DNA of 64,000 bases from the NCBI RefSeq assembly GCF_024978135.1, contig NZ_JANTEZ010000002.1, positions 558,001 to 622,000 of the forward strand, in the 5' to 3' direction. The translations under genes and the position numbers were made by a program. The notes below the pieces were generated by a model. That model was given only the letters and a program-made list of their open reading frames with translations, had not been told where the DNA came from and searched no databases. Numbering within the stretch: the stretch's first letter is position 1; the number at the start of each line of letters is the position of its first letter. Below are positions 1 to 64,000 of the stretch, one piece after another. This stretch comes from Herbiconiux gentiana. GTDB lineage: Bacteria > Actinomycetota > Actinomycetes > Actinomycetales > Microbacteriaceae.

Positions 1-768
1 GCGTTCCTCGTGCTGGCGCTCATCCTGATCGGCGTGCTCTGGACCGTGAGCGTGCACGCGATGGCTCTGGATTCCTTTGGCACACCGACTCCGCTCGACG
101 TGTGGGACTACTGGGTGGCGCAGCCGGACTCACCGGCGCACCGCGAACTGGTGCTCGGGGCGATGTGGACCACGCTCGGTCACGCCCTCACCGGCTACGC
201 CGTCGGCACGGTGGTGGGGGTGCTGCTCGCGATGCTCTTCGTCACGGTGCCCGCCGTCGAGCGGGCCACCTTGCCCACCGTCCTGCTCATCCAGACCGTG
301 CCCATCCTCGCGATCCTGCCCCTCTTCATCCTGCTCTTCGGTCGCGGCCTCCTCGTCACGACGATCATCACTGGTCTGACGGTGTTCTTCCCGACGCTGG
401 TCTGGGTCTCCCAGGGTCTGCGATCGCCGAAGCCGACCACGCTCGACTTCTTCGAGAGCGTCGCCGCCACCCCGTGGACCGTCATGACCCGCCTGCGCTT
501 CCCGAGCGCCGTCGCGGGTGTCTTCGTGGCGGCCCGGCTCGCCGTGCCAGGTGCGGTGTTCGGCGCCTTCGTCTCCGAGTGGCTTGCCACCGGTGACGGG
601 CTCGGCTACCTCGTCGTCATCTCGATGCAGGGCGTCGGGGGCTACGAGCCGCTCTGGGCGACCGTCGCCGTGACGACGCTGATGACCATGGCCCTCTACG
701 TGATCGTCGAGACAGCCGAGTCGATTGCCCTGGTCTACTACGCGCCCGAACGGCTGATCCGCCGCTGA
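1..768 (+). CDS. ABC transporter permease (SsuC/TauC/ThiX type), 5' truncated
   Basis: This is the membrane permease of an NMT1-type importer. The reading frame is open from the first base of the window, so the true start lies upstream and the GTG at 10 is probably internal. About five hydrophobic segments are visible. The EAA-loop region (FFESVAATPWTVMTRLRFPSAVAG) resembles BPD_transp_1 permeases of the SsuC/ThiX/RibX group, which contact the ATPase. The next two genes encode the binding protein (66 bp downstream) and the ATPase, so the three form one transporter. The substrate cannot be read from the permease. The neighbouring nucleoside hydrolase and deaminase suggest a nucleobase, nucleoside or pyrimidine-like compound (inference). 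Confidence 0.85.
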   Translation, partial: AFLVLALILIGVLWTVSVHAMALDSFGTPTPLDVWDYWVAQPDSPAHRELVLGAMWTTLGHALTGYAVGTVVGVLLAMLFVTVPAVERATLPTVLLIQTVPILAILPLFILLFGRGLLVTTIITGLTVFFPTLVWVSQGLRSPKPTTLDFFESVAATPWTVMTRLRFPSAVAGVFVAARLAVPGAVFGAFVSEWLATGDGLGYLVVISMQGVGGYEPLWATVAVTTLMTMALYVIVETAESIALVYYAPERLIRR

Positions 769-833
769 CCCCCTCCGCCCGACCACCTGCATCGCGCCCT
801 CCACCACCGGCACCCACACGAAGGAGAAGACCC

Positions 834-1910
834 ATGAACACGCGCCTCGCTCTGCCCCTCCCGCCCGCCGGCCTCTCCCGCCGCTCCCTCCTGCTCGGAG
901 GGCTCGGCGTGATCGGCGGTGCCACACTGCTCGCCGCCTGCGGTAGCCCATCTCCCTCCGGCTCAGGGACCGGCGCGGCCGGATCGCCCATCGGCTGGCA
1001 GCTGTCCTGGACGGAGGACTACGAGTTCGCCGGCAGCTACCTGGCCGACACCAACGGGTACTGGAAGAATCAGGGCCTCACGGTCGACATGCTCGCGGGC
1101 GGACCGAACACGAACCCGCAACAGCTGGTCGCCTCGGGTCAGGCATTCGTGTCGTCGAGTAAGGCCGTGTCGGCCGCCAACCTCCTCATCTCCGACGGCA
1201 TTCCGCTCAAGATCATCGGCGCTCTGTGGCAGAAGTACGGCGTCACCGTCATCTCGCGCTCGGACAACCCGATTACGACGCCGAAGGATCTCGAGGGCAA
1301 GACGGTCGGTGTCTTCGCCTCCAACGACAGCGACTGGGCCGCCTTCCTGGAGATCAACGGCGTCGACCGTTCGCGCATCACCGAGGTGCCCGGAAGCTAC
1401 GACATCACCCCCGTGGCCAGTGGCACCGTCGACGCCGTACAGGGCTACGGTTCCACCCGCATCGCACAGCTGGCGAGCGACGTGACCTTGGAGACCATGC
1501 TCCTCGCCGACTTCGGCTACAACCCCATCTCGGCGGCCTACGCGGTGAAGGAGGAGACGCTGCAGAACGAGGCCAAGCGTGCCCAGCTCGTGAAATTCCT
1601 GCGCGGGGAGATCCAGGGCTGGCAGGATGTCGCCTTCGGCGGTCAGCTCGACCAGGCGATCGACCTCACCGTCAACACCTACGGCAAGAGTCTCGGCCTG
1701 AACCCCGACGAGCAGCGCGCCGGGCTCGAGGGCCAGCTCGACTTCGTGGTCACCGACGAGAGCACCGCGAACGGTCTCTGCACGATGTCCGACTCCCTGA
1801 TCGCGGGCACCCAGCAGGTGTTCGACCAGCTGAAGCTCGACGTCGACGTGAACGACATCGTCACGACCGAGATCCTCGACGAGGTCTACGCCGGAAGCAA
1901 CCGGGCATGA
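834..1910 (+). CDS. ABC transporter substrate-binding lipoprotein, NMT1/THI5-like
   Basis: This is the extracytoplasmic binding protein of the importer. The N-terminus combines a twin-arginine motif (SRRSLLLGG, residues 15-23) with a lipobox (LAAC, Cys36), so it should be exported by Tat and lipid-anchored. The mature part has the NMT1/THI5 pattern: a [28 protein letters not shown] start, a 'GG' ligand loop and the 'LEGKTVGVF' segment after about residue 145. At 358 aa it has family length. An AAGGAGAAG ribosome-binding site lies just before the ATG. Its stop overlaps the ATPase start (ATGA). Known NMT1-type ligands include HMP, riboflavin, taurine/sulfonates and pyrimidines. The exact ligand here is not determinable. 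Confidence 0.88.
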
Positions 1911-2725
1911 CCGCCACGACACCGCTGGCGGCCACGGAACTCGGCCTGTCCTTCGAGCACGTCGAGAAGCGGTTCACTATCGGACGACAGGAGGTCATCG
2001 CCCTGCACGATGTCGACCTCTCCATCCCTCGGGGCGCGCTGGTGTCGCTCGTCGGGCCGTCCGGATGCGGCAAGTCGACGGCTCTGCGCATCCTGGGCGG
2101 CCTTGAAAGGCCGACCAGCGGCACCGTGCTTGTGCACGGGGAGGACCCCGACACCGCTCGGCGGAGCCGTCACCTCTCGATCGCCTTCCAAGACCCGTCG
2201 CTGCTGCCGTGGCGCTCGGTGCGCAAGAACATCGAGCTGGCGCTCGAGATCACGGGCAAGGCGGTGTCGCGCTCCGAAGTCGCCGACGTCATCGGTCTCG
2301 TCGGCCTCAAGGGCTTCGAGAACGCGCGGCCCGCACAGCTTTCGGGAGGAATGCGGCAACGCGCCGCTATCGCTCGAGCGCTCGTGACCGAACCGCGCGT
2401 GCTGCTGATGGACGAGCCGTTCGGCGCCCTCGACGAGCTGACCCGCCGCAACCTCAACCTCGAGCTGATGCGCATCTGGAGCGAGCGGGAGATCACCACG
2501 CTGCTCGTGACGCACTCCATCAGCGAGGCCGTCTTCCTCTCCGACGTCGTGGTCGTCATGACCCCACGACCCGGCAAGGTGACGGCCACCATCGACATCG
2601 AGATCGAGCGGCCGAGATCGCCCGACGTGATGCGCAGTCACGAATTCCACGACTACGAAGACCAGATCAGCAGCATCCTGTTCGACGACGATCGGACGGC
2701 CAAGGCAAGGACGAACCACCAGTGA
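1907..2725 (+). CDS. ABC transporter ATP-binding protein (SsuB/TauB type)
   Basis: This is the cytoplasmic ATPase energising the importer. Walker [10 protein letters not shown] lies at residues 50-58, the signature is LSGGMRQR, Walker B is [11 protein letters not shown], and the switch histidine is in [11 protein letters not shown]. The FEHVEKRF start and the [15 protein letters not shown]-loop region are typical of nitrate/sulfonate/taurine-class ATPases. The ATG at 1907 was chosen because it overlaps the preceding stop as ATGA. An open frame continues upstream on the same frame but is only the shadow of the binding-protein gene. The gene ends in a GTGA overlap with the next one, so translation is probably coupled along the operon. 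Confidence 0.92.
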
Positions 2726-3573
2726 CCACCCCGACATCCGCCCCCTTCGAGTACGACAGCAACCCGGCGCTATCCGCCACCGGACTCAAGGGGTTCACCC
2801 TCCCGCTCTCGCCTTCGGGCAAGACGGCGCTTTTCCCACCGCCACCCTGGGATTACTCGGCCGAGATGCTCGTCGTCGACTTCACAGCCGACCGCGACAC
2901 TCTGGCGAGGTATCTTCCGGCCGGACTCGTGCCGACCGCGGAGGGCTCGGCGAGCTTCGGCTTCGGTCGATGGAATGCAGGTGCCGAGGCGGACCCTCGC
3001 ATGAAGGCCGATCCGGCCCGCGGCCAGCACGACGAGGCCTACCTCCTCATCCACGCCATGATGGGCGACAAGAAGGTGGGCTTCCTCGCCTTCTCGTGGG
3101 TCAGCACCGAGCTGTCGCAGATCCGCGGGCTCGTGCAGGGCTTCCCGAAGAAGCTGGGGTCGGCCTTCATCTCGCGGCCCGTCGAGGTCGGCACGGGTGG
3201 TCCGCGCCGCGAACCCGGCCACACCTTCCACGCGCACGTCAACAGCATGAACCGCCGACTGGCGACGGCGTCGGTCACGCTCGACACGGCCGAGGAGGCC
3301 GGGTACGTGCCGCCGCCTGCAAGCATCCCGCACCTGTACCTGCGGATGTTCCCCAGCCTGGCGCAGGCGGAAGCCTCCGTGCTGGAGTTGTCGACGCTGT
3401 CGCTCCGCGACATGGAGGTGGGGAGCACCTACTCCGGTGACGCGACACTCGAGTTCGGTGAGTCCGAGTACGAAGAACTCCACGAACTCGGGCCGATCAC
3501 TGCCGGTCGCGGCTACCACTACTGGTACGCCATGACCATCCTCAGCGGTTCGGTGACGCCGCTCAGCGCGTGA
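2722..3573 (+). CDS. acetoacetate decarboxylase (ADC)-family protein
   Basis: 283 aa with the ADC fold pattern: [30 protein letters not shown] near the N-terminus and the motif GFPKKLG at about residues 140-146. In true acetoacetate decarboxylase the first lysine of this motif forms the Schiff base with the substrate, and both lysines are present here. Many ADC-fold members catalyse other imine chemistry (aldol or retro-aldol, dehydration), so acetoacetate need not be the substrate. The GTG start at 2722 overlaps the ATPase stop. The gene end overlaps the dehydrogenase start in the same way (GTGA). Being embedded between a transporter and nucleoside-degrading enzymes suggests it processes the imported compound or its sugar part (inference). 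Confidence 0.82.
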
Positions 3574-4616
3574 GTGCGACTCTCGACGTCGCGCCCGTGA
3601 CGATCGCGGCCTGGCGTGCGCGGGAGGCCTGCGTCGCCGCGCTCGAGCGTGCCGGCACTCCGGCGGAGAAGGCCGAGATTCAGGCCCGCAACCTGGTCGA
3701 GGCAGATCTCCGGGGGCATGCGTCGCACGGAATAGTGAGGCTTCCTGTCCTCCTCGAGCGCGTGGGCAACGGCAGAATCGACGTCCATGCGCAGCCGGTC
3801 GTGCATCGGCACGGTGTGGCGGCTGCGACTATCGACGCGAACGCTGATTTCGGCCCGTGTGCCGCCTGGCTGGCGCTGTCCGTCGCCGCCGAGTCAGCGC
3901 GTTCCCATGGCGTCGGCGTCGTGGCGATCCGGCGCGCGAACCATCTGGGGCTTCTCGCGACCTACGTCGAGCGGATGGCACTCGACGGAATGATCGGCAT
4001 CGTCACCTCGACCACCGAGGCGATGGTGCACGCACCGAACTCGATCGAGCCGCTCCTCGGCACGAACCCCCTGGCCATCGGCATCCCGGTCGACGGAGCC
4101 GACGGTCCGGTCGTCCTCGACATGGCCACCAGCACCGTGTCGATGGGTGAAGTCCTCCGGCTTGCGGCGACCGGGTCCCCCGTCCCCGCCGGATGGGGGA
4201 TCGACGAGGACGGGCATCCGGCGACGGAGGCGGCCCGTCTCAGCACCCTCTCGACGTTCGGCGGCAGCAAAGGATACGGCCTGTCGCTCTGCCTGGGTGT
4301 GGTCACCGCCCTCCTCGCCGGCACCCCGCACGGCGAGGAGGTGCGCGGCACCCTCGACACCACCTCTCCGTCGACCAAGGCCGACCTCGTGATCTGCATC
4401 TCCCCTGGCGTGTTCGGGGTCGAAACGGCTCCCGTGGCCGCGTACCTCGAGCGCATCCGGAATTCGCACAGCGATGGAGCGGGGTTCCCGTTCATTCCCG
4501 GTGACCGATCGCGCCGCCTTCGCGCGGAACGGCTCGAGAACGGCATCCCGGTCGATCGAGACGTTCTGCGGAGCGTCTTCGCCGCGGCCGGTGACCCGTT
4601 CGACACCTCACCCTGA
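3570..4616 (+). CDS. Ldh2/malate-L-lactate-ureidoglycolate dehydrogenase family oxidoreductase
   Basis: 348 aa, the usual length for the Ldh2 (malate/L-lactate/ureidoglycolate dehydrogenase) family. It shows the family hallmarks RGHASHGIVRLP (residues about 49-60), GVVAIRRANHLG and the NPLAIGIPVDG segment, with GGSKGYGLSLC near the C-terminal third. These NAD(P)-dependent enzymes reduce or oxidise alpha-keto/alpha-hydroxy acids, or ureidoglycolate in purine catabolism. The GTG start overlaps the ADC-family stop (GTGA). Because adenine deaminase and nucleoside hydrolase genes follow directly, a purine-derived or sugar-acid substrate is plausible. The precise substrate is not visible in the sequence. 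Confidence 0.87.
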   Translation: MSATLDVAPVTIAAWRAREACVAALERAGTPAEKAEIQARNLVEADLRGHASHGIVRLPVLLERVGNGRIDVHAQPVVHRHGVAAATIDANADFGPCAAWLALSVAAESARSHGVGVVAIRRANHLGLLATYVERMALDGMIGIVTSTTEAMVHAPNSIEPLLGTNPLAIGIPVDGADGPVVLDMATSTVSMGEVLRLAATGSPVPAGWGIDEDGHPATEAARLSTLSTFGGSKGYGLSLCLGVVTALLAGTPHGEEVRGTLDTTSPSTKADLVICISPGVFGVETAPVAAYLERIRNSHSDGAGFPFIPGDRSRRLRAERLENGIPVDRDVLRSVFAAAGDPFDTSP

Positions 4617-4626
4617 AAGGAGTGCC

Positions 4627-5646
4627 ATGGACCGCGCATTCATCGACGCGATTCCCAAGGCGGAACTGCATCTCCACATCGAAGGCACGATCGAACCCGA
4701 CCACGCTTTCCGGATGGCGGACCGAAATGGCGTGGAGCTCCCTTGGGCGGGTGCACGCGAACTCGCAGAGGCGTACGCCTTCGACGACCTCCAGTCGTTC
4801 CTCGACGTCTATTACGCAGTGACCGCCGTTCTGCAGACACGCGATGACTTCACCGAGATCGCTGAGTCCTACTTCGCCCGCGCCGCGCGCCAGGGAGTGC
4901 GGCACGCGGAGATCTTCTTCGATCCGCAGTCGCACACGAGTCGCGGCGTCGACATCGCCGTCGCCATCGAAGGATTATGGGCCGCGGTGTCGGCCAGCTC
5001 TGAACGTCACGGACTGACCAGCTCCCTCATCCTCTGCTTTCTGCGCGACAGAGGAGCTGCGGAGGCCTCGACCATCCTCGAGAGCGCGGTCCCCTTCCTG
5101 GACCTGCTGTCGGGTGTCGGGCTGGACTCCGCCGAGGTTGGGCATCCACCGGCCGAGTTCGAGGGGGTTTTCGCACGAGCTGCCGAGCTGGGCCTGCGCC
5201 GCGTGGCTCATGCCGGCGAAGAGGGGCCACCCGAGTACGTGTGGCAGGCGCTCGACGCGCTGGGCGCGGAACGCATCGACCACGGCGTGCGTTCGCTGGA
5301 GGATCCCCGCCTCCTCGAACGACTCGTGCGCGAGCAGGTGCCGCTCACGGTGTGCCCGTTCTCGAATGTGCGGTTGAAAGTCGTGTCGGACCTCGTGGAG
5401 CATCCGATCGAGCGGATGCTCCACGCGGGTCTCCTGGTCTCCATCAACTCAGACGACCCCGCCTACTTCGGTGGCTACGTGGGCGACAACTTCGCCGGAC
5501 TGGCCCAGGAGGCGGGTCTCGATGCCGGCGCGCTCCGCGTTCTCGCCGAGAACTCCTTCCACTCGTCGTTCCTCGACGAGGACACCCGTGCGCGGCACCT
5601 TGCGGCCGTGCGTGATCATTTCGAGTCGAACGGACACCACGAATGA
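4627..5646 (+). CDS. adenosine/adenine deaminase family protein (adenine-deaminase type)
   Basis: This is a zinc amidohydrolase predicted to deaminate adenine or adenosine. It has ELHLHIEGTIEPDHAF with the metal-binding HxH (His15, His17), HAGEEGPPEYVW (catalytic His/Glu region), the IDHGVRSLEDP histidine and SINSDDPAYFGGY, which carries the metal-ligand Asp. The IEGTIEP and DDPAYFGGY variants are those I associate with the adenine deaminase (Aah1/ADE) branch rather than classical adenosine deaminase. Length is 339 aa. The ATG at 4627 follows a clear GAAAGGAGT ribosome-binding site that overlaps the end of the dehydrogenase gene. Its stop overlaps the next start (ATGA). Specificity between adenine, adenosine and other aminopurines is uncertain. 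Confidence 0.88.
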   Translation: MDRAFIDAIPKAELHLHIEGTIEPDHAFRMADRNGVELPWAGARELAEAYAFDDLQSFLDVYYAVTAVLQTRDDFTEIAESYFARAARQGVRHAEIFFDPQSHTSRGVDIAVAIEGLWAAVSASSERHGLTSSLILCFLRDRGAAEASTILESAVPFLDLLSGVGLDSAEVGHPPAEFEGVFARAAELGLRRVAHAGEEGPPEYVWQALDALGAERIDHGVRSLEDPRLLERLVREQVPLTVCPFSNVRLKVVSDLVEHPIERMLHAGLLVSINSDDPAYFGGYVGDNFAGLAQEAGLDAGALRVLAENSFHSSFLDEDTRARHLAAVRDHFESNGHHE

Positions 5647-6644
5647 CCATCCCTCTGATCATCGACACCGACACCGCACAGGACGACGCCATCGCGCTGT
5701 TATTCGGCCTTCTCGACCCCGCGGCCGACCTCCGGGCGATCACGATCGTGGCGGGCAACGTCGGCTTCGAGCAGCAGGTGGCGAATGCTCTGCTGACCGT
5801 GGCCGCTGCCGGCCGCTCCGATGAGCGCCTCGTGCATCGGGGATGCGTGCGGCCGATGATGCGCGAATGGACGTCGGCGGAAGGCGTGCACGGCGACGGG
5901 ATCGGCGGCCTCGTCGGACCAGAGGACGCGGTCAATGGCCGGGTGGGCGAGGTTTCAGACGAGCACGCAGTCGACGCGCTCATCCGACTCTGTGCCGAGG
6001 CGCCGGGTGAAGTCACGGTCGTGGCCATCGGGCCGCTCACCAACATCGCAACGGCGGTTGTGAAGGACAGATCCTTCCCCGCGACGGTGAAAAGCCTGGT
6101 GATCATGGGCGGGTCGAACAACGGCCGCGGCAACACGACCCCGAGCGCGGAGTTCAACTTCTACGCCGACCCCGAGGCCGCGCGGATCGTGTTCGAGGCG
6201 GGTTTCGACGACGTCCTGGTACTCCCCTGGGAGCCGGTGACGGTGCGCGACGGGATCCTCACCCGAACCGAGTACGAGAGCATCACGTCGACCGGCGCCC
6301 CGCTGCAGGCCTTCTTCCGGGCCGCCTGCGACAAGACGCTCGAGGTGTGCGAGGCGGTCGGGCTCGCAGGGTCGACACATCCCGACTCCATGACGGTCGC
6401 AGCCGTGCTGCACGAGGACCTTATGCGCAGGACGGGCCGCTACCGGGTGGAGATAGAGACCGCCTCCGCGCTCACCCTGGGGCACTCCGTCATGGCGTGG
6501 CCGAAGTTCGGCCTCGCCGCGAACGCGAGGGTGATCGAGGAAGTGGATCACGGTCGCTACCTCGACCTGCTCGGTGACCTGCTCGCCACACCAGGTCTCC
6601 CGACTCTGGAGGAGATCTCAAACAACGCGTCCAGAGGGGGCTGA
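5643..6644 (+). CDS. inosine-uridine preferring nucleoside hydrolase family protein
   Basis: This enzyme hydrolyses the N-glycosidic bond of ribonucleosides to base plus ribose. The calcium-binding signature DTDTAQDDA is at residues 8-16. VTVVAIGPLTNIA and VIMGGSNNGRGNTTPSAEFNFYADPEAA follow in the order typical of IunH-type hydrolases. 333 aa is within the family range. No signal peptide is seen, so it acts in the cytoplasm on imported nucleoside. It is the last gene of the operon and starts in an ATGA overlap with the deaminase. A purine nucleoside is favoured by context but not proven. Confidence 0.92.
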   Translation: MTIPLIIDTDTAQDDAIALLFGLLDPAADLRAITIVAGNVGFEQQVANALLTVAAAGRSDERLVHRGCVRPMMREWTSAEGVHGDGIGGLVGPEDAVNGRVGEVSDEHAVDALIRLCAEAPGEVTVVAIGPLTNIATAVVKDRSFPATVKSLVIMGGSNNGRGNTTPSAEFNFYADPEAARIVFEAGFDDVLVLPWEPVTVRDGILTRTEYESITSTGAPLQAFFRAACDKTLEVCEAVGLAGSTHPDSMTVAAVLHEDLMRRTGRYRVEIETASALTLGHSVMAWPKFGLAANARVIEEVDHGRYLDLLGDLLATPGLPTLEEISNNASRGG

Positions 6645-6673
6645 CCAAAAGCCATACCGCCCGCACAATCGGG

Positions 6674-8035
6674 CTAGCTGTGCCGCGCTCTTCTGCACAG
6701 CAGTAATGCGGCGAAGAGTATAGCGGCACCGAGCATGAACACGGATAAGAGATGGAGCTGCTCGGATGAGTGCCCGCCTGCGAACGCGATCCCTCCTAGA
6801 GCCGAGGACGCTATGGCGCCGAGATACATGAACGCTCTGAGCAGGCCTGCAGCTGAACCGAGCTTCTTCTGGTCAGCCATGAGGTAGACCGCGCTTTGCG
6901 TTCCGACGTTGATGAGTCCTTGCGGAACTCCCATCACGATCGAGATGAGGACGAGGTACCAGAGTTCGGCGTTGTCGGTGATGAAGAGCATGAGAGTCAG
7001 CCCGACGAGTTGCGCGATTCCCGATGCGACAAGCTTGCCGGTGAAGCGTTTGTTGCGTCCCGTGATGGCGGCGATTAGAAGACCAGAAGCGAAGGATGGG
7101 AGGAGGACGAGACCCGTGACGGCTGGTGTGAGCCCCCTTCCTCCCTCCAACCATTGCGTGAAGCCGAAGATGAAGGAGTACGTCACGATCGCCGAGAGAA
7201 ACATCTGTAGGTAGATCACGAGCAATGGCCCGCTTGTAGCGATAACCCGGATATCGATGAACGGATCCGGAGCCCGGAGTTCACGCAGAACGAAGCAGAC
7301 GGCCGCGATGGCAGCTATCGCAGGTAGCCAAATCAAGGCTATGGACGGCCCTTTAATGAAGATCAGCACTGATACAAGCGTTGTCGCGAACAACAGAATG
7401 CCTGCCATATCAATGCTGGTCCGTGCGCGTTCGCCTGTTTCCAGGTGACGTATTTTGGGCAGCCACAGCGCTCCTAGAACGAAACTGAGCACGCCGAGTG
7501 GCACATTGATTGCCAGTGTCGCCTGCCAGCCGCCAATTTCTATGAGTGCGCCTCCAAGGGTGGGGCCGATGACTGCCACAGTCTGACCGGCGATCGCGAG
7601 AAGCGTCAGCACGGAACTCGGCGTGGGTCGACCGCTTCGGCGACTCTCGAGACCGAGTATCGCAATGGAAGCGGGATACGCCGCGCTCGTTCCAAAGCCA
7701 AGGATGACGCGCGCTACGACAAGAACCCAGATGTTCGGGGCGACGGCCCCGGCGACACCGGCGACGGTGGTCAGAGCCGCGCCGGCGAGGAACAGATATC
7801 GGGGTCCTAGTGAGTCGGCTAGGCGCCCTGTGAGGGGCTGCCCTATGGCTGTGGCGATGAAAAGAGCTGATATCAGCCAGGCGGTTTCATCGGCGGGAGC
7901 ACCAAACGCGATCCCGATGGGAACCAGTGCAACAGCGATGATCGAGGTGTTGACGGGGTTCAACACAGCCCCGACGATCATCGGGACGACCAGCGATCGC
8001 GGGAATCGCGCGCGGGGTGAGTTCTCGTTCGTCAT
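6674..8035 (-). CDS. MFS transporter (drug-efflux type)
   Basis: A 453-aa major facilitator with about 12-14 hydrophobic segments. The N-terminus (VGAVLNPVNTSIIAVALVPIGIAF) and the loop GRLADSLGPRYLF match the drug:H+ antiporter (EmrB/DHA2-like) motif A region. It probably exports a small toxic compound across the membrane. The ATG at 8035 is preferred over an in-frame ATG at 8098, because the intervening stretch is the terminator hairpin of the MBL gene. By eye it uses more A/T-ending codons than the flanking genes, which could indicate a separate origin. It converges with the nucleoside hydrolase gene, with only about 30 bp between them. Confidence 0.88.
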   Translation of the reverse strand: MTNENSPRARFPRSLVVPMIVGAVLNPVNTSIIAVALVPIGIAFGAPADETAWLISALFIATAIGQPLTGRLADSLGPRYLFLAGAALTTVAGVAGAVAPNIWVLVVARVILGFGTSAAYPASIAILGLESRRSGRPTPSSVLTLLAIAGQTVAVIGPTLGGALIEIGGWQATLAINVPLGVLSFVLGALWLPKIRHLETGERARTSIDMAGILLFATTLVSVLIFIKGPSIALIWLPAIAAIAAVCFVLRELRAPDPFIDIRVIATSGPLLVIYLQMFLSAIVTYSFIFGFTQWLEGGRGLTPAVTGLVLLPSFASGLLIAAITGRNKRFTGKLVASGIAQLVGLTLMLFITDNAELWYLVLISIVMGVPQGLINVGTQSAVYLMADQKKLGSAAGLLRAFMYLGAIASSALGGIAFAGGHSSEQLHLLSVFMLGAAILFAALLLCRRARHS

Positions 8036-8064
8036 GTGCTCGTTGGGCCTTCGTGAACGGCACA

Positions 8065-8098
8065 ATGCCCCTCCCCCGTGGTCTGGGGCGAGGGGCAT
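8065..8098 (-). terminator. Hairpin terminator of the MBL-fold gene
   Basis: ATGCCCCTC (8065-8073) pairs with GAGGGGCAT (8090-8098), extended by an inner CCCC/GGGG pairing. It lies 17 bp past the MBL stop and just before the MFS start on the same strand. No clear U-tract is present. Confidence 0.6.
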
Positions 8099-8114
8099 CG
8101 CTATGGAGGTTGGG

Positions 8115-8966
8115 TCAACGGGTAATGGCGTCCGCCCAGGTGTCCTCTTCGGTGATCCTGCGGAAGGCAGGGTTCTCCAGATGGGCGGTGGCGATGACGA
8201 TGCCCTCAGACTTCGCTTGCGCGAAGAGTCGGGCCCGCTCGCTTGCTGCTAGGTCACCGTCCACATCGGTCATGAAGTGGATTCCCTTGTCTGTCAGCTG
8301 TCCAGGGTGCTCGATGAGGTCGCCGACAAACCAGAGCTTCTCCCCTTTCGACTCGAGCTGGATCGCCATGTGCCCCGGGGTGTGACCGGGCACATGCATA
8401 GCGGTGACGCCGGGAAGAACCTCCACGTCCGTCGGCTCGTATGCGCGTAGGATTCCTGCCCCGTCGGCCTGACGCATGAGGACTCGCGCCGGGTCTTCGT
8501 CCGGCACTCCGTCGATCAGGATCGGCCAGTCTTCGGGGCTGAAGTGCGCGGTGGCGTTCGGGAAGAAGGGGGCACCGTCCTTCATCAGCCAGCCGACATG
8601 GTCCAGGTGCAGGTGAGTGATGAAGACGTGGTCGATGTCGGCCGGGGTCACACCCGCTTCCGCCAGCGCAGCGGGCAGGTTGCCTGCGGTTGCCATGTGC
8701 GTCGGAGGATTCTGCAGGTTATTCGCGGCGCTGAGTTCTGCCGGGAAGGGGAGCTCGAATTCGCCCGCGCCGGCATCGATCAGGAAGGTTCCGGCGGGAC
8801 CCTGCACGAGGTGCGCGCCGATACGAATCTGCTGGGTGCCAGTCTCATCGAGGAGCTCGGGATACAGCGAGAAGTCTGCTCCCGGGTAAGCGGATGGGGG
8901 CAGATGGGATGCGCCGTCGGTGAGGACGATGACAACGAAGTCGCCGATCCGGATTGTGTCGGCCAT
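8115..8966 (-). CDS. MBL-fold metallo-hydrolase
   Basis: 283 aa with the metallo-beta-lactamase fold. It has the zinc motif THLHLDHVGW (HxHxDH, about residues 128-137), LIDAGAG earlier, HVPGHTPGHMAIQ (third histidine) and FVGDLIEHP (bridging Asp), so all metal ligands appear intact. The family includes lactonases (AHL lactonase, AttM type), so a lactone or ester is a possible substrate, but nothing here fixes it. The gene is divergent from a TetR regulator. An inverted repeat in the 81-bp spacer suggests TetR control. The ATG at 8966 begins MADTIRIGDF, and a hairpin terminator follows the stop. Confidence 0.88.
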   Translation of the reverse strand: MADTIRIGDFVVIVLTDGASHLPPSAYPGADFSLYPELLDETGTQQIRIGAHLVQGPAGTFLIDAGAGEFELPFPAELSAANNLQNPPTHMATAGNLPAALAEAGVTPADIDHVFITHLHLDHVGWLMKDGAPFFPNATAHFSPEDWPILIDGVPDEDPARVLMRQADGAGILRAYEPTDVEVLPGVTAMHVPGHTPGHMAIQLESKGEKLWFVGDLIEHPGQLTDKGIHFMTDVDGDLAASERARLFAQAKSEGIVIATAHLENPAFRRITEEDTWADAITR

Positions 8967-8984
8967 GGTGTGTCCTATCTCTTG

Positions 8985-9019
8985 ACTGCCAATGTGTCAG
9001 TGAATGCCACTTGGGCAGT
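8985..9019. promoter_or_regulatory. Candidate TetR operator between MBL and TetR genes
   Basis: ACTGCC (8985-8990) and GGCAGT (9014-9019) form an inverted repeat, with AATG/CACTT-like extension, in the divergent spacer. The position fits an operator controlling both genes. The long spacing makes this tentative. Confidence 0.4.
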
Positions 9020-9047
9020 AACAGACTATGCCATATACGATGAGGAT

Positions 9048-9656
9048 ATGGAACCCATCAAGGTGTCCCCCGCAGGGGGAGTCAAAGCGCGGATGCGTGA
9101 GGCGATCCGCCAGGAGTTGACTGCAGCCGCTCTGACATCTATACGAGAGGTGGGTTTCTCGAACACCACCGCCCGCGCGATCGCAGAATCGGTGGGCGTG
9201 TCAGAGCGCACATTCTTTCGGTATTTCCCGACAAAAGAAGATGCGGTGCTGCAACCGGTTGAGGCGATGGGCAGCGCGATCGCATCCCGTCTGACGGAGC
9301 GTCCTGCTGCTGAAACGGAACTTCAGGCACTTCGGAGGGCATTTGACGTGGCCGTGGAGGCGGTGGCTGGTGACCCCCAGACCATGGCGACCATCATGGA
9401 GATGAATCGAGCGGAGCCGGCTCTTCGTCGCCGACATCTTCAACAGCAGGACGCTTGGGTGACGGCTCTCCAGGCTGCGTTGGCTGAGCGACGTGGGAGC
9501 GAGACGGATCAGGCCGTGACTCGAATGAAATGCGCGGTCATGCTGCTCGCGTGGGAGCGGGCCTTGGTGTCCTGTTTCGACGGCGGCAATTTCACGCAAG
9601 TGGGAGCCAACTTGGATTCGGCGTTGGTCGAGCTCCGCGGATTTCTCGCCGTTTAG
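9048..9656 (+). CDS. TetR/AcrR family transcriptional regulator
   Basis: 202 aa. The N-terminal TetR helix-turn-helix is clear: LTAAALTSIREVGFSNTTARAIAESVGVSERTFFRYFPTKEDAVL (about residues 24-68), including the conserved FFRYFxTKEDAV. The C-terminal ligand domain is of ordinary size. The ATG at 9048 gives MEPIKVSPAGG. There is no strong ribosome-binding site, so a leaderless transcript is possible. Divergent orientation to the MBL-fold hydrolase predicts that it represses that gene and itself, with the hydrolase substrate or a related lactone as possible inducer (inference). Confidence 0.9.
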   Translation: MEPIKVSPAGGVKARMREAIRQELTAAALTSIREVGFSNTTARAIAESVGVSERTFFRYFPTKEDAVLQPVEAMGSAIASRLTERPAAETELQALRRAFDVAVEAVAGDPQTMATIMEMNRAEPALRRRHLQQQDAWVTALQAALAERRGSETDQAVTRMKCAVMLLAWERALVSCFDGGNFTQVGANLDSALVELRGFLAV

Positions 9657-9697
9657 CGTTCTGCGCGCGGGCTGATTGCTCAAGAGCAGTGTAGGGG

Positions 9698-9727
9698 GAC
9701 TGCCGCGGGACTGTTCCCGCGGCAGTC
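9698..9727. terminator. Bidirectional terminator hairpin
   Basis: GACTGCCGCGGGA (9698-9710) and TCCCGCGGCAGTC (9715-9727) are perfect 13-bp arms around CTGT. It lies between the converging TetR and SDR genes, so it can end both transcripts. Confidence 0.8.
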
Positions 9728-9782
9728 GCCCTCTGAATTACCTGTTCACCGCCCGCGTGGGCGCGGACGCCGACGCGGTCAT

Positions 9783-10487
9783 CTACGCCAGCCGACCCCC
9801 GCCATCCACATGGATTGTGGTCCCGGTCAGGAACGGGTTGGTCAGAGCCATCAGCACCACCGCGGCGATGTCCTCTGGTGATCCGACACGCCGTGCCGGA
9901 TTCGCCGCCGCGGTCGAAGAGAAGAACTCGTTCCGTCGTTCGTCTCCCATCGCATCCCACGCACCGGAATCGATGATGCCTGGCGAGATCGCGACCACCC
10001 GGATGGGCGCGAGTTCGACTGCGAGAGCGTCGGCGAGTCCTTCTGCCGCCCGATTCCCCGTGGCCATCACAACCAGGTCGGGGCCGGGGCGACTCGACGC
10101 CACACCCGAGAAGAGCACGATCACGCCGTCGTCGGGCATGGACGGCGCGAAGTGCTTCGCCAAAAGGATGGGCCCGACCACCTTCGCGTCCAGCGCGCGT
10201 CTGACTCGATTGGCGTCGAGCGACGCGACCGGACCATTGGCGTGATCGGCTGCCAGCGCGATGATCGCATCGACGGGGCCGATGGCTGAGGATGCAGCAG
10301 CGATCGAATTTTCGTCGGCGAGGTCGAGCCCAATTGCTCGGGTTCGGGCCGGCAGATCGATCTTCTCTGGGTGGCGACCGGCGATGACGACGTCTGCTCC
10401 CTCGGCACCAGCACGGGTGGCGATTTCGCGACCGATTCCGGAGCCGCCTCCGACGATCAGGAGGCGGCGTCCGGCGAGTGAGGTCAT
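9783..10487 (-). CDS. SDR-fold protein lacking the YxxxK catalytic motif
   Basis: 234 aa with an intact Rossmann cofactor site (LLIVGGGSGIGREIATRAG, residues about 8-26) and the C-terminal SDR pattern (GSPEDIAAVVLMALTNPFLTGTTIHVDGGGRL). Where classical SDRs have YxxxK, the sequence reads MATGNRAAEGLADAL: the tyrosine is Met and the lysine Asn. The NNAG motif is replaced by ALAADH. Normal proton-transfer chemistry is therefore doubtful. It may be a substrate-binding or regulatory SDR, or use another mechanism. Its start overlaps the preceding PEBP-family stop (ATGA), so the two are co-translated. Confidence 0.85.
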   Translation of the reverse strand: MTSLAGRRLLIVGGGSGIGREIATRAGAEGADVVIAGRHPEKIDLPARTRAIGLDLADENSIAAASSAIGPVDAIIALAADHANGPVASLDANRVRRALDAKVVGPILLAKHFAPSMPDDGVIVLFSGVASSRPGPDLVVMATGNRAAEGLADALAVELAPIRVVAISPGIIDSGAWDAMGDERRNEFFSSTAAANPARRVGSPEDIAAVVLMALTNPFLTGTTIHVDGGGRLA

Positions 10488-11002
10488 CGGCGGCCGATGA
10501 CGGTGATCACTCCGCGACCGATCACGTGGGAGAGGATGTTGAATGAGACGAACGCGGGCGTCGCTTCCGTATCGAGCCCGAGCTCGGTGATGCTCGCGAT
10601 GTCGAGAGCCTGCACGGAGATGGCGTAGTGATCGGTCGCGCCGGCGGGCGGGGCCGACCCGATGAACTGCGCGGCACGTGCGTCGTTCTTCACGGTCCAC
10701 GCGGCACCCGGCAGGTCGGTCACGCCCGAGGCGAGCTCAGTGACATCAGCCGGGATATCGACGACCATCCAGTGCCAGAAGCCGGAGGGAGTCGGGGCTT
10801 CGGGGTCGTACACCGATACGACGAAGCTCTTGGTGCCCTCGGGTACGCCGGACCAGCTCAGCTGAGGAGAGCGGTCCTCACCACCGGGCACACCGAACAT
10901 CGCGGAGTACTGTGCGGTGGCGAACTCGCCTCCGTCTTCCACGTCGGTGCTGGTCAGGTTCAGTGCGGGAACGGCGGGCAGGTGATCGAACGGGGTGGAC
11001 AT
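10484..11002 (-). CDS. YbhB/YbcL (PEBP, Raf-kinase-inhibitor-like) family protein
   Basis: 172 aa. It shows the phosphatidylethanolamine-binding-protein fold markers GGEDRSPQLSWSGVPEGTKSFVVSVYDPEAPTPSGFWHWMVVDIP (about residues 38-83) and GSAPPAGATDHYAISVQALD. It is cytoplasmic, with no signal peptide. The bacterial family role is poorly defined. The ATG at 11002 was chosen over one at 11008 because the GAAGGA box touches the upstream ATG but is 7 bp from this one. It lies between a quinone-oxidoreductase-like gene and the SDR-fold gene on the same strand and is coupled to the latter. Confidence 0.87.
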   Translation of the reverse strand: MSTPFDHLPAVPALNLTSTDVEDGGEFATAQYSAMFGVPGGEDRSPQLSWSGVPEGTKSFVVSVYDPEAPTPSGFWHWMVVDIPADVTELASGVTDLPGAAWTVKNDARAAQFIGSAPPAGATDHYAISVQALDIASITELGLDTEATPAFVSFNILSHVIGRGVITVIGRR

Positions 11003-11084
11003 GGTCATTCCTTCTTTCGTTACTTCTCGATGGCCGGCCGTCTGCGAAGGCCGGATTCTGTGGTCACGCGGGCGCGACCCGGTC

Positions 11085-12131
11085 TCACTCGTCGGTGACG
11101 ACGACCTTGCCGATCGCGCGGCCGGATTCGACGATCCTGTGCGCGGCGATCAGTTGTTCGGGGTTGATCGGAGACAGCTGCGTGGTCGCCGTCGACCGGA
11201 TTTTGCCCTCGTCGATCAGCTCCGCGACGCGGCTGAGGATTCGGTGCTGCTGGATCATGTCCGTGGTCTGGTGCAGTGACCGAGCGAACATGAACTCCCA
11301 GTGCCATGACAGGGCCTTGCCCTTCAGGCTCACGACATCGAGGTTGTGGGGGTCGTCGATGGCGACGATCTGACCGAACGGCTTGGCGATGCGCACGTAC
11401 GACGCCACGGCGCCGGGTTTGGCGGACGCGGCGGTGAAGATCCAGTCGACTCCGTCGGGCTCTGCGGCGAGCACGTTCGCCGCGAGGTCGCCGGTATGGT
11501 CGACGACGGCATCTGCGCCGAGCGAGCGCACCCAGTCCTGCGTCTCGGGTCGTGACGCCGTGCCGACGACGCGAACGCCCGGCGCGAGCACTTTGGCCAG
11601 CTGGATCATGATCGACCCCACGCCGCCCGCAGCGCCCACGATGAGCAGGGTCCCAGCACTGGTGGCAGTCAGGTGCAGCTTTTCGAACAGCGCCTCGAAT
11701 GCGGTGAGGGTGGTCAAGGGCAGGGCTGCCGCTTCTCCCCAGGTGAGCGACGCGGGCTTCCGGCCGACGATGCGCTCGTCGACCGCTTGGAATCGGGCGT
11801 TGGATCCTGGCCGGTTGATCGCACCGGCGTAGTAGACGTGGTCTCCCACTTCGAACAGCTTGACGCCGTCGCCGGCCGCCACGACCACTCCAGCTCCGTC
11901 GTAACCGAGCACTCGGAAGCCGTCGGCGTGGGCGTGGGCGCGTTGCTTGACGTCGACCGGGTTCACGCTCACCGCTTTCACCTCGACCAGAAGGTCGTGT
12001 TCCCCGATCCTCGGGCGCGGGATGCTGCGGGCCACCAGGGAGTCCGGTTCATCGACCGGCTTGTTCGTCGTGTAGCCGATGGCCTCCATCGACGACTCGG
12101 ATGGGGCTTCGTTGCTGTGTGATTCGGTCAT
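11085..12131 (-). CDS. zinc-type alcohol dehydrogenase-like / quinone oxidoreductase family protein
   Basis: 348 aa of the medium-chain dehydrogenase superfamily. SVNPVDVKQRAHAHADGFRVLGYDGAGVV lies in the GroES-like half. LLIVGAAGGVGSIMIQLAKVLAPGVRVVGTASRPE is the NADPH-binding Rossmann segment. Structural-zinc cysteines are absent, as in the zinc-independent adh_fam_1 subgroup, which reduces quinones or enones. The ATG at 12131 is preferred to a TTG two codons upstream, with AGGA 8-9 bp before it. It is followed on the same strand by the PEBP and SDR genes, and may be in one transcript. Confidence 0.88.
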   Translation of the reverse strand: MTESHSNEAPSESSMEAIGYTTNKPVDEPDSLVARSIPRPRIGEHDLLVEVKAVSVNPVDVKQRAHAHADGFRVLGYDGAGVVVAAGDGVKLFEVGDHVYYAGAINRPGSNARFQAVDERIVGRKPASLTWGEAAALPLTTLTAFEALFEKLHLTATSAGTLLIVGAAGGVGSIMIQLAKVLAPGVRVVGTASRPETQDWVRSLGADAVVDHTGDLAANVLAAEPDGVDWIFTAASAKPGAVASYVRIAKPFGQIVAIDDPHNLDVVSLKGKALSWHWEFMFARSLHQTTDMIQQHRILSRVAELIDEGKIRSTATTQLSPINPEQLIAAHRIVESGRAIGKVVVTDE

Positions 12132-12340
12132 GTACAAAATCCTGCTTCCTGGGTAGTAGTACCCCGCAAGGGCACCAAGTTTCCTCGGGGATACTGACCA
12201 CGTCCTGGCGCGTCGTGCGTAGCAAACCCGCAGTGGCGGTTTCGGTCGCCGTCCCTCATCGACGCCTTTTCACGTCGTTGATCTGACGATAGGAAACCCG
12301 CTTCTAATGAGCGTGGCCCTGGCGCGGATAGGGACTCGGG

Positions 12341-12631
12341 CTACTGAGGGGATCCGTCGAGCAGCCACCTGGTGATACGGACGCGCATGAGCACAAGTGG
12401 CCCAGCGACAGACACGTCGGCAATGTCGAACCCGTCGTACTTGCGCGCGAAGGCGGCCGCAACGGACGAATGACCGTTGACGTCGTCGAACACCTCGACG
12501 ACAGCCAGTGCGACCAACGACTCCGGTGCCGATCCGTCGATCGCGATGGACACGCGATTGTCAGGCCTGACGGATGAGAACCAGGCGACCCGCGTATCCG
12601 AAAGACGACGACTGGTCTTCTCGACGTCCAT
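12341..12631 (-). pseudogene. PPOX/flavin-type oxidase-like gene with internal deletion
   Basis: The 96-aa frame begins RRLSDTRVAWFSSVRPD, the usual N-terminus of the Rv3369-type pyridoxamine-5'-phosphate-oxidase-like family. It then jumps directly to NRVSIAIDGSAPESLVALAVVEV and a normal C-terminal portion (AAFARKYDGFDI). About 30 residues that normally follow RPDGRP (the 'VWFLWDG...KLRN' strands forming the flavin/F420 site) are missing without a frameshift. The product would lack much of the cofactor pocket. The gene lies 23 bp after a TetR gene on the same strand. It is probably a decayed gene, though a shortened functional protein cannot be excluded. Confidence 0.65.
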
Positions 12632-12654
12632 TTCAGCAGCTCACGTCTCTCACG

Positions 12655-13218
12655 TCAGTCGGCGGACGGCTCGACCAGGGTTCGGACGGCGGCCTGCGCG
12701 GCATCACGGGAGGTTTCGAACACACGCGGAGCCGTGGAGAGGATCGGCGTCACTCCGGTGCTGGCGATGCTGACGTGCAGAACGAGGTTGAGGATGTCCT
12801 CTGCGGAGAACTCCTTCGAGATCGCACCCCGTTCTTGCGCGTCCCGGATGGCGTCCAGCTTCGCCTTCTCCGATTCGACGACTCGACGTGGCATCTCATC
12901 AGCCGAGCGTTCGAGTTGGTACCAGGCCGAAAGTCGGACGATGTCGGGGTACCTGCGGTAGTGGTCCATCAGGCGTCCCGCGTAGCCGGCGAGATCGTCG
13001 GCGTCGAAGGGGACGACATCGATCGATCGCACCGCCAGCTCTTCGAAGGCGGCATCGAAGAGTTGCGCCTTGTTGCCGAAGTAGCGAAATAGCAGCGAGA
13101 TGTTCACACCGGCTGTCTTGGCGATGCGATCCACTCGTGCGCCGGATATGCCGCGCCCCGAGAACTCGTCGATGGCCGCGGTCAGAATCTGCTGCCGTGT
13201 GTCGTCACTTTTTGCCAC
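12655..13218 (-). CDS. TetR/AcrR family transcriptional regulator
   Basis: 187 aa. The HTH spans TRQQILTAAIDEFSGRGISGARVDRIAKTAGVNISLLFRYFGNKAQLFDAAFEEL (residues about 7-61). The NISLLFRYFGNKxxLF form is classic TetR. It is divergent from an SDR gene, with two near-identical inverted repeats in the 118-bp spacer (13238-13257 and 13289-13308), the first only 20 bp before its own start. Autoregulation and repression of the SDR and esterase genes are therefore likely. The ATG at 13218 gives MAKSDDTRQQ, the usual family start. Confidence 0.92.
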   Translation of the reverse strand: MAKSDDTRQQILTAAIDEFSGRGISGARVDRIAKTAGVNISLLFRYFGNKAQLFDAAFEELAVRSIDVVPFDADDLAGYAGRLMDHYRRYPDIVRLSAWYQLERSADEMPRRVVESEKAKLDAIRDAQERGAISKEFSAEDILNLVLHVSIASTGVTPILSTAPRVFETSRDAAQAAVRTLVEPSAD

Positions 13219-13237
13219 CAGAGTACGTTATCAGAGA

Positions 13238-13257
13238 AAGTAAGTGATTGCTTGCAT
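13238..13257. promoter_or_regulatory. TetR operator copy 1
   Basis: AAGTAAG-N6-CTTGCAT is an imperfect inverted repeat that matches copy 2 at 13289 in both outer half-sites. It overlaps the -35 box of the SDR promoter. Confidence 0.72.
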
Positions 13258-13280
13258 CTGGACTGCGTGCGGCGTATGGT
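13252..13280 (+). promoter_or_regulatory. Promoter of the SDR-esterase operon
   Basis: TTGCAT (13252-13257) and TATGGT (13275-13280) are separated by exactly 17 bp and are flanked by the two TetR operator copies. This arrangement would give tight repression. Confidence 0.6.
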
Positions 13281-13288
13281 CGTTCCGA

Positions 13289-13308
13289 AAGTAAGCAACT
13301 ACTTGCTT
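13289..13308. promoter_or_regulatory. TetR operator copy 2
   Basis: AAGTAAG-N6-CTTGCTT has arms that pair with one mismatch. It sits just downstream of the predicted -10 box, 28 bp before the SDR start. Confidence 0.75.
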
Positions 13309-13336
13309 TTTATTTCGATCAACAGTGGAGATCACA

Positions 13337-14206
13337 ATGAACAAGACAGTCGTCATCACCGGCACATCCTCCGGCCTGGGCAAGGCCACCGTGGAGCGCT
13401 TCAGTTCCGAAGGATGGAACGTTGTCGCCACGGTCCGCAAAAAAGAGCAGCTCGGAGTCCATGCGGAGCTGCCGCAGGTCAAGACCCTCCTACTCGACGT
13501 GGACGACGAGACGGCCGCGACCCAGTTCGCGGTCGATGCTGTTGCAGCGTTCGGACAGGTCGATGTGCTGGTGAACAACGCCGGCTACTTCCAGATGGGC
13601 CCGCTTGAATCGTCGAGCATGGAACAGATCCACCGGCAGTTCCAGACGAACGTCTTCGGGCTTCTGGCGCTGACGCAGGCGTTCCTGCCGATCTTCCGCG
13701 AGCAGCGATCCGGAGTCGTGGTGAACATCGCCTCCATCGGCGCTGAGGGCGGGTACCCCTTCACCTCCGTGTACTCGTCCTCCAAATCCGCCGTGCTCAC
13801 CATCAGCGAGGCGCTCAACATCGAGATGCTTCCGTTCAACGTGCAGGTCAAAGCCGTCATGCCCGGCCAGCACGCGACCCGGATCTTCAGCAAGATCGAC
13901 GGCCCGGAGATCGATGTCGAGGCTTATCGCAACCAGATCACCGCCTTCTTCGACCACATCCCCGAGTCGGGCTCCGACTCTTCGGTGGTCGGTGACGTCG
14001 TGTACGCCGCCGCGACCGACGGACGGAACAACAAAGTGCACTACTACGCCGGCCCCGACGCCCTCGCCATTCCGCGCATGAAGCGGATCCTTGGCATCGA
14101 GAACTATTGGGAGGAGTTCCAGCAGTTCGCACTCGGTCAGCCCAGCCCGCTCTGGCAGGTCCTCAACGTACCCGCCGGCGACTCACCGCTCGAACGCATC
14201 CTCTAG
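13337..14206 (+). CDS. SDR family oxidoreductase
   Basis: 289 aa classical short-chain dehydrogenase. Cofactor motif TGTSSGLG (residues about 8-15), NNAGY, the catalytic serine in VVNIASIG and YSSSK are all intact. The extended C-terminus (FDHIPESGSDSSVVGDVVYAAATD...) is typical of the 17-beta-HSD-like group that acts on keto or hydroxy groups with NAD(P)H. The ATG at 13337 is chosen because GGAG lies 7 bp upstream. An in-frame GTG at 13325 lacks such a site. It is the first gene of an operon with the esterase and is controlled by the divergent TetR (operators seen). Confidence 0.9.
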   Translation: MNKTVVITGTSSGLGKATVERFSSEGWNVVATVRKKEQLGVHAELPQVKTLLLDVDDETAATQFAVDAVAAFGQVDVLVNNAGYFQMGPLESSSMEQIHRQFQTNVFGLLALTQAFLPIFREQRSGVVVNIASIGAEGGYPFTSVYSSSKSAVLTISEALNIEMLPFNVQVKAVMPGQHATRIFSKIDGPEIDVEAYRNQITAFFDHIPESGSDSSVVGDVVYAAATDGRNNKVHYYAGPDALAIPRMKRILGIENYWEEFQQFALGQPSPLWQVLNVPAGDSPLERIL

Positions 14207-14214
14207 GAACCGCC

Positions 14215-15180
14215 ATGACAACGCATCCAAGACCACCCTTCGATCCAGAACTCGCCGCAGTCCTGCCTCTCATCGACGCGTTCGTGCCGAAGAGCATCAC
14301 CCTCGATGACGTCGAACACCTCCGAACCCTCACTACCTCACCCCCCATCGAGACAACTCTCGAAGGCCGCCCAATCGTCCACGTCGAGCGCACCATCCCC
14401 GGCCCCACGGGTTCCCCCGACCTGACCGTCTCAGTGTTCTACCGTGAGGACCACACCGCACCCGGCCCCGGCATTTACCACACTCACGGGGGCGGGATGA
14501 TGGGCGGGGACCGCTTCGTCGGTGCCGGGGTCTACCTCGACTGGGTGGAGCGGTTCGACGCGGTCGTCATCTCGATCGAATACCGGCGACCGCCGGAGCA
14601 TCCCGACCCGTCACCGCTAGAAGATGTGTATGCAGGCCTGGTCTGGAGCGCCGATCATGCTGCCGAACTCGGCTTCGACCCCCGTCGGCTCGTGATCGCG
14701 GGAGAGAGCGCCGGCGCAGGCCTGACGGCCGGGCTCGCACTCCTCGCCCGAGATCGCCGAGGCCCGGCGATCATCGGACAGCTCCTCATGTACCCGCTGC
14801 TCGACGAACGGAACGACTCGGTTTCTAGTCGCCAGGACGACAGAGCCGGCACCTGGGACCGAGTGAGTACGGAGACCGCATGGAACGCGTACCTCGGAGA
14901 TCGTCGCCATACCGACGCCGTCTCGATCTACGCATCCCCTTCACTCGCGACCGACCTGTCCGGGTTGCCGCCGGCGTTCATCGACGCCGGGTCGTCGGAA
15001 CTCCTTCGGGACGAGGACGTCGCCTACGCGTCCGCGATCTGGGAGGCCGGCGGCCAGGCCGAGCTGCACATCTGGCCCGGAGGCTTCCACGGGTTCGACC
15101 AGATCGCTCCGACCGCACGGGTGTCGCAGGCGGCGATCGCCGCGCGCACCGCCTGGCTCGAGCGAACGCTGACGCCCTAG
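14215..15180 (+). CDS. alpha/beta hydrolase fold-3 (HSL-type esterase)
   Basis: 321 aa carboxylesterase of the hormone-sensitive-lipase family. The oxyanion-hole motif HTHGGGMMGG (about residues 90-99) precedes the nucleophile elbow GESAGAG (about 163-169). The acid and histidine are in FIDAGSSELLRDED and GGFHGFDQ. No signal peptide is present, so it acts in the cytoplasm on short acyl esters. The ATG at 14215 has AGGA 6 bp upstream and lies 8 bp after the SDR stop, so the pair is co-transcribed. A strong hairpin at 15203-15240 follows the stop. Confidence 0.92.
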   Translation: MTTHPRPPFDPELAAVLPLIDAFVPKSITLDDVEHLRTLTTSPPIETTLEGRPIVHVERTIPGPTGSPDLTVSVFYREDHTAPGPGIYHTHGGGMMGGDRFVGAGVYLDWVERFDAVVISIEYRRPPEHPDPSPLEDVYAGLVWSADHAAELGFDPRRLVIAGESAGAGLTAGLALLARDRRGPAIIGQLLMYPLLDERNDSVSSRQDDRAGTWDRVSTETAWNAYLGDRRHTDAVSIYASPSLATDLSGLPPAFIDAGSSELLRDEDVAYASAIWEAGGQAELHIWPGGFHGFDQIAPTARVSQAAIAARTAWLERTLTP

Positions 15181-15202
15181 CTCTCGCCCGGTGAATCCTC
15201 GA

Positions 15203-15240
15203 CGGTGGGCCCTTCATCCGCACGGATGGAGGGCCCACCG
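15203..15240. terminator. Strong bidirectional terminator hairpin
   Basis: Two 18-bp arms (15203-15220 and 15223-15240) share CGGTGGGCCC and the ATCCG loop side with a single mismatch and a 2-base loop. It lies between the converging esterase and HxlR genes. Confidence 0.85.
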
Positions 15241-15244
15241 ACGG

Positions 15245-15604
15245 TCAGTGACGGGTGACGTTCTCGTTCACCCAGTTCCGCAGGTGGGCCAGGGGCTCGC
15301 CGGCGCTCACGCCCAGAGGCGTCAGTTCGTACTCGACCCGCAGCGGGACCTCCGGATACACGGTGCGGGTGACGAGATCGGCGTCTTCCAGACGCTTGAG
15401 CGTCGCCGAGAGCACCTTGGGCGTGACGCCCTGGAGCTCGCGCTTGATCTCCCCGAATCGCCGAGGGCCCTCGGTCATAGACCCGATGGCCAGGGCCGAC
15501 CACTTGTTCGCGAGCAGATCGAGCATCTCCCGGCACGGGCAGGCCGCGGCGTAGACGTCGTTTCGGTCGCATGCGTCGACAGCGAGTTGCTTCTCCAGCG
15601 CCAT
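15245..15604 (-). CDS. HxlR-type winged-helix transcriptional regulator
   Basis: 119 aa with the HxlR pattern CPCREMLDLLANKWSALAIGSMTEGPRRFGEIKRELQGVTPKVLSATLKRLEDADLVTRTVYPEVPLRVEYELTPLG. Such MarR-like dimers repress neighbouring redox or detoxification genes and may sense through the N-terminal cysteine (CPC, about residues 22-24). Starting at 15604, the GGAGGG box is only 1 bp from the ATG, which is unusual. It is divergent from the XRE-NB-ARC gene, and a 9-bp perfect inverted repeat lies 20 bp upstream (15624-15657), a likely operator. Confidence 0.9.
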   Translation of the reverse strand: MALEKQLAVDACDRNDVYAAACPCREMLDLLANKWSALAIGSMTEGPRRFGEIKRELQGVTPKVLSATLKRLEDADLVTRTVYPEVPLRVEYELTPLGVSAGEPLAHLRNWVNENVTRH

Positions 15605-15623
15605 CCCTCCACGATACGTGGCG

Positions 15624-15657
15624 GATCAGATATCGCCAAGGAGCCAAGTATCTGATC
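15624..15657. promoter_or_regulatory. Candidate HxlR operator (perfect inverted repeat)
   Basis: GATCAGATA (15624-15632) and TATCTGATC (15649-15657) are perfect 9-bp arms in the divergent spacer between HxlR and the XRE-NB-ARC gene. A further GATATCGG follows the right arm. Confidence 0.65.
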
Positions 15658-15758
15658 GATATCGGCTACGCCGGGTAGCGCGGTGGGTGTCGGTCATCGG
15701 TATCCTGGCCCTACACTCTGCGGAAGACCCGATACAGGTGCACGCTCCTGGAGGAGAG

Positions 15759-18074
15759 ATGAGTCAGGACACGATCTCCGGCCTGTTGCGCAACCTGCGA
15801 CAAAGCGCGTCCCTCACGCTCGAGGAACTGTCGGAACGATCCGGTGTCAGCGTCAGAGGCATCAGCGACATCGAGCGCGGCGTGTCCGCTGCTCCGCGCA
15901 GAAGCACACTGGCAGCCTTGGCCGCCGGGCTCGACCTCGACGGCGACGATTCCGAGTCGTTGTTGGTGGCTGCTCGCCGAGCGAGGACCGTCGACTCCGA
16001 TCTCCCCTCCGCTCTGCGGCCGTCGCGATTGAATGACTTCACAGGGCGCGAGCGAGAACTGACCGAACTCGACGCGATGTTGGCGGTCGCCTCTCCCGTC
16101 GTGGTGATAACCGGGCCAGGCGGCTTCGGAAAGACGACTCTCGCCATCGAGTGCACTTCGCACCACGCGCCGGCGGAGGGATTGGTCTTCGTCGACCTCG
16201 CGGGCCAGGGCCGGCCGCCGCTGTCGCCGCTGGAAGTGGTGCAGTCGGTGCTTCGGCAGACCGACGAAGATCTGGCCGACCCCCCTACCTCCCTTACTGA
16301 AGCGGTGGCGCGATGGGAGGTGGTCGCACGGCTCCGCCAGCCGACGGTTCTGCTCGACAACGTCGCGAGCGAAGACCAGGTTCGCCCGATCCTTTCGGCG
16401 CTCGTGCGGGGTCCGATCATCCTGACCTCGCGGAGAACTGTCGCGGGGATCACCGCCACCGGACGCCTGACCCTCGATTCTCTCGAGCCGCCGATGAGCG
16501 TCAAACTCCTGGGCCGCATCATCCCGGAATCGCAGCGTGGACCGACTGACCTGCAGGAACTCGCAGCGTTGTGTAACGGAGTGCCTCTCGCCCTCCGGAT
16601 CGCGGGAAACCGCGTGGCGAGCCGGCCCGCCACATCTGTCCGGGACTACGTGGACCGCATGCAGTCGGAGGAGCGAAGGCTCGGCCTCCTCGTCGCAGGC
16701 GATCTGTCGGTCGAGACAGTCCTCGCGGTGTCCTACGACGAGTTGGATGCGGGCACTGCGGCACTGTTCCGGGCATCGTCGATCATCGACGGTCTCACCT
16801 TCGACAGCAGGATCGCCGCCGCCGCGTCGGGGCAATCGCATTCCGACGCCGAGATGCGACTGGAGAGTCTGGTCGACCTCGGAATCATCGAGTCGCGCGG
16901 TGACAACCGCTACCGCATGCACGATCTGCTGCGGGTCTTCGCCGCCTCTCGGCTCCGGTTGGAGAGTTCGGCCGATGAGGTGGCCTCCGCTCAGGACCGG
17001 TTGATGTACTGGCTGCTCCGCACGCTGCTCGTCGTCGTCGGGGACAAGTCGGTGGAGGTGCCCATTCCCGAGGAATGGGAAATCTTCCGTCTTGACGACG
17101 ATCCCGAGGGAGCGGATGAGCGGACGGCGCGCGCCTGGGTTCTGGCGGAGGCGGACCACTGGTGGCCGGCCGTCCGCCGCGCCGCTTCCGTCGGCGACCA
17201 CGACGCCGTGCTCCGGGTGGCCGCCTCGCTCCAGTGGAGGTCGGCGAAGTGGCACGAGTGGGGCCGGTGGCACGAGCTGAACGAACTCGCGCTGCGTTCG
17301 GCCACGGCTTTGGGTGACAAGCGCCTGCAATCCCTGCGATCGAGCCTCTTGGCGTGGACGGCGATGACCGAACTCGGCAATCCGATCCTCGCTCAGCAGT
17401 CGGCTCTCACCGCGCTCGAGATCGCCGAATCGATCGACGATGCTTACGCGTCATCGCGGGCACGCTACTTCTATGCCTGGGCCAGCCTCTACGCGGGTCA
17501 GACCGAGGGACTGGAAGAGCATCTGACCCTGGCGATCGACGGCTACGAAGAGACCGGGGCCTTCTCCGAGGCGCGGCAGGCTCGCACGATACGAGGGGTG
17601 CTTTATCGCCGACTGGGCCAGCACGAGCGAGCGGTCTCCGAACTCACCGCCGTCTTGAACGAGCTGCCGGCAGCGTTCACAGAGGACGGCGAAGACTTCG
17701 CGACGTCCTTCTCCCGCAACGTCGTGCTCGAAGAGCTGGCGAACAGTTACGTCGAGGTCGGCGATCCGGAGTCAGCACTCCGGATGGCGGATGCCCTGGT
17801 GAGCATGATCAGCACCCTCGACATGGACGTCTTCACCGCGCGTTCGCGGATCATCCGCGCCCGCGCTCTCCTGGCCGGCTCGCGGACGGACGAGAGCCTC
17901 GACGAACTCGAGAAGGTCGGCCGGGTGCTCGCCGAGTACCCACCCAACGGGCACGTGGCGATGATGCTGGTCGAAGCGGAGGCGCTGCATTCAGCGGCAA
18001 CGGGGGGAGGCGCGGTGCCAGGAGCCATCGCCGATCTCAGGGCGGAAAACCGCACGGATGATGCGAGCGGCTGA
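15759..18074 (+). CDS. XRE-NB-ARC-TPR STAND-type transcriptional regulator
   Basis: 771 aa in three parts. An XRE helix-turn-helix lies at residues about 5-62 (LRQSASLTLEELSERSGVSVRGISDIERG). An NB-ARC ATPase module follows with Walker A GPGGFGKTTL (119-128), Walker B-like TVLLDNVAS and the winged-helix part ending YRMHDLLRVFAASRL. A long helical TPR-like C-terminus comes after about residue 420. This is the AfsR/SARP-like plan with XRE in place of the SARP DNA-binding domain: an ATP-switch regulator triggered by an unknown ligand. ATG 15759 follows GAGGAGAG. It converges with the LAL regulator gene with a 7-bp gap, so two STAND regulators face each other. Confidence 0.88.
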   Translation: MSQDTISGLLRNLRQSASLTLEELSERSGVSVRGISDIERGVSAAPRRSTLAALAAGLDLDGDDSESLLVAARRARTVDSDLPSALRPSRLNDFTGRERELTELDAMLAVASPVVVITGPGGFGKTTLAIECTSHHAPAEGLVFVDLAGQGRPPLSPLEVVQSVLRQTDEDLADPPTSLTEAVARWEVVARLRQPTVLLDNVASEDQVRPILSALVRGPIILTSRRTVAGITATGRLTLDSLEPPMSVKLLGRIIPESQRGPTDLQELAALCNGVPLALRIAGNRVASRPATSVRDYVDRMQSEERRLGLLVAGDLSVETVLAVSYDELDAGTAALFRASSIIDGLTFDSRIAAAASGQSHSDAEMRLESLVDLGIIESRGDNRYRMHDLLRVFAASRLRLESSADEVASAQDRLMYWLLRTLLVVVGDKSVEVPIPEEWEIFRLDDDPEGADERTARAWVLAEADHWWPAVRRAASVGDHDAVLRVAASLQWRSAKWHEWGRWHELNELALRSATALGDKRLQSLRSSLLAWTAMTELGNPILAQQSALTALEIAESIDDAYASSRARYFYAWASLYAGQTEGLEEHLTLAIDGYEETGAFSEARQARTIRGVLYRRLGQHERAVSELTAVLNELPAAFTEDGEDFATSFSRNVVLEELANSYVEVGDPESALRMADALVSMISTLDMDVFTARSRIIRARALLAGSRTDESLDELEKVGRVLAEYPPNGHVAMMLVEAEALHSAATGGGAVPGAIADLRAENRTDDASG

Positions 18075-18081
18075 AGGGGTC

Positions 18082-20820
18082 TCAGCCGCTCTCGCTCGTC
18101 TCGCGAAGCAGTCCAGAAAGTTGTGAACGCCGGCTGATCCCCAGCTTGCCGAATGCCCGGTGGAGGTGGGCGCCGACCGTTCGGTGTGACAGGTAGATCT
18201 GATCGGCGATCTCCTTGTTCGTGAGGCCATCGGCCGCCAGGCGCACCACCTGGATCTCCTGCCCCGTCAGCAGGCGATCGATGTCAGCGGAGACCGGGTT
18301 GGACCGAGCGGAATCCACCCCTCCAGCTGCGCGGAGCTCTGCGGCGGCTCGCTCCGCGAGAGGACGGATGGACTCCGCTTCGAAGAGCCGCACGGCTTCC
18401 CAGAGCTGCGATCTGGCCTCGACGATCCGGCGTTCACGGCGAAGCCATTCGCCGAAGAAGAGCCGCGCCTTCGCGAGGTCGACCGAAGCTTTCGCATTCT
18501 CCCCCGCCTCGATCGCCGCTTCGAAGTGAGACCGTGCCTCAGGGCCATCGGAGAGCAGTCCACGCGATCGTTCCACGATCACTCGGAGATGACTGGAACG
18601 GGTCTCCTCGGCGATACGCGTCGCGCGGGCCAGCCAGGCTTCCGCCTCACGACGTTCACCCGATCGTGCCGCTGCCTCGGCATAGTCACCGCCTGCCCAC
18701 AGGGCGACCGGCGCGTTCACGGCCGTCCGGTCGAGGTGGCTGATCGTCTCCCCGTACTGTCCCTCGTTGAGGGCGAGTTGCGCTGCCGCCCACTCCGCCG
18801 TGGCCGCGATACGGGCGAACGGTTGAGGACCTGACAGATCCGTCACCACTTTCAGCGCGTCGAGAGCGAGTCCCCGCTCACCTCGGAGGGCTCTGGCGTG
18901 CGCGATCTGTGCCGCAGCCATGCCTCCCACCACGCCGAGGTCCAGATCGCGGCTGAGATGCAAGGCCTGCTCGACGTCAGCGAGACCATCGGTGATGTGT
19001 CCAGCCGTGATGCGGAGCCCCCCACGACCGCAGAGGCCCGTAGCCTCGTCGCTCGTCCGGGAGGCGGAATGGAACGCACGCGTCGCCGCATCCCACACCG
19101 TCTCGGCGGCATCCAGGTCGTTGATCTCCTCGGCGCTGAAGGCGAGACAGTTGAGGAGGACGGCGTCGGTGGGGCGGAGCCGTCTGTCGAACGCCCTGAG
19201 CGACGCTTCGACGTCGTTCGCACCGGTACCGGGTTCCATCAGGGTCAACCCGATGCCTTGGAAGACGTCGTCCCCTCCGGTCGGGACAGCCCGGAGTCCG
19301 TCGGCGATGAACGTCTTGACATCGCTCGGCTCGCCCAGGATGTACGCACGGACGGCCGCGAAGACGAGAACCTCGATCTTGTCGTCGTCGTGGGTGAACC
19401 CGGTTGCCAGTTCGGCGAGGTCGCGAGCGCTTCTGCCCTGGAATCCCGTGGTCTGGCTGAGCATCCATTCGGTCCGGGCCAGCTGCAGCACGTCGGCCTC
19501 CGACGCGACCACGGGCCCTGCCTGGTCGACGAGCTCGGCCGCGAGCGCGGGTCTTCCGGCTTGACGCGCGGCCTCGGCGGCGGCGACCAGCCTCCGCGCC
19601 CTGTCGCTGAACCCGGGGGTCAGATCGGCAGCTCTGCGCCAGGCTGCCGAGGCCTCCGTCCGTGCTCCACGGCCCTCGGCCACCCGCGCCGCCTTCTCGA
19701 GTTCGGCGGCGATGGCCTCATCCCAGCCTGACGTGGCCGCCGCACGGTGCCAGGCGGAGCGACCTGGGTCGGAGATGACGTCTGCGAGCGCTCGATGGGT
19801 ATCGGCACGGATTCCCGAGTCGGCGGCGTCGTAGAGCGCGGAGCTCACCAGCGGATGCTTGAACTCGTACGTACCACCGCGCAGCCTCAAGAAGTCCAGC
19901 CGCTCCGCCGGTATGAAGTCACGCTCGGACAGGCCGAGGTCGCCGAGCGCGGCGACGACCTCCTCGAGATCCGCGCCCTGACCGGCGGCAGCCACGAGCA
20001 TGGCTCGCCGTGCCGAGTCCGGAAGCCGATCCATCTCGGACAGGAAGGTACGCTCGAGCCGGTCTGTGATGGGCAGACGATCGTCGCGGCCTCGGCGCAC
20101 GTTCCCCTCTGATCGCGCTGTCGATGCGAACTCGGTCAGCGCCAAGGGGTTTCCGAGCGAACTGTCGAGTACGAGCTCCAGCGCGCGGTCGGGCAGGGCC
20201 GGAGCCCGCCGGAGAATCAGCTCGGCCGCGCCTGCACGATCGAGGGACTCCAGGTGCACGTGGTCGGGGAACTGGCTCGCCAACTCATCGAGGTTGCGCA
20301 CAGATCGCGTCGTCGCGAGGAGGAAAGCCCGGGTTCCGCGCAGTCGCTTCGCCAGGAACGCGATGACCTCGTGGGTCGAGGCGTCGACCCAGTGGAGATC
20401 CTCGGCGATCATCAGTATCGGGGATGCCTCGGCAGCCTCCTCGACGAGGCCCAACGCCGCCAGCCCCAGCAGGAGACGGTCTGCCTCGCCCTCGTCGGAC
20501 ATTCCGAAGGCCACCTTGAGCGCCGACGCCTGACGGAGCGGGAGAGCGTCGAGCCCTGTGAGAAGCGGCTGGAGGAGCTGGTGCAACCCCGCGAAACCGG
20601 CCGCCTCCGCGTTTCGCACCCCGGCGCACTCCAAGACTCGGAAGCCGCGTCGCTCCGCGACGAGTTGAACTGCCCACGCGAACGCCGTCTTGCCGATACC
20701 GGGTTCGCCGTCGATGAGGAGAGCTCCACCCTCACCGGCACCGGCACGCCGCAGGGCTTCGGTAGCCAAGTCGAGCTCAGCAGCACGACCCACCAGGCTG
20801 CCGTCGGCAGATGACTTCAC
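18082..20820 (-). CDS. LAL-type LuxR family transcriptional regulator
   Basis: 912 aa large ATP-binding LuxR regulator. The N-terminal AAA/STAND module has SLVGRAAELDLATEAL and Walker A GEPGIGKT (38-45), with LMIAEDLHWVDASTHEVIAFL as Walker B and sensor. A long TPR-like middle follows. The C-terminal LuxR HTH (LLTGQEIQVVRLAADGLTNKEIADQIYLSHRTVGAHLHRAFGKLGISRRSQL, last about 65 aa) is intact. The start is GTG 20820, whose bases overlap the stop of the upstream XRE gene (GTGA), so both are translated together. MalT-like activation by an inducer is expected. The inducer is unknown, though the nearby HbpS-like protein hints at a redox or heme-related cue (inference). Confidence 0.92.
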   Translation of the reverse strand: MKSSADGSLVGRAAELDLATEALRRAGAGEGGALLIDGEPGIGKTAFAWAVQLVAERRGFRVLECAGVRNAEAAGFAGLHQLLQPLLTGLDALPLRQASALKVAFGMSDEGEADRLLLGLAALGLVEEAAEASPILMIAEDLHWVDASTHEVIAFLAKRLRGTRAFLLATTRSVRNLDELASQFPDHVHLESLDRAGAAELILRRAPALPDRALELVLDSSLGNPLALTEFASTARSEGNVRRGRDDRLPITDRLERTFLSEMDRLPDSARRAMLVAAAGQGADLEEVVAALGDLGLSERDFIPAERLDFLRLRGGTYEFKHPLVSSALYDAADSGIRADTHRALADVISDPGRSAWHRAAATSGWDEAIAAELEKAARVAEGRGARTEASAAWRRAADLTPGFSDRARRLVAAAEAARQAGRPALAAELVDQAGPVVASEADVLQLARTEWMLSQTTGFQGRSARDLAELATGFTHDDDKIEVLVFAAVRAYILGEPSDVKTFIADGLRAVPTGGDDVFQGIGLTLMEPGTGANDVEASLRAFDRRLRPTDAVLLNCLAFSAEEINDLDAAETVWDAATRAFHSASRTSDEATGLCGRGGLRITAGHITDGLADVEQALHLSRDLDLGVVGGMAAAQIAHARALRGERGLALDALKVVTDLSGPQPFARIAATAEWAAAQLALNEGQYGETISHLDRTAVNAPVALWAGGDYAEAAARSGERREAEAWLARATRIAEETRSSHLRVIVERSRGLLSDGPEARSHFEAAIEAGENAKASVDLAKARLFFGEWLRRERRIVEARSQLWEAVRLFEAESIRPLAERAAAELRAAGGVDSARSNPVSADIDRLLTGQEIQVVRLAADGLTNKEIADQIYLSHRTVGAHLHRAFGKLGISRRSQLSGLLRETSESG

Positions 20821-21578
20821 ATCACGAGATTATCCTCCTGCAGCACCGTCACGATAAGACCTGCCGTGCCGGGAATCTCGAAGCTGTGGAACGATGCATG
20901 ACCGACGGGGGCACCGGCACGATCCACTCGGACCCTGCCCGCTGGATTCGGTCGGGCGTCGTGCCGCGCCCAAAGAGCCCGGAAGTCCTGATCCCGCACC
21001 GCGAGGCGCCCGACCACCTGCTGGAATCGGAGGTCATAGGGGTCGCCGTGGTAGCGCAGTTCGGCAGCGCTAGCGGCCGCCCGGGTCTCCCAGTCGGCCT
21101 CGTTCCGACTGTCCTGGGAGAAGGTCCACTCCACGAGGTTGAGACCGTGCTCGATCCGGTGATTCCTCAGCTGGCGTGCACGATCGTTCACGAGAAGCAC
21201 GTCCAGATTGCTGGAGGCGACGTACGCCGGGGTCTCAAGCCAACCGTTCAGCAGTTCTCTGACGGTCTCCGGAATCACACCGTCGTGGCTGGGACCCGAA
21301 TTCGCGACGGGGTGCAGGCTTCGCAGCCGAAGGAGGTACTGCTCCGCGTTCCGGTCGAGCCTGAGTGCGCGGGCGAGTCCGTGCAGCACCTGGTCAGACG
21401 GCTCTTTGTCGTGGCCCTGCTCCAGCCGGAGGTAGTACTCCGGGCTGATGGACGCCAACATCGCGACCTCTTCCCGCCGCAACCCGGGTACGCGTCTGTT
21501 CGACTCCCTCTGCAGCCCGACGCATTCGGGCTGCAGCAACGCCCGGCGCGCCCACAGGTATTCGCCGAGGACTGTCAC
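20817..21578 (-). CDS. XRE family regulator with MmyB-like ligand-binding domain
   Basis: 253 aa. The HTH is LGEYLWARRALLQPECVGLQRESNRRVPGLRREEVAMLASISPEYYLRLEQGHDKEPSDQVLHGLARAL (residues about 4-75). An MmyB-like domain follows (LLNGWLETPAYVASSNLDVLLVNDRARQL ... ELRYHGDPYDLRFQQVVGRLAVRDQDFRALWARHD). The GTG at 21578 has GGAGG 9 bp upstream and fits the usual family start; another GTG at 21608 would overlap the HbpS stop. Such proteins often control adjacent SDR or oxidoreductase genes. Here the gene lies between an HbpS-like sensor and a LAL regulator, an unusual three-gene cassette. Confidence 0.9.
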   Translation of the reverse strand: MTVLGEYLWARRALLQPECVGLQRESNRRVPGLRREEVAMLASISPEYYLRLEQGHDKEPSDQVLHGLARALRLDRNAEQYLLRLRSLHPVANSGPSHDGVIPETVRELLNGWLETPAYVASSNLDVLLVNDRARQLRNHRIEHGLNLVEWTFSQDSRNEADWETRAAASAAELRYHGDPYDLRFQQVVGRLAVRDQDFRALWARHDARPNPAGRVRVDRAGAPVGHASFHSFEIPGTAGLIVTVLQEDNLVM

Positions 21579-21604
21579 CGAGCGGGTCCTCCGTCTCGTG
21601 GCCG

Positions 21605-22042
21605 TCACCGCACACCGCCGGCCATACGTGCAGCGGCCGACACCGCTGCGTGGTCTTGCCCCGGCGAGCCGCCGCCGGCGCCGATGCCTCCGATCACCAC
21701 TCCCTCTGGGTCGAGGATCGGAACACCACCGGCGACGAAGGCCAGCTTCGTCGAGGACGCCGTCTCGATGGTGGCCATCGGCCCGCCCGGCGAAACCCCA
21801 CCGCTCAAGTCGGACGTCGACGCCCCGAAGTAGACAGCCGTCCGCGCCTTGGCGATCGAGCTGTCGATGGCACCGACGACCGCGCCATCCATCCTGGTGA
21901 CCAGAACCAGATGCCCCCCGCCATCGACCACGGCGATGCACGCAGGAATGCCGCTCTCCCGAACCGTCTTCATCGCCTCGTCCGTCAGTAGTCGCGCGAG
22001 CTTCAACGGGAGAATGATCGGTGAGATCACTGCCATGTCCAT
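21605..22042 (-). CDS. HbpS-like heme-binding/GlcG family protein
   Basis: 145 aa of the HbpS/GlcG (DUF336) family: AGIPACIAVVDGGGHLVLVTRMDGAVVGAIDSSIAKARTAVYFG, the PGGPM loop and the glycine-rich end IGGIGAGGGSPGQDHAAVSAA. Family members bind heme or corrinoids. HbpS of Streptomyces reports redox stress to a two-component system. No signal peptide is seen, so this copy is predicted cytoplasmic. ATG 22042 fits the family N-terminus; an ATG at 22078 is also possible and neither has a good ribosome-binding site. It is the first gene of the cassette with the XRE and LAL regulators and has a perfect palindrome upstream. Confidence 0.83.
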   Translation of the reverse strand: MDMAVISPIILPLKLARLLTDEAMKTVRESGIPACIAVVDGGGHLVLVTRMDGAVVGAIDSSIAKARTAVYFGASTSDLSGGVSPGGPMATIETASSTKLAFVAGGVPILDPEGVVIGGIGAGGGSPGQDHAAVSAAARMAGGVR

Positions 22043-22079
22043 AGTCAAAGGATGTCGGTCGGCGCTGGGTGCACGCATC

Positions 22080-22091
22080 GGTCAAATGACC
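22080..22091. promoter_or_regulatory. Palindrome upstream of the HbpS-XRE-LAL cassette
   Basis: GGTCA-AA-TGACC is a perfect 12-bp inverted repeat directly upstream of the HbpS-like gene, in operator position for a dimeric regulator. If the HbpS gene starts at 22078, the palindrome would sit immediately before it. Confidence 0.45.
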
Positions 22092-22125
22092 ACATCGCAC
22101 CCGCCCCGTCCTGTCCGCGGTGTTC

Positions 22126-22626
22126 CTAGGCCAGTGAGGCGAGCTTGGCCGCGGAATCGCGATCCGCTCCGGCCCAGGCGACCAGGGTGTCTTCGGAATC
22201 CGATCCCAGAGGCATCCGAAACTGGTCGAGTCGCATGATCCCGACTCCCGGGTGTCGGATCAGGACGGTCAACTCATCGGGGACGTCGCTGTTCCGCGCC
22301 CAGGACTCGGCGAACAGCGTGCTGTTCGCCGAGAGATCGCCGATCAGACCCAGGAACCTCGCGTCTTCGGGATGGCGCGCCAACGACGACCTCAATGCGG
22401 ATGCGATCACGTCGGATTTCCGGGTCCAGTCCGGGAGATCGCGATTCGTCCGATCACTCAGATACATGTACCGCGCGATGTTCGTCCCCGGGGCGTACAC
22501 GGGATGGAGCGTCTTCGCTGCCACCGTCGCACCGACCACGTCCAGGTACCGGTCGTAAGCGATCATGGCCACCGCAGGCTGTGATTCGAGCATCCGGATC
22601 ACCGTGTCGCGAAGCGGCTCGCTCAT
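22126..22626 (-). pseudogene. MmyB-like ligand-binding domain without HTH (truncated XRE regulator)
   Basis: The frame encodes only the C-terminal MmyB-type domain: LRDTVIRMLESQPAVAMIAYDRYLDVVGATVAAKTLHPVYAPGTNIARYMYLSD ... ARHPEDARFLGLIGDLSANSTLFAESWARNSD ... GIMRLDQFRMPL. The XRE helix-turn-helix expected in front is absent, and the upstream DNA is the end of a different MmyB gene. In-frame sequence before the ATG at 22626 (DAFGVGVSP) still resembles the interdomain linker, so homology extends past any clear start. This supports truncation by recombination between neighbouring paralogues. A free-standing ligand-binding protein that modulates an intact regulator is an alternative. Confidence 0.65.
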
Positions 22627-22651
22627 CGGCGACACGCCGACACCGAAGGCA

Positions 22652-23503
22652 TCAGGCCGGCTCTCGGAGTCGTGAATCAGCCGAACCGGATGCCTGCGCG
22701 ATTCGAAGCGCGGTGATCGCATCGGCGGCACCGGATCCGGACTCCGGCAGGAGGACGGTGAGCACGTGGTCTTCGTCTCCGGTCATCGTCAGGCACTGCA
22801 CCGCGAACTCCACATGACCGAAGCCGGCGATATCCAAGCGGAGCTCGCTGCGGTCCAGCGGGGCCGCCTCGTGCGCCGCCCAGAGACGCTGGAAGTCGCC
22901 GTCTCGCATGGACAGCAGCCCCACGATGTCCTGGAAGCCGGTCGAGTGCGGGTCGCCGTAGAAGCGAAGGGCCGAGACGAACCGCCTCGCGCTTGCCTCC
23001 CAGCCGAGGTCGGCAGCTCTCCAATCCCCACCGAACACGTTCAGCACCAGATTCGACCCGGGGCGCATGGTACCCGGCACTATCGCATCGGCGAGACCGT
23101 TGGCCATGACGACGGTCTGGTTGCGGTCGGTGAGGAAGGCCGGTGTCGTCGACCAGTTCGCAAGCAGTCTCGCCAGACTCGTCTCTACGGCCCCCAGCAG
23201 TCGGGAGTGCTCCACCGGGCGGAATGTACCGGACTGGATCCGAACGAGACGGACCATGTAGCTGAGGGCGCCCTCGTTCAGATGAAGTGCGCGCGCCAGC
23301 GACTGGAGAACCTGTTCCGACGGTTGATGGCCTCTGCCCTGCTCCAGGCGAAGGTAGTACTCGGGACTGATTCCAGCGAGCTGCGCCACCTCATCCCGCC
23401 TCAACCCCTGCACCCTTCGACCGGGCATCGTGCGCATACCGACGTCTTCGGGGCGAAGCTCAGCCCGACGGGCCCTGAGGTAGTCCCCAAGCGGTGAGTC
23501 CAC
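22652..23503 (-). CDS. XRE family regulator with MmyB-like ligand-binding domain
   Basis: 283 aa, full length. The HTH is at residues about 5-76 (LGDYLRARRAELRPEDVGMRTMPGRRVQGLRRDEVAQLAGISPEYYLRLEQGRGHQPSEQVLQSLARAL). The MmyB-type domain contains LLANWSTTPAFLTDRNQTVVMANGLADAI, LRFYGDPHSTGFQDIVGLLSMRDGDFQRLWAAHEA and a C-terminal ECF-like 'FAVQCLTMTGDEDHVLTVLLPE'. GTG 23503 matches the family start. It lies directly after the MR-like/PoxB operon and could be its regulator. It is therefore one candidate for the protein that binds the shared promoter dyad at 28.9-33.4 kb (inference). Confidence 0.9.
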   Translation of the reverse strand: MDSPLGDYLRARRAELRPEDVGMRTMPGRRVQGLRRDEVAQLAGISPEYYLRLEQGRGHQPSEQVLQSLARALHLNEGALSYMVRLVRIQSGTFRPVEHSRLLGAVETSLARLLANWSTTPAFLTDRNQTVVMANGLADAIVPGTMRPGSNLVLNVFGGDWRAADLGWEASARRFVSALRFYGDPHSTGFQDIVGLLSMRDGDFQRLWAAHEAAPLDRSELRLDIAGFGHVEFAVQCLTMTGDEDHVLTVLLPESGSGAADAITALRIAQASGSADSRLREPA

Positions 23504-23567
23504 TGCGCGACCCCATTCTCTGCACCGGTCGGGCCCGCTGCCCGTCACCTTGAACGTGTCAAGCCAA

Positions 23568-23584
23568 CCAGCGGGCCGCGCTGG
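23568..23584. terminator. Weak hairpin after the PoxB operon
   Basis: CCAGCG (23568-23573) and CGCTGG (23579-23584) flank GGCCG, about 60 bp past the stop of the mandelate-racemase-like gene. The arms are short and there is no T-tract. Confidence 0.35.
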
Positions 23585-23645
23585 ACTCCATGCAGAAGAC
23601 AGGCAGTATCGACGCGTCCAGGCAGTTATCGAGCTGACTTTTTCG

Positions 23646-24737
23646 TCAGGACACCCGGTAGCGGGCGATCGCTTTCTCATCCCAGGAGATTCCGGTTCCC
23701 GGCCGGTCGGGCACAGTGAGCACACCGTCGTGGGGCCGAAGCGGATCCTCGAGCACAGGATCGGCCCAGTCGACCCATTCGAGCCAGTGCGCTGTAGGCG
23801 TCACGCGCAGGAGGTGAGCCGAGACCTCGGGGTAGAGATGGTTGGAGAGTTGGATTCCGGCTCCGTCGCTCAGGCCGGCCGCCCTCAGCCATCCGGTCAC
23901 TCCACCGATTCTCATGAGATCGGCCATCGCGTAGTGAGTGGCGCCGGACTGGAGGAATGTATAGAAGTCTCTGACCCCGTAGTAGTTCTCTCCCATCTGG
24001 ATGGGAGTCCGGATCTTGTGGGCGAGCTCACGATAGGCGGCGACGTTGCTGTAGTCGATGGGTTCTTCAAGCCAGTAGAGCCCTTGATCGTCGAGCTCGT
24101 GGCACCGCCTGATCGCATCTCCCGTGCCCAACGCCTGGTTGAAATCCACCATGAGGTTGACCCCGTCGCCGACGCCGTCCCGAACGGCAGCGATCGCTTC
24201 GAGGTCATCGCGCACGTCAACGTTCCCGAGACGGAGCTTCAGTGTGTCGAAGCCGCCTTCGGAGAGGAGGTCGGCTGCCTCCTGGGCGAGGGTATCCGGA
24301 GAATGTCGCCACAGCCCGTTGCTGTTGTACGCGCGCACGTCGCCCGCGGTGCCACCGAGCAGTTCAGCGAGCGGCAGGCGTGCCGATTTGGCCGAGGCGT
24401 CCCAGAACGCCATGTCTAGCGCCGAGATGGCTATCTGCGAGATGCCGGTCTCGCCGACGACGTTCAGTGCCTGCCTGGCTCGAGCGTAAGCGTCCAGGGG
24501 CGCCACGTCGGATCCCGTCAGCGCCTCTGCGAGATCGCGGATTTCGGCCGCGATGGCGGGCATCGCGCCGGCACGGTACGGGGTGACGTAACTCGAGCCC
24601 GTGACACCGTTGGCCAGGTGGGCGTCGATGAGCACGAGGGGCCAGGAGTCGAACCGGCCGATGGCGGCGATCACGGGCCGTCTGAGCGGTACGACGACCG
24701 TGCGGACCTTCACACTCTGCAATTTCATCCGTGTCAT
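23646..24737 (-). CDS. mandelate racemase/muconate lactonizing enzyme family protein
   Basis: 363-aa enolase-superfamily enzyme predicted to abstract the alpha-proton of a carboxylate, as in acid-sugar dehydration or racemisation. The capping domain is N-terminal. In the barrel, TLKLRLGN supplies KxR in place of the usual KxK, VDFNQ and EEPI/GENYYG supply metal ligands, and the SNHLYPEVSAHLL histidine matches the mandelate-racemase subgroup general base. ATG 24737 follows AGGA 9 bp upstream; a GTG at 24755 overlapping the PoxB stop lacks a ribosome-binding site. It is the last gene of the MRJP-LVIVD-PoxB operon. Its substrate is unknown. Confidence 0.88.
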   Translation of the reverse strand: MTRMKLQSVKVRTVVVPLRRPVIAAIGRFDSWPLVLIDAHLANGVTGSSYVTPYRAGAMPAIAAEIRDLAEALTGSDVAPLDAYARARQALNVVGETGISQIAISALDMAFWDASAKSARLPLAELLGGTAGDVRAYNSNGLWRHSPDTLAQEAADLLSEGGFDTLKLRLGNVDVRDDLEAIAAVRDGVGDGVNLMVDFNQALGTGDAIRRCHELDDQGLYWLEEPIDYSNVAAYRELAHKIRTPIQMGENYYGVRDFYTFLQSGATHYAMADLMRIGGVTGWLRAAGLSDGAGIQLSNHLYPEVSAHLLRVTPTAHWLEWVDWADPVLEDPLRPHDGVLTVPDRPGTGISWDEKAIARYRVS

Positions 24738-24751
24738 GCCGAGGCTTCCTA

Positions 24752-26485
24752 TCACGCGAAGATGCGACGCAAAGCGTTCGTGGTCGTGAGATCCAGCAGC
24801 TCTTCGCCCCGGCCCGACAGAATCGTGCGGATCGCGTAGAGGGCGAAGCCCTTGGCCTGCTGCGCCGTGATCGCCGGTGGGATCGACAGTTCCTGACGTG
24901 CTGTCATCACTTCGACGAGTGCCGGGCCGTCGTGCTCGAGCGCTTCGCGGATCGCTTCATCGAGGTCGCGCGGATCGACCACGCGGCGTCCGAACAACCC
25001 GATCGATCGGGCGACCGCCGAGAAGTCGGGGTTCACGAGCTCCGTCCCGTAGTTCACGATCCCTGCCGCCTTCATCTCGAGTTCGACGAAGTTGAGGGAG
25101 GAATTGTTGATGACGATCACCTTCACGGGCAGCCTCAGCTGGACCAGGGTGAGGAGCTCGCCGAACAGCATCGCCAGCCCGCCGTCGCCGGCGATCGCGA
25201 CGACCTGCCGCCCGGGGTGCGACACCTGAGCGCCGATCGCGTGGGGAAGCGCGTTGGCCATCGTCCCGTGATTGAACGACCCGAAAAGGCGTCTCTGGCC
25301 GTTCATCGTCAGGTAGCGGCTGGCCCAGACCACGGGAGACCCGACGTCCATCGTGAAGATCGCGTCGTCTGCCGCCGCTTCATCCAGGATCTTCGTCATG
25401 TACTGCGGGTGGATCGGGGTGCGGTCTCGGTCGTTCACGGCCAGCGCGTCCAGCGATGCCCGGGTTTTCGTGTAGTGCTTCTTTGCGCGCTCCAGGTGGC
25501 TCGAATCCGTCTTCGTCTCGAGATGCGGAATGAGCGCCTCAACCGTCTCCTTCACGGTTCCCACGAGCCCGACGGCGATGGGCGCGCGTCGCCCGAGGTG
25601 TTCCCCGCGCACGTCGACCTGCACATAGGTCTTGTCCGTGGGCAGGAATTGGCGGTAGGGGAAATCGGTGCCGAGGAGGAGCACCGCGTCTGCCTCTTCG
25701 ATCGCCTTGACCCCTGAGGCGAAGCCCAGGAGCCCCGTCATGCCGACGTCGAACGGGTTGTCGTACTCCAGCAGTTCCTTGCCGCGGAACGTGTGGACGA
25801 TCGGTGCCTTGAGGATATCTGCCACGCGCATCACCTGTTCGTGTGCACCGGCGGTTCCCGCTCCGCCGAGGATGGTGATCTTCTCCGCGCCGTTCAGCGC
25901 TGCAGCGGCATCCTTCAGCTGGACGGTGTCGGGGATCACCGCCGACTTCGTCGGAACGATGCTGCGGGGCTCGTCCAACGGCTCAGTGAGGGCGAGGAAG
26001 ACCTCGCCCGGCACGACGACCACTGCCACTCCTCGTCGCTCGATGGCCGTCCTGATCGCGATCTCGAAGATCCGAGGTGCCATCTCCGGAGTGCTGATCA
26101 GCTCCGTGTAGACGGAGCACTCTGCGAAGAGGGTCTGCGGGTGGGTCTCCTGGAAGTATTCGGAACCGACCTCGTTCAGCGGGATCTGCGCGGCGATCGC
26201 CAGCACCGGGACCCGGGTGCGCTGCGCGTCGAAGAGACCGTTGACCAGATGCGTGTTGCCCGGTCCGCAACTGCCCACGCAGACGGCCAATTCGCCCGTG
26301 AGTCCTGCCTCGGCTGCTGCGGCGAAGGCACCCGCCTCCTCGTGCCTGACATGTTCCCAGGAGATGCTTCCGTCGCGACGGATGGCGTCGACGAACCCGT
26401 TGAGGCTGTCACCGGGAAGTCCGTACACGTGGTCGATCCCGCTCGCGCGAAGCACGGCGATCATATTGTCTGCAACGGTGGTCAT
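24752..26485 (-). CDS. poxB: pyruvate dehydrogenase (quinone) / pyruvate oxidase, ThDP-dependent
   Basis: 577 aa, close to E. coli PoxB (572 aa). The N-terminal pyrimidine-binding domain has YGLPGDSLNGFVDAIRR and HEEAGAFAAAAEAGLTG with the catalytic Glu. VGSCGPGNTHLVNGL is followed by the central FAD-type domain (ITILGGAGTAGAHEQV). The ThDP site is GDGGLAMLFGELLTLVQLRLPVKVIVINN. PoxB decarboxylates pyruvate to acetate and CO2 and passes electrons to menaquinone at the membrane. ATG 26485 has GGAG 8 bp upstream; the ATG at 26491 is too close. It overlaps or nearly abuts the LVIVD gene (stop at 26488), so the genes are co-expressed. Confidence 0.93.
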   Translation of the reverse strand: MTTVADNMIAVLRASGIDHVYGLPGDSLNGFVDAIRRDGSISWEHVRHEEAGAFAAAAEAGLTGELAVCVGSCGPGNTHLVNGLFDAQRTRVPVLAIAAQIPLNEVGSEYFQETHPQTLFAECSVYTELISTPEMAPRIFEIAIRTAIERRGVAVVVVPGEVFLALTEPLDEPRSIVPTKSAVIPDTVQLKDAAAALNGAEKITILGGAGTAGAHEQVMRVADILKAPIVHTFRGKELLEYDNPFDVGMTGLLGFASGVKAIEEADAVLLLGTDFPYRQFLPTDKTYVQVDVRGEHLGRRAPIAVGLVGTVKETVEALIPHLETKTDSSHLERAKKHYTKTRASLDALAVNDRDRTPIHPQYMTKILDEAAADDAIFTMDVGSPVVWASRYLTMNGQRRLFGSFNHGTMANALPHAIGAQVSHPGRQVVAIAGDGGLAMLFGELLTLVQLRLPVKVIVINNSSLNFVELEMKAAGIVNYGTELVNPDFSAVARSIGLFGRRVVDPRDLDEAIREALEHDGPALVEVMTARQELSIPPAITAQQAKGFALYAIRTILSGRGEELLDLTTTNALRRIFA

Positions 26486-26487
26486 GG

Positions 26488-27741
26488 TCATTTCTCCCTG
26501 CTCATGCCGGTGAACTCGACGATGTCGAGGCCGGCGTTGTAATCGGTGGTGAAGGCGAGCCCGTCCTCGCGGACGTAGACGTCGGCCGTCTGGATCACGG
26601 CCCGCCCGCCCGGTCGAGGGTCGACGACGGTCTCGGGGGCGGCGGGCACGAAGGCTCCGATCTGCTCCGGCCGGAACGGGTCGGAGATGTCGAAGGCGCG
26701 GAGTCCGGCGTTCTGGTAGGTGGCGAACACGATCTCGTCGGAGATGAAGCTTCCCGGTCGGTTCTCATGGAGGTTGTGCGGACCGAAATGCCGGCCCTTC
26801 CGCGCGTAGTCGTCCTCCGCCGGAGTCGGCAGCGTCGAAATGCTGACCGGGTTGGCCGGAACGCGGATGTCGAAGATCCACACGTGCTTGAGACCGTCGC
26901 CGAGCTCGTCGGAGGTGGCTTCGTCCGCCACGACGACGAGTCCGCGGTCGGGCAGAGGAAGGGCGGTGTGCGTTCCTCCCCCGAACGGTGGTGACCAGTT
27001 GCGGTGGCTGATCCGTGTCGGATCGGAACGATCCGTGATGTCCAGCAGGGTCAGCCCCCCGTCACGCCAGGACGCGTAGGCGGTGTCGCCGGAGACGATG
27101 GCGTGGTGCAGCGCGTAGCGCCACATGCTCTCGTCCCAATCTGGTATCTCACCGGCACCGGAGTTCATTCCCGGTAGCCAGTACCGCCCCGAGAACACCG
27201 GTCGTGCCGGGTCTGCGAGATCGATGACGGCGAAGATGTAGTCGGTGAAGCCCTGCGGGAGAACGGATGCGTACGCGTAACGCCCTCCGACGTACCAGAG
27301 CCGGTGCACCCCGACTCCATCCACGGGCAGGAACGATATCTGCCGAGGGTTCCCCGGGTCACTGATGTCGTAGATGGCGACCCCGGCGCTCCAGTCCTGG
27401 GGTTCTCCCTTAACCCGGCTTCCCACCGATCCGCCGTAATAATCCGCTTCGACGTCGAATTTCTTCCAGAGGTCTTTCGCGTGGATCACCAACAGCAGAT
27501 CATCGGCCGCCTGCAGGTGGATGTTCCAGGTGTTCCGCGGTGCAGGATGGAAGCCCGCCGGCCGGGGGTTCTTGGGGTCACGGACATCGATGACGCTGAA
27601 GCCACTGTTGAAGAGGTGGCCGACGTAGACGTGGTCACGGTAGTACTGCAGCTGCATCGCATCCGGTCGCCCTCCCTGATCCGAGTGGGCGACGTGCGTG
27701 AAGCCGATCTCGAGGTCGGCCGGCCGGGGGTCCATGGTCAT
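26488..27741 (-). CDS. LVIVD-repeat beta-propeller protein
   Basis: 417 aa with at least six LVIVD-type repeats: FSVIDVRDPKNPRPAG, VAIYDISDPGNPRQIS, FAVIDLADPARPVFSG, LTLLDITDRSDPTRIS, VWIFDIRVPANPVSIS and LRAFDISDPFRPEQIG, predicting a beta-propeller. No signal peptide is seen even though many relatives are secreted. No catalytic residues can be assigned; a binding or scaffold role is likely. Its start (ATG 27741) overlaps the MRJP-like stop as ATGA and its end abuts poxB, so it is an integral member of the operon. Confidence 0.88.
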   Translation of the reverse strand: MTMDPRPADLEIGFTHVAHSDQGGRPDAMQLQYYRDHVYVGHLFNSGFSVIDVRDPKNPRPAGFHPAPRNTWNIHLQAADDLLLVIHAKDLWKKFDVEADYYGGSVGSRVKGEPQDWSAGVAIYDISDPGNPRQISFLPVDGVGVHRLWYVGGRYAYASVLPQGFTDYIFAVIDLADPARPVFSGRYWLPGMNSGAGEIPDWDESMWRYALHHAIVSGDTAYASWRDGGLTLLDITDRSDPTRISHRNWSPPFGGGTHTALPLPDRGLVVVADEATSDELGDGLKHVWIFDIRVPANPVSISTLPTPAEDDYARKGRHFGPHNLHENRPGSFISDEIVFATYQNAGLRAFDISDPFRPEQIGAFVPAAPETVVDPRPGGRAVIQTADVYVREDGLAFTTDYNAGLDIVEFTGMSREK

Positions 27742-28838
27742 CGCAGCCGCACGGGAGCCGCGTCGATCCGGGTGCGGACGATGAGGTACGGCGGCACTCG
27801 GTCCTCCGTCCCGTTGAACAAGGGCGACCGGGGCAGCTGGTTGGCGCTGAGGTAGAGGTATCCGTCGGCTGCGATCGCGAGCGTGTCCGGCCAGAGGAGA
27901 GCGGGGCCGTGGAACACCGTGGACCAACTCCCGTCGCGGCTTCGTTTGACGACCGCGGAGTGCTCGTACGCCGTGGCGTAGACGGCACCGTCGGTATCTG
28001 ATTCCAGGCCGTCCGAGGCGCCTTTGTCCCCGAGGTCGCGGATCGTCGACGCCACCTCCAGGTCGGGGAGGTCTCGGTCTCTGAGCGCCTCGGTGCTCAC
28101 GCTGTACAGACGCCGGCTGGACAGCGGGCAGTAGTACAACGTCGAGCCGTCAGGGCTGATGGCGATTCCGTCAGCCCCGACCTGGTAACCGTCGCGCACA
28201 ATTCCCTGGACAATCGCACGGAACTGGTCGCTGGCCTGGGTGCTCGCGTGGCCTCGAAGTCGTGACCACCATTCCCCCGTTGCGAGGTCGATCACGATGA
28301 GTGCACCGGTCGGCTGAGAGTCGGTGACGTAGGCGTAACCCGCCTCTCCCTGGCTGAGGTCGAATCGCACGTCGTTCAGGTAGCTCGTCGCGGTCAGTGC
28401 CCCTTCGGTCGGGTGGAGCACACGGATCACCTCACCCGAGGTGAGATCGACCTGGACGAGCTTGGGACCCCCGTCGACCCACGGCTCGAACGACGGCGCT
28501 CCCGTGTCGAGCAGCCAAAGTGTGCCGTCGGGCGCCACCACGACGCTCTGCACGGAGACCAGGTTGTCCGAGCTGGTTCCGGGGGCCCAGGCGTTCACCT
28601 GCGCGTCGGGGTAGGCCACCGCCTTGCCATCGACGATCTCCGCAACGGTGAAAGGCACGTCGTCTCCCCATCGGGGGAAGGAGACGAACACCCGCCCGTC
28701 ATCCGAGACGGTCAGACCCGTCGGCATGTTGTCCTCGAGGGCCGCGACGACCTCGTAGCCGTCGGCGACCCAGGCGCCCAACGGAAGGCTTGTCTCGTGG
28801 GACAGCAGTTCTGCACCGGTGGATGTGATCTCTGTCAT
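27738..28838 (-). CDS. major royal jelly protein (MRJP/yellow)-like beta-propeller protein
   Basis: 366 aa resembling the bacterial MRJP/L-dopachrome-tautomerase-related family: MPTGLTVSDDGRVFVSFPRWGDDVPFTVAEI, LWLLDTG, YLNDVRFDLSQGEAGYAYVTDSQPTGALIVIDLATGEWWSRL, GADGIAISPDGSTLYYCPLSSRRLYSV and ASDGLESDTDGAVYATAYEHSAV. It folds like SMP-30 lactonases but specificity is unknown. No signal peptide is present. AAGGAG lies 7 bp before ATG 28838. It is the first gene of the four-gene operon, driven by a promoter carrying the shared dyad (28874-28918). Confidence 0.87.
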   Translation of the reverse strand: MTEITSTGAELLSHETSLPLGAWVADGYEVVAALEDNMPTGLTVSDDGRVFVSFPRWGDDVPFTVAEIVDGKAVAYPDAQVNAWAPGTSSDNLVSVQSVVVAPDGTLWLLDTGAPSFEPWVDGGPKLVQVDLTSGEVIRVLHPTEGALTATSYLNDVRFDLSQGEAGYAYVTDSQPTGALIVIDLATGEWWSRLRGHASTQASDQFRAIVQGIVRDGYQVGADGIAISPDGSTLYYCPLSSRRLYSVSTEALRDRDLPDLEVASTIRDLGDKGASDGLESDTDGAVYATAYEHSAVVKRSRDGSWSTVFHGPALLWPDTLAIAADGYLYLSANQLPRSPLFNGTEDRVPPYLIVRTRIDAAPVRLR

Positions 28839-28873
28839 GACTTTCTCCTTTTCATGAGTTGCTGACAAGGGGA

Positions 28874-28918
28874 AAGCTAGGAGCGTTCGAGCGGGTTGTG
28901 ATGGCCTCCGGGGGGACA
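28874..28918 (-). promoter_or_regulatory. Shared-dyad promoter C (MRJP-LVIVD-PoxB operon)
   Basis: On the minus strand TGTCCCCCCGGAGGCCA (28918-28902) is followed after 22 bp by TAGCTT (28879-28874). A second similar dyad, TGACCCCCGGAGGATCA, lies at 28945-28929. No -35 box is evident, which suggests activator dependence. Confidence 0.65.
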
Positions 28919-28942
28919 GCTTCGCGGATGATCCTCCGGGGG

Positions 28943-29317
28943 TCAGGCTGTCGGCACGATCTCCCGGGTCGTCGATGATGCCAGCGGTGAGAGGAGATCG
29001 CCGATCCAGGCGGCTCCGATCACCGCGTATTTGTCCCTGTAGGCCCGATCGATGTCGGTGGCGCTCGGAGCGGCCACTCTCAGCACGACTTCGCGCTGCA
29101 CACCGCCGGCTCTCACGATGACGTGGGGCGCTGAGGCGGCCCGCCTGAACCAACCCGATTCGGGTCCGTGGGACGACCGGATGTACAGCGCACCGTCCAA
29201 CCCGACCACCCAGATCGGCACGAACCGGTGGGCGGTGCCGTCGGCTCGAAGGGTCGAGATCTCGAGTTCCTCCGATGCGCCGATGGCGTCGAGCTCGTCT
29301 GCGGTCCAGCCATTCAT
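28943..29317 (-). CDS. DUF2255 family protein
   Basis: 124 aa matching DUF2255: MNGWTADELDAIGASEELEISTLRADGTAHRFVPIWVVGLDGALYIRSSHGPESGWFRRAASAPHVIVRAGGVQREVVLRVA, ending RAYRDKYAVIG. The fold is thought to be PPOX/split-barrel-like, possibly flavin- or F420-binding, but the function is undescribed. ATG 29317 has GGAGAG 4-7 bp upstream. It lies upstream of the MRJP operon on the same strand and has its own dyad promoter (29350-29394), back to back with that of the chloroperoxidase-like gene. Confidence 0.85.
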   Translation of the reverse strand: MNGWTADELDAIGASEELEISTLRADGTAHRFVPIWVVGLDGALYIRSSHGPESGWFRRAASAPHVIVRAGGVQREVVLRVAAPSATDIDRAYRDKYAVIGAAWIGDLLSPLASSTTREIVPTA

Positions 29318-29349
29318 GGTCTCTCCTTCTTCGGTTGTGGATGCGCCCG

Positions 29350-29394
29350 AAGCTACGACCTCTCGCCCACCTCGTCGTGGCCCTGGCCGGGACG
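29350..29394 (-). promoter_or_regulatory. Shared-dyad promoter D (DUF2255)
   Basis: On the minus strand CGTCCCGGCCAGGGCCA (29394-29378) is followed after 22 bp by TAGCTT (29355-29350). The dyad matches 13 of 17 positions of promoter A, which points the opposite way 17 bp further on. Confidence 0.6.
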
Positions 29395-29411
29395 GTCATG
29401 CCCTGCCTGGC

Positions 29412-29457
29412 TGTCCCCGTGAGGGCCATGTGCTGGGCGGCGCCCGCTCCCTAACGT
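29412..29457 (+). promoter_or_regulatory. Shared-dyad promoter A (chloroperoxidase-TDT operon)
   Basis: TGTCCCCGTGAGGGCCA (29412-29428) is followed after 23 bp by TAACGT (29452-29457). The coding start is 60 bp further on with a good ribosome-binding site. Confidence 0.65.
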
Positions 29458-29516
29458 TGCGGTCGTCACGTCACGTCACGTCGTTGGCGGACCCCATTCT
29501 CACGAAGGAGAAAATC

Positions 29517-30341
29517 GTGCCGTACTTCACCACTTCCGAGGGCATCGAGCTCTACTACACCGACAACGGGGCCGGCCAGCCCATCGTGTTCAGCCACGGC
29601 TGGCCCCTCTCCAGCGACGCGTGGCAGGTCGAGCTGAAGGTGTTCGCCGACGCCGGCTACCGCACCATCGCCCACGATCGACGTGGGCACGGCCGGTCGG
29701 CGAAGACCTCCACCGGCAACGACATCGACACGTACGCCCGGGACCTCGCCGAGCTGATCGAGCACCTCGACCTCCACGACCTCGTCATCTGGGGCCACTC
29801 GACCGGTGGCGGCGAGGCGGTCCGCTACGCCGCGCAGTACGCGAACGGCCGTGTCGCGAAGGTCGTGACCGCCGGGGCCATCCCTCCGGTGATGCTCAAG
29901 TCGGAGAAGAACCCGGAAGGGTCTCCGATCGAGGTGTTCGACGACATCCGCGCGGGAGTGCTGAAAGACGCGTCGCAGTTCTGGATCGACCTCGCCGAGG
30001 GCCCGTTCTACGGCGCCAACCGCCCGGGCAGTTCCGTCTCGGAGGGCGCGAAGCGCGACTTCTGGCGCCAGGGCGCGCTGGTGAACCTCGCCTCGGCCTA
30101 CGACTGCGTGAAGGCGTTCTCGGAGACCGAGCAGTTCGACGACTTGAAGGCGCTCGACGTCCCGATCTACATTGCGCACGGCTCCGACGACCAGATCGTC
30201 CCCATCGCCGGAGCCGCCGAGCAGAGCATCAAACTCGTCAAGCACGGCACGCTCAAGGTGTACGAGGGTGCGCCGCACGGCATCTACGGCGACTACCAGG
30301 ACGAGCTGATCAAGGACGTGCTCGCCTTCATCAAGGCGTGA
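29517..30341 (+). CDS. alpha/beta hydrolase, non-heme chloroperoxidase-like
   Basis: 274 aa. The alpha/beta hydrolase order is clear: FSHGWPLSSDAWQ (oxyanion region), AHDRRGHGRS, nucleophile elbow GHSTGGGE (about residues 93-100), IAHGSDDQIVP (acid) and GAPHGIYGDY (histidine). This is the cofactor-free haloperoxidase/perhydrolase group, which forms peracids from acetate and H2O2 in vitro; the in vivo role is usually ester hydrolysis. Acetate made by the nearby PoxB would be a conceivable partner (inference). The start is GTG 29517 with GAAGGAG upstream. The TDT transporter follows 4 bp after the stop. Confidence 0.9.
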   Translation: MPYFTTSEGIELYYTDNGAGQPIVFSHGWPLSSDAWQVELKVFADAGYRTIAHDRRGHGRSAKTSTGNDIDTYARDLAELIEHLDLHDLVIWGHSTGGGEAVRYAAQYANGRVAKVVTAGAIPPVMLKSEKNPEGSPIEVFDDIRAGVLKDASQFWIDLAEGPFYGANRPGSSVSEGAKRDFWRQGALVNLASAYDCVKAFSETEQFDDLKALDVPIYIAHGSDDQIVPIAGAAEQSIKLVKHGTLKVYEGAPHGIYGDYQDELIKDVLAFIKA

Positions 30342-30345
30342 CGGC

Positions 30346-31308
30346 ATGAGAACCCTCCGCCCCCGACCGCCGTTGAACACCTTCGGTATTGCTTTCGGGC
30401 TGACCGGGCTGGCCGGAGCGTGGACCGAGGCGGCGCGATCACTCGCGTCGCCTCCGGCCATCGGCGAAGCCCTCTGGGTTCTCGCGCTCCTCGTCTGGCT
30501 CGTCACGGCCGCCCTCTTCATCAGCCGGCTGCACGGATGGAAGGATCTGACCGGGGACCTGAAGAACCCGGTGCTCGCTCCTTTCGCGGCCCTCATCCCG
30601 ATTCCGCCGATGCTTCTGGGCGCCCATCTCCAGCCGACTCTGCCTGCCGTTGGCGTGCCGCTCGTCTGGGTCTGCGTCGTCGTGTCAGCGGTGTTCGGAT
30701 CGTGGTTCATCTCGCAGCTCCTGACCGTCTCGCGAGGGTTCGGCCCCGTGCACAGCGGGTACTTCCTGCCGACGGTCGCGGCAGGTCTGCTGACCGCCCA
30801 ATCGCTGGCGGTGATCGGGCAACCGAAGCTCGCCGTCGGCGCTCTCGGCATCGGGATGCTCTTCTGGCTGCTGATCGGCGGTGCCGTGATCGCCCGGCTG
30901 ATCGCCGGTCCCGACTCCCTGGCGGCACTGATGCCTACCCTCGGCATCTTCTCGGCCCCACCCGCGGTAGCGGGCAACGCCTGGTGGATCATCAGCGGCG
31001 GCCAGGGCGGCATGATCATCGATCTGCTGGCCGGAGCGATGGCGGCGGTCATCGCTCCCCACCTGTTCCTGATCGGACGGTACGCGAAGCTGCCTTTCGC
31101 CCTCGGTTTCTGGGCGCTCACCTTCACGGCCGCCGCCAGCGCCACCTTCACGCTTCGGCTGCTGTCGCTCGAGAGCGGTACCTGGGCCACGGTGGCCGCG
31201 TGGTTCGTGCTCGTCGCTGCCACGGTGTTCATCGGTGCGATCGGCGTCCGTTCCGTGCCACTGCTGGCGCCGAGAAGAGGGCCGCGACTAGTGAGCACAG
31301 CCCCGTGA
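30346..31308 (+). CDS. SLAC1/TDT family transporter (tellurite-resistance/dicarboxylate type)
   Basis: 320 aa with about ten hydrophobic segments in the TDT/SLAC1 pattern (PPLNTFGIAFGLTGLAGAW start, NPVLAPFAALIPIPPMLLG after TM2, VHSGYFLPTVAAGLLTAQSLA). Such proteins are anion channels or carriers (tellurite, dicarboxylates, small anions). It sits 4 bp after the chloroperoxidase-like gene, so it is co-transcribed. Its last 80 bp overlap, tail to tail, with the ABC permease gene on the other strand. Both frames look real, so the convergent transcripts are complementary there. Confidence 0.85.
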   Translation: MRTLRPRPPLNTFGIAFGLTGLAGAWTEAARSLASPPAIGEALWVLALLVWLVTAALFISRLHGWKDLTGDLKNPVLAPFAALIPIPPMLLGAHLQPTLPAVGVPLVWVCVVVSAVFGSWFISQLLTVSRGFGPVHSGYFLPTVAAGLLTAQSLAVIGQPKLAVGALGIGMLFWLLIGGAVIARLIAGPDSLAALMPTLGIFSAPPAVAGNAWWIISGGQGGMIIDLLAGAMAAVIAPHLFLIGRYAKLPFALGFWALTFTAAASATFTLRLLSLESGTWATVAAWFVLVAATVFIGAIGVRSVPLLAPRRGPRLVSTAP

Positions 31309-32578
31309 CCGTTAGCAGTGGGCGCGCATCCAGGTAGACGACCGTGAGCGGGTGCGACGGCGTCAGGACGGCGAACTCGGACATCACCGTGAGTATGGTG
31401 ACCGCGGCAGCTACCAGCGCCGCGGTCACGACCACGATCACGACTTCCCATGCGACCTGGAGGATCGTCGTCGCGCGCGGCGCACCGATCCCGTGCAGAA
31501 CCGAGGATTCGTACCGCCGCCTGAACGACCGAAGCAGGAGGGCGGCGCCACCTCCCGCCGCGCCGAGCAGCACCGGGCCCCCGAGGATGAGCGCGATGCC
31601 GCCGAGGGGAGCGGTGGCCGGATCGCCCGTGGCGCTCGACGCCACCGCGTTGCCGGCGAGGAGGGTGCTGGGGAGCCCGATGGCGACGAAGAACGGGGTG
31701 ATCGCGGCCGCGCCTTGAGGCGTTCGCGCGACGGCTGCGCGGGCGACGTAGAACGACGGTGACCATCGATATATGACGACACCGCTCCAGGCCCCTGACA
31801 CCCACCCCAGAGCGCGCCAGCCCAGAAGCGTGGTGATCGTCACCAGCACCGGTCCGATCAGCAGGGCCCCCGAACCGCCGGTGTCGACGGATCGTGGGAG
31901 CCCTCCGAGCAGCTGGAACGCGAGCAACGCCAAGGCCACGGTGAGAACGACCCTTGCCCAGGGGATCCGCTTCTCGTTTCCGGTTACGCCTCGCGTGTTC
32001 ACGGTACGGAGCACCGACTCCTGACCCGACAACTGCTGTAGTGGCGGGACGCGGGAGGCGCTCAGAGCGGCGGGGATGCCCGAGAGCCCGACCAGGGCGA
32101 TGACGCCCACCACAGCGATCGACGATCCGACCAACCCGAGGTGCGCCGCCGGAGAACCGAGGTCCGGCAACGACCCGAGAGCCAGGTCGACGAGCAACGG
32201 GGAGAATGCCGCCCCCACCGACCCGCCCAGCACGCCACCGACCATCCCGACGACCAGGATCTCCACGATGTTGATCTCCGCGACCTGCCGTGGCAGTACA
32301 CCGGCGATCTGCCACAAGGCGAAGGAGTCCGATCGAGCACGAACGATCGCACGCGTTGTCGACGTCATCACGATGACGACCGATGTGACGGTGAACGCGA
32401 TGACGGTTCCGGCGATCGCGAGGAGCGCCAGGGATCGGACCCCGGTGACGGGAATCGCCGTGTCGATGAGTGTCGCCGGGATCGTCAGCGCGAAGGCGGC
32501 GACCACCGCCACCAGCACCCCACCGACCCACCAGCCCAGAGACCTTCGAAGGTCGCCAAGGACGAGTCGACCGATCAT
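31229..32578 (-). CDS. FtsX/MacB-type ABC transporter permease
   Basis: 449 aa with FtsX-like architecture: an N-terminal membrane segment (GWWVGGVLVAVVAAFALTIPATLI), a three-helix FtsX block (LALLAIAGTVIAFTVTSVVIVMTSTTRAIVRARSDSFALWQIAGVLPRQVAEINIVEILVVG) and a second block (VLHGIGAPRATTILQVAWEVVIVVVTAALVAAAVTILTV). Extracytoplasmic loops are small. With the ATPase it likely forms an exporter or lipoprotein/peptide mechanotransmission pump. ATG 32578 overlaps the ATPase stop (ATGA). The 3' end overlaps the convergent TDT gene by 80 bp. Confidence 0.87.
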   Translation of the reverse strand: MIGRLVLGDLRRSLGWWVGGVLVAVVAAFALTIPATLIDTAIPVTGVRSLALLAIAGTVIAFTVTSVVIVMTSTTRAIVRARSDSFALWQIAGVLPRQVAEINIVEILVVGMVGGVLGGSVGAAFSPLLVDLALGSLPDLGSPAAHLGLVGSSIAVVGVIALVGLSGIPAALSASRVPPLQQLSGQESVLRTVNTRGVTGNEKRIPWARVVLTVALALLAFQLLGGLPRSVDTGGSGALLIGPVLVTITTLLGWRALGWVSGAWSGVVIYRWSPSFYVARAAVARTPQGAAAITPFFVAIGLPSTLLAGNAVASSATGDPATAPLGGIALILGGPVLLGAAGGGAALLLRSFRRRYESSVLHGIGAPRATTILQVAWEVVIVVVTAALVAAAVTILTVMSEFAVLTPSHPLTVVYLDARPLLTVTGLCSLVAALFSAPAVARNGRRSHR

Positions 32579-33294
32579 GCCGCGCGCTCCACTGCTTCGA
32601 ACACCTGCCGTGCGGATGGACGGATCAGCTCGCGGTGCAACTGCCCACCCCGGAGCACGAGCACACGATCCGTGCGCGCCGCGGCTTCGGGGTCGTGTGT
32701 CACCACCACGACAGACCGTCGCCCGTCTGCGACTCGGCGAAGCAGCCCCATCACGCCGGCCCCGGCGACGGCGTCCAGAGCACCCGTCGGTTCGTCGGCG
32801 AACAGGATGCGCGGGCGGGAGAGCAAAGCTCGAGCAACCGCGACCCGCTGCTGCTGCCCTCCCGAGAGCCTCTCCGGTCGAGCTTCGTGGAGGCCCTCGA
32901 GCCCCACGTCGAGCAGAACGGCGTCGATCTCGCGTTTCGACACTTCTCGTCCCGCCAGTCGCGCCTGCAGCTCGACGTTCTCCCTGACGTCGAGCGCCGG
33001 GATCAGATTGCACGACTGGAAGATGAAACCGACCTGATCACGTCGCAGCTTCGCGATCGCGGCTGCTCTCAGCTGCGTGAGATCGATACCGGTCAACGAG
33101 ACCGTTCCGGCGGAGACCCGCTCGAGGCCACCCAGGCAATACAGAAGGGTGGACTTTCCCGAGCCGCTGGGCCCGACGATGGAGACGAACTCACCTTCAC
33201 CCACCTGCAGGGTGATGTCGTTCAGCACCGTGATGACCTCGCGACCCCGACCCGCGGGATAGTCCTTGCTTATGCTGTCGGCCTGTACGAGCAT
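32575..33294 (-). CDS. ABC transporter ATP-binding protein (MacB/LolD type)
   Basis: 239 aa with Walker A GPSGSGKST (about residues 42-50), Q-loop GFIFQSCNLIPALDVRENVELQARLAG, signature LSGGQQQRVAVARALLSRP, Walker B ILFADEPTGALD and the THDPEAAARTDRVLVLRGG H-loop. This is the standard MacB/LolD class that pairs with FtsX-type permeases, and one follows in an ATGA overlap. Upstream lies a dyad promoter (33315-33360) divergent from the aldo/keto reductase promoter, linking this exporter to the shared regulon. Confidence 0.93.
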   Translation of the reverse strand: MLVQADSISKDYPAGRGREVITVLNDITLQVGEGEFVSIVGPSGSGKSTLLYCLGGLERVSAGTVSLTGIDLTQLRAAAIAKLRRDQVGFIFQSCNLIPALDVRENVELQARLAGREVSKREIDAVLLDVGLEGLHEARPERLSGGQQQRVAVARALLSRPRILFADEPTGALDAVAGAGVMGLLRRVADGRRSVVVVTHDPEAAARTDRVLVLRGGQLHRELIRPSARQVFEAVERAA

Positions 33295-33314
33295 TGCGGC
33301 CCCCCTTCCCGGTC

Positions 33315-33360
33315 ATCGTAGGGACGCCACTGATGACGCAGGGTGACCCGTCCGGGAACA
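33315..33360 (-). promoter_or_regulatory. Shared-dyad promoter E (ABC exporter)
   Basis: On the minus strand TGTTCCCGGACGGGTCA (33360-33344) is followed after 23 bp by TACGAT (33320-33315), 20 bp before the ATPase start. Confidence 0.55.
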
Positions 33361-33375
33361 GTTCCGCGCCCTGCC

Positions 33376-33420
33376 TGTCCGCGCGAGGGCCATGACCGGC
33401 CGAGCGGCTTTCCCTAGCGT
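33376..33420 (+). promoter_or_regulatory. Shared-dyad promoter B (aldo/keto reductase operon), probably leaderless
   Basis: TGTCCGCGCGAGGGCCA (33376-33392) is followed after 22 bp by TAGCGT (33415-33420). The ATG at 33431 is only 10 bp beyond the -10 box and has no ribosome-binding site, so a leaderless or near-leaderless mRNA is expected. Confidence 0.65.
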
Positions 33421-33430
33421 CGAACACATC

Positions 33431-34306
33431 ATGACGACGACCGACTCACACCCGACAGCTTCCGATGCCGGCACATTCGCCATAGGCGGTGAACTCACGG
33501 TGAATCGCCTCGGCTTCGGGTCGATGCAACTCACCGGCCGCAATGCTTTCGGTCCTTCGCCCGATGTCGAGCGAGCACACCGCGTCTTGCGACGAGCGGT
33601 CGAGCTCGGCGTTACCTTCATCGACACAGCGGATGCCTATGGCCCCGGCGTCGCCGAATCGTTGATCGCCAGCGCGCTCACCCCCTACGCCCCCGACCTG
33701 GTGATCGGCACGAAGGGCGGATTCGTCCGCGGGCGCCGAGGAGAGTGGATCGTCAATGGCAATCCGACCCACCTCCGCGAAGCACTCGAAGGCAGCCTCA
33801 AACGACTCGGTCGGGATGTCATCGACCTGTACCAGCTCCATCGGGTCGACCACGCAGTCCCACTGGCCGATCAGATCGGAGCACTCGAAGACCTTCGACG
33901 GGAAGGAAAGATCCGACACATCGGGTTGAGCGAGGTGACGGTGGAACAGATTCAAGCCGCACGCGAGATAGCGCCCATCGCAACCGTGCAGAACCTCTAC
34001 AACCTCGTCGACCGAGACGCCGAGGAGGTCGTCGAATTCTGTACCGCGAACGACATCGGATTCATCCCCTGGTTTCCGCTCGCCACCGGCGCGCTCACTC
34101 GACCGTCCGGGCCGTTGGGTGACATCGCGAAACGCACAGGGGCATCCCCTTCCCAGATCGCGCTCGCCTGGCTCCTGCGTCGTTCGCCCGTGATGATACC
34201 GATTCCAGGGACGAGCAATCCCTCGCACGTCGACGACAACGTCGCCGCCGGATCACTTCAGTTGCGGGAGGATGAGGTCGCCCTCCTGAGCAGGATCCGC
34301 CGATGA
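33431..34306 (+). CDS. aldo/keto reductase
   Basis: 291 aa (alpha/beta)8-barrel NADPH reductase. LGFGSMQLTGRNAFG precedes the catalytic Asp/Tyr segment FIDTADAYGPGVAESLIASAL. The lysine is in LVIGTKGGF, and the histidine in LYQLHRVDHAVPLADQIGALEDLRREGKIRHIGLSEVTVEQI. The C-terminus IPIPGTSNPSHVDDNVAAGSLQL binds NADP. It reduces aldehydes or ketones in the cytoplasm. The ATG at 33431 fits the near-leaderless promoter. It heads a four-gene operon with ATGA overlaps (MFS pump, hydrolase, unknown protein). Confidence 0.93.
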   Translation: MTTTDSHPTASDAGTFAIGGELTVNRLGFGSMQLTGRNAFGPSPDVERAHRVLRRAVELGVTFIDTADAYGPGVAESLIASALTPYAPDLVIGTKGGFVRGRRGEWIVNGNPTHLREALEGSLKRLGRDVIDLYQLHRVDHAVPLADQIGALEDLRREGKIRHIGLSEVTVEQIQAAREIAPIATVQNLYNLVDRDAEEVVEFCTANDIGFIPWFPLATGALTRPSGPLGDIAKRTGASPSQIALAWLLRRSPVMIPIPGTSNPSHVDDNVAAGSLQLREDEVALLSRIRR

Positions 34307-35538
34307 CGTCGACGGATGACCGGCGGCCACGGTCGCAGACTCTCGCGCTGGCTGGAACCGTTTTTGCCTCTGTCGTGGTGGCAGCAGCAGCGGGCGCAGG
34401 CACGCCATTGCTTTCGCTGTATCAGCGCACCTGGGGCTTTCCTCTTTGGCAGCTCACATTGGCGTTCGCGATCTACGCGGTGGCACTCCTCACGACTCTC
34501 CTCATTGCAGGGTCGCTCTCCGATCACCTCGGCAGGCGGCCGATCCTCATCGGCGCGTTGATTCTGATGGTGCTCGCAAGCACGCTCTTTCTGATCGATG
34601 ACCAAATCGGGTGGGTCATTGCAGCACGGGCCATCCAGGGGATGGCTACCGGAGCTGCCACGAGCACCTTCACTGCGGCGATCATCGAGCTGGCGTCGGC
34701 ACGTCACAAACCAGTGATGACCGTGGTGACCAGCGCGGCACCGGTCGGAGGGTTAGCCCTTGGCGCCCTGTCCACCGGTGCAGCGAGCGACCTGCTTACC
34801 GACCCCACCCGAGTGGTGTTCGGCATGTTGATCGTGTTCTTCCTTATCGGGATCATTGCTGTCTCCGTCGCTCGAGAGACCCGGGCACCGCTGGCGGGGG
34901 CGATCCGTTCTCTCCGCCCTCGTCTGGTGGCGCCGGCCGCGGCGCGCAGCTGGTTCATCTCCGTCGCGCCACTGGTCGCATCTGGCTGGATGTTCTCAGG
35001 ACTCTTCCTGGGATTGGCTCCGACGTTCGACCGGTCTGAGTTCGCGATCGAGAGCGGCACTCTGAACGGGCTCATCGTTGCGCTGCAGCCAGCGTCTGCA
35101 GCGCTGGTCGGACTCGTGTTCTCCAGGGTTCGGCCCCGCCTCGCGGCCATGACTGGATCGGTTCTCATGCTCGCCGGGGCAGCGGTGACTCTCGCCGGCC
35201 TGGCTAGTGGCTCCCTGGTAGCGACAGCGGTGGGAGCGGTCGTGGGTGGTGCCGGGCAGGGGGCCGGATTCGGCTCCTCCCTCAGGATTCTGGCCCCGCT
35301 GTCGAACGGCACCGATCGAGCCGGGATGTTCTCCGCCGTGTACCTGATCGCCTACGCGAGTTACGGCATACCGGTGCTCGCGGCGGGTGCGCTCTCCGGA
35401 CTTTCGGACCTGTCGACAGTCGTGGTGATCTACTGCGCCGTGGTCGCCGTTCTCGCCGCCTGGGCATTGATCTCGATCTATCGGATTGACCGCCGCGGCA
35501 ATCAATCTACGACCCGAAGTAAAGGAATCTCTTCATGA
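34303..35538 (+). CDS. MFS transporter
   Basis: 411 aa, 12 hydrophobic segments. The motif-A loop reads GSLSDHLGRRPILIGALILMVLAS after TM2; motif C-like glycine/proline segments (SAAPVGGLALGALSTGAASDLL) in TM5 suggest an efflux-type antiporter. It starts in an ATGA overlap with the aldo/keto reductase stop and ends in another with the hydrolase gene, so export and chemical modification of one compound class seem linked. A specific substrate cannot be named. Confidence 0.9.
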   Translation: MTSTDDRRPRSQTLALAGTVFASVVVAAAAGAGTPLLSLYQRTWGFPLWQLTLAFAIYAVALLTTLLIAGSLSDHLGRRPILIGALILMVLASTLFLIDDQIGWVIAARAIQGMATGAATSTFTAAIIELASARHKPVMTVVTSAAPVGGLALGALSTGAASDLLTDPTRVVFGMLIVFFLIGIIAVSVARETRAPLAGAIRSLRPRLVAPAAARSWFISVAPLVASGWMFSGLFLGLAPTFDRSEFAIESGTLNGLIVALQPASAALVGLVFSRVRPRLAAMTGSVLMLAGAAVTLAGLASGSLVATAVGAVVGGAGQGAGFGSSLRILAPLSNGTDRAGMFSAVYLIAYASYGIPVLAAGALSGLSDLSTVVVIYCAVVAVLAAWALISIYRIDRRGNQSTTRSKGISS

Positions 35539-36428
35539 CCATCACCTCAGAGACAGAGCCGGTGACATCGCACAGCGCACCGAATCTGGTGATTCGAGCA
35601 GCAAACGGAGAGGAGTATGCCTACCGGCGGTTCGGAACCGTCTCCGATGGAGTGCCTACTGTCTTCCTCCAGCATTTCCGCGGCAACCTCGACAACTGGG
35701 ACCCGGTGCTGGTGGATGCCATCGCCGAGAGGCGCGAAGTCATCCTGGTCGACAATGTCGGCGTCGGCGGATCCTCCGGCGCGGTACCGACGACTGTGGC
35801 GCAGATGGCTCGTGACATCACAGCGTTCTTGGACGCACTCGAAGTGACGCGTTACGATCTGTTCGGATTCTCGCTGGGTGGCTTCGTCGCACAGGAGCTC
35901 GCCCTTCTTCGGCCGACCGCAGTTCGCACCGTGACACTGGCCGGCACCGGCCCCATGGGGGCTCCGCGTATGCACGGTTGGCGAGAAGACATTCGGCGCG
36001 AGTCACACCACGACCAGAGCACAGCAGAGAGCCTGCTCTACATCTTCTTCGCCCACACCGACTCCAGTAGGGCGCTCGGCGCGCAGTTCCTGACCCGCAT
36101 CTTCGAGCGGCAGGAGGATCGCGATGCCCCAACCACGACGGCCGCGCGGGACGCCCAGTATGACGCCGTTCTCGACTGGGGCATCCCCGACCTCGGCAAG
36201 CTCGAACGACTTCGTGGCATCACGCAGCCCACACTGATCCTCCAGGGCGACAACGACCTCATGATCCCCACGCCAGGCAGCCATATCCTGGCCGGGCTCA
36301 TCCCCGATGCACGGCTGCATGTCTTCCCGGACGCCGCACATGCATCGATCTTCCAGTACCCCGAGCAGGCGGCTGCGCTTGTGAACGCCTTCCTCGATTC
36401 AACCACTAACCGAAAGGAAGACTCATGA
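35535..36428 (+). CDS. alpha/beta hydrolase
   Basis: 297 aa. The fold markers are FLQHFRGNLDNWDPVLVDAIAERREVILVDNVGVGGSSG, nucleophile elbow GFSLGGFVAQELAL (Ser at about residue 118), the acid in LILQGDNDLMIPTPGSHIL and the base in FPDAAHASIFQYPE. It resembles the epoxide-hydrolase/haloperoxidase-like group, but the substrate is unknown. No signal peptide is present. It is the third gene of the aldo/keto reductase operon, with ATGA overlaps at both ends. Confidence 0.9.
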   Translation: MTITSETEPVTSHSAPNLVIRAANGEEYAYRRFGTVSDGVPTVFLQHFRGNLDNWDPVLVDAIAERREVILVDNVGVGGSSGAVPTTVAQMARDITAFLDALEVTRYDLFGFSLGGFVAQELALLRPTAVRTVTLAGTGPMGAPRMHGWREDIRRESHHDQSTAESLLYIFFAHTDSSRALGAQFLTRIFERQEDRDAPTTTAARDAQYDAVLDWGIPDLGKLERLRGITQPTLILQGDNDLMIPTPGSHILAGLIPDARLHVFPDAAHASIFQYPEQAAALVNAFLDSTTNRKEDS

Positions 36429-37144
36429 GCACTCTGCTCGCGAAGATCATCGACGTGCACGGTGGCACTGGCTGGAGCCAGGCTGAGCGGATCACAGCGA
36501 CACGCCACTTCGGGGGCGCTTTCTGGGCGTTGAAGGGCGTCCCCGGGATCGCAGACGAAGGACAGTTCACGGTGGATCTGAACCGAGAGCACACCCAACT
36601 TCACAATTTTGGCGGCGAAGGCCTGCACACCGACTTCACGCCGACTCGAGTCGCGATCGTCCGCGCGGACGGATCGATCGTCGAGGAGCTGACTGATCCG
36701 CGCGCCTCGTTCGAAGGTCACGTGCTGACCACCCCATGGACCCCGCTGCAGCTGGCGTACTTCACCGGCTACGCGATGTGGACGTACAACACGGAGCCGC
36801 ACTCCTTCACCCTTCCGGGCGTGGTCACGGAGGAGCTCGGACCCTGGACGGAGGAGGACGGCCAGGTGTGGGACCGATTGCAGGTCACCTACCCGGGCAC
36901 CATTGCAACGCACACACCAATTCAGGTCCTCTACGCGGACCGCGACGGCGTGCTTCACCGGCGCGACTACTCCGTGGACGTCGCGGGCGGCTCACCGAGC
37001 GTGGAATACATGACGGAGCAGACCGTGTTCGACGGACTCTTGCTGCCCAAGCACAGGGAAATCTACGTCCGCGACGAAAACGGCCATGCTCAGCGTGAGC
37101 CGCTGATCGTCTCCATCGACATCGACGACGTGTCCGTCGGTTGA
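36425..37144 (+). CDS. Uncharacterised protein of the aldo/keto reductase operon
   Basis: I do not recognise a named family. The 239-aa product has no signal peptide or membrane segment. It is rich in aromatic residues and alternating strands (RHFGGAFWALKGVPG, LQLAYFTGYAMWTYNTEPHSFTLPGVV, DGVLHRRDYSVDVAGGSP), suggesting an all-beta, ligand-binding fold. The ATGA overlap with the preceding hydrolase and its place at the operon end show that it is expressed with the reductase, pump and hydrolase. A binding protein, or an enzyme of the same detoxification route, is possible but unsupported. Confidence 0.8.
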   Translation: MSTLLAKIIDVHGGTGWSQAERITATRHFGGAFWALKGVPGIADEGQFTVDLNREHTQLHNFGGEGLHTDFTPTRVAIVRADGSIVEELTDPRASFEGHVLTTPWTPLQLAYFTGYAMWTYNTEPHSFTLPGVVTEELGPWTEEDGQVWDRLQVTYPGTIATHTPIQVLYADRDGVLHRRDYSVDVAGGSPSVEYMTEQTVFDGLLLPKHREIYVRDENGHAQREPLIVSIDIDDVSVG

Positions 37145-37188
37145 TGGGTGTTGGCATTCATCGACCCACCGTTCACCGTCCGCAATGA

Positions 37189-37719
37189 CTAGTCGACGAG
37201 CGACTGAGCCAACGCCGCCAGTCGCTTGGCCGAGTGGTCATCAGCGGGTCGCCACACGACAAGCACGTCCCCTCGATCACCGGGAATCAGAAGCTGCTGG
37301 TAGGTGAGAGTCATGACGCCGAACCGGTCCACCCGAAAGGGGAACGTTCCCCTGGTCGGAGCCGGCACGGATCGTGCCCACACGGTAGCAAAATCGGGGC
37401 TGAGCGCTGCGAGCTCACCGACGACCTCGACGTACTCCTCGTCCTCGCCGTAGCTGGCAAGAGTCGCCCGCAGGCTGGACGCCACCTGCTCGCTCGCGTC
37501 GTCCCAGTCGATACCAGTACGTTCCAATGTCCTGTCGAGAAACGCGGCGCGCGCCAAGTTCACCTCGACGGCGAAGATCGGCAGGAGCGCCGTCGCGAGA
37601 CCGTTAGCCGCAAAGACCGAGAGGTGCTTGTCGTGCGCGAACGCCGGCACCCCTGCCCACGAGTCGATCAGGGCGACGGCACCGGCGCGATCGGGGACAT
37701 CCTGATGTTCGCGGAGCAT
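37189..37719 (-). pseudogene. MmyB-like ligand-binding domain without HTH (second copy)
   Basis: The 176-aa frame holds only the ligand-binding part of an XRE/MmyB regulator: AVALIDSWAGVPAFAHDKHLSVFAANGLATALLPIFAVEVNLARAAFLD ... VASSLRATLASYGEDEEYVEVVGELAALSPDFATVWARSVPAPTRGTFPFRVDRFGVMTLTYQQLLIPGDRGDVLVVW. It begins almost exactly at the domain boundary (ATG 37719). The upstream DNA carries no helix-turn-helix in any frame I could see. It converges with the operon ending at 37144. It is either a truncated regulator or a free-standing sensor domain; the similar fragment at 22126-22626 makes the pattern notable. Confidence 0.6.
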
Positions 37720-37858
37720 GACCCCAACGCTAACGTGCCGCCGACAGACTGAAGGTGTTCCTCGGAGGGCCACGATGATCGGGTGGTGAAACGGTCCTTC
37801 GAAGGGCCACCACCGGCTGGCCGCCCACCGGTAGTTTCGAGCCGACGAAAGGGCAGCC

Positions 37859-39523
37859 ATGTCGGAATTCCTGAGACCCGAGGGCACCGCCCCGACGGAC
37901 GTTGCGGATGCGTTCAGCCACCTGGAACCGGCATTGATCGAGCGACTCGAGAGATACGGAGAGGTGCTCGAGATGCAACCTGGCACAGTCCTCTATCTGG
38001 CGGGCCGAGATGAGCAAGAGCTGTTCTTCGTACTCCGCGGAGCGGTCGAGATTCTGGGATACGCCCCGGTATCAGCAGAGTCGGACGTCCTGGTGCGCTA
38101 CGCGCCGGGTGAAGTGGGAGGCGAGTTGGCTCTGCTGACGGGCCAGAAGTCCTTCGTTACTGCGCAGGTGACTGTGCCGTCGACAATCCGTCGGTTCAGT
38201 TCAGCGGAGCTTCGACGGATCATGGACGACGAGACCGAACTGTCAGACGCCCTCCTACGGATGTTCGTCGCCCGCCGGGAGTTGCTTCGCTCCGGCGTCG
38301 TCGCCAATTCGATCGAGATCATCGGCGATTCCCACTCGAGCGCATCCTTGGAACTTCGAAGCTATGCCGCCCGCCAGGGTGTGCCTCACCTCTGGTTCGA
38401 CGCCGAGTCGGAGACCGGCCGACGCCGAATGGTCGAGACCGGACTCACATCGACGGACCTGCCGATGGTGTACAGCGCGAAAGGTGTGTTCCCGAGCACG
38501 ACTCCGGGCGAGCTGGCCGAGGTCTTGGGGTTGACCTTCCCGGCCGCCGGAAGGGATGTGGAGTTGCTCGTCATCGGCGCTGGGCCCGCCGGCATGGCGG
38601 CGGCTGTCTACGGCGCTTCAGAGGGACTGCAGACAGTGGTTCTGGACGCCGTCAGCATCGGCGGACAGGCCGCAGCAAGCGCCAGGATAGAGAACTATCT
38701 GGGCTTTCCATCAGGCATCAGCGGCGCTGAGCTGCTGAAGCAGTCGACGTTCCAAGCGGAGAAGTTCGGCGCCCAGATCTACACTCCCTGCAGAGTCGAA
38801 CGCCTCGACTCCTCGTCAGGCGTTCTCCGGATCGAGCTTTCCGATGGCGCGGTGCTCGCACCGCGCGCGGTGATCATCGCGTCAGGGGCGAAGTACCGAG
38901 CTCTTCCCCTGAATCGCTGGGACGAGTTCGAGATGACGAGCATCTATTACGCCGCGACCGACATCGAGGTCCGAGAGTGTGCCGGGCACCCGGTCGTCGT
39001 GGTGGGGGGTGCGAATTCAGCCGGTCAGGCCGCACTTTATCTGGCGACCGCGGGAAGTGACGTCACGATCGTCGTCCGTGGTGACATCCGCGCGAAGATG
39101 TCGAGCTACCTGGTCGATCGTGTTACTGCGACGCCGCAGATCCACGTGCTCGACCGCTCGGAGATCACCACGCTGCACGGGAGCCGGCTGTTGGAGGCCG
39201 TGACCGTCGGGGGATCGGATGGAGAACAGCTGATCGACTGCACGGCGCTGTTCTGCTTCGCCGGCGCCACACCTCAGACCGAATGGCTTTCGGACATCGG
39301 CACGGACGCGGAGGGCTTCATCCTGACCGACACCGATGTCACAACGGAGGAGGGCGACGTGTGGGCGAATCTCGGGAGGAATCCGCTGCCATTCGAGACC
39401 ACGATCCCGATGGTCTTCGCCGTCGGCGATGTCCGGCATGGTTCGATGAAGCGTGTCGCAGCCGCCGTCGGTGAAGGGGCAAGTGCAGTGCACTCAGTTC
39501 ACCGTGGCATCGGTTGGACCTGA
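37859..39523 (+). CDS. cyclic-nucleotide-binding domain fused to thioredoxin-reductase-like FAD oxidoreductase
   Basis: 554 aa. Residues about 15-140 form a CAP/cNMP-binding-like barrel (VLEMQPGTVLYLAGRDEQELFFVLRGAVEIL ... RYAPGEVGGELALLTGQKSFVTAQV). A short thioredoxin-like linker follows (HLWFDAESETGRRRMVETGLTSTDLPMV). The C-terminal 320 residues are a TrxR-type flavoprotein: VIGAGPAGMAAAVYGASEGLQTVVLD, GGQAAASARIENYLGFP, VVVVGGANSAGQAALYLA and AVGDVRHGSMKRVAAAVGEGASAV. The redox CxxC is missing: the expected site reads YYAATDIE. It is probably an FAD/NADPH enzyme with a different acceptor, gated by a nucleotide or other ligand. It overlaps the LysR gene tail to tail by 30 bp. Confidence 0.88.
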   Translation: MSEFLRPEGTAPTDVADAFSHLEPALIERLERYGEVLEMQPGTVLYLAGRDEQELFFVLRGAVEILGYAPVSAESDVLVRYAPGEVGGELALLTGQKSFVTAQVTVPSTIRRFSSAELRRIMDDETELSDALLRMFVARRELLRSGVVANSIEIIGDSHSSASLELRSYAARQGVPHLWFDAESETGRRRMVETGLTSTDLPMVYSAKGVFPSTTPGELAEVLGLTFPAAGRDVELLVIGAGPAGMAAAVYGASEGLQTVVLDAVSIGGQAAASARIENYLGFPSGISGAELLKQSTFQAEKFGAQIYTPCRVERLDSSSGVLRIELSDGAVLAPRAVIIASGAKYRALPLNRWDEFEMTSIYYAATDIEVRECAGHPVVVVGGANSAGQAALYLATAGSDVTIVVRGDIRAKMSSYLVDRVTATPQIHVLDRSEITTLHGSRLLEAVTVGGSDGEQLIDCTALFCFAGATPQTEWLSDIGTDAEGFILTDTDVTTEEGDVWANLGRNPLPFETTIPMVFAVGDVRHGSMKRVAAAVGEGASAVHSVHRGIGWT

Positions 39524-40444
39524 CGTGATGAGTGGCAGCTTGTAGTCGCGATAGTCGGTTTCCGAAATGAATTGCTCGAGTTCCAGTACCGCTGCCGACG
39601 GTTTCAGGTTGCGGAGACGAGCGACCACAACACGTCTCTTCGCATGTTCGTCCAGGACGGGCAGAGCGACAAGACCATCCTGGCCGACGAGCGCGACACC
39701 CAGCGCACCCATGACACCGACCCCGAGATTCGCGCGGACCATCGCGGCGAGCGTGCTGGGCGATGCAACCAGTCTGCTGGAGGACGGCCGCACCCGGGCC
39801 GCCTGCAGGAGATGCTCGACATCGGGGGAGATTCCTCCTGCTCCACTCCCGTCTCCAGGGGTGATGATCTCCTCGCCGTCGAGTTCCGCGATCGCGACAT
39901 GTCCGCGGGCTGCTAGCCGATGATCAGGGTGCACCAGGACGATCAGCGACTCGCGCCACAACTCCGTCCACATAAGTTCCGGGTGCCTCTCGATATGAGC
40001 CAAGGAGATCAGCGCAAGATCGGCGGAGCGAGTGAACAACTGGTCCGCAAGGCTCGCCGTCGGAACTTCGACGACTTCGACTGCCACCGCTCGATGCACT
40101 CGACCGAATCGGTCCAGCAGTCGTGGCAGGACCAGGCTCGCGACACTCGACATGCTTCCCAGTCTCACGACCCCGTACGCTGCGCCATTCAGAGCGGCCA
40201 CTTCGGTCCGGGCGACGTCGAGGCTTGCGAGAATGTCTCGCGCATGCCCCAAGAACGCCTCTCCGGCGGCCGTGAGCGCGACAGGGCGGGTCTGACGGTT
40301 CAGCAGGTCGGCTCCGAGCTCGCGCTCCAAGCTCGCTACGTCGGCGCTCACGCGGGACTGAGCTCGATGAAGAATCAGGCCGGCCTTCACGAACCCCCCG
40401 CGGTCGACAACGGTAACGAAGGATTTGAGCCAGACGAGTTGCAT
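39494..40444 (-). CDS. LysR family transcriptional regulator
   Basis: 316 aa. The N-terminal winged HTH is MQLVWLKSFVTVVDRGGFVKAGLILHRAQSRVSADVASLERELGADLLNRQTRPVALTAAGEAFLGHARDIL. The effector domain spans residues about 90-295 (VVRLGSMSSVASLVLPRLLDRF ... ELWRESLIVLVHPDHRLAARG). It is divergent from the decarboxylase-like/MatC-like pair, with a T-N11-A dyad at 40458-40474, so it likely activates them in response to a malonate-like acid. Its own -10 (TATAGT, 40457-40452) is 7 bp from the ATG, so the transcript is probably leaderless. Confidence 0.92.
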   Translation of the reverse strand: MQLVWLKSFVTVVDRGGFVKAGLILHRAQSRVSADVASLERELGADLLNRQTRPVALTAAGEAFLGHARDILASLDVARTEVAALNGAAYGVVRLGSMSSVASLVLPRLLDRFGRVHRAVAVEVVEVPTASLADQLFTRSADLALISLAHIERHPELMWTELWRESLIVLVHPDHRLAARGHVAIAELDGEEIITPGDGSGAGGISPDVEHLLQAARVRPSSSRLVASPSTLAAMVRANLGVGVMGALGVALVGQDGLVALPVLDEHAKRRVVVARLRNLKPSAAVLELEQFISETDYRDYKLPLITSGPTDATVN

Positions 40445-40457
40445 ATCTCTCACTATA

Positions 40458-40474
40458 CATCCGCTTTTCGGATG
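40458..40474. promoter_or_regulatory. Candidate LysR binding site
   Basis: CATCCG-CTTTT-CGGATG is a perfect 6-bp dyad containing a T-N11-A core. It overlaps the LysR promoter (TATAGT at 40457-40452) and lies about 45 bp before a TAGCGT box (40519-40524) that could serve the decarboxylase-like gene. Confidence 0.65.
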
Positions 40475-40564
40475 CTCACTAGCAGGAACGCATAGGGTGG
40501 GGTCGGCCTTCTCGGCACTAGCGTCGTGTCTCACACCGCCACTCTCAACGATGAGGAGAACATC

Positions 40565-41356
40565 ATGACCGATACCGCACTGCTGGCCGGCACCACGCAC
40601 GATCGCACCCGCTACGTCAATGCGATGGGCCCTCGTGGGGTCATCGGGATCATGACCCCGGGGCCGAACGTGGTGGTCGAGAACGAGATGATGGATATGA
40701 GGCCAGCCGGGGTGATCAATGCAGTGGACCGGTATTACGTCCCGAACCAGTCGATCGCAGAGGACGAGGACTGGGCCATCATCATGAGGCACGTCGCCGC
40801 GAACCTCGATGACTCGGTGCATCGCCTGAACGAAGCCCTGATCGATCATCTGATCCTCGGGATGTCTTCGCAGAGCTTCATGGGTGGGGTCAAGGGGAGC
40901 TTCGCCCTGCAGGAACACCTCGAGAACGAGTCAGGCGTTCCCGTAACGATGGGCGCGCAGGCCGCCGAGGCGGCCTTCGATGCGGTCGGTGCTCGGAAGA
41001 TCGCTCTTGTCACCCCGTATTACCCGATCATCGAGAAGCACGCCGCTTCCTACTTCAACGACCGAGGCTACGACGTGGTCCACGTCGAGGGTCTGAAATG
41101 CAAGAGCATCATCGAGGTGGCATCGCAGTCGGCGGAACGACTCTCCGATGCCGTTCTGGTCGCCGACTCGTACAAGCCTGACGCCATCATCCAGCTGGGA
41201 ACGAACCTCCACTTCGCTCAGGTGGCCCAGGACATGGAGAAGAAGCTCCATAAGCCCGTGTTCGCGGTGGGAACCGCGATCTACTGGAGCGCCCTGCGCA
41301 AAATGGGCATCAACGACCAGTACACCGGGTTTGGCAGCTTGCTCGAATCACACTGA
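40565..41356 (+). CDS. arylmalonate decarboxylase/maleate isomerase-like (Asp/Glu racemase superfamily)
   Basis: 263 aa. GVIGIMTPGPNVVVENEMMDMRP begins the fold. HLILGMSSQSFMGG (about residues 95-108) stands where racemases and maleate isomerase have the first catalytic Cys (ACTS), here Met/Ser. The second catalytic position is kept in HVEGLKCKSI (Cys179), the only cysteine in the protein. One cysteine at this second site is the pattern of arylmalonate decarboxylase, so decarboxylation of a substituted malonate is favoured over racemisation (inference). ATG 40565 has GAGGAG 6 bp upstream; an upstream GTG at 40526 is less likely. A MatC-like carrier follows by 50 bp. Confidence 0.8.
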   Translation: MTDTALLAGTTHDRTRYVNAMGPRGVIGIMTPGPNVVVENEMMDMRPAGVINAVDRYYVPNQSIAEDEDWAIIMRHVAANLDDSVHRLNEALIDHLILGMSSQSFMGGVKGSFALQEHLENESGVPVTMGAQAAEAAFDAVGARKIALVTPYYPIIEKHAASYFNDRGYDVVHVEGLKCKSIIEVASQSAERLSDAVLVADSYKPDAIIQLGTNLHFAQVAQDMEKKLHKPVFAVGTAIYWSALRKMGINDQYTGFGSLLESH

Positions 41357-41406
41357 CGCCAGCCCACTCCTTCCGAGCACTTCCTTCTTCTCTTTCGGAG
41401 CCGACG

Positions 41407-42660
41407 ATGCCTCTCGAACTCATCACCATACTCATCCTCGTTCTGGTCTTCGTCGCCTCTGCGCTTCTCAAGATCAACATGGGGGCTATCGCCCTCGTCG
41501 CCGCGTTCCTCGTCGGAACAATCCTCCTCGGCGAAGGCGTCGATGACGTCCTCTCGGGATTCCCGACTGACCTCTTCATCATTCTGGTCGGGGTGACTTT
41601 CCTCTTCGCCATCGCACAGAACAACGGGACCATCGACTGGGTGGTGGAGCGGGCCGTCCACCTCACCGGCGGTCGCACATGGGCCCTGCCGTGGGTGATG
41701 TTCGCCATCGCGGCCGCGCTAGGCGCGGCCGGCGCGGTCCCCCCGGCCGCGGTGGCGATCATCGCACCCACGGCACTCAGCCTCGCGCGACGGAACGGGA
41801 TCTCTCCTTTGTTCATGGGGCTCATGATCGCGAACGGCGTGAGCGCCGGCGAATTCTCCCCCATCGGAGTCTTCGGCATCATCGTCAACGGACTCGCCGA
41901 TCAGGCTGGACTGGCCTACTCCCCCGGGCTCCTCTTCGTCAGCACCTTCGCTTTCAACTTCGTGCTGTGCCTCGTTCTCCATTTCTGGTTCACCCGGCGG
42001 AACGCCCCTCGCATCGAACCGATCGAGACGACAAGCGTCGCACTCACCTCGGCCACCCTGCCTCGCACCACCACTCCTGTCGTGCTCACCCTCGTGGCCA
42101 TTCTCGGGATGGTGGCCTCGGTGCTCTTCTTCTCCGTGAACATCGGGTTCGCTGCACTGACGGCGGCTGTCGTGGTTTCGGTGGTATCTCCCGCCGCAGG
42201 GAAGGCCGCAGTCCCGATGATCGCCTGGCCGACAGTCTTTCTCATTACGGGCATCGTCACCTATGTGGCCCTGCTGCAGCGGGCCGGCGCGATCGAGTAT
42301 CTCGGCGAGGCCGTCGGCTCCGTCGGTATGCCGCTGCTCGCCGCCTTCTTGATCTGTCTGCTCGGCGGAGTGGTGTCCGCATTCGCGTCGACGACCGGCA
42401 TCCTCGGCGCCCTGGTTCCGCTGGCGGTCCCGTTCATGCTGGCCGGTGAGGTGAACAGCGTGACGATGCTGATCGCCCTGGCGATCGCCTCGTCAGTCGT
42501 TGACGCATCTCCGTTCTCGACCACCGGAGCGTTGATCATCGCGAACGTGCCCGCCGCCCAGCGGGATAAGTTGTTCGGTCAGCTGCTTCGCTGGGGGCTT
42601 TCGATGATCGTCGTCGCTCCTTTGCTGGCCTGGGCCATATTCGTACTGCCTGGTTGGTGA
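41407..42660 (+). CDS. MatC-like (malonate/dicarboxylate carrier) SLC13-type permease
   Basis: 417 aa, about 11-12 membrane segments. The N-terminal part (LLKINMGAIALVAAFLVGTILLGEGVDDVLSGFPTDLFIILVGVTFLFAIAQNNGTIDWVVERAV) matches the MatC N-terminal family. GVVSAFASTTGILGALVPLAVPF and ASSVVDASPFSTTGALIIAN are the transport-domain repeats. MatC of Rhizobium carries malonate, which fits the arylmalonate-decarboxylase-like gene just upstream. The pair would import and decarboxylate a malonate derivative under LysR control (inference). The ATG at 41407 is 8 bp after a weak GGAG box. Confidence 0.83.
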   Translation: MPLELITILILVLVFVASALLKINMGAIALVAAFLVGTILLGEGVDDVLSGFPTDLFIILVGVTFLFAIAQNNGTIDWVVERAVHLTGGRTWALPWVMFAIAAALGAAGAVPPAAVAIIAPTALSLARRNGISPLFMGLMIANGVSAGEFSPIGVFGIIVNGLADQAGLAYSPGLLFVSTFAFNFVLCLVLHFWFTRRNAPRIEPIETTSVALTSATLPRTTTPVVLTLVAILGMVASVLFFSVNIGFAALTAAVVVSVVSPAAGKAAVPMIAWPTVFLITGIVTYVALLQRAGAIEYLGEAVGSVGMPLLAAFLICLLGGVVSAFASTTGILGALVPLAVPFMLAGEVNSVTMLIALAIASSVVDASPFSTTGALIIANVPAAQRDKLFGQLLRWGLSMIVVAPLLAWAIFVLPGW

Positions 42661-42680
42661 CGGTCGTCTCGGCGGGTGCC

Positions 42681-43424
42681 CTAGGCGAGGAAGCCGCCGT
42701 CGACCGCGAGATTGGCGCCGGTTATGTAGGAAGCCTCATCCGAGAGCAGAAACGCAACGGCCGTGGCCACCTCGTCTGCCCGGCCGACGCGGGCCAGGGG
42801 AATCCCGGTGTCTGCCACCTTTTGTGCTCCCTCCGGGTTGGCCTGCGTCATCTCCGTGTCGATCACCCCCGGCTGCAGCTCGTTCACCCGGATCCCCTGC
42901 CTACCGAACTGGATAGCAGCCGTTCGAGTGAGCCCTCGGATACCGTGCTTCGCACTCGAGTAGTCGGCAGTCGGTCCTCCTCTGTCCGCGAATACGCTCG
43001 ACACGTTCACAATCGACCCGCCCCCGGTGGAGAGCATCGCCGGCACCTCGTACTTGATGCCGTAGAAGAGGCTGTTGAGATCGATCTCTATCGTGCGCCG
43101 CCACTGCTCGGGGGTCATCTCCACCAGCGGAGTGAAGTCGCCCGATATCCCTGCGTTGTTGACGGCGAGATGCAGCGCTCCGAACTTCGCAACCGTAGCA
43201 GCCACGGCACGCTCGACATCCTGTGGTTTGCTGACATCGCCCTGGACGGCGAGGGCTCGACCTCCTGCCGCCTGGATCTCCTCAACCACGTCGATGAGCT
43301 TCGCCTCACGGCGTCCGACCACCGTGACGGCCGCCCCTCGCTGCGCAAGGAGCACTGCCGTCGAGCGCCCCATTCCTGATCCGGCGCCTGTGACGAGCGC
43401 GACCCTGTCTTCGAACTGTTTCAT
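42681..43424 (-). CDS. SDR family oxidoreductase (FabG-like)
   Basis: 247-aa classical SDR with all motifs: TGAGSGMG (residues about 12-19), NNAG, the serine in IVNVSSVFAD and YSSAK, then the PG motif and the C-terminal YITGANLAVDGGFLA. It reduces or oxidises a keto/hydroxy group with NAD(P)H. AAGGA lies 10 bp before ATG 43424. It follows another SDR gene on the same strand by 26 bp, so both are likely transcribed from the promoter next to the TetR gene at 44370. Confidence 0.92.
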   Translation of the reverse strand: MKQFEDRVALVTGAGSGMGRSTAVLLAQRGAAVTVVGRREAKLIDVVEEIQAAGGRALAVQGDVSKPQDVERAVAATVAKFGALHLAVNNAGISGDFTPLVEMTPEQWRRTIEIDLNSLFYGIKYEVPAMLSTGGGSIVNVSSVFADRGGPTADYSSAKHGIRGLTRTAAIQFGRQGIRVNELQPGVIDTEMTQANPEGAQKVADTGIPLARVGRADEVATAVAFLLSDEASYITGANLAVDGGFLA

Positions 43425-43450
43425 AATCTCTGTCCTTTCCTGGCGAATGA

Positions 43451-44311
43451 TCAGACGTCGTCGGGGAGGTCGACCCGGTCGTGGCCGAAGTCCGCCGACG
43501 CGGAGACAGCGGCCCACTTGGTTGCTTCCTCGATCTGACCGGTCGAGTAGTCGATGGCCATCTGGGCGGCGCCGGCGCCGATCACGAGGTGGGACGGGAG
43601 ATCGTTCCGCTTTGCGACGCGCACCAGGATGTCGGCCGCCCGCTCGGGATCGCCGGCCTGGCTCGTGCCCCGGAGCCGGTCGGCGAAGGCGCCGACTGTG
43701 CCCTGGTATTCCTCGGGGATTCCGTGGACGTCCATGGACGCACCGGCCCAGTCGGTGGCGAACCCGCCAGGTTCGACCACTACGTACCGGATACCGAAGG
43801 GACCGGTTTCGGTGGCCAGCACACGGGTCAGGCCGTCGATACCGAACTTGGCAGCCTGGTAGGAACCGAGACCTGGCGTGCCGCCGACGCGGCCGCCCAC
43901 CGAGGAGAACTGGATGACGATTCCCCCGCCCTGTTTCCGCAGGAACGGAAGCGCTGCTTTCGAGATGTTGTAGACGCCCCAGAAGTTGGTCTCGAACTGG
44001 CGGCGAAAGTCCTCTTCGGAAGCGACCTCGACAGGAGCGATATTGGCGTAGCCCGCATTGTTGACAACAACATCGACTCGGCCGAATGTGTCCTCGGTCT
44101 GTTGAAGCGCCCTGAGGGCCGCCGCAGGGTCCGTGACATCCAGGGCCAGGGAAAGCACCCGTTCTCCGAACCGGTCGGTCAGATCCGACAGCTGCTCGGG
44201 TGTGCGTGCGGTCGCCGCCACGCTATCTCCTGCCTGGAGCGCGGCAAGGGCCAGGGATCGGCCGAAGCCTCGCGAGGAACCTGTGATGAACCATGTCTGT
44301 GGGGTAGTCAT
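43451..44311 (-). CDS. SDR family oxidoreductase
   Basis: 286-aa SDR with TGSSRGFGR (about residues 10-18), NNAGY, QFSSVGGR, SYQAAKFG and VEPGGFATDW, of the same extended type as the SDR at 46109. The ATG at 44311 begins MTTPQTWFITG. The gene is divergent from a TetR gene. In the 58-bp spacer a promoter reads leftward (TTGCAC, 17 bp, TTTACT: 44346-44341 and 44323-44318) and is overlapped by GTTGC/GCAAC half-sites. Repression by the TetR protein is therefore expected. Confidence 0.91.
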   Translation of the reverse strand: MTTPQTWFITGSSRGFGRSLALAALQAGDSVAATARTPEQLSDLTDRFGERVLSLALDVTDPAAALRALQQTEDTFGRVDVVVNNAGYANIAPVEVASEEDFRRQFETNFWGVYNISKAALPFLRKQGGGIVIQFSSVGGRVGGTPGLGSYQAAKFGIDGLTRVLATETGPFGIRYVVVEPGGFATDWAGASMDVHGIPEEYQGTVGAFADRLRGTSQAGDPERAADILVRVAKRNDLPSHLVIGAGAAQMAIDYSTGQIEEATKWAAVSASADFGHDRVDLPDDV

Positions 44312-44328
44312 GCCGGTAGTAAAACATT

Positions 44329-44355
44329 GTTGCGTTCGCAGTGCAACGCTGTTGC
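44329..44355. promoter_or_regulatory. TetR operator (GTTGC/GCAAC half-sites) over the SDR promoter
   Basis: GTTGC (44329-44333), GCAAC (44343-44347) and GTTGC (44351-44355): the last two form a perfect palindrome with a 3-bp spacer. The cluster covers the leftward -35/spacer and precedes a TAAGAT box (44358-44363) for the TetR gene. Confidence 0.7.
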
Positions 44356-44369
44356 GCTAAGATAGCCCT

Positions 44370-45116
44370 GTGAGGGACAGGAACGATTACGAACGCGCCC
44401 GGACTCCCGAGGCGAAGCAGGAACGTGTCGCCAGTATCTTGCTGGCGGCGAGGACCCTGGCTCTGTCGCGAGGGATTCGTGCGGTGACGTTGACCGACAT
44501 TGCCGCGGAAGTCGGGATGCACAAGTCCACGATGTTGCGCTACTTCGAAACCCGGGAGGAGATCTTCCTCCGTCTTGCCGCGTCGGAGTGGGAAGAGTGG
44601 GCGGCCGAGATGGTCCAAAAGTTTTCTGCGCTGCACGTCCCATCCACAACAAACCCGGAAGATCTGCCCGGACGAGCGAGCGCCGCTGCGCACGTGCTCG
44701 CGTCCTCGCTGGTAGCACGGCCGCTATTCTGCGATCTCCTTGCGCAAACGCCCTTGAATCTCGAGCGAGGCGTTTCCTTCGAGACCGTGCGGGTATTCAA
44801 GCTCGTCGCGATTGCTTCTTCCGGAACTGTGAAGACCGCACTCGAGGAGTGGTTCCCCCTGAAGTGGTCCGATGCCTCAAACGTCGTTGGAACGGCCGCC
44901 GGCCTAGCTGGAGCGTTTTGGCAAATGGCTGCGCCTGGAACGCAACTTCACGAGTTCTACCTGTCCGACGCGCTCTTGTTTCATGTCGCGTTCGACGTTG
45001 AGTCTCGGCTACACGATGTGCTCACGGCACTGATAGTGGGTTATGCCTCAGGCTCGACCTCGACGCTTGAGGGGCTGGAGCAGCCACCACAATCCGGAAG
45101 TTGGGCGACAGGGTGA
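44370..45116 (+). CDS. TetR/AcrR family transcriptional regulator
   Basis: 248 aa. The HTH is ERVASILLAARTLALSRGIRAVTLTDIAAEVGMHKSTMLRYFETREEIFLRLAASEWEEW (residues about 18-77), of the group that continues with the C-terminal TetR_C domain. The start is GTG 44370, 7 bp after a TAAGAT -10 box, so the mRNA may be leaderless. It is divergent from two SDR genes that it likely represses. Its 3' end overlaps the convergent XRE gene by 76 bp. Confidence 0.9.
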   Translation: MRDRNDYERARTPEAKQERVASILLAARTLALSRGIRAVTLTDIAAEVGMHKSTMLRYFETREEIFLRLAASEWEEWAAEMVQKFSALHVPSTTNPEDLPGRASAAAHVLASSLVARPLFCDLLAQTPLNLERGVSFETVRVFKLVAIASSGTVKTALEEWFPLKWSDASNVVGTAAGLAGAFWQMAAPGTQLHEFYLSDALLFHVAFDVESRLHDVLTALIVGYASGSTSTLEGLEQPPQSGSWATG

Positions 45117-45955
45117 AGTTCCGCGCCTAAAGCCTTCGTTTCCATCTCGCCCAAGCTTCGAAGTTTGGCTAATTTCTGCTCTGAGTCGCTCCCGCGTACG
45201 GCGTGGTAGATGACGAGAATGAGGTCATTGGGCTCCGCCACGAGTTTTTCCCGCAACAACTCGACATCGCCGACGGCAGGGTTGCGAATGATGCTCGCAG
45301 CTGACCCTCCCAATTGCACGTCAAACCGCGCCCAGAGCTCCCGAAATCGGTCGCTGTCAGCGGCGAGCTCCCGGACGAGGTGCTGATAGTCCGGATCGCA
45401 CTCGTCAGCGCCGATATCAATGCGTAGTTGTGCCACGACGCTGGCGGTATTGGCCTCCCAGTCCGGATGGTATTCGCGGGCGATGGGATCGGTGAAGAGA
45501 GATACGAGACGGTTGGCTCCTACCTTCAGCGCGGGTTCCAGCAGAGACGCTAGCGGGCTCACGGCAAGGATGTCTCGATACTTATTCATGACGAACGCTG
45601 GGCTGTTGATGGTGGAAAGCAACGCAAGGAGTCCTTTCGGAACCTTCTCCACCCTCCGATGAGCCCCCTGGCGAGGCCGTGGCACAGCTAAATCAAATAT
45701 GAAGCGGCGGCCGTCTTGATCGAGGCGCAGAGCACTGGCAAGAGCGTCCAGCACCTGCGCTGACGGATTCCGGTCCCGTCCTTGCTCGAGGCGGAGATAG
45801 TACTCAGAACTGATTCCAGCGATGAGAGCGACCTCTTCTCGCCGCAACCCAGGTACCCGTCTTCGGGTCCCAGACGCAAGACCCACCTGCTCGGGCTTGA
45901 GAAGCTCACGACGGGCACGAAGGTAGTCTCCCAGCCGATTCGGTTCCTCTATCAC
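45041..45955 (-). CDS. XRE family regulator with MmyB-like ligand-binding domain
   Basis: 304 aa, complete. The HTH (LGDYLRARRELLKPEQVGLASGTRRRVPGLRREEVALIAGISSEYYLRLEQGRDRNPSAQVLDALASAL) is followed by the MmyB-type domain (LLALLSTINSPAFVMNKYRDILAVSPLASLL ... LRIDIGADECDPDYQHLVRELAADSDRFRELWARFDV). The start is GTG 45955. It is divergent from an SDR-SDR-YCII operon, and the 153-bp spacer contains inverted repeats (46032-46073), so it probably controls those genes. The 3' end overlaps the convergent TetR gene by 76 bp. Confidence 0.9.
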   Translation of the reverse strand: MIEEPNRLGDYLRARRELLKPEQVGLASGTRRRVPGLRREEVALIAGISSEYYLRLEQGRDRNPSAQVLDALASALRLDQDGRRFIFDLAVPRPRQGAHRRVEKVPKGLLALLSTINSPAFVMNKYRDILAVSPLASLLEPALKVGANRLVSLFTDPIAREYHPDWEANTASVVAQLRIDIGADECDPDYQHLVRELAADSDRFRELWARFDVQLGGSAASIIRNPAVGDVELLREKLVAEPNDLILVIYHAVRGSDSEQKLAKLRSLGEMETKALGAELHPVAQLPDCGGCSSPSSVEVEPEA

Positions 45956-46031
45956 CAGTCAAACATAGGCCGAGAGTAACCGCCTGTCCGGTTATCCTGC
46001 CCCTCGCGATACCAGTATGTCCGCGGACTGG

Positions 46032-46073
46032 TTGGCGCCCAGCAAGTGTCGAATCATGGATTTGTGGCGCCAA
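46032..46073. promoter_or_regulatory. Inverted repeat in the XRE/SDR divergent spacer
   Basis: TTGGCGCC (46032-46039) and GGCGCCAA (46066-46073) are perfect 8-bp arms, 26 bp apart. CCAGT/ACTGG arms lie at about 46013-46032. This is a likely operator region for the XRE/MmyB protein. Confidence 0.5.
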
Positions 46074-46108
46074 ACCGGCGCCTATGGCTTTCTTAGGAGT
46101 AGGCACAA

Positions 46109-46948
46109 ATGGTTCAGCGAACATGGTTTATCACCGGAGCGACGCGTGGCTTCGGGCGCCTCATGACAGAGCAGCTTCTTTCGAAAGGCGAGCGAGTCGC
46201 CGCCACCGGGCGAGACACCGCAGCCCTCAACGATCTGAAGGAGACCTACGGCGACCAGCTGTGGACCGCAACCCTCGACGTCACGGACACCGCGCAGATT
46301 CGGTCGGTTGTCGAGAAGGCCTTCAAAGATCTCGGTCAAATCGACGTGATCGTCAATAACGCCGGCTACGGACTCTTCGGCGCCGCGGAAGAGCTGACCG
46401 ACGAGCAGATCGAGCACCAGCTCGGCACCAACCTCATCGGCCCCATCCAGATTCTGCGCGCGGCGGTTCCTCACCTGAGAGAGCAGGGCAACGGCCGCAT
46501 CATCCAGATCTCCACCTATGGTGGCCAAGCCACGAACCCGGGAGCCTCGCTGTACCACGCGAGCAAGTGGGGCGTCGAAGGTTTCATGGAGGGCAACGCA
46601 CGCGATCTCGCCCCTTTCGGCATCGGTGTGACCATCGTCGAACCCGGAAGCGCCGCAACCGGTTTCCGGGTGGGCGGCTCGCGACTCCCCGAGCCCATCG
46701 CCGCGTACGACGGCACGCCCGCCGCCATGACCCGAGGCATCCAGAACCCGGCGCTGCCCTCGGTCAGCGACCCTGAAAAGGTGGCGGCAAAGATCATCGC
46801 CTCGGTCGACATCGAGCCGGCCCCACTGCGCCTGGTCACCGGCAGCGACTCGCAGCGGTACGTCCGAGACGCACTCCGCGAGCGCCTGGCGGACATCGAG
46901 TCACAGGAAGCCTCGGCTGCCGAGACCGACATCGAGCACAGCGCCTGA
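46109..46948 (+). CDS. SDR family oxidoreductase
   Basis: 279-aa extended-C-terminus SDR: TGATRGFGR (about residues 9-17), NNAGYG, IIQISTYGG, LYHASKWG and VEPGSAATGF are intact. It is similar in plan to the SDR at 43451. TAGGAG lies about 9-11 bp before ATG 46109. It heads a small operon with a FabG-like SDR (1 bp after the stop) and a YCII-like protein. It is divergent from an MmyB-type XRE regulator, the usual partner of such SDR genes. Confidence 0.92.
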   Translation: MVQRTWFITGATRGFGRLMTEQLLSKGERVAATGRDTAALNDLKETYGDQLWTATLDVTDTAQIRSVVEKAFKDLGQIDVIVNNAGYGLFGAAEELTDEQIEHQLGTNLIGPIQILRAAVPHLREQGNGRIIQISTYGGQATNPGASLYHASKWGVEGFMEGNARDLAPFGIGVTIVEPGSAATGFRVGGSRLPEPIAAYDGTPAAMTRGIQNPALPSVSDPEKVAAKIIASVDIEPAPLRLVTGSDSQRYVRDALRERLADIESQEASAAETDIEHSA

Positions 46949-46949
46949 C

Positions 46950-47717
46950 ATGACCGAAACAGCGGAAAAGGGTGCCGCCGTCGTGACCGGCGGCACCCAG
47001 GGAATCGGCCTTGCAATCGCTCAGCGGCTCATTTCCGACGGCTACCAGGTCGCTGTACTCGGCCGGAACACCACAACTGGTGAAGCCGCCGTCGAGCAGC
47101 TGGGCAATGCCAGCACCTTCATCGCCTGCGACGTATCTGACGAGGTTCGAATCCCGACGGCTTTCGCGGAAGTCGAGAACACATGTGGTCCAATCGAGAT
47201 TCTTGTGAACAATGCCGGGGTTGGGCACCCCGCAACCGTCGACACGCTGACCAGCGCTGATTGGGACGCTCTCATGGCTGTGGATTTGAAAGCGGGGTGG
47301 CTCTGCGCGCGAGAAGCTGCACGCAGCATGCGCCGTCGCGACGGCGGCTCCATCGTCAACATTGCCTCGATCCATGCTCATCTCACGAGGAGAGGGCTGT
47401 TTCCCTACGCTGCCGCCAAAGCAGGCATGTTGGGACTCACGCGATCCATGGCATTGGAACTCGCCCCCGATGGCATCCGCGTCAACGCCGTATGCCCCGG
47501 CTACGTGCGCACTCCTCCGATGCTCGCGCAGTATGAAGCAATGCCAAATCCTGGAGCGGCGTGGGAGCACTTGCAGGGGATCCATCCTCTCGGTCGAATC
47601 GGGGAGCCCCACGAGATTGCAGCCGTGGTCGCCTTTCTCGCTTCACCAGAAGCAGGCTTCGTCACGGGCGCGAGCTGGGACGTTGACGGTGGTCTTGGTG
47701 CCCGGTTCGCATCCTGA
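46950..47717 (+). CDS. SDR family oxidoreductase (FabG-like)
   Basis: 255-aa classical SDR. TGGTQGIG (about residues 13-20), NNAGVG, IVNIASIHAH and YAAAK are present, followed by CPGYVRTP and the C-terminal FVTGASWDVDGGLG. It starts 1 bp after the stop of the preceding SDR. Its last 20 bp overlap the YCII-like gene. It probably acts on the product or substrate of the neighbouring SDR, whose identity is unknown. Confidence 0.92.
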   Translation: MTETAEKGAAVVTGGTQGIGLAIAQRLISDGYQVAVLGRNTTTGEAAVEQLGNASTFIACDVSDEVRIPTAFAEVENTCGPIEILVNNAGVGHPATVDTLTSADWDALMAVDLKAGWLCAREAARSMRRRDGGSIVNIASIHAHLTRRGLFPYAAAKAGMLGLTRSMALELAPDGIRVNAVCPGYVRTPPMLAQYEAMPNPGAAWEHLQGIHPLGRIGEPHEIAAVVAFLASPEAGFVTGASWDVDGGLGARFAS

Positions 47718-48003
47718 CTCTCGGCCGACGTTCTACCTCCTCGAGTACTCCTGGCGGACTGAGGACGAGCTCAGGGTCCAGAACGCCTATGCCGCTCACC
47801 GTTCTCATTTGGATGCCCTGGGTACCGGCGGCGGGCTTTGGCTCATCGGGACACTTGAGGCGTCCGACGGGACGGACGTGGTGGCGATTTTCCGCGACCG
47901 AACCGCCGCCGAAGAGTTCGTGGCGACTGATCCGCTTTTCACCAACGAGCTAGCCACCTCCAGACCGATCAGGGAGTGGCAACCCCTTCAGTACGACGCT
48001 TGA
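47698..48003 (+). CDS. YCII-related (YciI-like) protein
   Basis: About 101 aa with the YCII pattern: FYLLEYSW, QNAYAAHRSHLDALGTGGGLWLIGTLEASDGTDVVAIFRDRTAAEEFVATDPLFTNELATSRPIREWQPL, including the conserved His (AAHRSHL) and DP. Family members are small dimeric enzymes or ligand-binding proteins of a muconolactone-isomerase-like fold. GTG 47698 was chosen as the last possible start before the domain; it lies inside the preceding SDR gene (20-bp overlap). A GTG at 47689 is also possible. Co-translation with the SDR is expected. Confidence 0.8.
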   Translation: MPGSHPDSRPTFYLLEYSWRTEDELRVQNAYAAHRSHLDALGTGGGLWLIGTLEASDGTDVVAIFRDRTAAEEFVATDPLFTNELATSRPIREWQPLQYDA

Positions 48004-48517
48004 TCTCGGCGGAGATGCTCGCCCGGGTCGAGCTTGGTGCCGCATTGTTCGTGAGCGAGCTCGCGGGCCGAACCAGGCATGCCCCTCTACGCCACTCGAT
48101 CAATTTGCCCGCTGGGGCCCCTATTGTGGAGCTGCCTTTCTCGGGTCGCCTTCTCCGGCTTGTGAGACTCGATCGCGAAGTGAGGCGTTGATCGTGATAT
48201 CAACGCCTCCGCAGTAGGGGGGTCGCAATGGGCTCGTCAACCGCCGCAGACGACCGCCGATGCTGGTCCCCGCCACCAATCGCATCGCGAACAGGAATTG
48301 CGGGATTGAGTTCAGGAACGAGCCTGCTCAATCACCGGCAAGATGAACAATGGCAAAACCCCGGCCGTGTGATCGGCCCTCCGAGGAGGACCGTCGTCCG
48401 GATAACCGATTCGGTCCGGCCACGAACACCGAGCCATCCGCGATGCAGGTGGGGTGGGATCAGGTCCGCAGCCCGGCGACCGAGACCAGCACGCCAACGA
48501 CGCGAGCACCACTATGC
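48004..48517. other. Intergenic stretch without a supported gene
   Basis: Open frames here (for example 47976-48191 plus, starting inside the YCII-like gene) lack recognisable domains, a ribosome-binding site and consistent codon bias. Composition is more mixed than in the flanks. The right end runs into the surface-protein remnant, so part of this stretch may be further decayed sequence. Confidence 0.5.
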
Positions 48518-48891
48518 AACGGCACGGCTCTTGTCAGCGCCACCAAGGCGACCTTCTCACCTGCCGCTACGTAGCTCGGTGAAGGTGACCGGCACGCTCG
48601 CGGGATACACGAGCCGGGTCACGACGTCGGCCTCGGCCGCTGCGGTGGCCAAGGGCACGCTGGTCGCGGCGACTCCCACCGTGAGCGGTACCCCCGAAGG
48701 TCGGCGTCGTGCTGTCGGCGAAGAGCGGCACGTGGACTGCTGGCGCCACGCTGACCTACCAGTGGTTCACCGGAGGCGTGGCCCGTCGAAGGGGCGACGA
48801 AGTCGACGTTCACACCGACGGCGACCCAGGTCGGGCAGAAGACGAGCGTGCAGGTGACAGGGAAGCAGCCGCGCGGTTATAGCGCGGCGCG
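48518..48891 (+). pseudogene. Remnant of an Ig-like-repeat surface/cell-wall protein
   Basis: Translation in shifting frames gives pieces of the Microbacteriaceae-type extracellular repeat: NGTALVSATKATFSPAAT (48518-48571, then TAG); VKVTGTLAGYTSRVTTSASA...TPTVSGTP (from 48579); KVGVVLSAKSGTWTAGATLTYQWF (after an extra base near 48696); and EGATKSTFTPTATQVGQKTSVQVTGKQPRGYSA (after an extra base near 48784). Two full repeat units would read TPTVSGTPKVG...TWTAGATLTYQW...ATQVGQK..VKVTGTLAGY. At least one stop, a small deletion and two +1 shifts break the frame, and no start or signal peptide remains. The gene is decayed, probably the tail end of a larger surface protein. Confidence 0.75.
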
Positions 48892-49011
48892 CGATCGGTG
48901 TCCAGGGCGGGCGGAAAACGGTCAACGGGGGCTGACTGGAATCGGGAGCACTGCAGCGTGCGACCGCGGATCGCGTGGGTGCGCATCCGCAGCCCGACGG
49001 AAGGACACCCC

Positions 49012-49713
49012 ATGACCACGTCAGATCCCGACCGGAGGGCCGGTTCCGTGCCGGCCGACTCGTCGCCCGCCGCGAGCAGCCCCGTCGCCCCCGGCACGTC
49101 CGGCACGTCCGGCACCGCGGCCGGCGGATCGGTGCCGCTCGAGGAGCGGAACACGCTTCGGCAGGAGGTCGTGGAGCGCGAGCGCCGCGAGTTCGGCGGC
49201 TTCAAGTTCGGCTCGGCGTTCTTCGGCTGGCTGACCGCCACGGGCCTCGCCGTCATCCTGACCGCGCTGGTCGCCGCGACCGGGGCCGCGATCGGGCTCG
49301 GCATCCGCGACGACGGCAGCGTGCAGGTCACCGACGAGCAGGCCACCACGGTGGGCATCGTGGGCGCGATCGCGCTGGTCGTGATCATCCTCGTCGCGTA
49401 CTTCTGCGGCGGCTACGTCGCCGGGCGGATGGCCCGCTTCGACGGCCTCAAGCAGGGGCTCGCCGTGTGGATCTGGGCCATCGTCATCGCGGTCGTCGCG
49501 GCGATCGTGGCGGCGATCGGCGGCAGCCAGGCCGACGTGCTGGGCAACCTGAACAGCTTCCCGCGCATCCCGATCAATGAAGGCGCGCTCACCACGACCG
49601 GCATCATCACCGCGGTCGTCGTGGTCGTCGCGAGCCTGGCGGGCGCGCTGCTCGGCGGCGTCGCCGGCATGCGCTTCCACCGTAAGGTCGACCGCGCCGG
49701 ACTGGGGCGGTGA
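49012..49713 (+). CDS. Membrane protein with four predicted TM segments (YrzE-like)
   Basis: 233 aa. A disordered Ser/Pro/Gly-rich N-terminus (residues 1-55) precedes four hydrophobic segments (FFGWLTATGLAVILTALVAATGAAIGLGI, VGIVGAIALVVIILVAYFCGGYVAGRMA, GLAVWIWAIVIAVVAAIVAAIGG, TTTGIITAVVVVVASLAGALLGGVAGMRFH), with glycine-zipper-like GGYVAGRMA and GALLGGVAGM. It resembles the TIGR04086/YrzE-type envelope proteins of unknown role. AAGGA lies 8 bp before ATG 49012. Its stop overlaps the PRC-barrel gene (GTGA), so the pair is co-translated, suggesting an envelope-stress or anchoring function (inference). Confidence 0.82.
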   Translation: MTTSDPDRRAGSVPADSSPAASSPVAPGTSGTSGTAAGGSVPLEERNTLRQEVVERERREFGGFKFGSAFFGWLTATGLAVILTALVAATGAAIGLGIRDDGSVQVTDEQATTVGIVGAIALVVIILVAYFCGGYVAGRMARFDGLKQGLAVWIWAIVIAVVAAIVAAIGGSQADVLGNLNSFPRIPINEGALTTTGIITAVVVVVASLAGALLGGVAGMRFHRKVDRAGLGR

Positions 49714-50393
49714 CGATGCTGCCCTCCACGAACATCCAGAGCATCATCGGCGCCACGCTGTTCGGGGCCGACGACACCAAGCTCGGACGCATCACGACGG
49801 TTCTCGTCGACGCCGCCGACGGGCATCCGACCTTCGCCGAGGTGCACACCGGCTTCCTCGGTCACGCGACGCGGCTCGTGCCGCTCGACGACGCCCGCTG
49901 GGAGCGCGACGACGTCTACGTCTCGTACACCTCGGCCCTCGTGAAGGACGCGCCGCGCTACGAGGCGGCCGACGGGGTCAGCCCCGAGCAAGAAGACGAG
50001 CTGCGGCGGCACTACGCCGGTGCGGCTCAGGATGCGCGTGCCGACGCGGAGCCGACGACCGCCGCCGAACCGACCGCCCGCGAGGCGACCGACCACGATG
50101 GCGACGGCGACCCCGACCATGCTGGTCATCTCGACCACGATCACGACGGCGACCACGCTGGTCACCTCGTCGACGCGGGCGACCGCGACCGCGACTCGAC
50201 CTCGGACCGCGGCGGCGACGGCGAGCGCGATCGCGCACCCGAGCACGCGGCCGACGTGCCACCCGTGCCCAAGATCGAGGACGGGCAGGTTCTGCGAGAG
50301 GAGCGTCTGGTCGTGCGCCGCGAAGAGGTGACCGTCGATGACGAAACCTCCGCGCGTCACGCCGCACCTCCCGCCGACACGCCGCGCATCTGA
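49710..50393 (+). CDS. PRC-barrel domain protein with His/Asp-rich region
   Basis: 227 aa. The PRC-barrel (NIQSIIGATLFGADDTKLGRITTVLVDAADGHPTFAEVHTGFLGHATRLVPLDDARWERDDVYVSYT, residues about 8-75) is followed by an acidic linker and a low-complexity stretch DHDGDGDPDHAGHLDHDHDGDHAGHLVDAGDRDRDS (about 126-161) that looks able to bind divalent metals. A C-terminal DUF2382-like tail follows (GQVLREERLVVRREEVTVDD). PRC plus DUF2382 proteins are common stress-associated proteins in actinobacteria. The start is GTG 49710 overlapping the upstream stop. Confidence 0.87.
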   Translation: MTMLPSTNIQSIIGATLFGADDTKLGRITTVLVDAADGHPTFAEVHTGFLGHATRLVPLDDARWERDDVYVSYTSALVKDAPRYEAADGVSPEQEDELRRHYAGAAQDARADAEPTTAAEPTAREATDHDGDGDPDHAGHLDHDHDGDHAGHLVDAGDRDRDSTSDRGGDGERDRAPEHAADVPPVPKIEDGQVLREERLVVRREEVTVDDETSARHAAPPADTPRI

Positions 50394-50566
50394 GGCGAGC
50401 TTCGAACACCGGTTGTTCACAGGGTGTGGATGAATCTGTGGAGAACGCGTGCACAAGACGGGGACAACTCGACTGTGCCCCGTCTTTCCGCGGATGTGGG
50501 GTGTGGAAACCTCTTCACCACAGCCTGTGAACACCGCCCGGCGTCGTCGAAGCACTTACACCGCTG

Positions 50567-51553
50567 TCATTTCGAACGCGGGTTCGATGCTGCAGCGGTC
50601 GCCCGCTCGGCCAGCTGCCGGAACGCCTCCCGGAGCTCGGCCGGCTCGGCCTCGGAGATGGGGGCGTCGAAGCGGGCGAACGAGGCGGCCAGCGCCGGCC
50701 ACGACCACGAGCCGTCCTCGACGCGCACCCGCCCGTCACCCGCAGCCGTGACCGCCCCGGCCCGGGCGAACGGCCGGACCCTCTCGAGCTCGGCCTCCAG
50801 CACGACGGAACCGCGGCACGGCCACTCGTCCCGCACTGCGGAGCCCTTGAACCGCGCCGCGACGAAAGCGCGCACGTCATCGCCCGGCACCCCGCGCGGA
50901 GCGAAACGCGCACCGGCCGGCGTGCGCGGCACGAGTCGATCGGCGCGGAAGATGCGCCAGTCGCCGCGATCGAGATCCCAGGCGACGAGGTACCAGCGCC
51001 CGGCGGACGCGACGAGGTGGTGGGGCTCGACGCGGCGGGGCGGCAGCGGATCCTGCTCGGGGTCGGCACCCGGCTTCGCGTAGTCGACGCGCAGCACCTG
51101 GCGGGCGCGGACGGCCGTGGAGAGAGTGATCAGCAGCTCGGGATCGGTTCGCGGAGCATCCGGAACCCGCTGCTCGAGCGTGGTGAAGCGGAGTGCGTCG
51201 AGGCGGTGGCGCAGGCGCGCGGGGAGCACCTGGCGCACGGTGGTGAGCGCGCGCACCGCCGCCTCTTCGACCCCGCCGCCGGCGGTCGTGGCGTGCTGCA
51301 GGGCGACGGCGAGCGCGATGGCCTGGTCGTCGTCGAAGAGCAGGGGCGGCAGCTCGGATCCGGCGTCGAGCCGGTAGCCGCCGTCGGGGCCCTTGACGGC
51401 GGCGATGCGGTAGCCGAGCTCGCGCAGGTGGTCGATGTCGCGGCGGACGGTGCGGGGGCTGACCTCGAGGCGGTCGGCGAGCACGCCGCCCGGCTAGTCG
51501 CGGCGGGTCTGCAGCAGGGAGAGGAGCGTCAGCATCCGCGAGGTCGAGCTCAT
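50567..51553 (-). pseudogene. WYL-domain (YafY-type) regulator interrupted by an amber codon
   Basis: Reading from ATG 51553 gives MSSTSRMLTLLSLLQTRRD, then TAG (51496-51494), then PGGVLADRLEVSPRTVRRDIDHLRELGYRI and a complete WYL protein (LPPRRVEPHHLVASAGRWYLVAWDLDRGDWRIFRADRL). Family members have Trp (TGG) at this position (QTRRDWPGGVLADRLEVS), so a single G-to-A change created the stop. Re-initiation at GTG 51484 would give 305 aa lacking the first helix of the HTH. It is divergent from the VOC gene; its expected operator at 51570-51598 is intact. It may be a recent pseudogene, an N-terminally shortened regulator, or a sequencing error. Confidence 0.78.
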
Positions 51554-51569
51554 GGGTCGAGTGTATTTC

Positions 51570-51598
51570 CAGTAGCGGACGGGAACTGACCGCTACTG
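51570..51598. promoter_or_regulatory. Operator of the WYL regulator
   Basis: CAGTAGCGG (51570-51578) and CCGCTACTG (51590-51598) are perfect 9-bp arms with an 11-bp spacer, in the divergent spacer between the WYL and VOC genes. Confidence 0.72.
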
Positions 51599-51686
51599 AC
51601 GAGAGAGTGGAGTCGTTGCGGCAGGGAGCCGCAGCGAAGCCCGGCGGCATCGGCCGGTCGGGCATCCGCTCATCGAAGGAGACACC

Positions 51687-52133
51687 ATGGCCATCGCCAC
51701 CACCCCCCACCTGAACTTCCGCGGCGACGCCCGGGCTGCGCTGGAGTTCTACCACTCGGTGTTCGGCGGGCAGCTCGTCGCCGTCAGCTACGCCGACGCG
51801 AACGCCGTGACCGACCCGGCGGAGGCCTCGCAGATCATGTGGGGGCAGGTCGCGTCGGACGAGGGGTTCCGGGTGATGGCGTACGACGTGCCGTCGCACA
51901 CGGAGTACGCGCCGGGCGTGATCCCGCTGTTCGTGTCGGTGCGGAGCACGGACGCCGACGAGATCGAGCGGTACTGGGGCGCGTTCACCGCGGGCGCGGG
52001 TGCGGGCTCGGGTTCGACCTCGACCGTCGTCGTGCCGCTCGCGCCGGCAGCTTGGGCGCCGCTCTACGGCATGGCGACCGACCCCTTCGGCGTCACGTGG
52101 ATCTTCGACGTCGAGGTGCCCTGGGCGGGCTGA
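51687..52133 (+). CDS. VOC family protein (PhnB/glyoxalase-like)
   Basis: 148 aa with the PhnB-like vicinal-oxygen-chelate layout: TPHLNFRGDARAALEFYHSVFGGQLVAVSYADA near the N-terminus, then GFRVMAYDVP, PLFVSVRSTDADEIERYWGAFTAGA and the end YGMATDPFGVTWIFDVEV. Metal ligands are not certain, and many members have no known substrate. AAGGAG lies 6-8 bp before ATG 51687. Divergent pairing with a WYL regulator is a common actinobacterial arrangement. Here the regulator carries a stop codon, so the gene may be deregulated. Confidence 0.88.
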   Translation: MAIATTPHLNFRGDARAALEFYHSVFGGQLVAVSYADANAVTDPAEASQIMWGQVASDEGFRVMAYDVPSHTEYAPGVIPLFVSVRSTDADEIERYWGAFTAGAGAGSGSTSTVVVPLAPAAWAPLYGMATDPFGVTWIFDVEVPWAG

Positions 52134-52174
52134 CCCGCGCGCCCGCGCGGCGACGCATGTACCCTCAGCGCCAC

Positions 52175-52258
52175 CGGTCGCGCACAAGCACCGCCCTCGC
52201 CCGTCCGGGTCGCGCAAAAGCACCTCCCTGGACGCGTGCGGGTGCTTTTGCGCGACCC
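52175..52258. repeat. REP-like palindrome, copy cluster 1 (core GGTCGCGCAAAAGC)
   Basis: GGGTCGCGCAAAAGCACC (52207-52224) pairs perfectly with GGTGCTTTTGCGCGACCC (52241-52258), an 18-bp stem with a 16-base loop. A variant unit CGGTCGCGCACAAGCACC lies at 52175-52192. It sits between the converging VOC and MarR genes, so it may also act as a terminator. The same core occurs at 53878-53961. Confidence 0.8.
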
Positions 52259-52292
52259 CGATTCAGGCGCGGGGCGTGATGGGGCGCTCGGG

Positions 52293-52811
52293 TCAGGCGC
52301 GGGGGGCGCGGCGGCGGGGGGCCGCGGAGCGGGGCGGGTTCGCGCGGAGGTGGGACGCGGCCCCGCCCAGGATGCGGGCCAGGTCGTCGACGTCGTCGCT
52401 CGAGAGCGTCGAGAACAGCAGCCGGCGCAGGGCGTCGATGTGGCCCGGGAACACCGTCGCGAGCACGGCGCGGCCCTCGTCGGTGAGGGCGACGACGGTG
52501 CTGCGCTCATCGTCGGGAGAGGGCGAGCGGGTCACGAGGCCTCGCTGCTCGAGCAACTGGGCCTGGTAGGTGAGGCCGCTGCGGCTGTAGACGACGCCGT
52601 CGGCGAGATCGGTCATCCGTCGCCAGCCACCGGGAGCGTCACCGAGGCGCGCGAGCAGCTGGAACTGCACGTAGCTCAGGTCACCCGCGTCGCGCAGCTG
52701 CTTCTCGACCGCGTGCCGCAGGAGGCTGCTCACCTCGGTGAAGGCGAAGTAGGCCTCGAGCTGGGCGGGAGTCAGCTCGGTCGGCGGCTGGTCGGTCGGC
52801 GTTTGAGGCAT
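52293..52811 (-). CDS. MarR family transcriptional regulator
   Basis: 172 aa. The winged HTH has LSYVQFQLLARLGDAPGGWRRMTDLADGVVYSRSGLTYQAQLLEQRGLVTRSPSPDDERSTVVALTDEGRAVLATVFPGHI (residues about 45-125), including the DxRxxxVxLT wing. It is divergent from a quinone-reductase-like gene. Two copies of TGCTTCGANTTNGAAGCA lie in the 87-bp spacer, so it should repress both genes. A basic Ala/Pro/Arg-rich C-terminal tail (RANPPRSAAPRRRAPRA) is unusual and may be disordered. Confidence 0.92.
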   Translation of the reverse strand: MPQTPTDQPPTELTPAQLEAYFAFTEVSSLLRHAVEKQLRDAGDLSYVQFQLLARLGDAPGGWRRMTDLADGVVYSRSGLTYQAQLLEQRGLVTRSPSPDDERSTVVALTDEGRAVLATVFPGHIDALRRLLFSTLSSDDVDDLARILGGAASHLRANPPRSAAPRRRAPRA

Positions 52812-52826
52812 GTTTCCATTCTATGT

Positions 52827-52844
52827 TGCTTCGACTTTGAAGCA
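52827..52844. promoter_or_regulatory. MarR operator copy 1
   Basis: TGCTTCGACTTTGAAGCA is an 18-bp inverted repeat with 6-bp perfect arms, 15 bp from the MarR start and overlapping a TTGAAG (-35-like) box. Confidence 0.8.
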
Positions 52845-52863
52845 GTGCTACCGTGCTGGTTAT

Positions 52864-52881
52864 TGCTTCGAGTTCGAAGCA
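52864..52881. promoter_or_regulatory. MarR operator copy 2
   Basis: TGCTTCGAGTTCGAAGCA is an 18-bp inverted repeat with 8-bp perfect arms, 37 bp (about 3.5 turns) from copy 1 and 17 bp before the reductase start. Confidence 0.82.
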
Positions 52882-52898
52882 CTCAAGAGAGGATGGAA

Positions 52899-53831
52899 AT
52901 GATGAAGGCTGTGCGATTCCACGAGGTGGGCGGACCCGAGGTTCTGCGCTACGAGGAGATGCCCGCGCCGACGCCTGCGGCGGGTGAGGTGCGACTGCGG
53001 GTGGCTGCGTCCGCGTTCAATGCGGCCGACAACGGGATGCGCGGCGGCTTCCTGCCGATCCCGGTGGTGCTGCCGCACGTGCCGGGCTACGACGTGTCGG
53101 GCACCGTCGACGCGATCGGTGAGGGGGTGGACGGGCTCGCGGTCGGCGACCCGGTGATCGCGTTCCTGCCGATGGAGCGCGACGGAGGCGCGGCCGAGTA
53201 CGTCCTAGCCCCGGCGGAGGCCGTGACGGCCGCCCCCACGAGCATCCCGCTCGCCGACGCCGCGGCCCTGCCCTCGGTGGCGCTCACCGCGTGGCAGGCG
53301 CTCTTCGACGAGGGCCGGCTCGAGGCGGGCCAGCGGCTGCTCATCGTGGGCGCCGGCGGAGTCGTCGGCAAGTACGCCATCCGGCTGGCGAAGCGCGCGG
53401 GGGTGCACGTCATCGCGACGGCGAGCCCCCGCAGCATCGGCGCGGTGCGCGCGGCCGGAGCCGACGAGATCGTCGACCACACCCAGGCCGAGCTGCTCGA
53501 CGCGGTCGGCGGGAAGGTGGACGTGCTGCTCAACCTGGCGCCAATCACGCCCGATCAGTTCGCCGCGCTGGTCGCACTCGTGCGCGACGGGGGCGCCGTG
53601 GTGAGCACCACGGCGTTCATGGCCACGCCGGATGACGCCGACCGCGGGGTGCGCGCGGCCACCGTGTTCGTGCTGCCGAACCGCGAGCGGCTCGCGGCAT
53701 TGGTGTCCCTCGTCGACGGTGGCGAGCTTGAGGTCGAGGTAACCCGGCGCATCCCGCTCACCGAGCTCCACGCGCTGCACGCGGAGGCGGCCGAGGGCCG
53801 CCTCGCGGGCAAGGTGATCGTGCTGCCGTAG
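52899..53831 (+). CDS. NADP-dependent oxidoreductase (quinone reductase-like)
   Basis: 310 aa zinc-independent medium-chain reductase. The N-terminal half is MKAVRFHEVGGPEVLRYEEMPAPTPAAGEVRLRVAASAFNAADNGMRGGF...LPHVPGYDVSGTV. The NADPH site is LLIVGAGGVVGKYAIRLAKRAGVHVIATASPRS (about residues 145-177). It reduces quinones or conjugated carbonyls. Several ATGs stand close together (52893, 52899, 52902). ATG 52899 is best spaced from GAGG. The two MarR operators upstream suggest induction by the reductase's own toxic substrates. Confidence 0.9.
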   Translation: MMKAVRFHEVGGPEVLRYEEMPAPTPAAGEVRLRVAASAFNAADNGMRGGFLPIPVVLPHVPGYDVSGTVDAIGEGVDGLAVGDPVIAFLPMERDGGAAEYVLAPAEAVTAAPTSIPLADAAALPSVALTAWQALFDEGRLEAGQRLLIVGAGGVVGKYAIRLAKRAGVHVIATASPRSIGAVRAAGADEIVDHTQAELLDAVGGKVDVLLNLAPITPDQFAALVALVRDGGAVVSTTAFMATPDDADRGVRAATVFVLPNRERLAALVSLVDGGELEVEVTRRIPLTELHALHAEAAEGRLAGKVIVLP

Positions 53832-53877
53832 CAGTGCGGCCCACTGATAACCCGCACAGGGCACCCCTCCCGAGAAC

Positions 53878-53961
53878 GGGGTCGCGCAAAAGCACGTTCG
53901 CGAGTCCACGAGGACGCTTTTGCGCGACCCGGATGCGGACGAGGGCGCTTTTGCGCGACCC
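53878..53961. repeat. REP-like palindrome, copy cluster 2 (core GGTCGCGCAAAAGC)
   Basis: GGGTCGCGCAAAAGC (53878-53892) pairs with GCTTTTGCGCGACCC at 53916-53930 and again at 53947-53961, so one left arm faces two right arms and alternative hairpins are possible. The cluster lies between the converging reductase and GH35 genes. Confidence 0.8.
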
Positions 53962-53978
53962 GGAGGGGCGCGGACGGG

Positions 53979-55832
53979 TCAGAAGTCGGTGTGGCCCAGG
54001 TCGGGGGATGCGACGAAGGTCGCCACGGGGGACGCCGCGTGCAGCTCGAGCACCACGAGGGTGTTGCCGGTGGCGCGCAGGACGGGGGCCGGCACGATGA
54101 GGGTGTGCTGCGGGCCCCGCGACCAGAAGCGGCCGAGGTTGAAGCCGTTCACCCAGACCGCGCCCTTGCCCCAGTCGCGGGTGTCGAGGTAGAGGTCGGC
54201 GCCGGGGTCGACGTCGAACGTCGCGTAACCGAAGGCGGGGCCGGCGAGCGAGCCGAGGCCAGCCGCCGATGCGACACCTGGAGCACCGGCACCCGAGCCG
54301 GCACCGGATGCTCCGGCCGCCGCGAGTGCGTCCGTCAGCGCCGCGAGGTTGTCGAGCGGGAGGGGCAGCACCGTCCAGCGGCTGAGCTCCTCGCCGTTCA
54401 GGCAGGCCGGGCCGATCAGGCCCTTGGACTCGCCGATGCGGGGGCCGTAGTCGACGCGGCCCTGGTCCTCCACGAGGATGTCGAGGGTTCCGCGGGCGCC
54501 GGCCGGCAGCGCGATCCGTCGGTCGTGGTGGTCACGGGCGAGCACACCCAGGGTGACGCCGTTCAGGCGCACGATGGCGCGGTCCCGCACCTCGCCGAGC
54601 TCGAGCACAGGTGCGAGCACGGGAGCGGACACGGGGAGGGAGGACGAAGAGGACGAGGAGGTCGTGTCGATCTCCGTCCGGTACAGCGCGAAGCCGCGGA
54701 ACAGCCCGAGTGCGTCCATGGTCGGCAGCGCATCCGTCGCCACCCACTCGCCCAGCAGATTGGTCACCGAGTCGAGAGGCAGCGACGCGGTGAGCGGCAC
54801 CCGGAAAGCGGGGGCCGGCGGCGCGTCGGCGGGCTGAGCATCCGGAACCGCCGCGTTGTACTTCGCCAGCACCTCCCGGAACGCCCAGTACTTCGACGTC
54901 GGGAACCCCGCCTCGTCGAGCGGTGCGTCGTAGTCGTAGCTCGTCACGATCGGCTGGTACACGCCCTTGTCGTTCGCCCCGTTGGTGAACCCGAAGTTCG
55001 TGCCCCCGTGGAACATGTAGATGTTCACCGAGGCACCGAGCGCGAGCAGCTCGTCCAGGTCGGCCGCCGACTGCGACGTCGAGGTCGTGTGGTGGTGGGC
55101 GCCCCAGAAGTCGAACCAGCCGTCCCAGAACTCCGAGCACATCAGCGGCCCGGTGGGCTGGTGCTCGCGCAGGGTCGCCAGGCGCTCGGCCGAGCGGGAG
55201 CCGAACGAGCCGGTCTTGTGCAGGCTCGGCAGGCTCCCGTTGGCGAGCATCTCGTCGGTGGGCTGGTCGACCGTGGTGAACGGCACGGTCAGGCCGATGC
55301 CGCGGTTCATCGCGACGAGCTTCTCGAGGTACACCGGGTCGGAACCGTAGGCGCCGTACTCGTTCTCGATCTGCACCAGGATGATCGGCCCGCCGTTGTC
55401 GACCTGCCGGGGCACGAGCACCGGCGCGAGCTGCTCGAGGTAACGCTGAACGGCGGCGAGGTACTGCGGCTCGTCGCGGCGCACGCCCACGGTGCCGCTC
55501 GTGAACAGCCACGAGGGCAGCCCGCCGTTGTCCCACTCGGCGCAGATGTAGGGCCCGGGGCGCACGATGGCGTGCATCCCCTCGGCCGCGACGTCGTCGA
55601 GGAAGCGCCCGAGGTCGAGTCCGCCGCTCAGGTCGAACACGTCCTCCTGCGGCGCGTGCGCGTTCCAGGCGACATAGGTCTCGATCGTGTTCAGCCCCAT
55701 CTCCCGCGCCTTGCGGATGCGGTCACGCCACAGATCGGGGTGCACCCGGAAGTAGTGCAGCGCTCCCGAGAGGATGCGGAACGGCCGGCCGTCGAGCTCG
55801 AACTGCTCGGATCCGATGGCGAACTCAGACAT
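53979..55832 (-). CDS. glycoside hydrolase family 35 beta-galactosidase
   Basis: 617 aa. The GH35 barrel starts FRILSGALHYFRVHPDLWRDRIRKAREMGLNTIETYVAWNAHAP. The signature GPYICAEWDNGGLPSWL (about residues 93-109), acid/base Glu in QIENEYGAYG and nucleophile in CSEFWDGWFDFWG are all present. The C-terminal jelly-roll domains end WVNGFNLGRFWSRGPQHTLIVP. There is no signal peptide, so it cleaves imported beta-galactosides in the cytoplasm. An unusual Ser-run (TTSSSSSS) lies in a linker near residue 395. The ATG at 55832 overlaps the GH51 stop by 8 bp. It is the last gene of the LacI-controlled sugar operon. Confidence 0.94.
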   Translation of the reverse strand: MSEFAIGSEQFELDGRPFRILSGALHYFRVHPDLWRDRIRKAREMGLNTIETYVAWNAHAPQEDVFDLSGGLDLGRFLDDVAAEGMHAIVRPGPYICAEWDNGGLPSWLFTSGTVGVRRDEPQYLAAVQRYLEQLAPVLVPRQVDNGGPIILVQIENEYGAYGSDPVYLEKLVAMNRGIGLTVPFTTVDQPTDEMLANGSLPSLHKTGSFGSRSAERLATLREHQPTGPLMCSEFWDGWFDFWGAHHHTTSTSQSAADLDELLALGASVNIYMFHGGTNFGFTNGANDKGVYQPIVTSYDYDAPLDEAGFPTSKYWAFREVLAKYNAAVPDAQPADAPPAPAFRVPLTASLPLDSVTNLLGEWVATDALPTMDALGLFRGFALYRTEIDTTSSSSSSSLPVSAPVLAPVLELGEVRDRAIVRLNGVTLGVLARDHHDRRIALPAGARGTLDILVEDQGRVDYGPRIGESKGLIGPACLNGEELSRWTVLPLPLDNLAALTDALAAAGASGAGSGAGAPGVASAAGLGSLAGPAFGYATFDVDPGADLYLDTRDWGKGAVWVNGFNLGRFWSRGPQHTLIVPAPVLRATGNTLVVLELHAASPVATFVASPDLGHTDF

Positions 55833-57453
55833 GCGTGTCTTCCTTGGGCTGGGGCGAGAGGGTCTGGGGCGGGCGGGCCTGGGGTGAGCGGGTCTGGGGG
55901 GCTATCACCACGACCGACCACGACAGGGCCGGCAGGGTGGCGGTGAGCAGGGCGCCGTCGAGCCTCACCCCGTCGAGTCGGGTCAGCGCGACGGGCTGGG
56001 CGTCGGCGTCGTTGATCGTGTGCCGGTCGCCACCCGGCGGGGTGCGCAGGGTCTCGGCGCTCACCAGGCGAAACAGCTGCAGAGCGGATGCTCCGCCCGC
56101 CCCCACCGGCGAATCGGCGACCCCGCGCAGGGCCACCTCGAGCGCGACGTCCTCCTCGAGCGAACGGTTCGTCACGAACAGCACGATCCCGCCGTCGTCC
56201 GCCACGGTCGCGACCGCGTCGACGAGCGGCGCCTCCCCGTGAGCAGCGGTGCGGATGCTCGGCACCTCGATCACGGGCGCGACGACCCGTCCGTGCGCGA
56301 GCGCCGCGGTGCGCTGGAACGGGAAGAAGGTGCTCTGGCGCCAGGCCGGCCCGCCCGGCTCCGAGCGGACGGGGGCGATCACGTTCACCAGCTGCGCCAG
56401 GTTCGCCATGGTCACGCGGTCGCTGTGCCGCAGCAGCGACACGAGCAACGAGCCGACGACGACCGCGTCGGTCACCGAGTAGGCGTCCTCGATCAGGCGT
56501 GGGCGCTCGGGCCAGTCGCCGTTCATCACGACCGGCTTGTCGATCTCGTTCCAGCGCCGCTGGTACCAGACGTTCCACTCGTCGACACTGATGCCCACCG
56601 GATGCTCGGACCCGGGGCCCGCACCCGCCTCGTCGATGATCGCGGCGACCTGCTCGATGTAGCGGTCGAGCGCGGTGCCCGAGGCGAGGAAGCTCGCGGC
56701 GTCGCCGTCGGACTCCTCGTAGTAGGCATGCAGCGAGATGTGGTCGACGAGGCCGACGGTGTGCCGCAGCACGGTGCGCTCCCACTCGCCGAAGGTGGGC
56801 ATCTCGGCGTTGGAGGAGCCGGCGGCGACGAGCTCCACCGCGGGGTCGATGAACTTCATCAGGCGGGCGGTCTCGGCGGCGAGCCGGCCGTACTCGTCGG
56901 CAGTCTTGTGGCCGATCTGCCAGGGGCCGTCGACCTCGTTGCCGAGGCACCAGAGCCGGATGCCGAAGGGCTCCTCGGCTCCGTTCGCGCGCCGGCGCTC
57001 GGCGAGCGCGGTGCCGGCGGGGTGGTTGGCGTACTCGAGCACGTCGGCCGCATCCGCGATGCCGCGGGTGCCGAGGTTCACGGCGTACATCAGCTCGAGC
57101 CGGGCCTCGCGTGCCCAGTCGGCGAACTCGTGCAGGCCGATCTGGTTGGTCTCGACGCTGTGCCAGGCGGCGTCGAGCCGCACGGGGCGCTCGGAGCGCG
57201 GGCCGACGCCGTCCTCCCAGCGATAGCCCGAGACGAAGTTGCCGCCGGGGTAGCGCACGGTGGTGGCGCCGAGCTCCTGCACGAGGGCGAGCACGTCGGC
57301 GCGGAAGCCGTCCGGCCGGGCCGAGGGGTGGGCCGGCTCGTAGATGCCCTCGTAGACGCTGCGGCCCATGTGCTCGACGAAGGTGCCGAAGAGCCGCCGG
57401 GGGACGGCGCCGATCGACGTCGCCGGGTCGATCGAGAGTCGGGCGGAGAGCAT
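55825..57453 (-). CDS. glycoside hydrolase family 51 alpha-L-arabinofuranosidase
   Basis: 542 aa. RLFGTFVEHMGRSVYEGIYEP and TTVRYPGGNFVSGYRWEDGVGP are typical GH51 openings. The acid/base Glu is in LWCLGNEVDGPWQ (about residues 170-182) and the nucleophile in ISVDEWNVWYQRRW (about 287-300). It is cytoplasmic, with no signal peptide, and removes arabinofuranosyl units from imported arabino-oligosaccharides. The last about 20 residues are a Pro/Gln repeat (PQTRSPQARPPQTLSPQP) coded by slipped CTGGGG-type repeats, probably a recent extension. A hairpin separates it from the binding-protein gene. Confidence 0.94.
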   Translation of the reverse strand: MLSARLSIDPATSIGAVPRRLFGTFVEHMGRSVYEGIYEPAHPSARPDGFRADVLALVQELGATTVRYPGGNFVSGYRWEDGVGPRSERPVRLDAAWHSVETNQIGLHEFADWAREARLELMYAVNLGTRGIADAADVLEYANHPAGTALAERRRANGAEEPFGIRLWCLGNEVDGPWQIGHKTADEYGRLAAETARLMKFIDPAVELVAAGSSNAEMPTFGEWERTVLRHTVGLVDHISLHAYYEESDGDAASFLASGTALDRYIEQVAAIIDEAGAGPGSEHPVGISVDEWNVWYQRRWNEIDKPVVMNGDWPERPRLIEDAYSVTDAVVVGSLLVSLLRHSDRVTMANLAQLVNVIAPVRSEPGGPAWRQSTFFPFQRTAALAHGRVVAPVIEVPSIRTAAHGEAPLVDAVATVADDGGIVLFVTNRSLEEDVALEVALRGVADSPVGAGGASALQLFRLVSAETLRTPPGGDRHTINDADAQPVALTRLDGVRLDGALLTATLPALSWSVVVIAPQTRSPQARPPQTLSPQPKEDTHV

Positions 57454-57485
57454 CCGGAGCCTTTCGTGAGCAGGGGGTGAACAGG

Positions 57486-57524
57486 ACGAGCGCGGCGGCC
57501 GGGGTCGCCGACCGCCGCGCTCGT
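57486..57524 (-). terminator. Hairpin between the sugar-binding-protein and GH51 genes
   Basis: ACGAGCGCGGCGG (57486-57498) and CCGCCGCGCTCGT (57512-57524) are perfect 13-bp arms 6 bp after the binding-protein stop. In this position it probably attenuates readthrough and stabilises the upstream mRNA. Confidence 0.72.
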
Positions 57525-57529
57525 GGGTG

Positions 57530-58876
57530 CTACTTGACGGTGAAGCCCTGCTGGTTGCCGTAGTCGACCAGCTGGTCCTGCCAGGTCGACAGGCCCTCGT
57601 TCAGGTCGCCCTTGTTCTCGTAGGCCTGGCCGACGGTGTCACCGAAGATGCTGTTGGCGTACACCTGGTAAGGCAGGTAGTGCCAGCCGGTGGGCACGTT
57701 CTTCGACGCGTCGACGAGCACCTCGTTGATCTTCTGGCCGCCGAAGTACTCGGGGGCCTCGGCGAGGAACTCGGGCGACTCGAGGTCGGCCGTGGTGGCG
57801 GGGAAGCCGCCCGACTCGAGGAAGACCTTGATCGACTCGGGGTCGGAGTTCAGCCACTTCAGGAAGCCGGCCGCCAGGGCCTGGTTCTTCGACTGCTTCA
57901 GCACGACCTGGCCGCCGCCGCCGTTCTCGGCGGTCACCGGGGTGCCGTCGTAGGTGGGCATGGGGGCCACGCGCCAGTCACCCGAGGCGTCGGCCACCGA
58001 GGACTCGAGCACGCCGGGCATCCACGCGCCGGTCAGGAGCGTCGCGATGCTGCCGTCGCCGAGACCCTTGTACCACTCGTCGCCCCAGCTCGGGGTGCTG
58101 GAGAGCAGGCCGCCCTCGTTGAGCTTGTTCCAGGTGTCGGCCCACTTCTTGGAGCCGTCATCCTGCAGGTCGATCGAGACGTCGGTGCCCTCGGCGGTGA
58201 ACGGCTTGCCGCCGGCCTGCCAGATCATGCTGGTGGCGAAGCCGGGGTCGCCCGTGTCGGAGGTGATGTACTTCGACGGGTCGGCCGTGTGCAGCTTCTC
58301 GGCCGCGGCGACGTACTCGTCGTAGGTGGTGGGCACGGCGATTCCGTACTGGTCGAACACCGTCTTGTTGTAGAACATGGCCATGGGGCCCGAGTCCTGG
58401 GGCAGGCCGTAGATCTTGCCTTCGAAGGAGACCGAGCTCCACGGGCCGCCGCTGTACTGGCTCTCGAGGTCGCCGAAGCCGTAGGAGCTCAGGTCGACGA
58501 GGGAGTCGGAGAGCGCGAACTGCGGGATGGCGTAGTACTCGACCTGGGCCACGTCGGGGGCGCCCGAGCCCGCGGTGATCGCGTTCTGCAGCTTGGTGTA
58601 CTCGTCGGTGTTGGTGCCGGCGTTGACGAGCTTGACGTCGACGTTCGGGTAGGCCTTCTCGAAGGCGGCGACCTGGGCCTCGCCGGACGGGGTCCAGCTC
58701 CAGTAGGTCAGGGTGCCGCCCTTCTCGAGCGCGGCCTCGATGTCGTCGGACGAGCCGCCGCCGCTCGACGAGCTGCTGCCGGAGGCGCAGGCCGCGAGCG
58801 AGAGCCCGAGGGCGAGGGTGGTTGCTGTGGCGAGGGCGACACGGCGCAGTGTCGACCTCCGGGACGTGATCTTCAT
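57530..58876 (-). CDS. Carbohydrate ABC transporter substrate-binding lipoprotein
   Basis: 448 aa. The signal peptide ends at a lipobox (LAAC, Cys30), followed by a Ser/Gly linker. The solute-binding family 1 pattern is clear: GTLTYWSWTPSGEAQVAAFEKAYPNVDVKLVNAG, APDVAQVEYYAIPQFA, GKIYGLPQDSGPMAMFYNKTVFDQYGIAVPTTYDEY and GIATLLTGAWMPGV-like. It captures an oligosaccharide, probably an arabinogalactan fragment given the GH51/GH35 genes. It lies third in the operon after the two permeases and is followed by a hairpin. Confidence 0.94.
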   Translation of the reverse strand: MKITSRRSTLRRVALATATTLALGLSLAACASGSSSSSGGGSSDDIEAALEKGGTLTYWSWTPSGEAQVAAFEKAYPNVDVKLVNAGTNTDEYTKLQNAITAGSGAPDVAQVEYYAIPQFALSDSLVDLSSYGFGDLESQYSGGPWSSVSFEGKIYGLPQDSGPMAMFYNKTVFDQYGIAVPTTYDEYVAAAEKLHTADPSKYITSDTGDPGFATSMIWQAGGKPFTAEGTDVSIDLQDDGSKKWADTWNKLNEGGLLSSTPSWGDEWYKGLGDGSIATLLTGAWMPGVLESSVADASGDWRVAPMPTYDGTPVTAENGGGGQVVLKQSKNQALAAGFLKWLNSDPESIKVFLESGGFPATTADLESPEFLAEAPEYFGGQKINEVLVDASKNVPTGWHYLPYQVYANSIFGDTVGQAYENKGDLNEGLSTWQDQLVDYGNQQGFTVK

Positions 58877-58937
58877 CGGGGGTTCCTTTCGAACTTCTTC
58901 GTTGTGGAGGGGGTGCTCGGGATGGTGCGGGGGTGCG

Positions 58938-59858
58938 TCACTGCTTGACGCTTCCGGCGCTCAGGCCCGACTGCCAGAAGCGCTGGAGGAACAGGAAGGC
59001 GACCACGATCGGCACGATGGTGAGGAGAGCACCGGTGATCACCAGGTTGTAGATGGGCTGGGCCGCGACGCCGCTCGCCTGCGCGCTCCACTGGCTGAGC
59101 CCCACGGTGAGGGGGTACCAGGTGGGCTCGGAGAGCATGATCAGCGGCAGGAAGTAGTTGTTCCAGGTGGCCACGATGGCGAACAGCAGCACCGTGACGA
59201 TGCCGGGCGAGAGCAGTCGCAGCGAGATCGTGAAGAAGGTGCGGATCTCGCTCGCCCCGTCCATCCGGGCCGCCTCGAGGATCTCGGTGGGCACCGCGTC
59301 GACCGCGAAGTTCCAGATCAGGTAGAGGCCGAACGGGCTGATCAGCGAGGGCAGGATGACCGCCCACGGCGTGTTGGTGAGGCCGAGCTGGCTGAACATC
59401 AGGAACGTCGGCACCGCCAGGGCCGTGCCCGGGATGGCGACGGCACCTAGCACGACGGCGAACACCGCACGCCGACCCGGGAAGTTGTACTTCGCCAGCC
59501 CGTAGCCGGCCACCGTCGCGAGGAAGGTCGCCCCGCCCGCTCCGACCACCACGTAGAGCAGGGTGTTGCCGAACCACTGCAGGAAGATGCCGTCGCGGTA
59601 GGTGACGGTGTCGACGATGTTCTGCCAGAGGTTGAAGTCGCCGCCGAACCAGAGGCCGAAGCTCGAGAACAGATCGGCCTGGCTCTTGGTGGCGTTCAGC
59701 ACGAGCCAGAGCAGCGGGACGACGGAGTAGATGACCACGATCGCCATGACGATCGTGAGCACGATCGACTTGCGCTGGCGCGGGGCCTTGCTCGGGCGCA
59801 CGTAGTTCGGGCGGCGGGTCTTCTTCGCCGCGGGCAGGGTTTCGGTGACGGCGCTCAA
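58938..59858 (-). CDS. Carbohydrate ABC transporter permease (MalG type)
   Basis: 306 aa, six membrane segments. The EAA motif EILEAARMDGASEIRTFFTISLRLLSPGIVTVLL (about residues 190-223) is that of MalG-like inner-membrane permeases. The N-terminus is basic (KKTRRPNYVRPSKAPRQRKS). The start is TTG 59858: AGGAGG lies 9 bp upstream and no ATG or GTG fits. Its start is 1 bp from the stop of the other permease, so both are translated together. The ATPase is not in the operon, so a shared MsiK-type ATPase elsewhere is needed. Confidence 0.93.
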   Translation of the reverse strand: MSAVTETLPAAKKTRRPNYVRPSKAPRQRKSIVLTIVMAIVVIYSVVPLLWLVLNATKSQADLFSSFGLWFGGDFNLWQNIVDTVTYRDGIFLQWFGNTLLYVVVGAGGATFLATVAGYGLAKYNFPGRRAVFAVVLGAVAIPGTALAVPTFLMFSQLGLTNTPWAVILPSLISPFGLYLIWNFAVDAVPTEILEAARMDGASEIRTFFTISLRLLSPGIVTVLLFAIVATWNNYFLPLIMLSEPTWYPLTVGLSQWSAQASGVAAQPIYNLVITGALLTIVPIVVAFLFLQRFWQSGLSAGSVKQ

Positions 59859-59859
59859 C

Positions 59860-60765
59860 TCAGCGCACCTCCTGACGGGAACCGCGCAGCTGCACGATGT
59901 AGGCGATGACCGCGGTGATGATGCCCATCACGATCGCGACGGTGGCGGAGTAGTTGAACTGCTGGCCGGCGAACGAGAGGTTGTAGGCGTACATGTTCGG
60001 CGTGAAGTAGCTCGAGATGACGTTCGGTGCGAGGTTCTTCAGCAGGTTCGGCTCGTTGAAGAGCTGGAAGCTGCCGATGATAGAGAAGACCGTCGCGATG
60101 ACGATCGAGCCGCGCAGCGCCGGCAGCTTGATGCCCGAGATGATGCGGAACTGGCCGGCACCGTCGAGCTCGGCCGCCTCGTACAGCTCGCCGGGGATGA
60201 CCTTCAGCGCCGCATAGAAGATGAGCATGTTGTAGCCCATGAACTCCCAGGTGACGATGTTGCCGATCGAGGCCAGCACCCACTGCGAGCTGAACGGCTG
60301 CAGCAGCTCGAAGCCCACGAGGTCGTTGATCGAGCCCGAGAGGCCGAACTGGTTGCCGTACATGAAGCCCCAGATCAGGGCCGCGACGACACCGGGCACG
60401 GCGTAGGGCAGGAAGATCGCGATGCGGAAGAAGCTCGAGCCGTGCAGGCGGGCGCTGTCGACGGCGAGCGCCACGAACAGCGACAGGGCGAGCATGATCG
60501 GCACCTGCACCACGAGGAAGAGGGTGACGCGGAACAGCGACTCCCAGAACTTCGCGTCCTGGAACAGCTGCACGTAGTTGCCGAGGCCCACGAAGCCCGA
60601 GCCGCCGACGAGCTGCTGGCGGAACAGCGAGAGCACGATCGCGTAGACCACGGGAGCGACCAGCACCGCGAGGAACACGATCATGAACGGGGCGACGAAG
60701 CCCCAGCCCCGCCAATCGCGTCGGGCCCGCCGCATGGGGCGGGGTGTGACTGCTGCCGACGTCAT
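59860..60765 (-). CDS. Carbohydrate ABC transporter permease (MalF type)
   Basis: 301 aa with six membrane segments and the EAA loop GELYEAAELDGAGQFRIISGIKLPALRGSIVIATVFSIIGSFQLF (about residues 200-244). It begins with a basic stretch (RPMRRARRDWRGWGFVAPFMIVFLAVLVAPVVYAIVLSLF). ATG 60765 has AAGGA 9 bp upstream. An upstream frame extends into the promoter region but crosses the operators and is not used. It is the first gene of the sugar operon, divergent from lacI; two inverted-repeat operators lie 60-96 bp upstream. Confidence 0.93.
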   Translation of the reverse strand: MTSAAVTPRPMRRARRDWRGWGFVAPFMIVFLAVLVAPVVYAIVLSLFRQQLVGGSGFVGLGNYVQLFQDAKFWESLFRVTLFLVVQVPIMLALSLFVALAVDSARLHGSSFFRIAIFLPYAVPGVVAALIWGFMYGNQFGLSGSINDLVGFELLQPFSSQWVLASIGNIVTWEFMGYNMLIFYAALKVIPGELYEAAELDGAGQFRIISGIKLPALRGSIVIATVFSIIGSFQLFNEPNLLKNLAPNVISSYFTPNMYAYNLSFAGQQFNYSATVAIVMGIITAVIAYIVQLRGSRQEVR

Positions 60766-60824
60766 CGTCCACTTCCTTCGCTGGAGGGTTTCTGCTCGTT
60801 CTGCTCGTATCACCGCGATGTTTG

Positions 60825-60861
60825 CGTCAACATGAGCCGCGACGAGCATAACATGTTGACG
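60825..60861. promoter_or_regulatory. LacI operators between the sugar operon and lacI-type gene
   Basis: CGTCAACATG (60825-60834) and CATGTTGACG (60852-60861) are perfect 10-bp arms. Each lies in a TTG(A)CGTCAA-like half-palindrome (TTGCGTCAA and TTGACGTAA), as seen in LacI-family operators, so two facing sites are likely. Confidence 0.75.
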
Positions 60862-60919
60862 TAACCATGCAAGCGCTGACGGGGATCGGTGCCACGCTTG
60901 ATCGCAACGAGGGGATACC

Positions 60920-61954
60920 GTGACCGACACGCTAAAGTCCGGCCGACGCCGGCCGCCGTCGATGGCCGACGTCGCCCAGCACGCGGGCGTCTCGTCGCAG
61001 ACGGTGTCACGGGTCTCCAACGGCCTCACCAACGTCGACGAGTCGACCCGCGACCGGGTGCTCGCCTCGATGCAGGCGCTCGGCTATCGCCCGAACGGCG
61101 CCGCGCGCGCCCTGAAGAGCGGCCGCTTCAACAGCATCGGCGTGATCATGTTCACGCTCGGCACCTTCGGCAACATGCGCACGCTCGACGCGATCGCCAC
61201 CGAGGCGGCCAAGGCGGACTACTCGGTCACGCTCATCCCGCTCGTCGACCAGACGCAGGGCGCGGTCACCGGCGCCTACCGCCGGCTCAACGACCAGGCC
61301 GTCGACGGTGTGGTGATCGTCTTCGAGGCGCACCTGATCGACCGGGGCGAGATCACGCTGCCGCCCGGCCTGCCGGTGGTCGTCATCGACTCCAACGCGG
61401 GCTCCGGATACGCGGTGGTCGACAACGACCAGATGGAGGGCGCGCGGCTCGCGACCCAGCATCTGCTCGACCTCGGCCACCGTCAGGTGCACCACATCGC
61501 CGGGCCGACCACCTCGTTCTCGGCGATGCACCGGGTGGACTCGTGGCGCGCGACGCTGCGTGCATCCGGAATCACGCCGCCGTCGGTGCACCACGGCGAC
61601 TGGTCGACCGAGTCGGGGTACCAGATCACGCTCGGCCTGGCCGCCGACCCCACGGTGACCGCGATCTTCGCCGCGAACGACCAGATGGCGCTCGGCGCGA
61701 TGCGGGCGCTGCACCAGCTGGGGCGGGACATCCCGGGTGACGTGAGCGTCGTGGGGTACGACGACATGGAGGAGGCCCACTCGTTCTGGCCGCCGCTGAC
61801 GACGGTGCGGCAGGACTTCCACTCGGTGGGGCGGCTGGCGATGTCGCGGTTGTTCGAGCAGATCGCGGCGGGCGGGCACTCGTCGTCGGGCGGGGTGACG
61901 ACGGTGCCGACGGAGCTCGTGGTGCGGGAGTCGACGGGGGTGGCGCGGGCGTAG
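60920..61954 (+). CDS. LacI family transcriptional regulator
   Basis: 344 aa. The LacI HTH is SMADVAQHAGVSSQTVSRVSNGLTNVDESTRDRVLASMQALGYRPNGAARAL (residues about 14-65), followed by the hinge (KSGRFNSIGVIMF) and the periplasmic-binding-like sensor ending FAANDQMALGAMRALHQLGRDIPGDVSVVGYDDMEEAHSFWPPLTTVRQDF. It should repress the divergent sugar ABC/GH operon and respond to an arabino- or galacto-sugar. The start is GTG 60920, 6-7 bp after GAGGGG. Confidence 0.94.
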   Translation: MTDTLKSGRRRPPSMADVAQHAGVSSQTVSRVSNGLTNVDESTRDRVLASMQALGYRPNGAARALKSGRFNSIGVIMFTLGTFGNMRTLDAIATEAAKADYSVTLIPLVDQTQGAVTGAYRRLNDQAVDGVVIVFEAHLIDRGEITLPPGLPVVVIDSNAGSGYAVVDNDQMEGARLATQHLLDLGHRQVHHIAGPTTSFSAMHRVDSWRATLRASGITPPSVHHGDWSTESGYQITLGLAADPTVTAIFAANDQMALGAMRALHQLGRDIPGDVSVVGYDDMEEAHSFWPPLTTVRQDFHSVGRLAMSRLFEQIAAGGHSSSGGVTTVPTELVVRESTGVARA

Positions 61955-61972
61955 GGGGGCCTCGCCGTCGTC

Positions 61973-62623
61973 CTAGAAGCCCGACACGAGGTTCACCAGC
62001 GTCGCCAGGATGACCGCTCCGAACAGGTACGACAGCAGAGAGTGGCGAAGAACCGTGCCCCTGATGGCGGACGACGAGATGTTCGTGTCGGAGACCTGGA
62101 ACGTCATTCCGAGCGTGAACGCCAGGTAGGCGAAGTCGGCGAACCGCGGTGGTTCGTCCTGGTTGAAGCTCACGCCGCCCGGCGTGCCCGAGTAGTAGAG
62201 CACCGCGTAGCGCAGCGTGTACAGGGTGTGGATCAGGAACCACGACAGCACCACGCTGAGGATCGCCGTTCCGCTCAGCACGTCCCGTTCGACGCCCGGC
62301 GACGCGGTCGAGAGCACCAGCACGAGCACCACGACCACGAGGCTCGCGACGCTGGCGAGCAGCAGCAGCACGTCGCTCGTGGTGCGGGTCGGGTTCTCCC
62401 GGCTGGCGTGGGTCTGCGTCTGGTGCGCATCCAGGTGACCGATGTTCACCCAGACCCACGTCAGGTACACGATGCACGCCGCGGCCCAGCCGGCGACGAC
62501 ACAGATCTCGACGAAACCCGCGGCGGCCACCGCTGCGGCGACGACCACCCCGGTGATCGCCATCATGATGAAGCGGATGCGCGCCCGGCGGACCCGCGCT
62601 TCCTCGATCCCCGCCTGTCCCAT
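61973..62623 (-). CDS. DUF1345 family membrane protein
   Basis: 216 aa. The DUF1345 hallmark is the end PPRFADFAYLAFTLGMTFQVSDTNISSSAIRGTVLRHSLLSYLFGAVILATLVNLVSGF. Five hydrophobic segments are visible. Function is unknown. The frame is open further upstream; ATG 62623 gives MGQAGIEEARVRRARIRF, but a GTG at 62638 is possible, neither with a strong ribosome-binding site. It follows the MOSC gene on the same strand within 20 bp, so they may be co-transcribed. Confidence 0.88.
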   Translation of the reverse strand: MGQAGIEEARVRRARIRFIMMAITGVVVAAAVAAAGFVEICVVAGWAAACIVYLTWVWVNIGHLDAHQTQTHASRENPTRTTSDVLLLLASVASLVVVVLVLVLSTASPGVERDVLSGTAILSVVLSWFLIHTLYTLRYAVLYYSGTPGGVSFNQDEPPRFADFAYLAFTLGMTFQVSDTNISSSAIRGTVLRHSLLSYLFGAVILATLVNLVSGF

Positions 62624-62640
62624 CCCTGAGGGTCGCACGG

Positions 62641-63177
62641 TCAGACCGGTTGCAGCGACTCGTGCGGCTCGGCCGGCAGCTCCACGCGGATCGTGTCGCC
62701 CGGGCGCACCTCGCCACCCTCCAGCACGACGCCCATGACCCCCGCCTTGCGCACCGTGCGACCCTCGGCGTCTTTCCCGACGACCTGCTTCAGCAGGCCC
62801 GGCTCGAACCGGTCGATCTGGAGGCACGGGTTCCTCAGCCCGGTCACCTCCACCGCCGCGTGGGCGCCGAGTCGGAGCACCGTGCCGCGCGGCAGCCCGA
62901 GCAGGTCGATGCCCTCGGAGGTGATGTTCTCGCCCAGCTCGCCGGGGGCAACCTCGGCGTCGACGTCGTCGAACAGCTCACGGTGGATCAGGTGGACCTG
63001 CCGGAGGTTGGGCTCGGTCGGGTCGCGGCGGATGCGCGAGAGGTGCTGCACCGTCTCACCGAAGTGCGCGTCGCCCTCGATCCCTCGGCCTGCCACGAGG
63101 GTGACGACCTCCTGGGGCGCCTTGGAGAACCGATGCTGGTCGTCACTGCTGACGGATACGACACGTGCGCTGGTCAT
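62641..63177 (-). CDS. MOSC domain protein
   Basis: 178 aa with the MOSC (molybdenum cofactor sulfurase C-terminal) pattern: VTLVAGRGIEGDAHFGETVQHLSRIRRDPTEPNLRQVHLIHRELFDDV, VAPGELGENITSEGIDLLGLPRGTVLRLG, VEVTGLRNPCLQIDRFEPGLLKQVV (the conserved Cys) and GVMGVVLEGGEVRPGDTI. It is predicted to bind Mo cofactor or carry sulfur, or reduce N-hydroxylated compounds as YiiM does. The ATG at 63177 is the only reasonable start, with GGAGG unusually close. Confidence 0.92.
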   Translation of the reverse strand: MTSARVVSVSSDDQHRFSKAPQEVVTLVAGRGIEGDAHFGETVQHLSRIRRDPTEPNLRQVHLIHRELFDDVDAEVAPGELGENITSEGIDLLGLPRGTVLRLGAHAAVEVTGLRNPCLQIDRFEPGLLKQVVGKDAEGRTVRKAGVMGVVLEGGEVRPGDTIRVELPAEPHESLQPV

Positions 63178-63292
63178 GCCTCCAGTATTCACCCGCAGCC
63201 ACCCGCGCTTCAGGCTGGCTTCAGCGGCCGCTTGGCAGGGTGGCGGAGTTCGCACGCAGCGCGTGCCACCTCACCTCACGAAAGAGAACCCC

Positions 63293-63859
63293 ATGCAGAA
63301 GAAGACGAAGATCATCGGCGGAGCAACCCTGGCGGCCGTGCTCGTTCTCGGCGGCTCCGGCATCGCCTACGCCGCGACCGACGGGTTCGAGGGTTCCGAC
63401 GCGCTGACGGGCGGCGACCTCGACCGCGCGGCGTCGGTCGCCTCCGAGGAGATCGGCGGCGGATCGGTGACCTCGGCCGAGCGCGACGACGACGGGTACG
63501 AGCTCGAGCTGACGGGCGACGACGGGCGGTACTACGAGGTCGAGCTCGACGGATCCTTCGGGGTGGTGTCGAGCAGCCCCGACGAGCGGGTGGGCGACAC
63601 CGGATCGGGCGGCACGGGCGACGAGAACAACGCGGGCGGCGGCGGCAGCGCATCCGTCGACCCCGACGACCTCACGGGAGACGTTCTCGACCAGGCCTCG
63701 AAGGCCGCCGTCGCCGCAGCCGGCGGTGGCACCGTGACCGACGCCGAGACGAGCGACGACGCCGACCACGCCTACGACGTGGAGGTGCGACTCGACGACG
63801 GCACCGAGGTCGACGTCGACCTCGACGAGTCGTTCGGCGTGGTGCGCGTCGAGAAGTAG
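63293..63859 (+). CDS. Secreted protein with two PepSY-like domains
   Basis: 188 aa. A signal peptide (KIIGGATLAAVLVLGGSGIAYA, cleavage after about residue 27) precedes two PepSY-type units (LDRAASVASEEIGGGSVTSAERDDDGYELELTGDDGRYYEVELDGSFGVVS and VLDQASKAAVAAAGGGTVTDAETSDDADHAYDVEVRLDDGTEVDVDLDESFGVV) joined by a Gly/Asn/Ser linker. The protein is strongly acidic and extracytoplasmic. The following response regulator start suggests co-regulation with a two-component system, a common pairing. A terminator hairpin lies at 63871-63898. Confidence 0.9.
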   Translation: MQKKTKIIGGATLAAVLVLGGSGIAYAATDGFEGSDALTGGDLDRAASVASEEIGGGSVTSAERDDDGYELELTGDDGRYYEVELDGSFGVVSSSPDERVGDTGSGGTGDENNAGGGGSASVDPDDLTGDVLDQASKAAVAAAGGGTVTDAETSDDADHAYDVEVRLDDGTEVDVDLDESFGVVRVEK

Positions 63860-63870
63860 TCGTGTGGCAC

Positions 63871-63898
63871 AGGGCGGGCTCGCGGTCGGGCCCGCCCT
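63871..63898 (+). terminator. Terminator after the PepSY gene
   Basis: AGGGCGGGC (63871-63879) and GCCCGCCCT (63890-63898) are perfect 9-bp arms with a 10-base loop, followed by TG rather than a T-tract. Confidence 0.75.
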
Positions 63899-63928
63899 TG
63901 TAGCGTTGTCGAAGCAGAGGGGAGTCGG

Positions 63929-64000
63929 ATGCGCATCCTGGTGATCGACGACGAGCTGAACCTGTTGCGCGCCGTCGAGACCGGGCTCGAGGCAGAGGGG
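63929..64000 (+). CDS. Response regulator (N-terminus only)
   Basis: The window ends after 24 codons: MRILVIDDELNLLRAVETGLEAEG, the classical start of a receiver domain, with the acidic pair DD at residues 7-8. It is probably an OmpR/PhoB-type regulator, but the output domain is outside the window. GGGGAG lies 5-6 bp before ATG 63929. It is the gene after the PepSY protein on the same strand. Confidence 0.88.
   Translation, partial: MRILVIDDELNLLRAVETGLEAEG

Follow-up and report, generated by a model that had tools for sequence, protein, structure and literature searches.

Downstream of a run of catabolic genes in Herbiconiux gentiana, a gene for an HbpS/GlcG-like protein lies in front of the genes of an MmyB-type XRE regulator (XRE1) and a LAL regulator. 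That the HbpS-like protein could be the heme or redox input of an XRE/LAL chain was the original prediction for this locus, and it raises the question of what holds these genes together and which of them senses a signal. The question is of wider relevance: actinomycetes carry many MmyB-type regulators, which have been suggested as beacons of metabolite clusters, while their ligands and logic are mostly obscure. The analysis concerns a 64,000-nucleotide stretch of this genome (the window) and its relatives in other genomes.

Anatomy and conservation of the regulator genes

As originally described, the LAL start (20820) overlaps the XRE1 stop as GTGA; the GTG of XRE1 lies 26 bp after the HbpS stop, and all three genes are on the minus strand. 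The proposed cassette of three is present but is part of a longer run, in which XRE2 and LBDo precede the HbpS gene. The features are:

15618-18074, plus strand: XRE-NB-ARC-TPR regulator of the STAND type, convergent with LAL
18082-20820, minus strand: LAL, AAA_16 ATPase and GerE (LuxR) HTH, 912 aa (Pfam; GTGA overlap with XRE1)
20817-21578, minus strand: XRE1, MmyB-type regulator with a C-terminally shorter LBD (Pfam HTH_31/HTH_3 and MLTR_LBD)
21605-22042, minus strand: HbpS/GlcG-like protein, 145 aa, without signal peptide (PF03928)
22075-22091, minus strand: palindromic operator-like site GGTCATTTGACCGATGC ('LAL box'), about 33 bp upstream of the HbpS ATG, shared with relatives
22126-22635, minus strand: LBDo, HTH-less stand-alone MLTR_LBD protein, 169 aa (MLTR_LBD match, predicted fold)
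22652-23503, minus strand: XRE2, MmyB-type regulator with XRE HTH and MLTR_LBD (Pfam, relatives)
23588-23606, minus strand: second conserved site CTGCCTGTCTTCTGCATGG, upstream of XRE2, shared with relatives
23646-24755, minus strand: mandelate racemase/enolase-type acid-sugar dehydratase-like enzyme (MR_MLE_C, 1.1e-55)
24752-26491, minus strand: pyruvate oxidase / ubiquinone-dependent pyruvate dehydrogenase (NF006591, 895 bits; cut-off 792)
26488-27927, minus strand: LVIVD-repeat protein, start uncertain, ORF overlapping the next gene (PF08309, 1.4e-10)
27738-29429, minus strand: MRJP/SMP-30-like protein, possibly a lactonase; the ORF probably begins with a non-coding part (PF03022, 6.6e-28, residues 291-534)

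Both XRE proteins have the XRE-type HTH followed by MLTR_LBD that marks the MmyB/MltR family. In Pfam, XRE1 (GTG 21578, stop 20817; scanned from 21581) matches HTH_31/HTH_3 and MLTR_LBD (2.6e-20), and XRE2 matches HTH_31 (7.3e-11) and MLTR_LBD (2.6e-25) in a scan of 23725-22652 rather than of the gene itself (23503-22652). LAL has the make-up of its class: about 900 aa, an N-terminal AAA ATPase (AAA_16, residues 9-161) with the P-loop GEPGIGKT read in the translation, and a C-terminal LuxR HTH (GerE, residues 851-901). The HbpS-like gene matches PF03928 with an E-value of 1.7e-30. LBDo starts at GTG 22635 (ATG 22626 is possible), 16 bp after the XRE2 stop, and GGAGGA stands just 5' of the XRE1 GTG. 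Third-position GC of the cassette genes is 0.78-0.80. None of the regulators was named by NCBIfam above cut-off, and a PADLOC search for defence links returned weak HTH matches only.

The order XRE2-LBDo-HbpS-XRE1-LAL is identical at a locus of another species of the genus (L020), and the cassette is therefore not a chance arrangement. Compared with L020, all five genes are stop-free and under purifying selection, with dN at 0.07-0.19 of a dS that is near saturation. A 1021-aa ORF at 29466-32531 (minus strand), initially used as a neighbour marker, was rejected and its matches were ignored, since it has no Pfam family and lies opposite real genes (a hydrolase gene, 29052-30341, and a SLAC1 gene, 30346-31308).

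LAL-MmyB pairing and operator-like sites

Among 299 family genomes, an MmyB-type gene adjoins LAL at all five places where the LAL relative has at least 45% identity, the window's own LAL being one of the five. Three arrangements occur: the MmyB gene just upstream, the two genes divergent, and LAL upstream. In the stretches fetched, no MmyB gene was found at the seven places with LAL relatives of 32-39% identity or beside an Actinoplanes LAL of 46% identity (L103). The scan of named genomes with LAL gave seven loci; L106-L109, which match the HTH end only, were dropped. Relatives of XRE2 are found at L020, L067, L077, L073, L021, L026 and L089, and relatives of the STAND regulator adjoin XRE2-type genes in L067 and L077. 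Catabolic genes also recur at XRE2-type/LAL loci: MRJP in L021, L026 and L089, pyruvate oxidase with LVIVD in L021, and AKR, MFS and hydrolase genes in L026.

The site GGTCATTTGACCGATGC occurs at one place in its own genome at zero mismatches, and exact or one-mismatch copies are found in front of LAL/MmyB genes in L020, L021 (two), L026, L085, L089 and L104; the one-mismatch form precedes LAL in Kribbella (L104) and the HbpS operon in L020. In 398 family genomes the palindrome GTCATTTGACSGAWG has six exact places against none for the backward-read control. At five of the six, a LAL gene, an XRE2-type (MmyB) gene or the HbpS operon begins no more than about 180 bp downstream of the palindrome; at the sixth (G626), no such gene occurs within 20 kb. 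That the palindrome follows LAL is suggested by L085, where it precedes LAL on a 10 kb contig that carries no MmyB gene. It was not found at L073, a close LAL with an MmyB neighbour. An order-wide search of 297 genomes with GGTCATCTGACCGATG gave 14 places, most of which fall within long ORFs of other genes. Two belong to the own genome, and the second of these (C11) is inside an ORF; of the other 12, one (L154) precedes a LAL relative. The pattern CTGCCTGTCTTCTGCATGG has a single place in the own genome at up to two mismatches and is found upstream of XRE2 relatives in L020, L067 and L077. Two promoters are likely, one before XRE2-LBDo (CTGCCTGTCTTCTGCATGG) and one before HbpS-XRE1-LAL (GGTCATTTGACCGATGC); no obvious -10 element was seen by eye behind the palindrome.

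Of the XRE/LAL chain with an HbpS partner, then, the XRE-LAL link is the better supported part, through recurrent pairing and a shared operator-like site; a heme or redox input through HbpS is not supported. We propose, with our confidence evenly balanced, that the five genes form an MmyB array under LAL autoregulation that serves the neighbouring catabolic cluster, with HbpS as catabolic cargo. The array lies directly downstream of the catabolic run (MRJP/SMP-30-like, LVIVD, pyruvate oxidase, acid-sugar dehydratase) and probably controls it; we infer this control from position, as a search of the window found neither GGTCATTTGACCGATGC nor CTGCCTGTCTTCTGCATGG in front of the catabolic operon. 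By analogy with PimR acting on pimM, the LAL ATPase would bind the palindrome and regulate the operon that encodes it, and in sister species would act on the MmyB gene directly. The PAS-like domain of the MmyB proteins could take up a pathway metabolite, small and hydrophobic or lactone-like, and the proteins would act on catabolic promoters. LBDo may tune them, either in a heterodimer with full-length MmyB protein, as the HTH-less TrlR does with TraR, or by buffering the ligand.

LBDo and the LBD-only proteins

MLTR_LBD is the sole domain match of LBDo (4.2e-25, residues 9-168 of 169), and no XRE-type HTH was found in it. Its AF2 model (pLDDT 93.2) superimposes on the MltR structure 3pxp with a Z of 16.4 over 164 residues; in a fold search the ranks after 3pxp go to PAS domains (Z of 10 or lower), as a shared fold predicts. 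LBD-only proteins form a lineage of their own, with two label changes on the tree against 26 when labels are shuffled. L068, which is full-length but had been parsed as LBD-only, was removed from the lineage counts, and the short match L091 from the tree; L140, in which the HTH of a full-length gene stands in a different frame, was left out of the pairing, co-variation and residue counts, and L110-L139 served as context outside the LBD-only and full-length counts.

A full-length MmyB gene lies within 3 kb of 40 of the 42 LBD-only members. The two kinds of protein co-vary, and in a genome-controlled test, in which few genomes have at least two pairs, about 1% of within-genome swaps reach the observed value. 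Mapped through the 3pxp alignment, two positions on the LBD face toward the DNA-binding domain are largely retained: of 68 full-length proteins, 67 have the Arg that corresponds to Arg181 of MltR and 67 the Trp that corresponds to Trp210, and among the 42 LBD-only proteins 32 have the Arg (five more have Lys) and 39 the Trp. LBDo was not found near XRE2-type genes in L067, L026 and L089, and so is not indispensable.

LBDo looks like an overlooked partner class, a DNA-binding-free sensor that accompanies its regulators. More tentatively, and with rather more doubt than belief, we suggest that HTH-less MmyB LBD proteins are a dedicated, co-evolving partner class, so that actinobacterial MmyB regulators would often be split sensors, a full-length DNA-binding subunit with a DNA-binding-free LBD subunit next door (sometimes full-length, LBD-only, full-length and SDR in a row), wired in this genus to the LAL ATPase via the shared palindromic operator. 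A conserved partner of this kind would explain why binding or activation tests on a full-length MmyB protein alone may fail, and the pair offers a concrete two-protein system.

The HbpS-like protein and alternative readings

That HbpS binds heme or senses redox state and signals to XRE1 and LAL by protein contact is suggested by the 26 bp gap, by its shared operon position with both in two species, and by Streptomyces HbpS being, in the part of the literature available to us, the sensory part of the HbpS-SenS-SenR pathway. We consider it very unlikely, however, because the nearest solved relative is EfgA (1.7e-20) rather than HbpS (2.5e-7), the PduOC heme ligand His18 aligns with Arg17, and there is no room for an export signal in a 145-aa translation whose alignment to solved relatives, by reading, already begins at residue 6 or 7. 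The protein may still bind heme, since Streptomyces HbpS reportedly has Thr at the His18 position, yet binds heme weakly. In approximate register, DSSIA precedes the conserved Lys, so that Asp and Ile may replace the two Glu residues of the internal iron motif of HbpS, E78XXE81 (before Lys83). Conservation of the trio is confined to the genus, where two of seven members searched have it (the own genome and G205). HbpS adjoins XRE and LAL in one of 17 other HbpS carriers, whereas a zinc-type alcohol dehydrogenase gene is directly 5' in nine; LAL and MmyB genes are paired with no HbpS beside them in L021, L026 and L073. The gene lies inside an operon of MRJP, ADH, HbpS, LVIVD and POX in L021 and adjoins MRJP in L026. 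An EfgA-like sensor or trap for an aldehyde-type small molecule, cytoplasmic and metabolic but still part of the control logic through removing or reporting a toxic intermediate, would agree with EfgA as closest relative, with dehydrogenase neighbours and with HbpS as first gene after the LAL-linked site. It is somewhat unlikely: two of three proposed ligand residues are kept (K57 and D121, as K77 and D142 of a 157-aa reading), but these are not diagnostic, being largely conserved in DUF336 homologues, and S114, which is mutated in a loss-of-function EfgA allele, is Gly (both points from excerpts of the EfgA literature). More likely, the HbpS-like protein is a metabolic passenger rather than the heme sensor of the array. 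As a cytoplasmic DUF336 accessory, perhaps handling an aldehyde or its dehydrogenase, it would have come to lie between the regulators. In these genomes, labelling HbpS/DUF336 proteins 'heme-degrading' or 'redox sensor' may be misleading.

The array as a whole could instead be a loose island in which gene transfer has brought together MmyB, LBD-only, LAL and STAND genes that are unrelated and share no circuit. Arrangements differ between species, a further STAND regulator lies in the same stretch, and catabolic islands are presumably prone to gain and loss; nevertheless, the MmyB neighbour at every close LAL, one rare site common to LAL, XRE2-type and HbpS-XRE1-LAL promoters, and the co-variation of LBD-only with full-length proteins make this rather improbable. 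Scarcely credible is LBDo as a decaying MmyB gene after HTH loss. It is homologous to the LBD of neighbouring XRE2, but its separate lineage and purifying selection (dN/dS about 0.13 against L020) argue against a pseudogene, many LBD-only genes have a start codon shortly before the LBD, and the predicted fold is well formed.

Several known systems resemble parts of the array. The XRE HTH and MLTR_LBD of MltR recur in XRE1 and XRE2, and its LBD fold in LBDo. In the parts of the S. coelicolor study available to us (PMC3406030), 15 of 16 MmyB family genes have a divergent neighbour, SDR/MDR or antibiotic-related, as their putative target, whereas XRE1 and XRE2 are co-directional with an LBD-only protein, HbpS and LAL. 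Cytoplasmic EfgA, a DUF336 formaldehyde sensor, differs from the HbpS-like protein at S114 and in gene context. Streptomyces HbpS shares PF03928 with it but, in the accounts available, is secreted and coupled to a histidine kinase, whereas the protein of the window lacks an export signal and is coupled by position to XRE/LAL genes. SCO6676 and SLCG_7083 have, like LBDo, an MmyB-type PAS domain and no HTH, but the accessible portions of their descriptions treat them singly and do not connect them with a full-length MmyB gene nearby. TrlR of Agrobacterium, according to extracts of the reports, is a TraR relative without DNA-binding domain that blocks TraR via inactive heterodimers; it belongs to the LuxR/TraR family and its activity is shown, whereas a heterodimer of MmyB-type LBDo is a proposal by analogy. 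Finally, the LAL-type PimR is described, in the material at hand, as controlling the PAS-domain regulator gene pimM. PimR is a SARP-LAL acting on a heptamer repeat and PimM has a LuxR HTH, whereas the window pairs LAL with MmyB-type XREs and a palindrome; this shared palindrome opens a first way to test how LAL and MmyB regulators may be wired together beyond polyene antibiotic clusters.

Gene row and its HTH-less MmyB partner

The HbpS-XRE1-LAL cassette is real: the three genes lie on the minus strand at the place given in the original prediction, and the GTGA by which the LAL start overlaps the XRE stop and a 26 bp gap between HbpS and XRE were confirmed. The run begins upstream of this trio and contains the following genes:

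23503-22652 (-): XRE2, a second MmyB-type regulator
22635-22126 (-): LBDo, 169 aa, 16 bp behind XRE2, matching the MmyB ligand-binding domain only
22042-21605 (-): HbpS-like PF03928 protein
21578-20817 (-): XRE1, MmyB-type XRE regulator, behind HbpS with a GGAGGA ribosome site in the gap
20820-18082 (-): LAL, AAA_16 ATPase with a GerE HTH

The C-terminus of XRE1 is shorter than in most MmyB proteins. Upstream on the same strand lie MRJP/SMP-30-like, LVIVD, pyruvate oxidase (POX) and acid-sugar-dehydratase-like genes, the last two overlapping by 4 bp. Elsewhere in the window, one protein (37859-39523, +) joins a cNMP-binding domain to a pyridine nucleotide-disulphide oxidoreductase.

The most interesting element is the HTH-less MmyB partner, which was absent from the original prediction. 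LBDo is not a unique case. An LBD-only gene lies within 1 kb of 31 of the 55 full-length MmyB genes in loci fetched for XRE1, HbpS or LAL, and MLTR_LBD is the sole match of all 28 LBD-only proteins in alignment A1. When loci from an LBD search were added, which contributed nine of the 42 LBD-only genes, a full-length MmyB gene was found within 3 kb of 40 of them. A tree built from 55 full-length and 32 LBD-only rows needs 2 label changes between the classes, against 26 for shuffled labels; two divergent full-length rows group, weakly supported, among the LBD-only ones. Across 35 pairs, distances among the LBD-only proteins correlate with those among their full-length partners (r 0.68). None of 5000 free shuffles reaches this value; when species history is controlled by shuffling within genomes only, 54 of 5000 draws do, the true arrangement being one of 384 distinct ones. 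Nearest neighbours agree in 25 of the 35 pairs, where about one is expected by chance.

The predicted structure of LBDo (pLDDT 93.2) superimposes on the MltR ligand domain with Z 16.4 and rmsd 3.0 over 164 residues. Arg181 and Trp210, which the accessible text of the MltR paper places at the interface with the DNA-binding domain, are retained in most LBD-only proteins; the His that follows Trp210 in 58 of 68 full-length proteins is not. A row of full-length, LBD-only, full-length and SDR genes is found in several genomes of Microbacteriaceae and a second family of the order (L097, L099, L102, L115, L120 and L134, L115 being the same place as L099), and HbpS sits inside the full-length/LBD-only/full-length row of the window.

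The window holds a second HTH-less MLTR_LBD gene (37189-37719, -); the nearest full-length MmyB gene is about 7.5 kb away, beyond the 3 kb limit. A classic MmyB-type regulator (45041-45955, -) is divergent from a short-chain dehydrogenase (46109-46948, +), an arrangement described for the family. Another MmyB gene of the same genome (L140, C10:138001-146000) has its HTH in another frame and is possibly a broken full-length copy.

Gene company of LAL and HbpS

Searching 299 family genomes at E 1e-80 or better placed LAL relatives at 12 places. Each of the five with at least 45% identity, among them the LAL of the window itself, has an adjacent MmyB gene: XRE1 lies just upstream of LAL in the window and in L020 (another species of the genus), the MmyB gene is divergent from LAL in L026, and LAL lies upstream of an XRE2-type gene in L021 and L073. 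None of the seven relatives at 32-39% identity has an MmyB gene within the fetched stretch. In a named collection, the fetched surroundings of the Actinoplanes LALs L103 (46%) and L105 (37%) hold no MmyB gene, and a Kribbella LAL (L104, 38%) has one 5 kb away. XRE-LAL pairing is thus a trait of one LAL lineage of Microbacteriaceae. Close XRE2 relatives in L067 and L077 lack that LAL; beside them stand relatives of an XRE-NB-ARC-TPR STAND regulator which, in the window, is convergent with LAL (15618-18074, +).

HbpS relatives were sought in the same 299 genomes at E 1e-20 or better, and the surroundings of all 17 others were fetched. Conservation of the trio is confined to the genus: HbpS lies beside MmyB and LAL genes in only one of these loci, L020, and in none of the remaining 16. 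L020 carries the full XRE2-LBDo-HbpS-XRE1-LAL row, with all five genes intact and selected for (dN/dS 0.07-0.19, dS being near saturation). A zinc-type alcohol dehydrogenase (ADH) gene directly precedes HbpS in nine of the 17, identified by Pfam in L021, L022, L024, L029 and L034 and by similarity to these in L023, L027, L035 and L036. HbpS lies within an MRJP-ADH-HbpS-LVIVD-POX operon in L021 and adjoins MRJP in L026. Judged by this company, HbpS is a catabolic gene.

Among solved structures, the best match of the HbpS-like protein is EfgA (1.7e-20), followed by 2a2l (OrfY), PduOC and others, with HbpS itself last (2.5e-7). Its Arg17 aligns with His18, given as the heme ligand in the accessible text on PduOC. 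Of the three formaldehyde-binding residues proposed for EfgA in the consulted part of PMC8153426, the HbpS-like protein retains Lys57 and Asp121 and has Gly in place of Ser114, with the numbering offset inferred from listed EfgA alleles. With EfgA closest, Arg17 in place of the ligand and catabolic neighbours, the idea of HbpS as a heme or redox input is not supported.

Shared upstream sites

Comparison of the upstream regions of XRE2-type genes yielded two sites. CTGCCTGNNNTCTGCATGG lies upstream of XRE2 in the window, L020, L067 and L077; with two mismatches allowed, it has a single occurrence in the genome of the window. The palindrome GGTCATTTGAC(C/G)GATGC, or a near form, lies upstream of XRE2-type genes in L021, L026 and L089 and of LAL in L021, L026 and L085. 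In the window it stands ahead of HbpS-XRE1-LAL (22075-22091, -), with about 33 bp between it and the HbpS ATG; with one mismatch, its core is at the same place in L020 and ahead of LAL in Kribbella L104. Among the 350 bp stretches upstream of 19 LAL genes, four hold the core at no more than one mismatch (L021, L026, L085, L104), against about 0.004 per stretch predicted from the fetched sequence; the stretch of L073 lacks it. GTCATTTGACSGAWG occurs six times in 398 family genomes, its backward reading not at all. Five of these places are promoters of LAL, XRE2-type or HbpS-XRE1-LAL genes already named; the sixth has no LAL, MmyB or HbpS-operon gene nearby. A related form searched order-wide matched mainly coding DNA and one additional LAL promoter. 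Since L085 has the palindrome at LAL with no MmyB gene on the contig, we infer that it may belong to LAL as a putative operator.

Relation to known systems

Of the papers that turned up, judged by title and abstract start and with subscription journals thinly covered, none deals with LBD-only MmyB partners or an HbpS-XRE-LAL unit. SCO6676 is the one LBD-only protein named in the accessible text of the MltR paper, where it receives one sentence; another, SLCG_7083 of Streptomyces lincolnensis, was studied alone, according to the available part of its source. The XRE-LAL part recurs and is probably autoregulated as a unit, and PimR acting on pimM and TrlR, as described in the accessible portions of their sources, are known precedents for the proposed logic.

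Follow-up and report, generated by a model that had tools for sequence, protein, structure and literature searches.

A three-gene cassette of Herbiconiux gentiana encodes an Asp/Glu racemase-superfamily enzyme lacking both catalytic cysteines beside a MatC-type carrier

The window analyzed here is a 64,000-nucleotide stretch of Herbiconiux gentiana DNA, in which a LysR-family regulator is encoded divergently from an Asp/Glu racemase-superfamily enzyme and a dicarboxylate carrier, with an inverted repeat in the intergenic region (Table 1). In line with the original prediction, which was made from the sequence alone, translation and alignments confirmed that the enzyme has a single cysteine, the carrier scored above the cut-offs of both Pfam MatC_N (175.8 bits) and CitMHS (86.6 bits), the divergent gene carries the two LysR-family domains, and the proposed T-N11-A site is present, its core recurring in three other actinobacterial cassettes. 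The enzyme was found in two of 16 Herbiconiux species genomes and the carrier in the same two; the unit is therefore accessory in the genus. A pair of short-chain dehydrogenase genes is located near the cassette in both Herbiconiux (positions 46109-47717 of the window and L043:7049-8652 in H. moechotypicola), and the different arrangement of this pair suggests local rearrangement around the cassette.

Table 1. Features of the cassette, in positions of the window
Feature	Coordinates	Strand	Basis and remarks
LysR-family regulator, 316 aa	39494..40444	-	Divergent from enzyme; Pfam HTH_1 and LysR_substrate
Inverted repeat CATCCG-CTTTT-CGGATG with T-N11-A, predicted LysR operator	40458..40474	.	Core conserved in actinobacterial loci
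Enzyme of the Asp/Glu racemase superfamily, 263 aa; Met100 and Gly212 in place of the catalytic cysteines, single Cys179	40565..41356	+	Pfam Amdase, alignments, tree, AlphaFold2 model
MatC-type (SLC13/CitMHS-like) dicarboxylate carrier, 417 aa	41407..42660	+	50 bp downstream of enzyme; Pfam MatC_N and CitMHS

The enzyme scored 66.5 bits against the Pfam Amdase model, which is above the cut-off. Because EutA and maleate isomerases pass the cut-off of this model as well, the match does not prove that the enzyme is an arylmalonate decarboxylase (AMDase; EC 4.1.1.76; PF17645), and it was dropped as evidence of function. The AMDase equivalog model NF052327 gave 65.7 bits against a cut-off of 225, and the top-scoring NCBIfam model, TIGR02990 for EutA, gave 71.8 bits over residues 115-261 against a cut-off of 318. 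An AlphaFold2 model calculated from a 74-sequence alignment (pLDDT 92, pTM 0.90) was matched by Foldseek to the PDB entries 4ix1, 2xed, and 3dg9, with E values of 1e-16 to 1e-12. The solved structure with the best TM score was the Nocardia maleate isomerase 2xed (TM 0.81/0.86); AMDase 3dg9 reached 0.77/0.86, with about 21% identity in the structural match, and Asp, hydantoin, and allantoin racemases appeared lower in the list. Pfam, AlphaFold2, and Foldseek thus place the enzyme, by its two-lobe alpha/beta fold and by sequence similarity, in the superfamily of the AMDase/maleate isomerase group.

Previous work set out 12 criteria for AMDases, among them Gly74 in LMGTSLSF and the proton donor Cys188 in ILLSCGGL, the two positions that determine stereochemistry (PMC4996985). 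We aligned the enzyme with an AMDase-like protein, a segment of the Bordetella AMDase, EutA, maleate isomerases, and actinobacterial two-cysteine relatives. In pairwise and multiple alignments, the first-cysteine position, which is Gly74 in AMDase, is occupied by Met100 in LGMSSQSF (GMSSQSF spans residues 99-105). The second position, corresponding to AMDase Cys188 in ISCGGL, is occupied by Gly212 in IIQLGTNL in the pairwise, family, and reference alignments alike; the phmmer alignment to AMDase has no gap across this block and sets the Gly of IIQLGTNL opposite the donor. Of 11 superfamily references, 10 have a cysteine in the second position, compared with none of 104 family members. The proton-donor position of AMDase is 33 residues beyond Cys179, which lies in another loop, and the Cys179 column holds Ile or Leu in nearly all superfamily references. 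The original prediction was therefore correct that the first catalytic cysteine is replaced, but its reading of the remaining Cys179 as the AMDase pattern fails, since the residue aligns away from Cys188 and three kinds of alignment rule it out as the AMDase cysteine. As judged from these alignments, both superfamily catalytic cysteines are absent from the enzyme.

The loss of the cysteines extends across a family sample of 104 members from several phyla (about 30-100% identity). Position 212 is Gly in all 104, and position 100 is Met in 94, Val in eight, and Ile in two. Seven further residues are also invariant in 104/104, namely Asn35, Ser101, Tyr152, Gln210, Asn214, Trp241, and Arg245. Cys179 is kept in 91 members and is Ser, Val, Gly, Met, Ala, or Pro in the other 13, in which the motif is otherwise kept. 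A tree of 48 rows puts the Cys-less proteins on one side of a branch with an SH-aLRT support of 100, and the close clade holding the window protein also has a branch support of 100; because the tree was built quickly and its reference branches are long, the order of the reference groups in it is unreliable. Actinobacterial members are nested among proteobacterial ones, and this nesting suggests transfer of the enzyme between phyla. The family is widespread, occurring in 34 of 395 genomes of the class, and at least 513 confirmed family stretches were found in the genome collection by a scan with a narrower family alignment, the family-wide one being too diverse. Database records name several members arylmalonate decarboxylase, and a search of a limited set of literature returned nothing on Cys-less members. 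The branch without both catalytic cysteines appears to be a large, uncharacterized part of the superfamily.

Several members of the sample showed features of their own. One subgroup (L023, L026, L028, and L030-L032) has a Cys directly before the invariant Gly (QCGTNL), one residue off the lost catalytic site. Genomes of only 1.0-1.7 Mb from one actinobacterial family (G101, G128, G162, G177, and G190; L020-L022, L024, and L025) carry two to three copies of the enzyme family each, which is surprising given such reduced gene sets. The member at L015 (G409) contains an in-frame TGA and could be a pseudogene or reflect a sequencing error.

If the enzyme were a normal Bordetella-type AMDase with Cys179 as the usual proton donor, the Pfam Amdase match, the single cysteine, the fold similarity to 3dg9, and the neighboring MatC-type carrier would all be expected. 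Dicarboxylate transporters are indeed neighbors in both cases, a TTT system in AMDase clusters (PMC4996985) and a TctC, MatC, or OxlT-type protein here, and the dioxyanion-hole residues T75, S76, and Y126 of AMDase align with Ser101, Ser102, and Tyr152 as conservative counterparts. Against this, Gly212 replaces Cys188, Met100 replaces Gly74, and Thr213 replaces Gly189; the equivalog score falls far below its cut-off, and the Pfam model is nonspecific. The N-terminal motif is P-x-P-N rather than the PPAxG of AMDase, no mandelate racemase neighbor was noted, and the branch is not limited to Proteobacteria, whereas published AMDases are confined to Alpha-, Beta-, and Gammaproteobacteria. We consider a Bordetella-type AMDase highly improbable, and because the AMDase-defining residues are missing, the customary label "arylmalonate decarboxylase" is unwarranted.

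The remaining members of the superfamily with known chemistry were compared in the same manner. Cis-trans isomerization of maleate, citraconate, or a similar unsaturated dicarboxylate would need just one enzyme and a dicarboxylate importer, and the maleate isomerases (2xed, 4fq5; NicE/NdpH) share with the window protein the fold, at the TM scores given above, as well as the P-x-x-N and TPY motifs. However, maleate isomerase works through a covalent succinyl-cysteine (title of PDB 2xed), both catalytic cysteines are missing here, the SDN/SNN segment of the isomerases corresponds to GLKCKS, and a further superfamily member, with two cysteines, is present at 13 or more of the wider-family loci. 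An isomerase is thus unlikely, though better placed than the Bordetella-type AMDase. Racemization or epimerization of a dicarboxylic hydroxy or amino acid, which superfamily membership and the lower-ranked fold matches would allow, is the least probable reading that we considered: two-base racemization needs both cysteines, as in OpaE, where C90 and C199 are both essential (PMC12661438), and the enzyme has neither. Since the required cysteines are absent, the enzyme is in general unlikely to work as a conventional two-cysteine racemase or isomerase. EutA of ectoine utilization differs in having both cysteines (GCTAAS and SCTAL), and no eutBC genes accompany the enzyme, whose neighbors are instead LysR and MatC. 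The best match in both phmmer and Foldseek searches was 4ix1 (OPAG_01669 of Rhodococcus opacus PD630), which by alignment has Gly, not Cys, at both catalytic positions; it differs in sequence (23% identity) and in having no GLKC segment. This PDB entry has no assigned function, and no paper on it was found in the limited literature set. A separate protein annotated as nicE in Arthrobacter sp. ZXY-2 (L126:3761-4519) combines a Gly in the first catalytic position (NGTSGSW) with a Cys in the second, an AMDase-like one-cysteine pattern, and adjoins a dihydropyrimidinase.

The close clade (57-87%) comprises proteins from H. moechotypicola, Mycobacterium sp. PS03-16, genome G379, Rhodoplanes serenus, Paraburkholderia silviterrae, Burkholderia sp. 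OK233, an alphaproteobacterial MAG, Bradyrhizobium sp. LTSP849, and Aquabacter spiritensis. Directly 3' of the enzyme, MatC is encoded in four actinobacteria, an oxalate/formate-type MFS antiporter in the two Burkholderiaceae (531.6 and 451.2 bits; cut-off, 335), and TctC in Rhodoplanes and Aquabacter. In Bradyrhizobium, a cupin and then another MFS carrier follow, and the MAG has a cupin alone. At one locus of the clade (L048), no transporter was found directly after the enzyme, which counts against the module reading. The divergent regulator is LysR in the actinobacteria and GntR-FCD in Rhodoplanes, the Burkholderiaceae, and Bradyrhizobium. Such swapping of unrelated anion carriers, most of them for dicarboxylates, beside the same enzyme suggests that its substrate is an imported dicarboxylate. 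We also checked the nearest plasmid-borne carrier homologues, among which only the one in Paracoccus (about 48% identical) was informative, being located in a matABC-like operon with malonyl-CoA decarboxylase and malonyl-CoA synthase. The neighborhood of this homologue supports malonate as the predicted cargo of the MatC-type carrier. The carrier shares the MatC_N domain with the malonate carriers of matABC operons; unlike those operons, the cassette has no matA or matB, and the carrier is paired with one Cys-less enzyme.

LysR orthologues are encoded divergently from the enzyme gene in H. moechotypicola (66%), Mycobacterium sp. PS03-16 (49%), and G379 (48%). The core ATCCG-N5-CGGAT lies near the LysR start in each of the four actinobacterial regions between the LysR and enzyme genes. 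The window holds one copy (0.22 expected), and the 3.85-Mb genome has the core at six places; it was not found in the proteobacterial close-clade loci. The T-N11-A palindrome is thus well supported, on comparative grounds, as a predicted LysR operator. On the basis of the conserved gene order, the conserved operator, and the carrier relative in a matABC-type malonate operon, the locus is best read as a module dedicated to the uptake of a small, probably malonate-like dicarboxylate and its conversion by one enzyme. The same three observations support the earlier proposal of import and a single enzyme under a divergent LysR, with a malonate-type carrier.

Farther from the window protein, the contexts are more mixed. 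Distant members adjoin FAD monooxygenases related to PnpA/HspB, PuuE-like proteins, isochorismatase-type amidases, HpaB-type hydroxylases, TRAP and ABC importers, SDR proteins, and CoA transferase. These neighbors point to ring-cleavage pathways and perhaps to another reaction there; the contexts are too varied to name a substrate, and an assignment on this basis was dropped. A separate superfamily member was present in 16 of 81 wider-family loci, at least 13 of which show recognizable cysteine motifs in it, so at these loci the Cys-less enzyme has not simply taken the place of a canonical racemase or isomerase, and its reaction may differ from both. At L066, L069, L071, L081, L096, L104, and L112, where the two genes are a few kilobases apart, and in Thioclava (L129:7995-10220), a canonical two-cysteine member and a Cys-less member share one catabolic neighborhood; several loci of this paired type add an FAD monooxygenase, a PuuE-like protein, an aldehyde dehydrogenase, and a metallo-hydrolase. 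It is possible that the paired neighborhoods represent an undescribed ring-cleavage pathway.

A further possibility is that the enzyme carries out some other reaction on a dicarboxylate, as a lyase, hydratase, tautomerase, or retro-Claisen enzyme, through the seven invariant residues listed above. Their complete conservation where both superfamily cysteines are gone, together with the N-heterocycle-like catabolic clusters around wider members, would fit such a reaction, but nothing speaks positively for any particular one. We regard this reading as plausible at well short of even chances, and a different reaction and decarboxylation as about equally likely.

The best explanation, which we likewise advance only tentatively, is a LysR-controlled uptake-and-conversion module, with decarboxylation of a malonate-type dicarboxylate as the leading guess for the conversion because carriers of the malonate and oxalate types accompany the close clade. 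LysR, predicted to bind ATCCG-N5-CGGAT, would control the importer and one cofactor-free enzyme; the importer would bring in a small dicarboxylate, and the product of the enzyme would enter central metabolism without further dedicated genes. In AMDase, the driving force for C-C cleavage comes from a dioxyanion hole and a hydrophobic pocket, with Cys188 serving to protonate the resulting enediolate (PMC12576825). The alignment indicates that the Ser/Tyr dioxyanion elements are kept in the Cys-less family, and although both cysteines are lost in the branch, the putative carboxylate-binding PxxN, Ser101, and TPY are retained. Cys179 sits in the segment that bears V156 and M159 of the AMDase hydrophobic pocket; the N-terminal half of the enzyme aligns too poorly with AMDase to place the pocket residues L40, V43, and Y48. 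In the secondary structure of the predicted model, Cys179 falls in the loop after strand 170-176 and before helix 182-186. Active sites in such folds lie at the carboxy end of strands. The retained carboxylate of the substrate would be held in a dioxyanion hole of Ser101, Ser102, and Tyr152, and the enediolate would be protonated by Cys179, in a loop at the active-site end of its strand, or by water, in place of Cys188. Decarboxylation with either protonator is the leading guess at a probability clearly below one-half. A somewhat more doubtful proposal covers the branch as a whole: its members may use a relocated Cys179, in the segment lining the leaving-carboxylate pocket of AMDase, or no cysteine, for a cofactor-free reaction on an imported malonate-like dicarboxylate. 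The absence of Cys179 from 13 of 104 members argues against decarboxylation through this residue. An AMDase in which Cys188 was replaced and the cysteine moved to position 74 was 20,000-fold slower until its pocket was reshaped (PMC12576825), which calls for caution, as that scaffold pays heavily for losing its proton donor. The originally proposed route, enantioselective decarboxylation of aryl- or substituted malonates, is possible; the cysteine pattern gives no indication of it.

Collectively, these findings indicate that the module is real and is conserved beyond what one sequence could show, and that the earlier catalytic rationale rested on a mis-assigned cysteine. They also reveal that a family from which several proteins are labeled as AMDases in databases lacks the activity-defining residues in all 104 members examined. 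If the family does decarboxylate, it would do so by a cysteine-free or relocated-cysteine solution of interest to biocatalysis, where AMDase engineering has centered on positions 74 and 188; if it does not, a multi-phylum family needs a new function. In either case, the minimal three-gene cassette would offer a direct way to its substrate.
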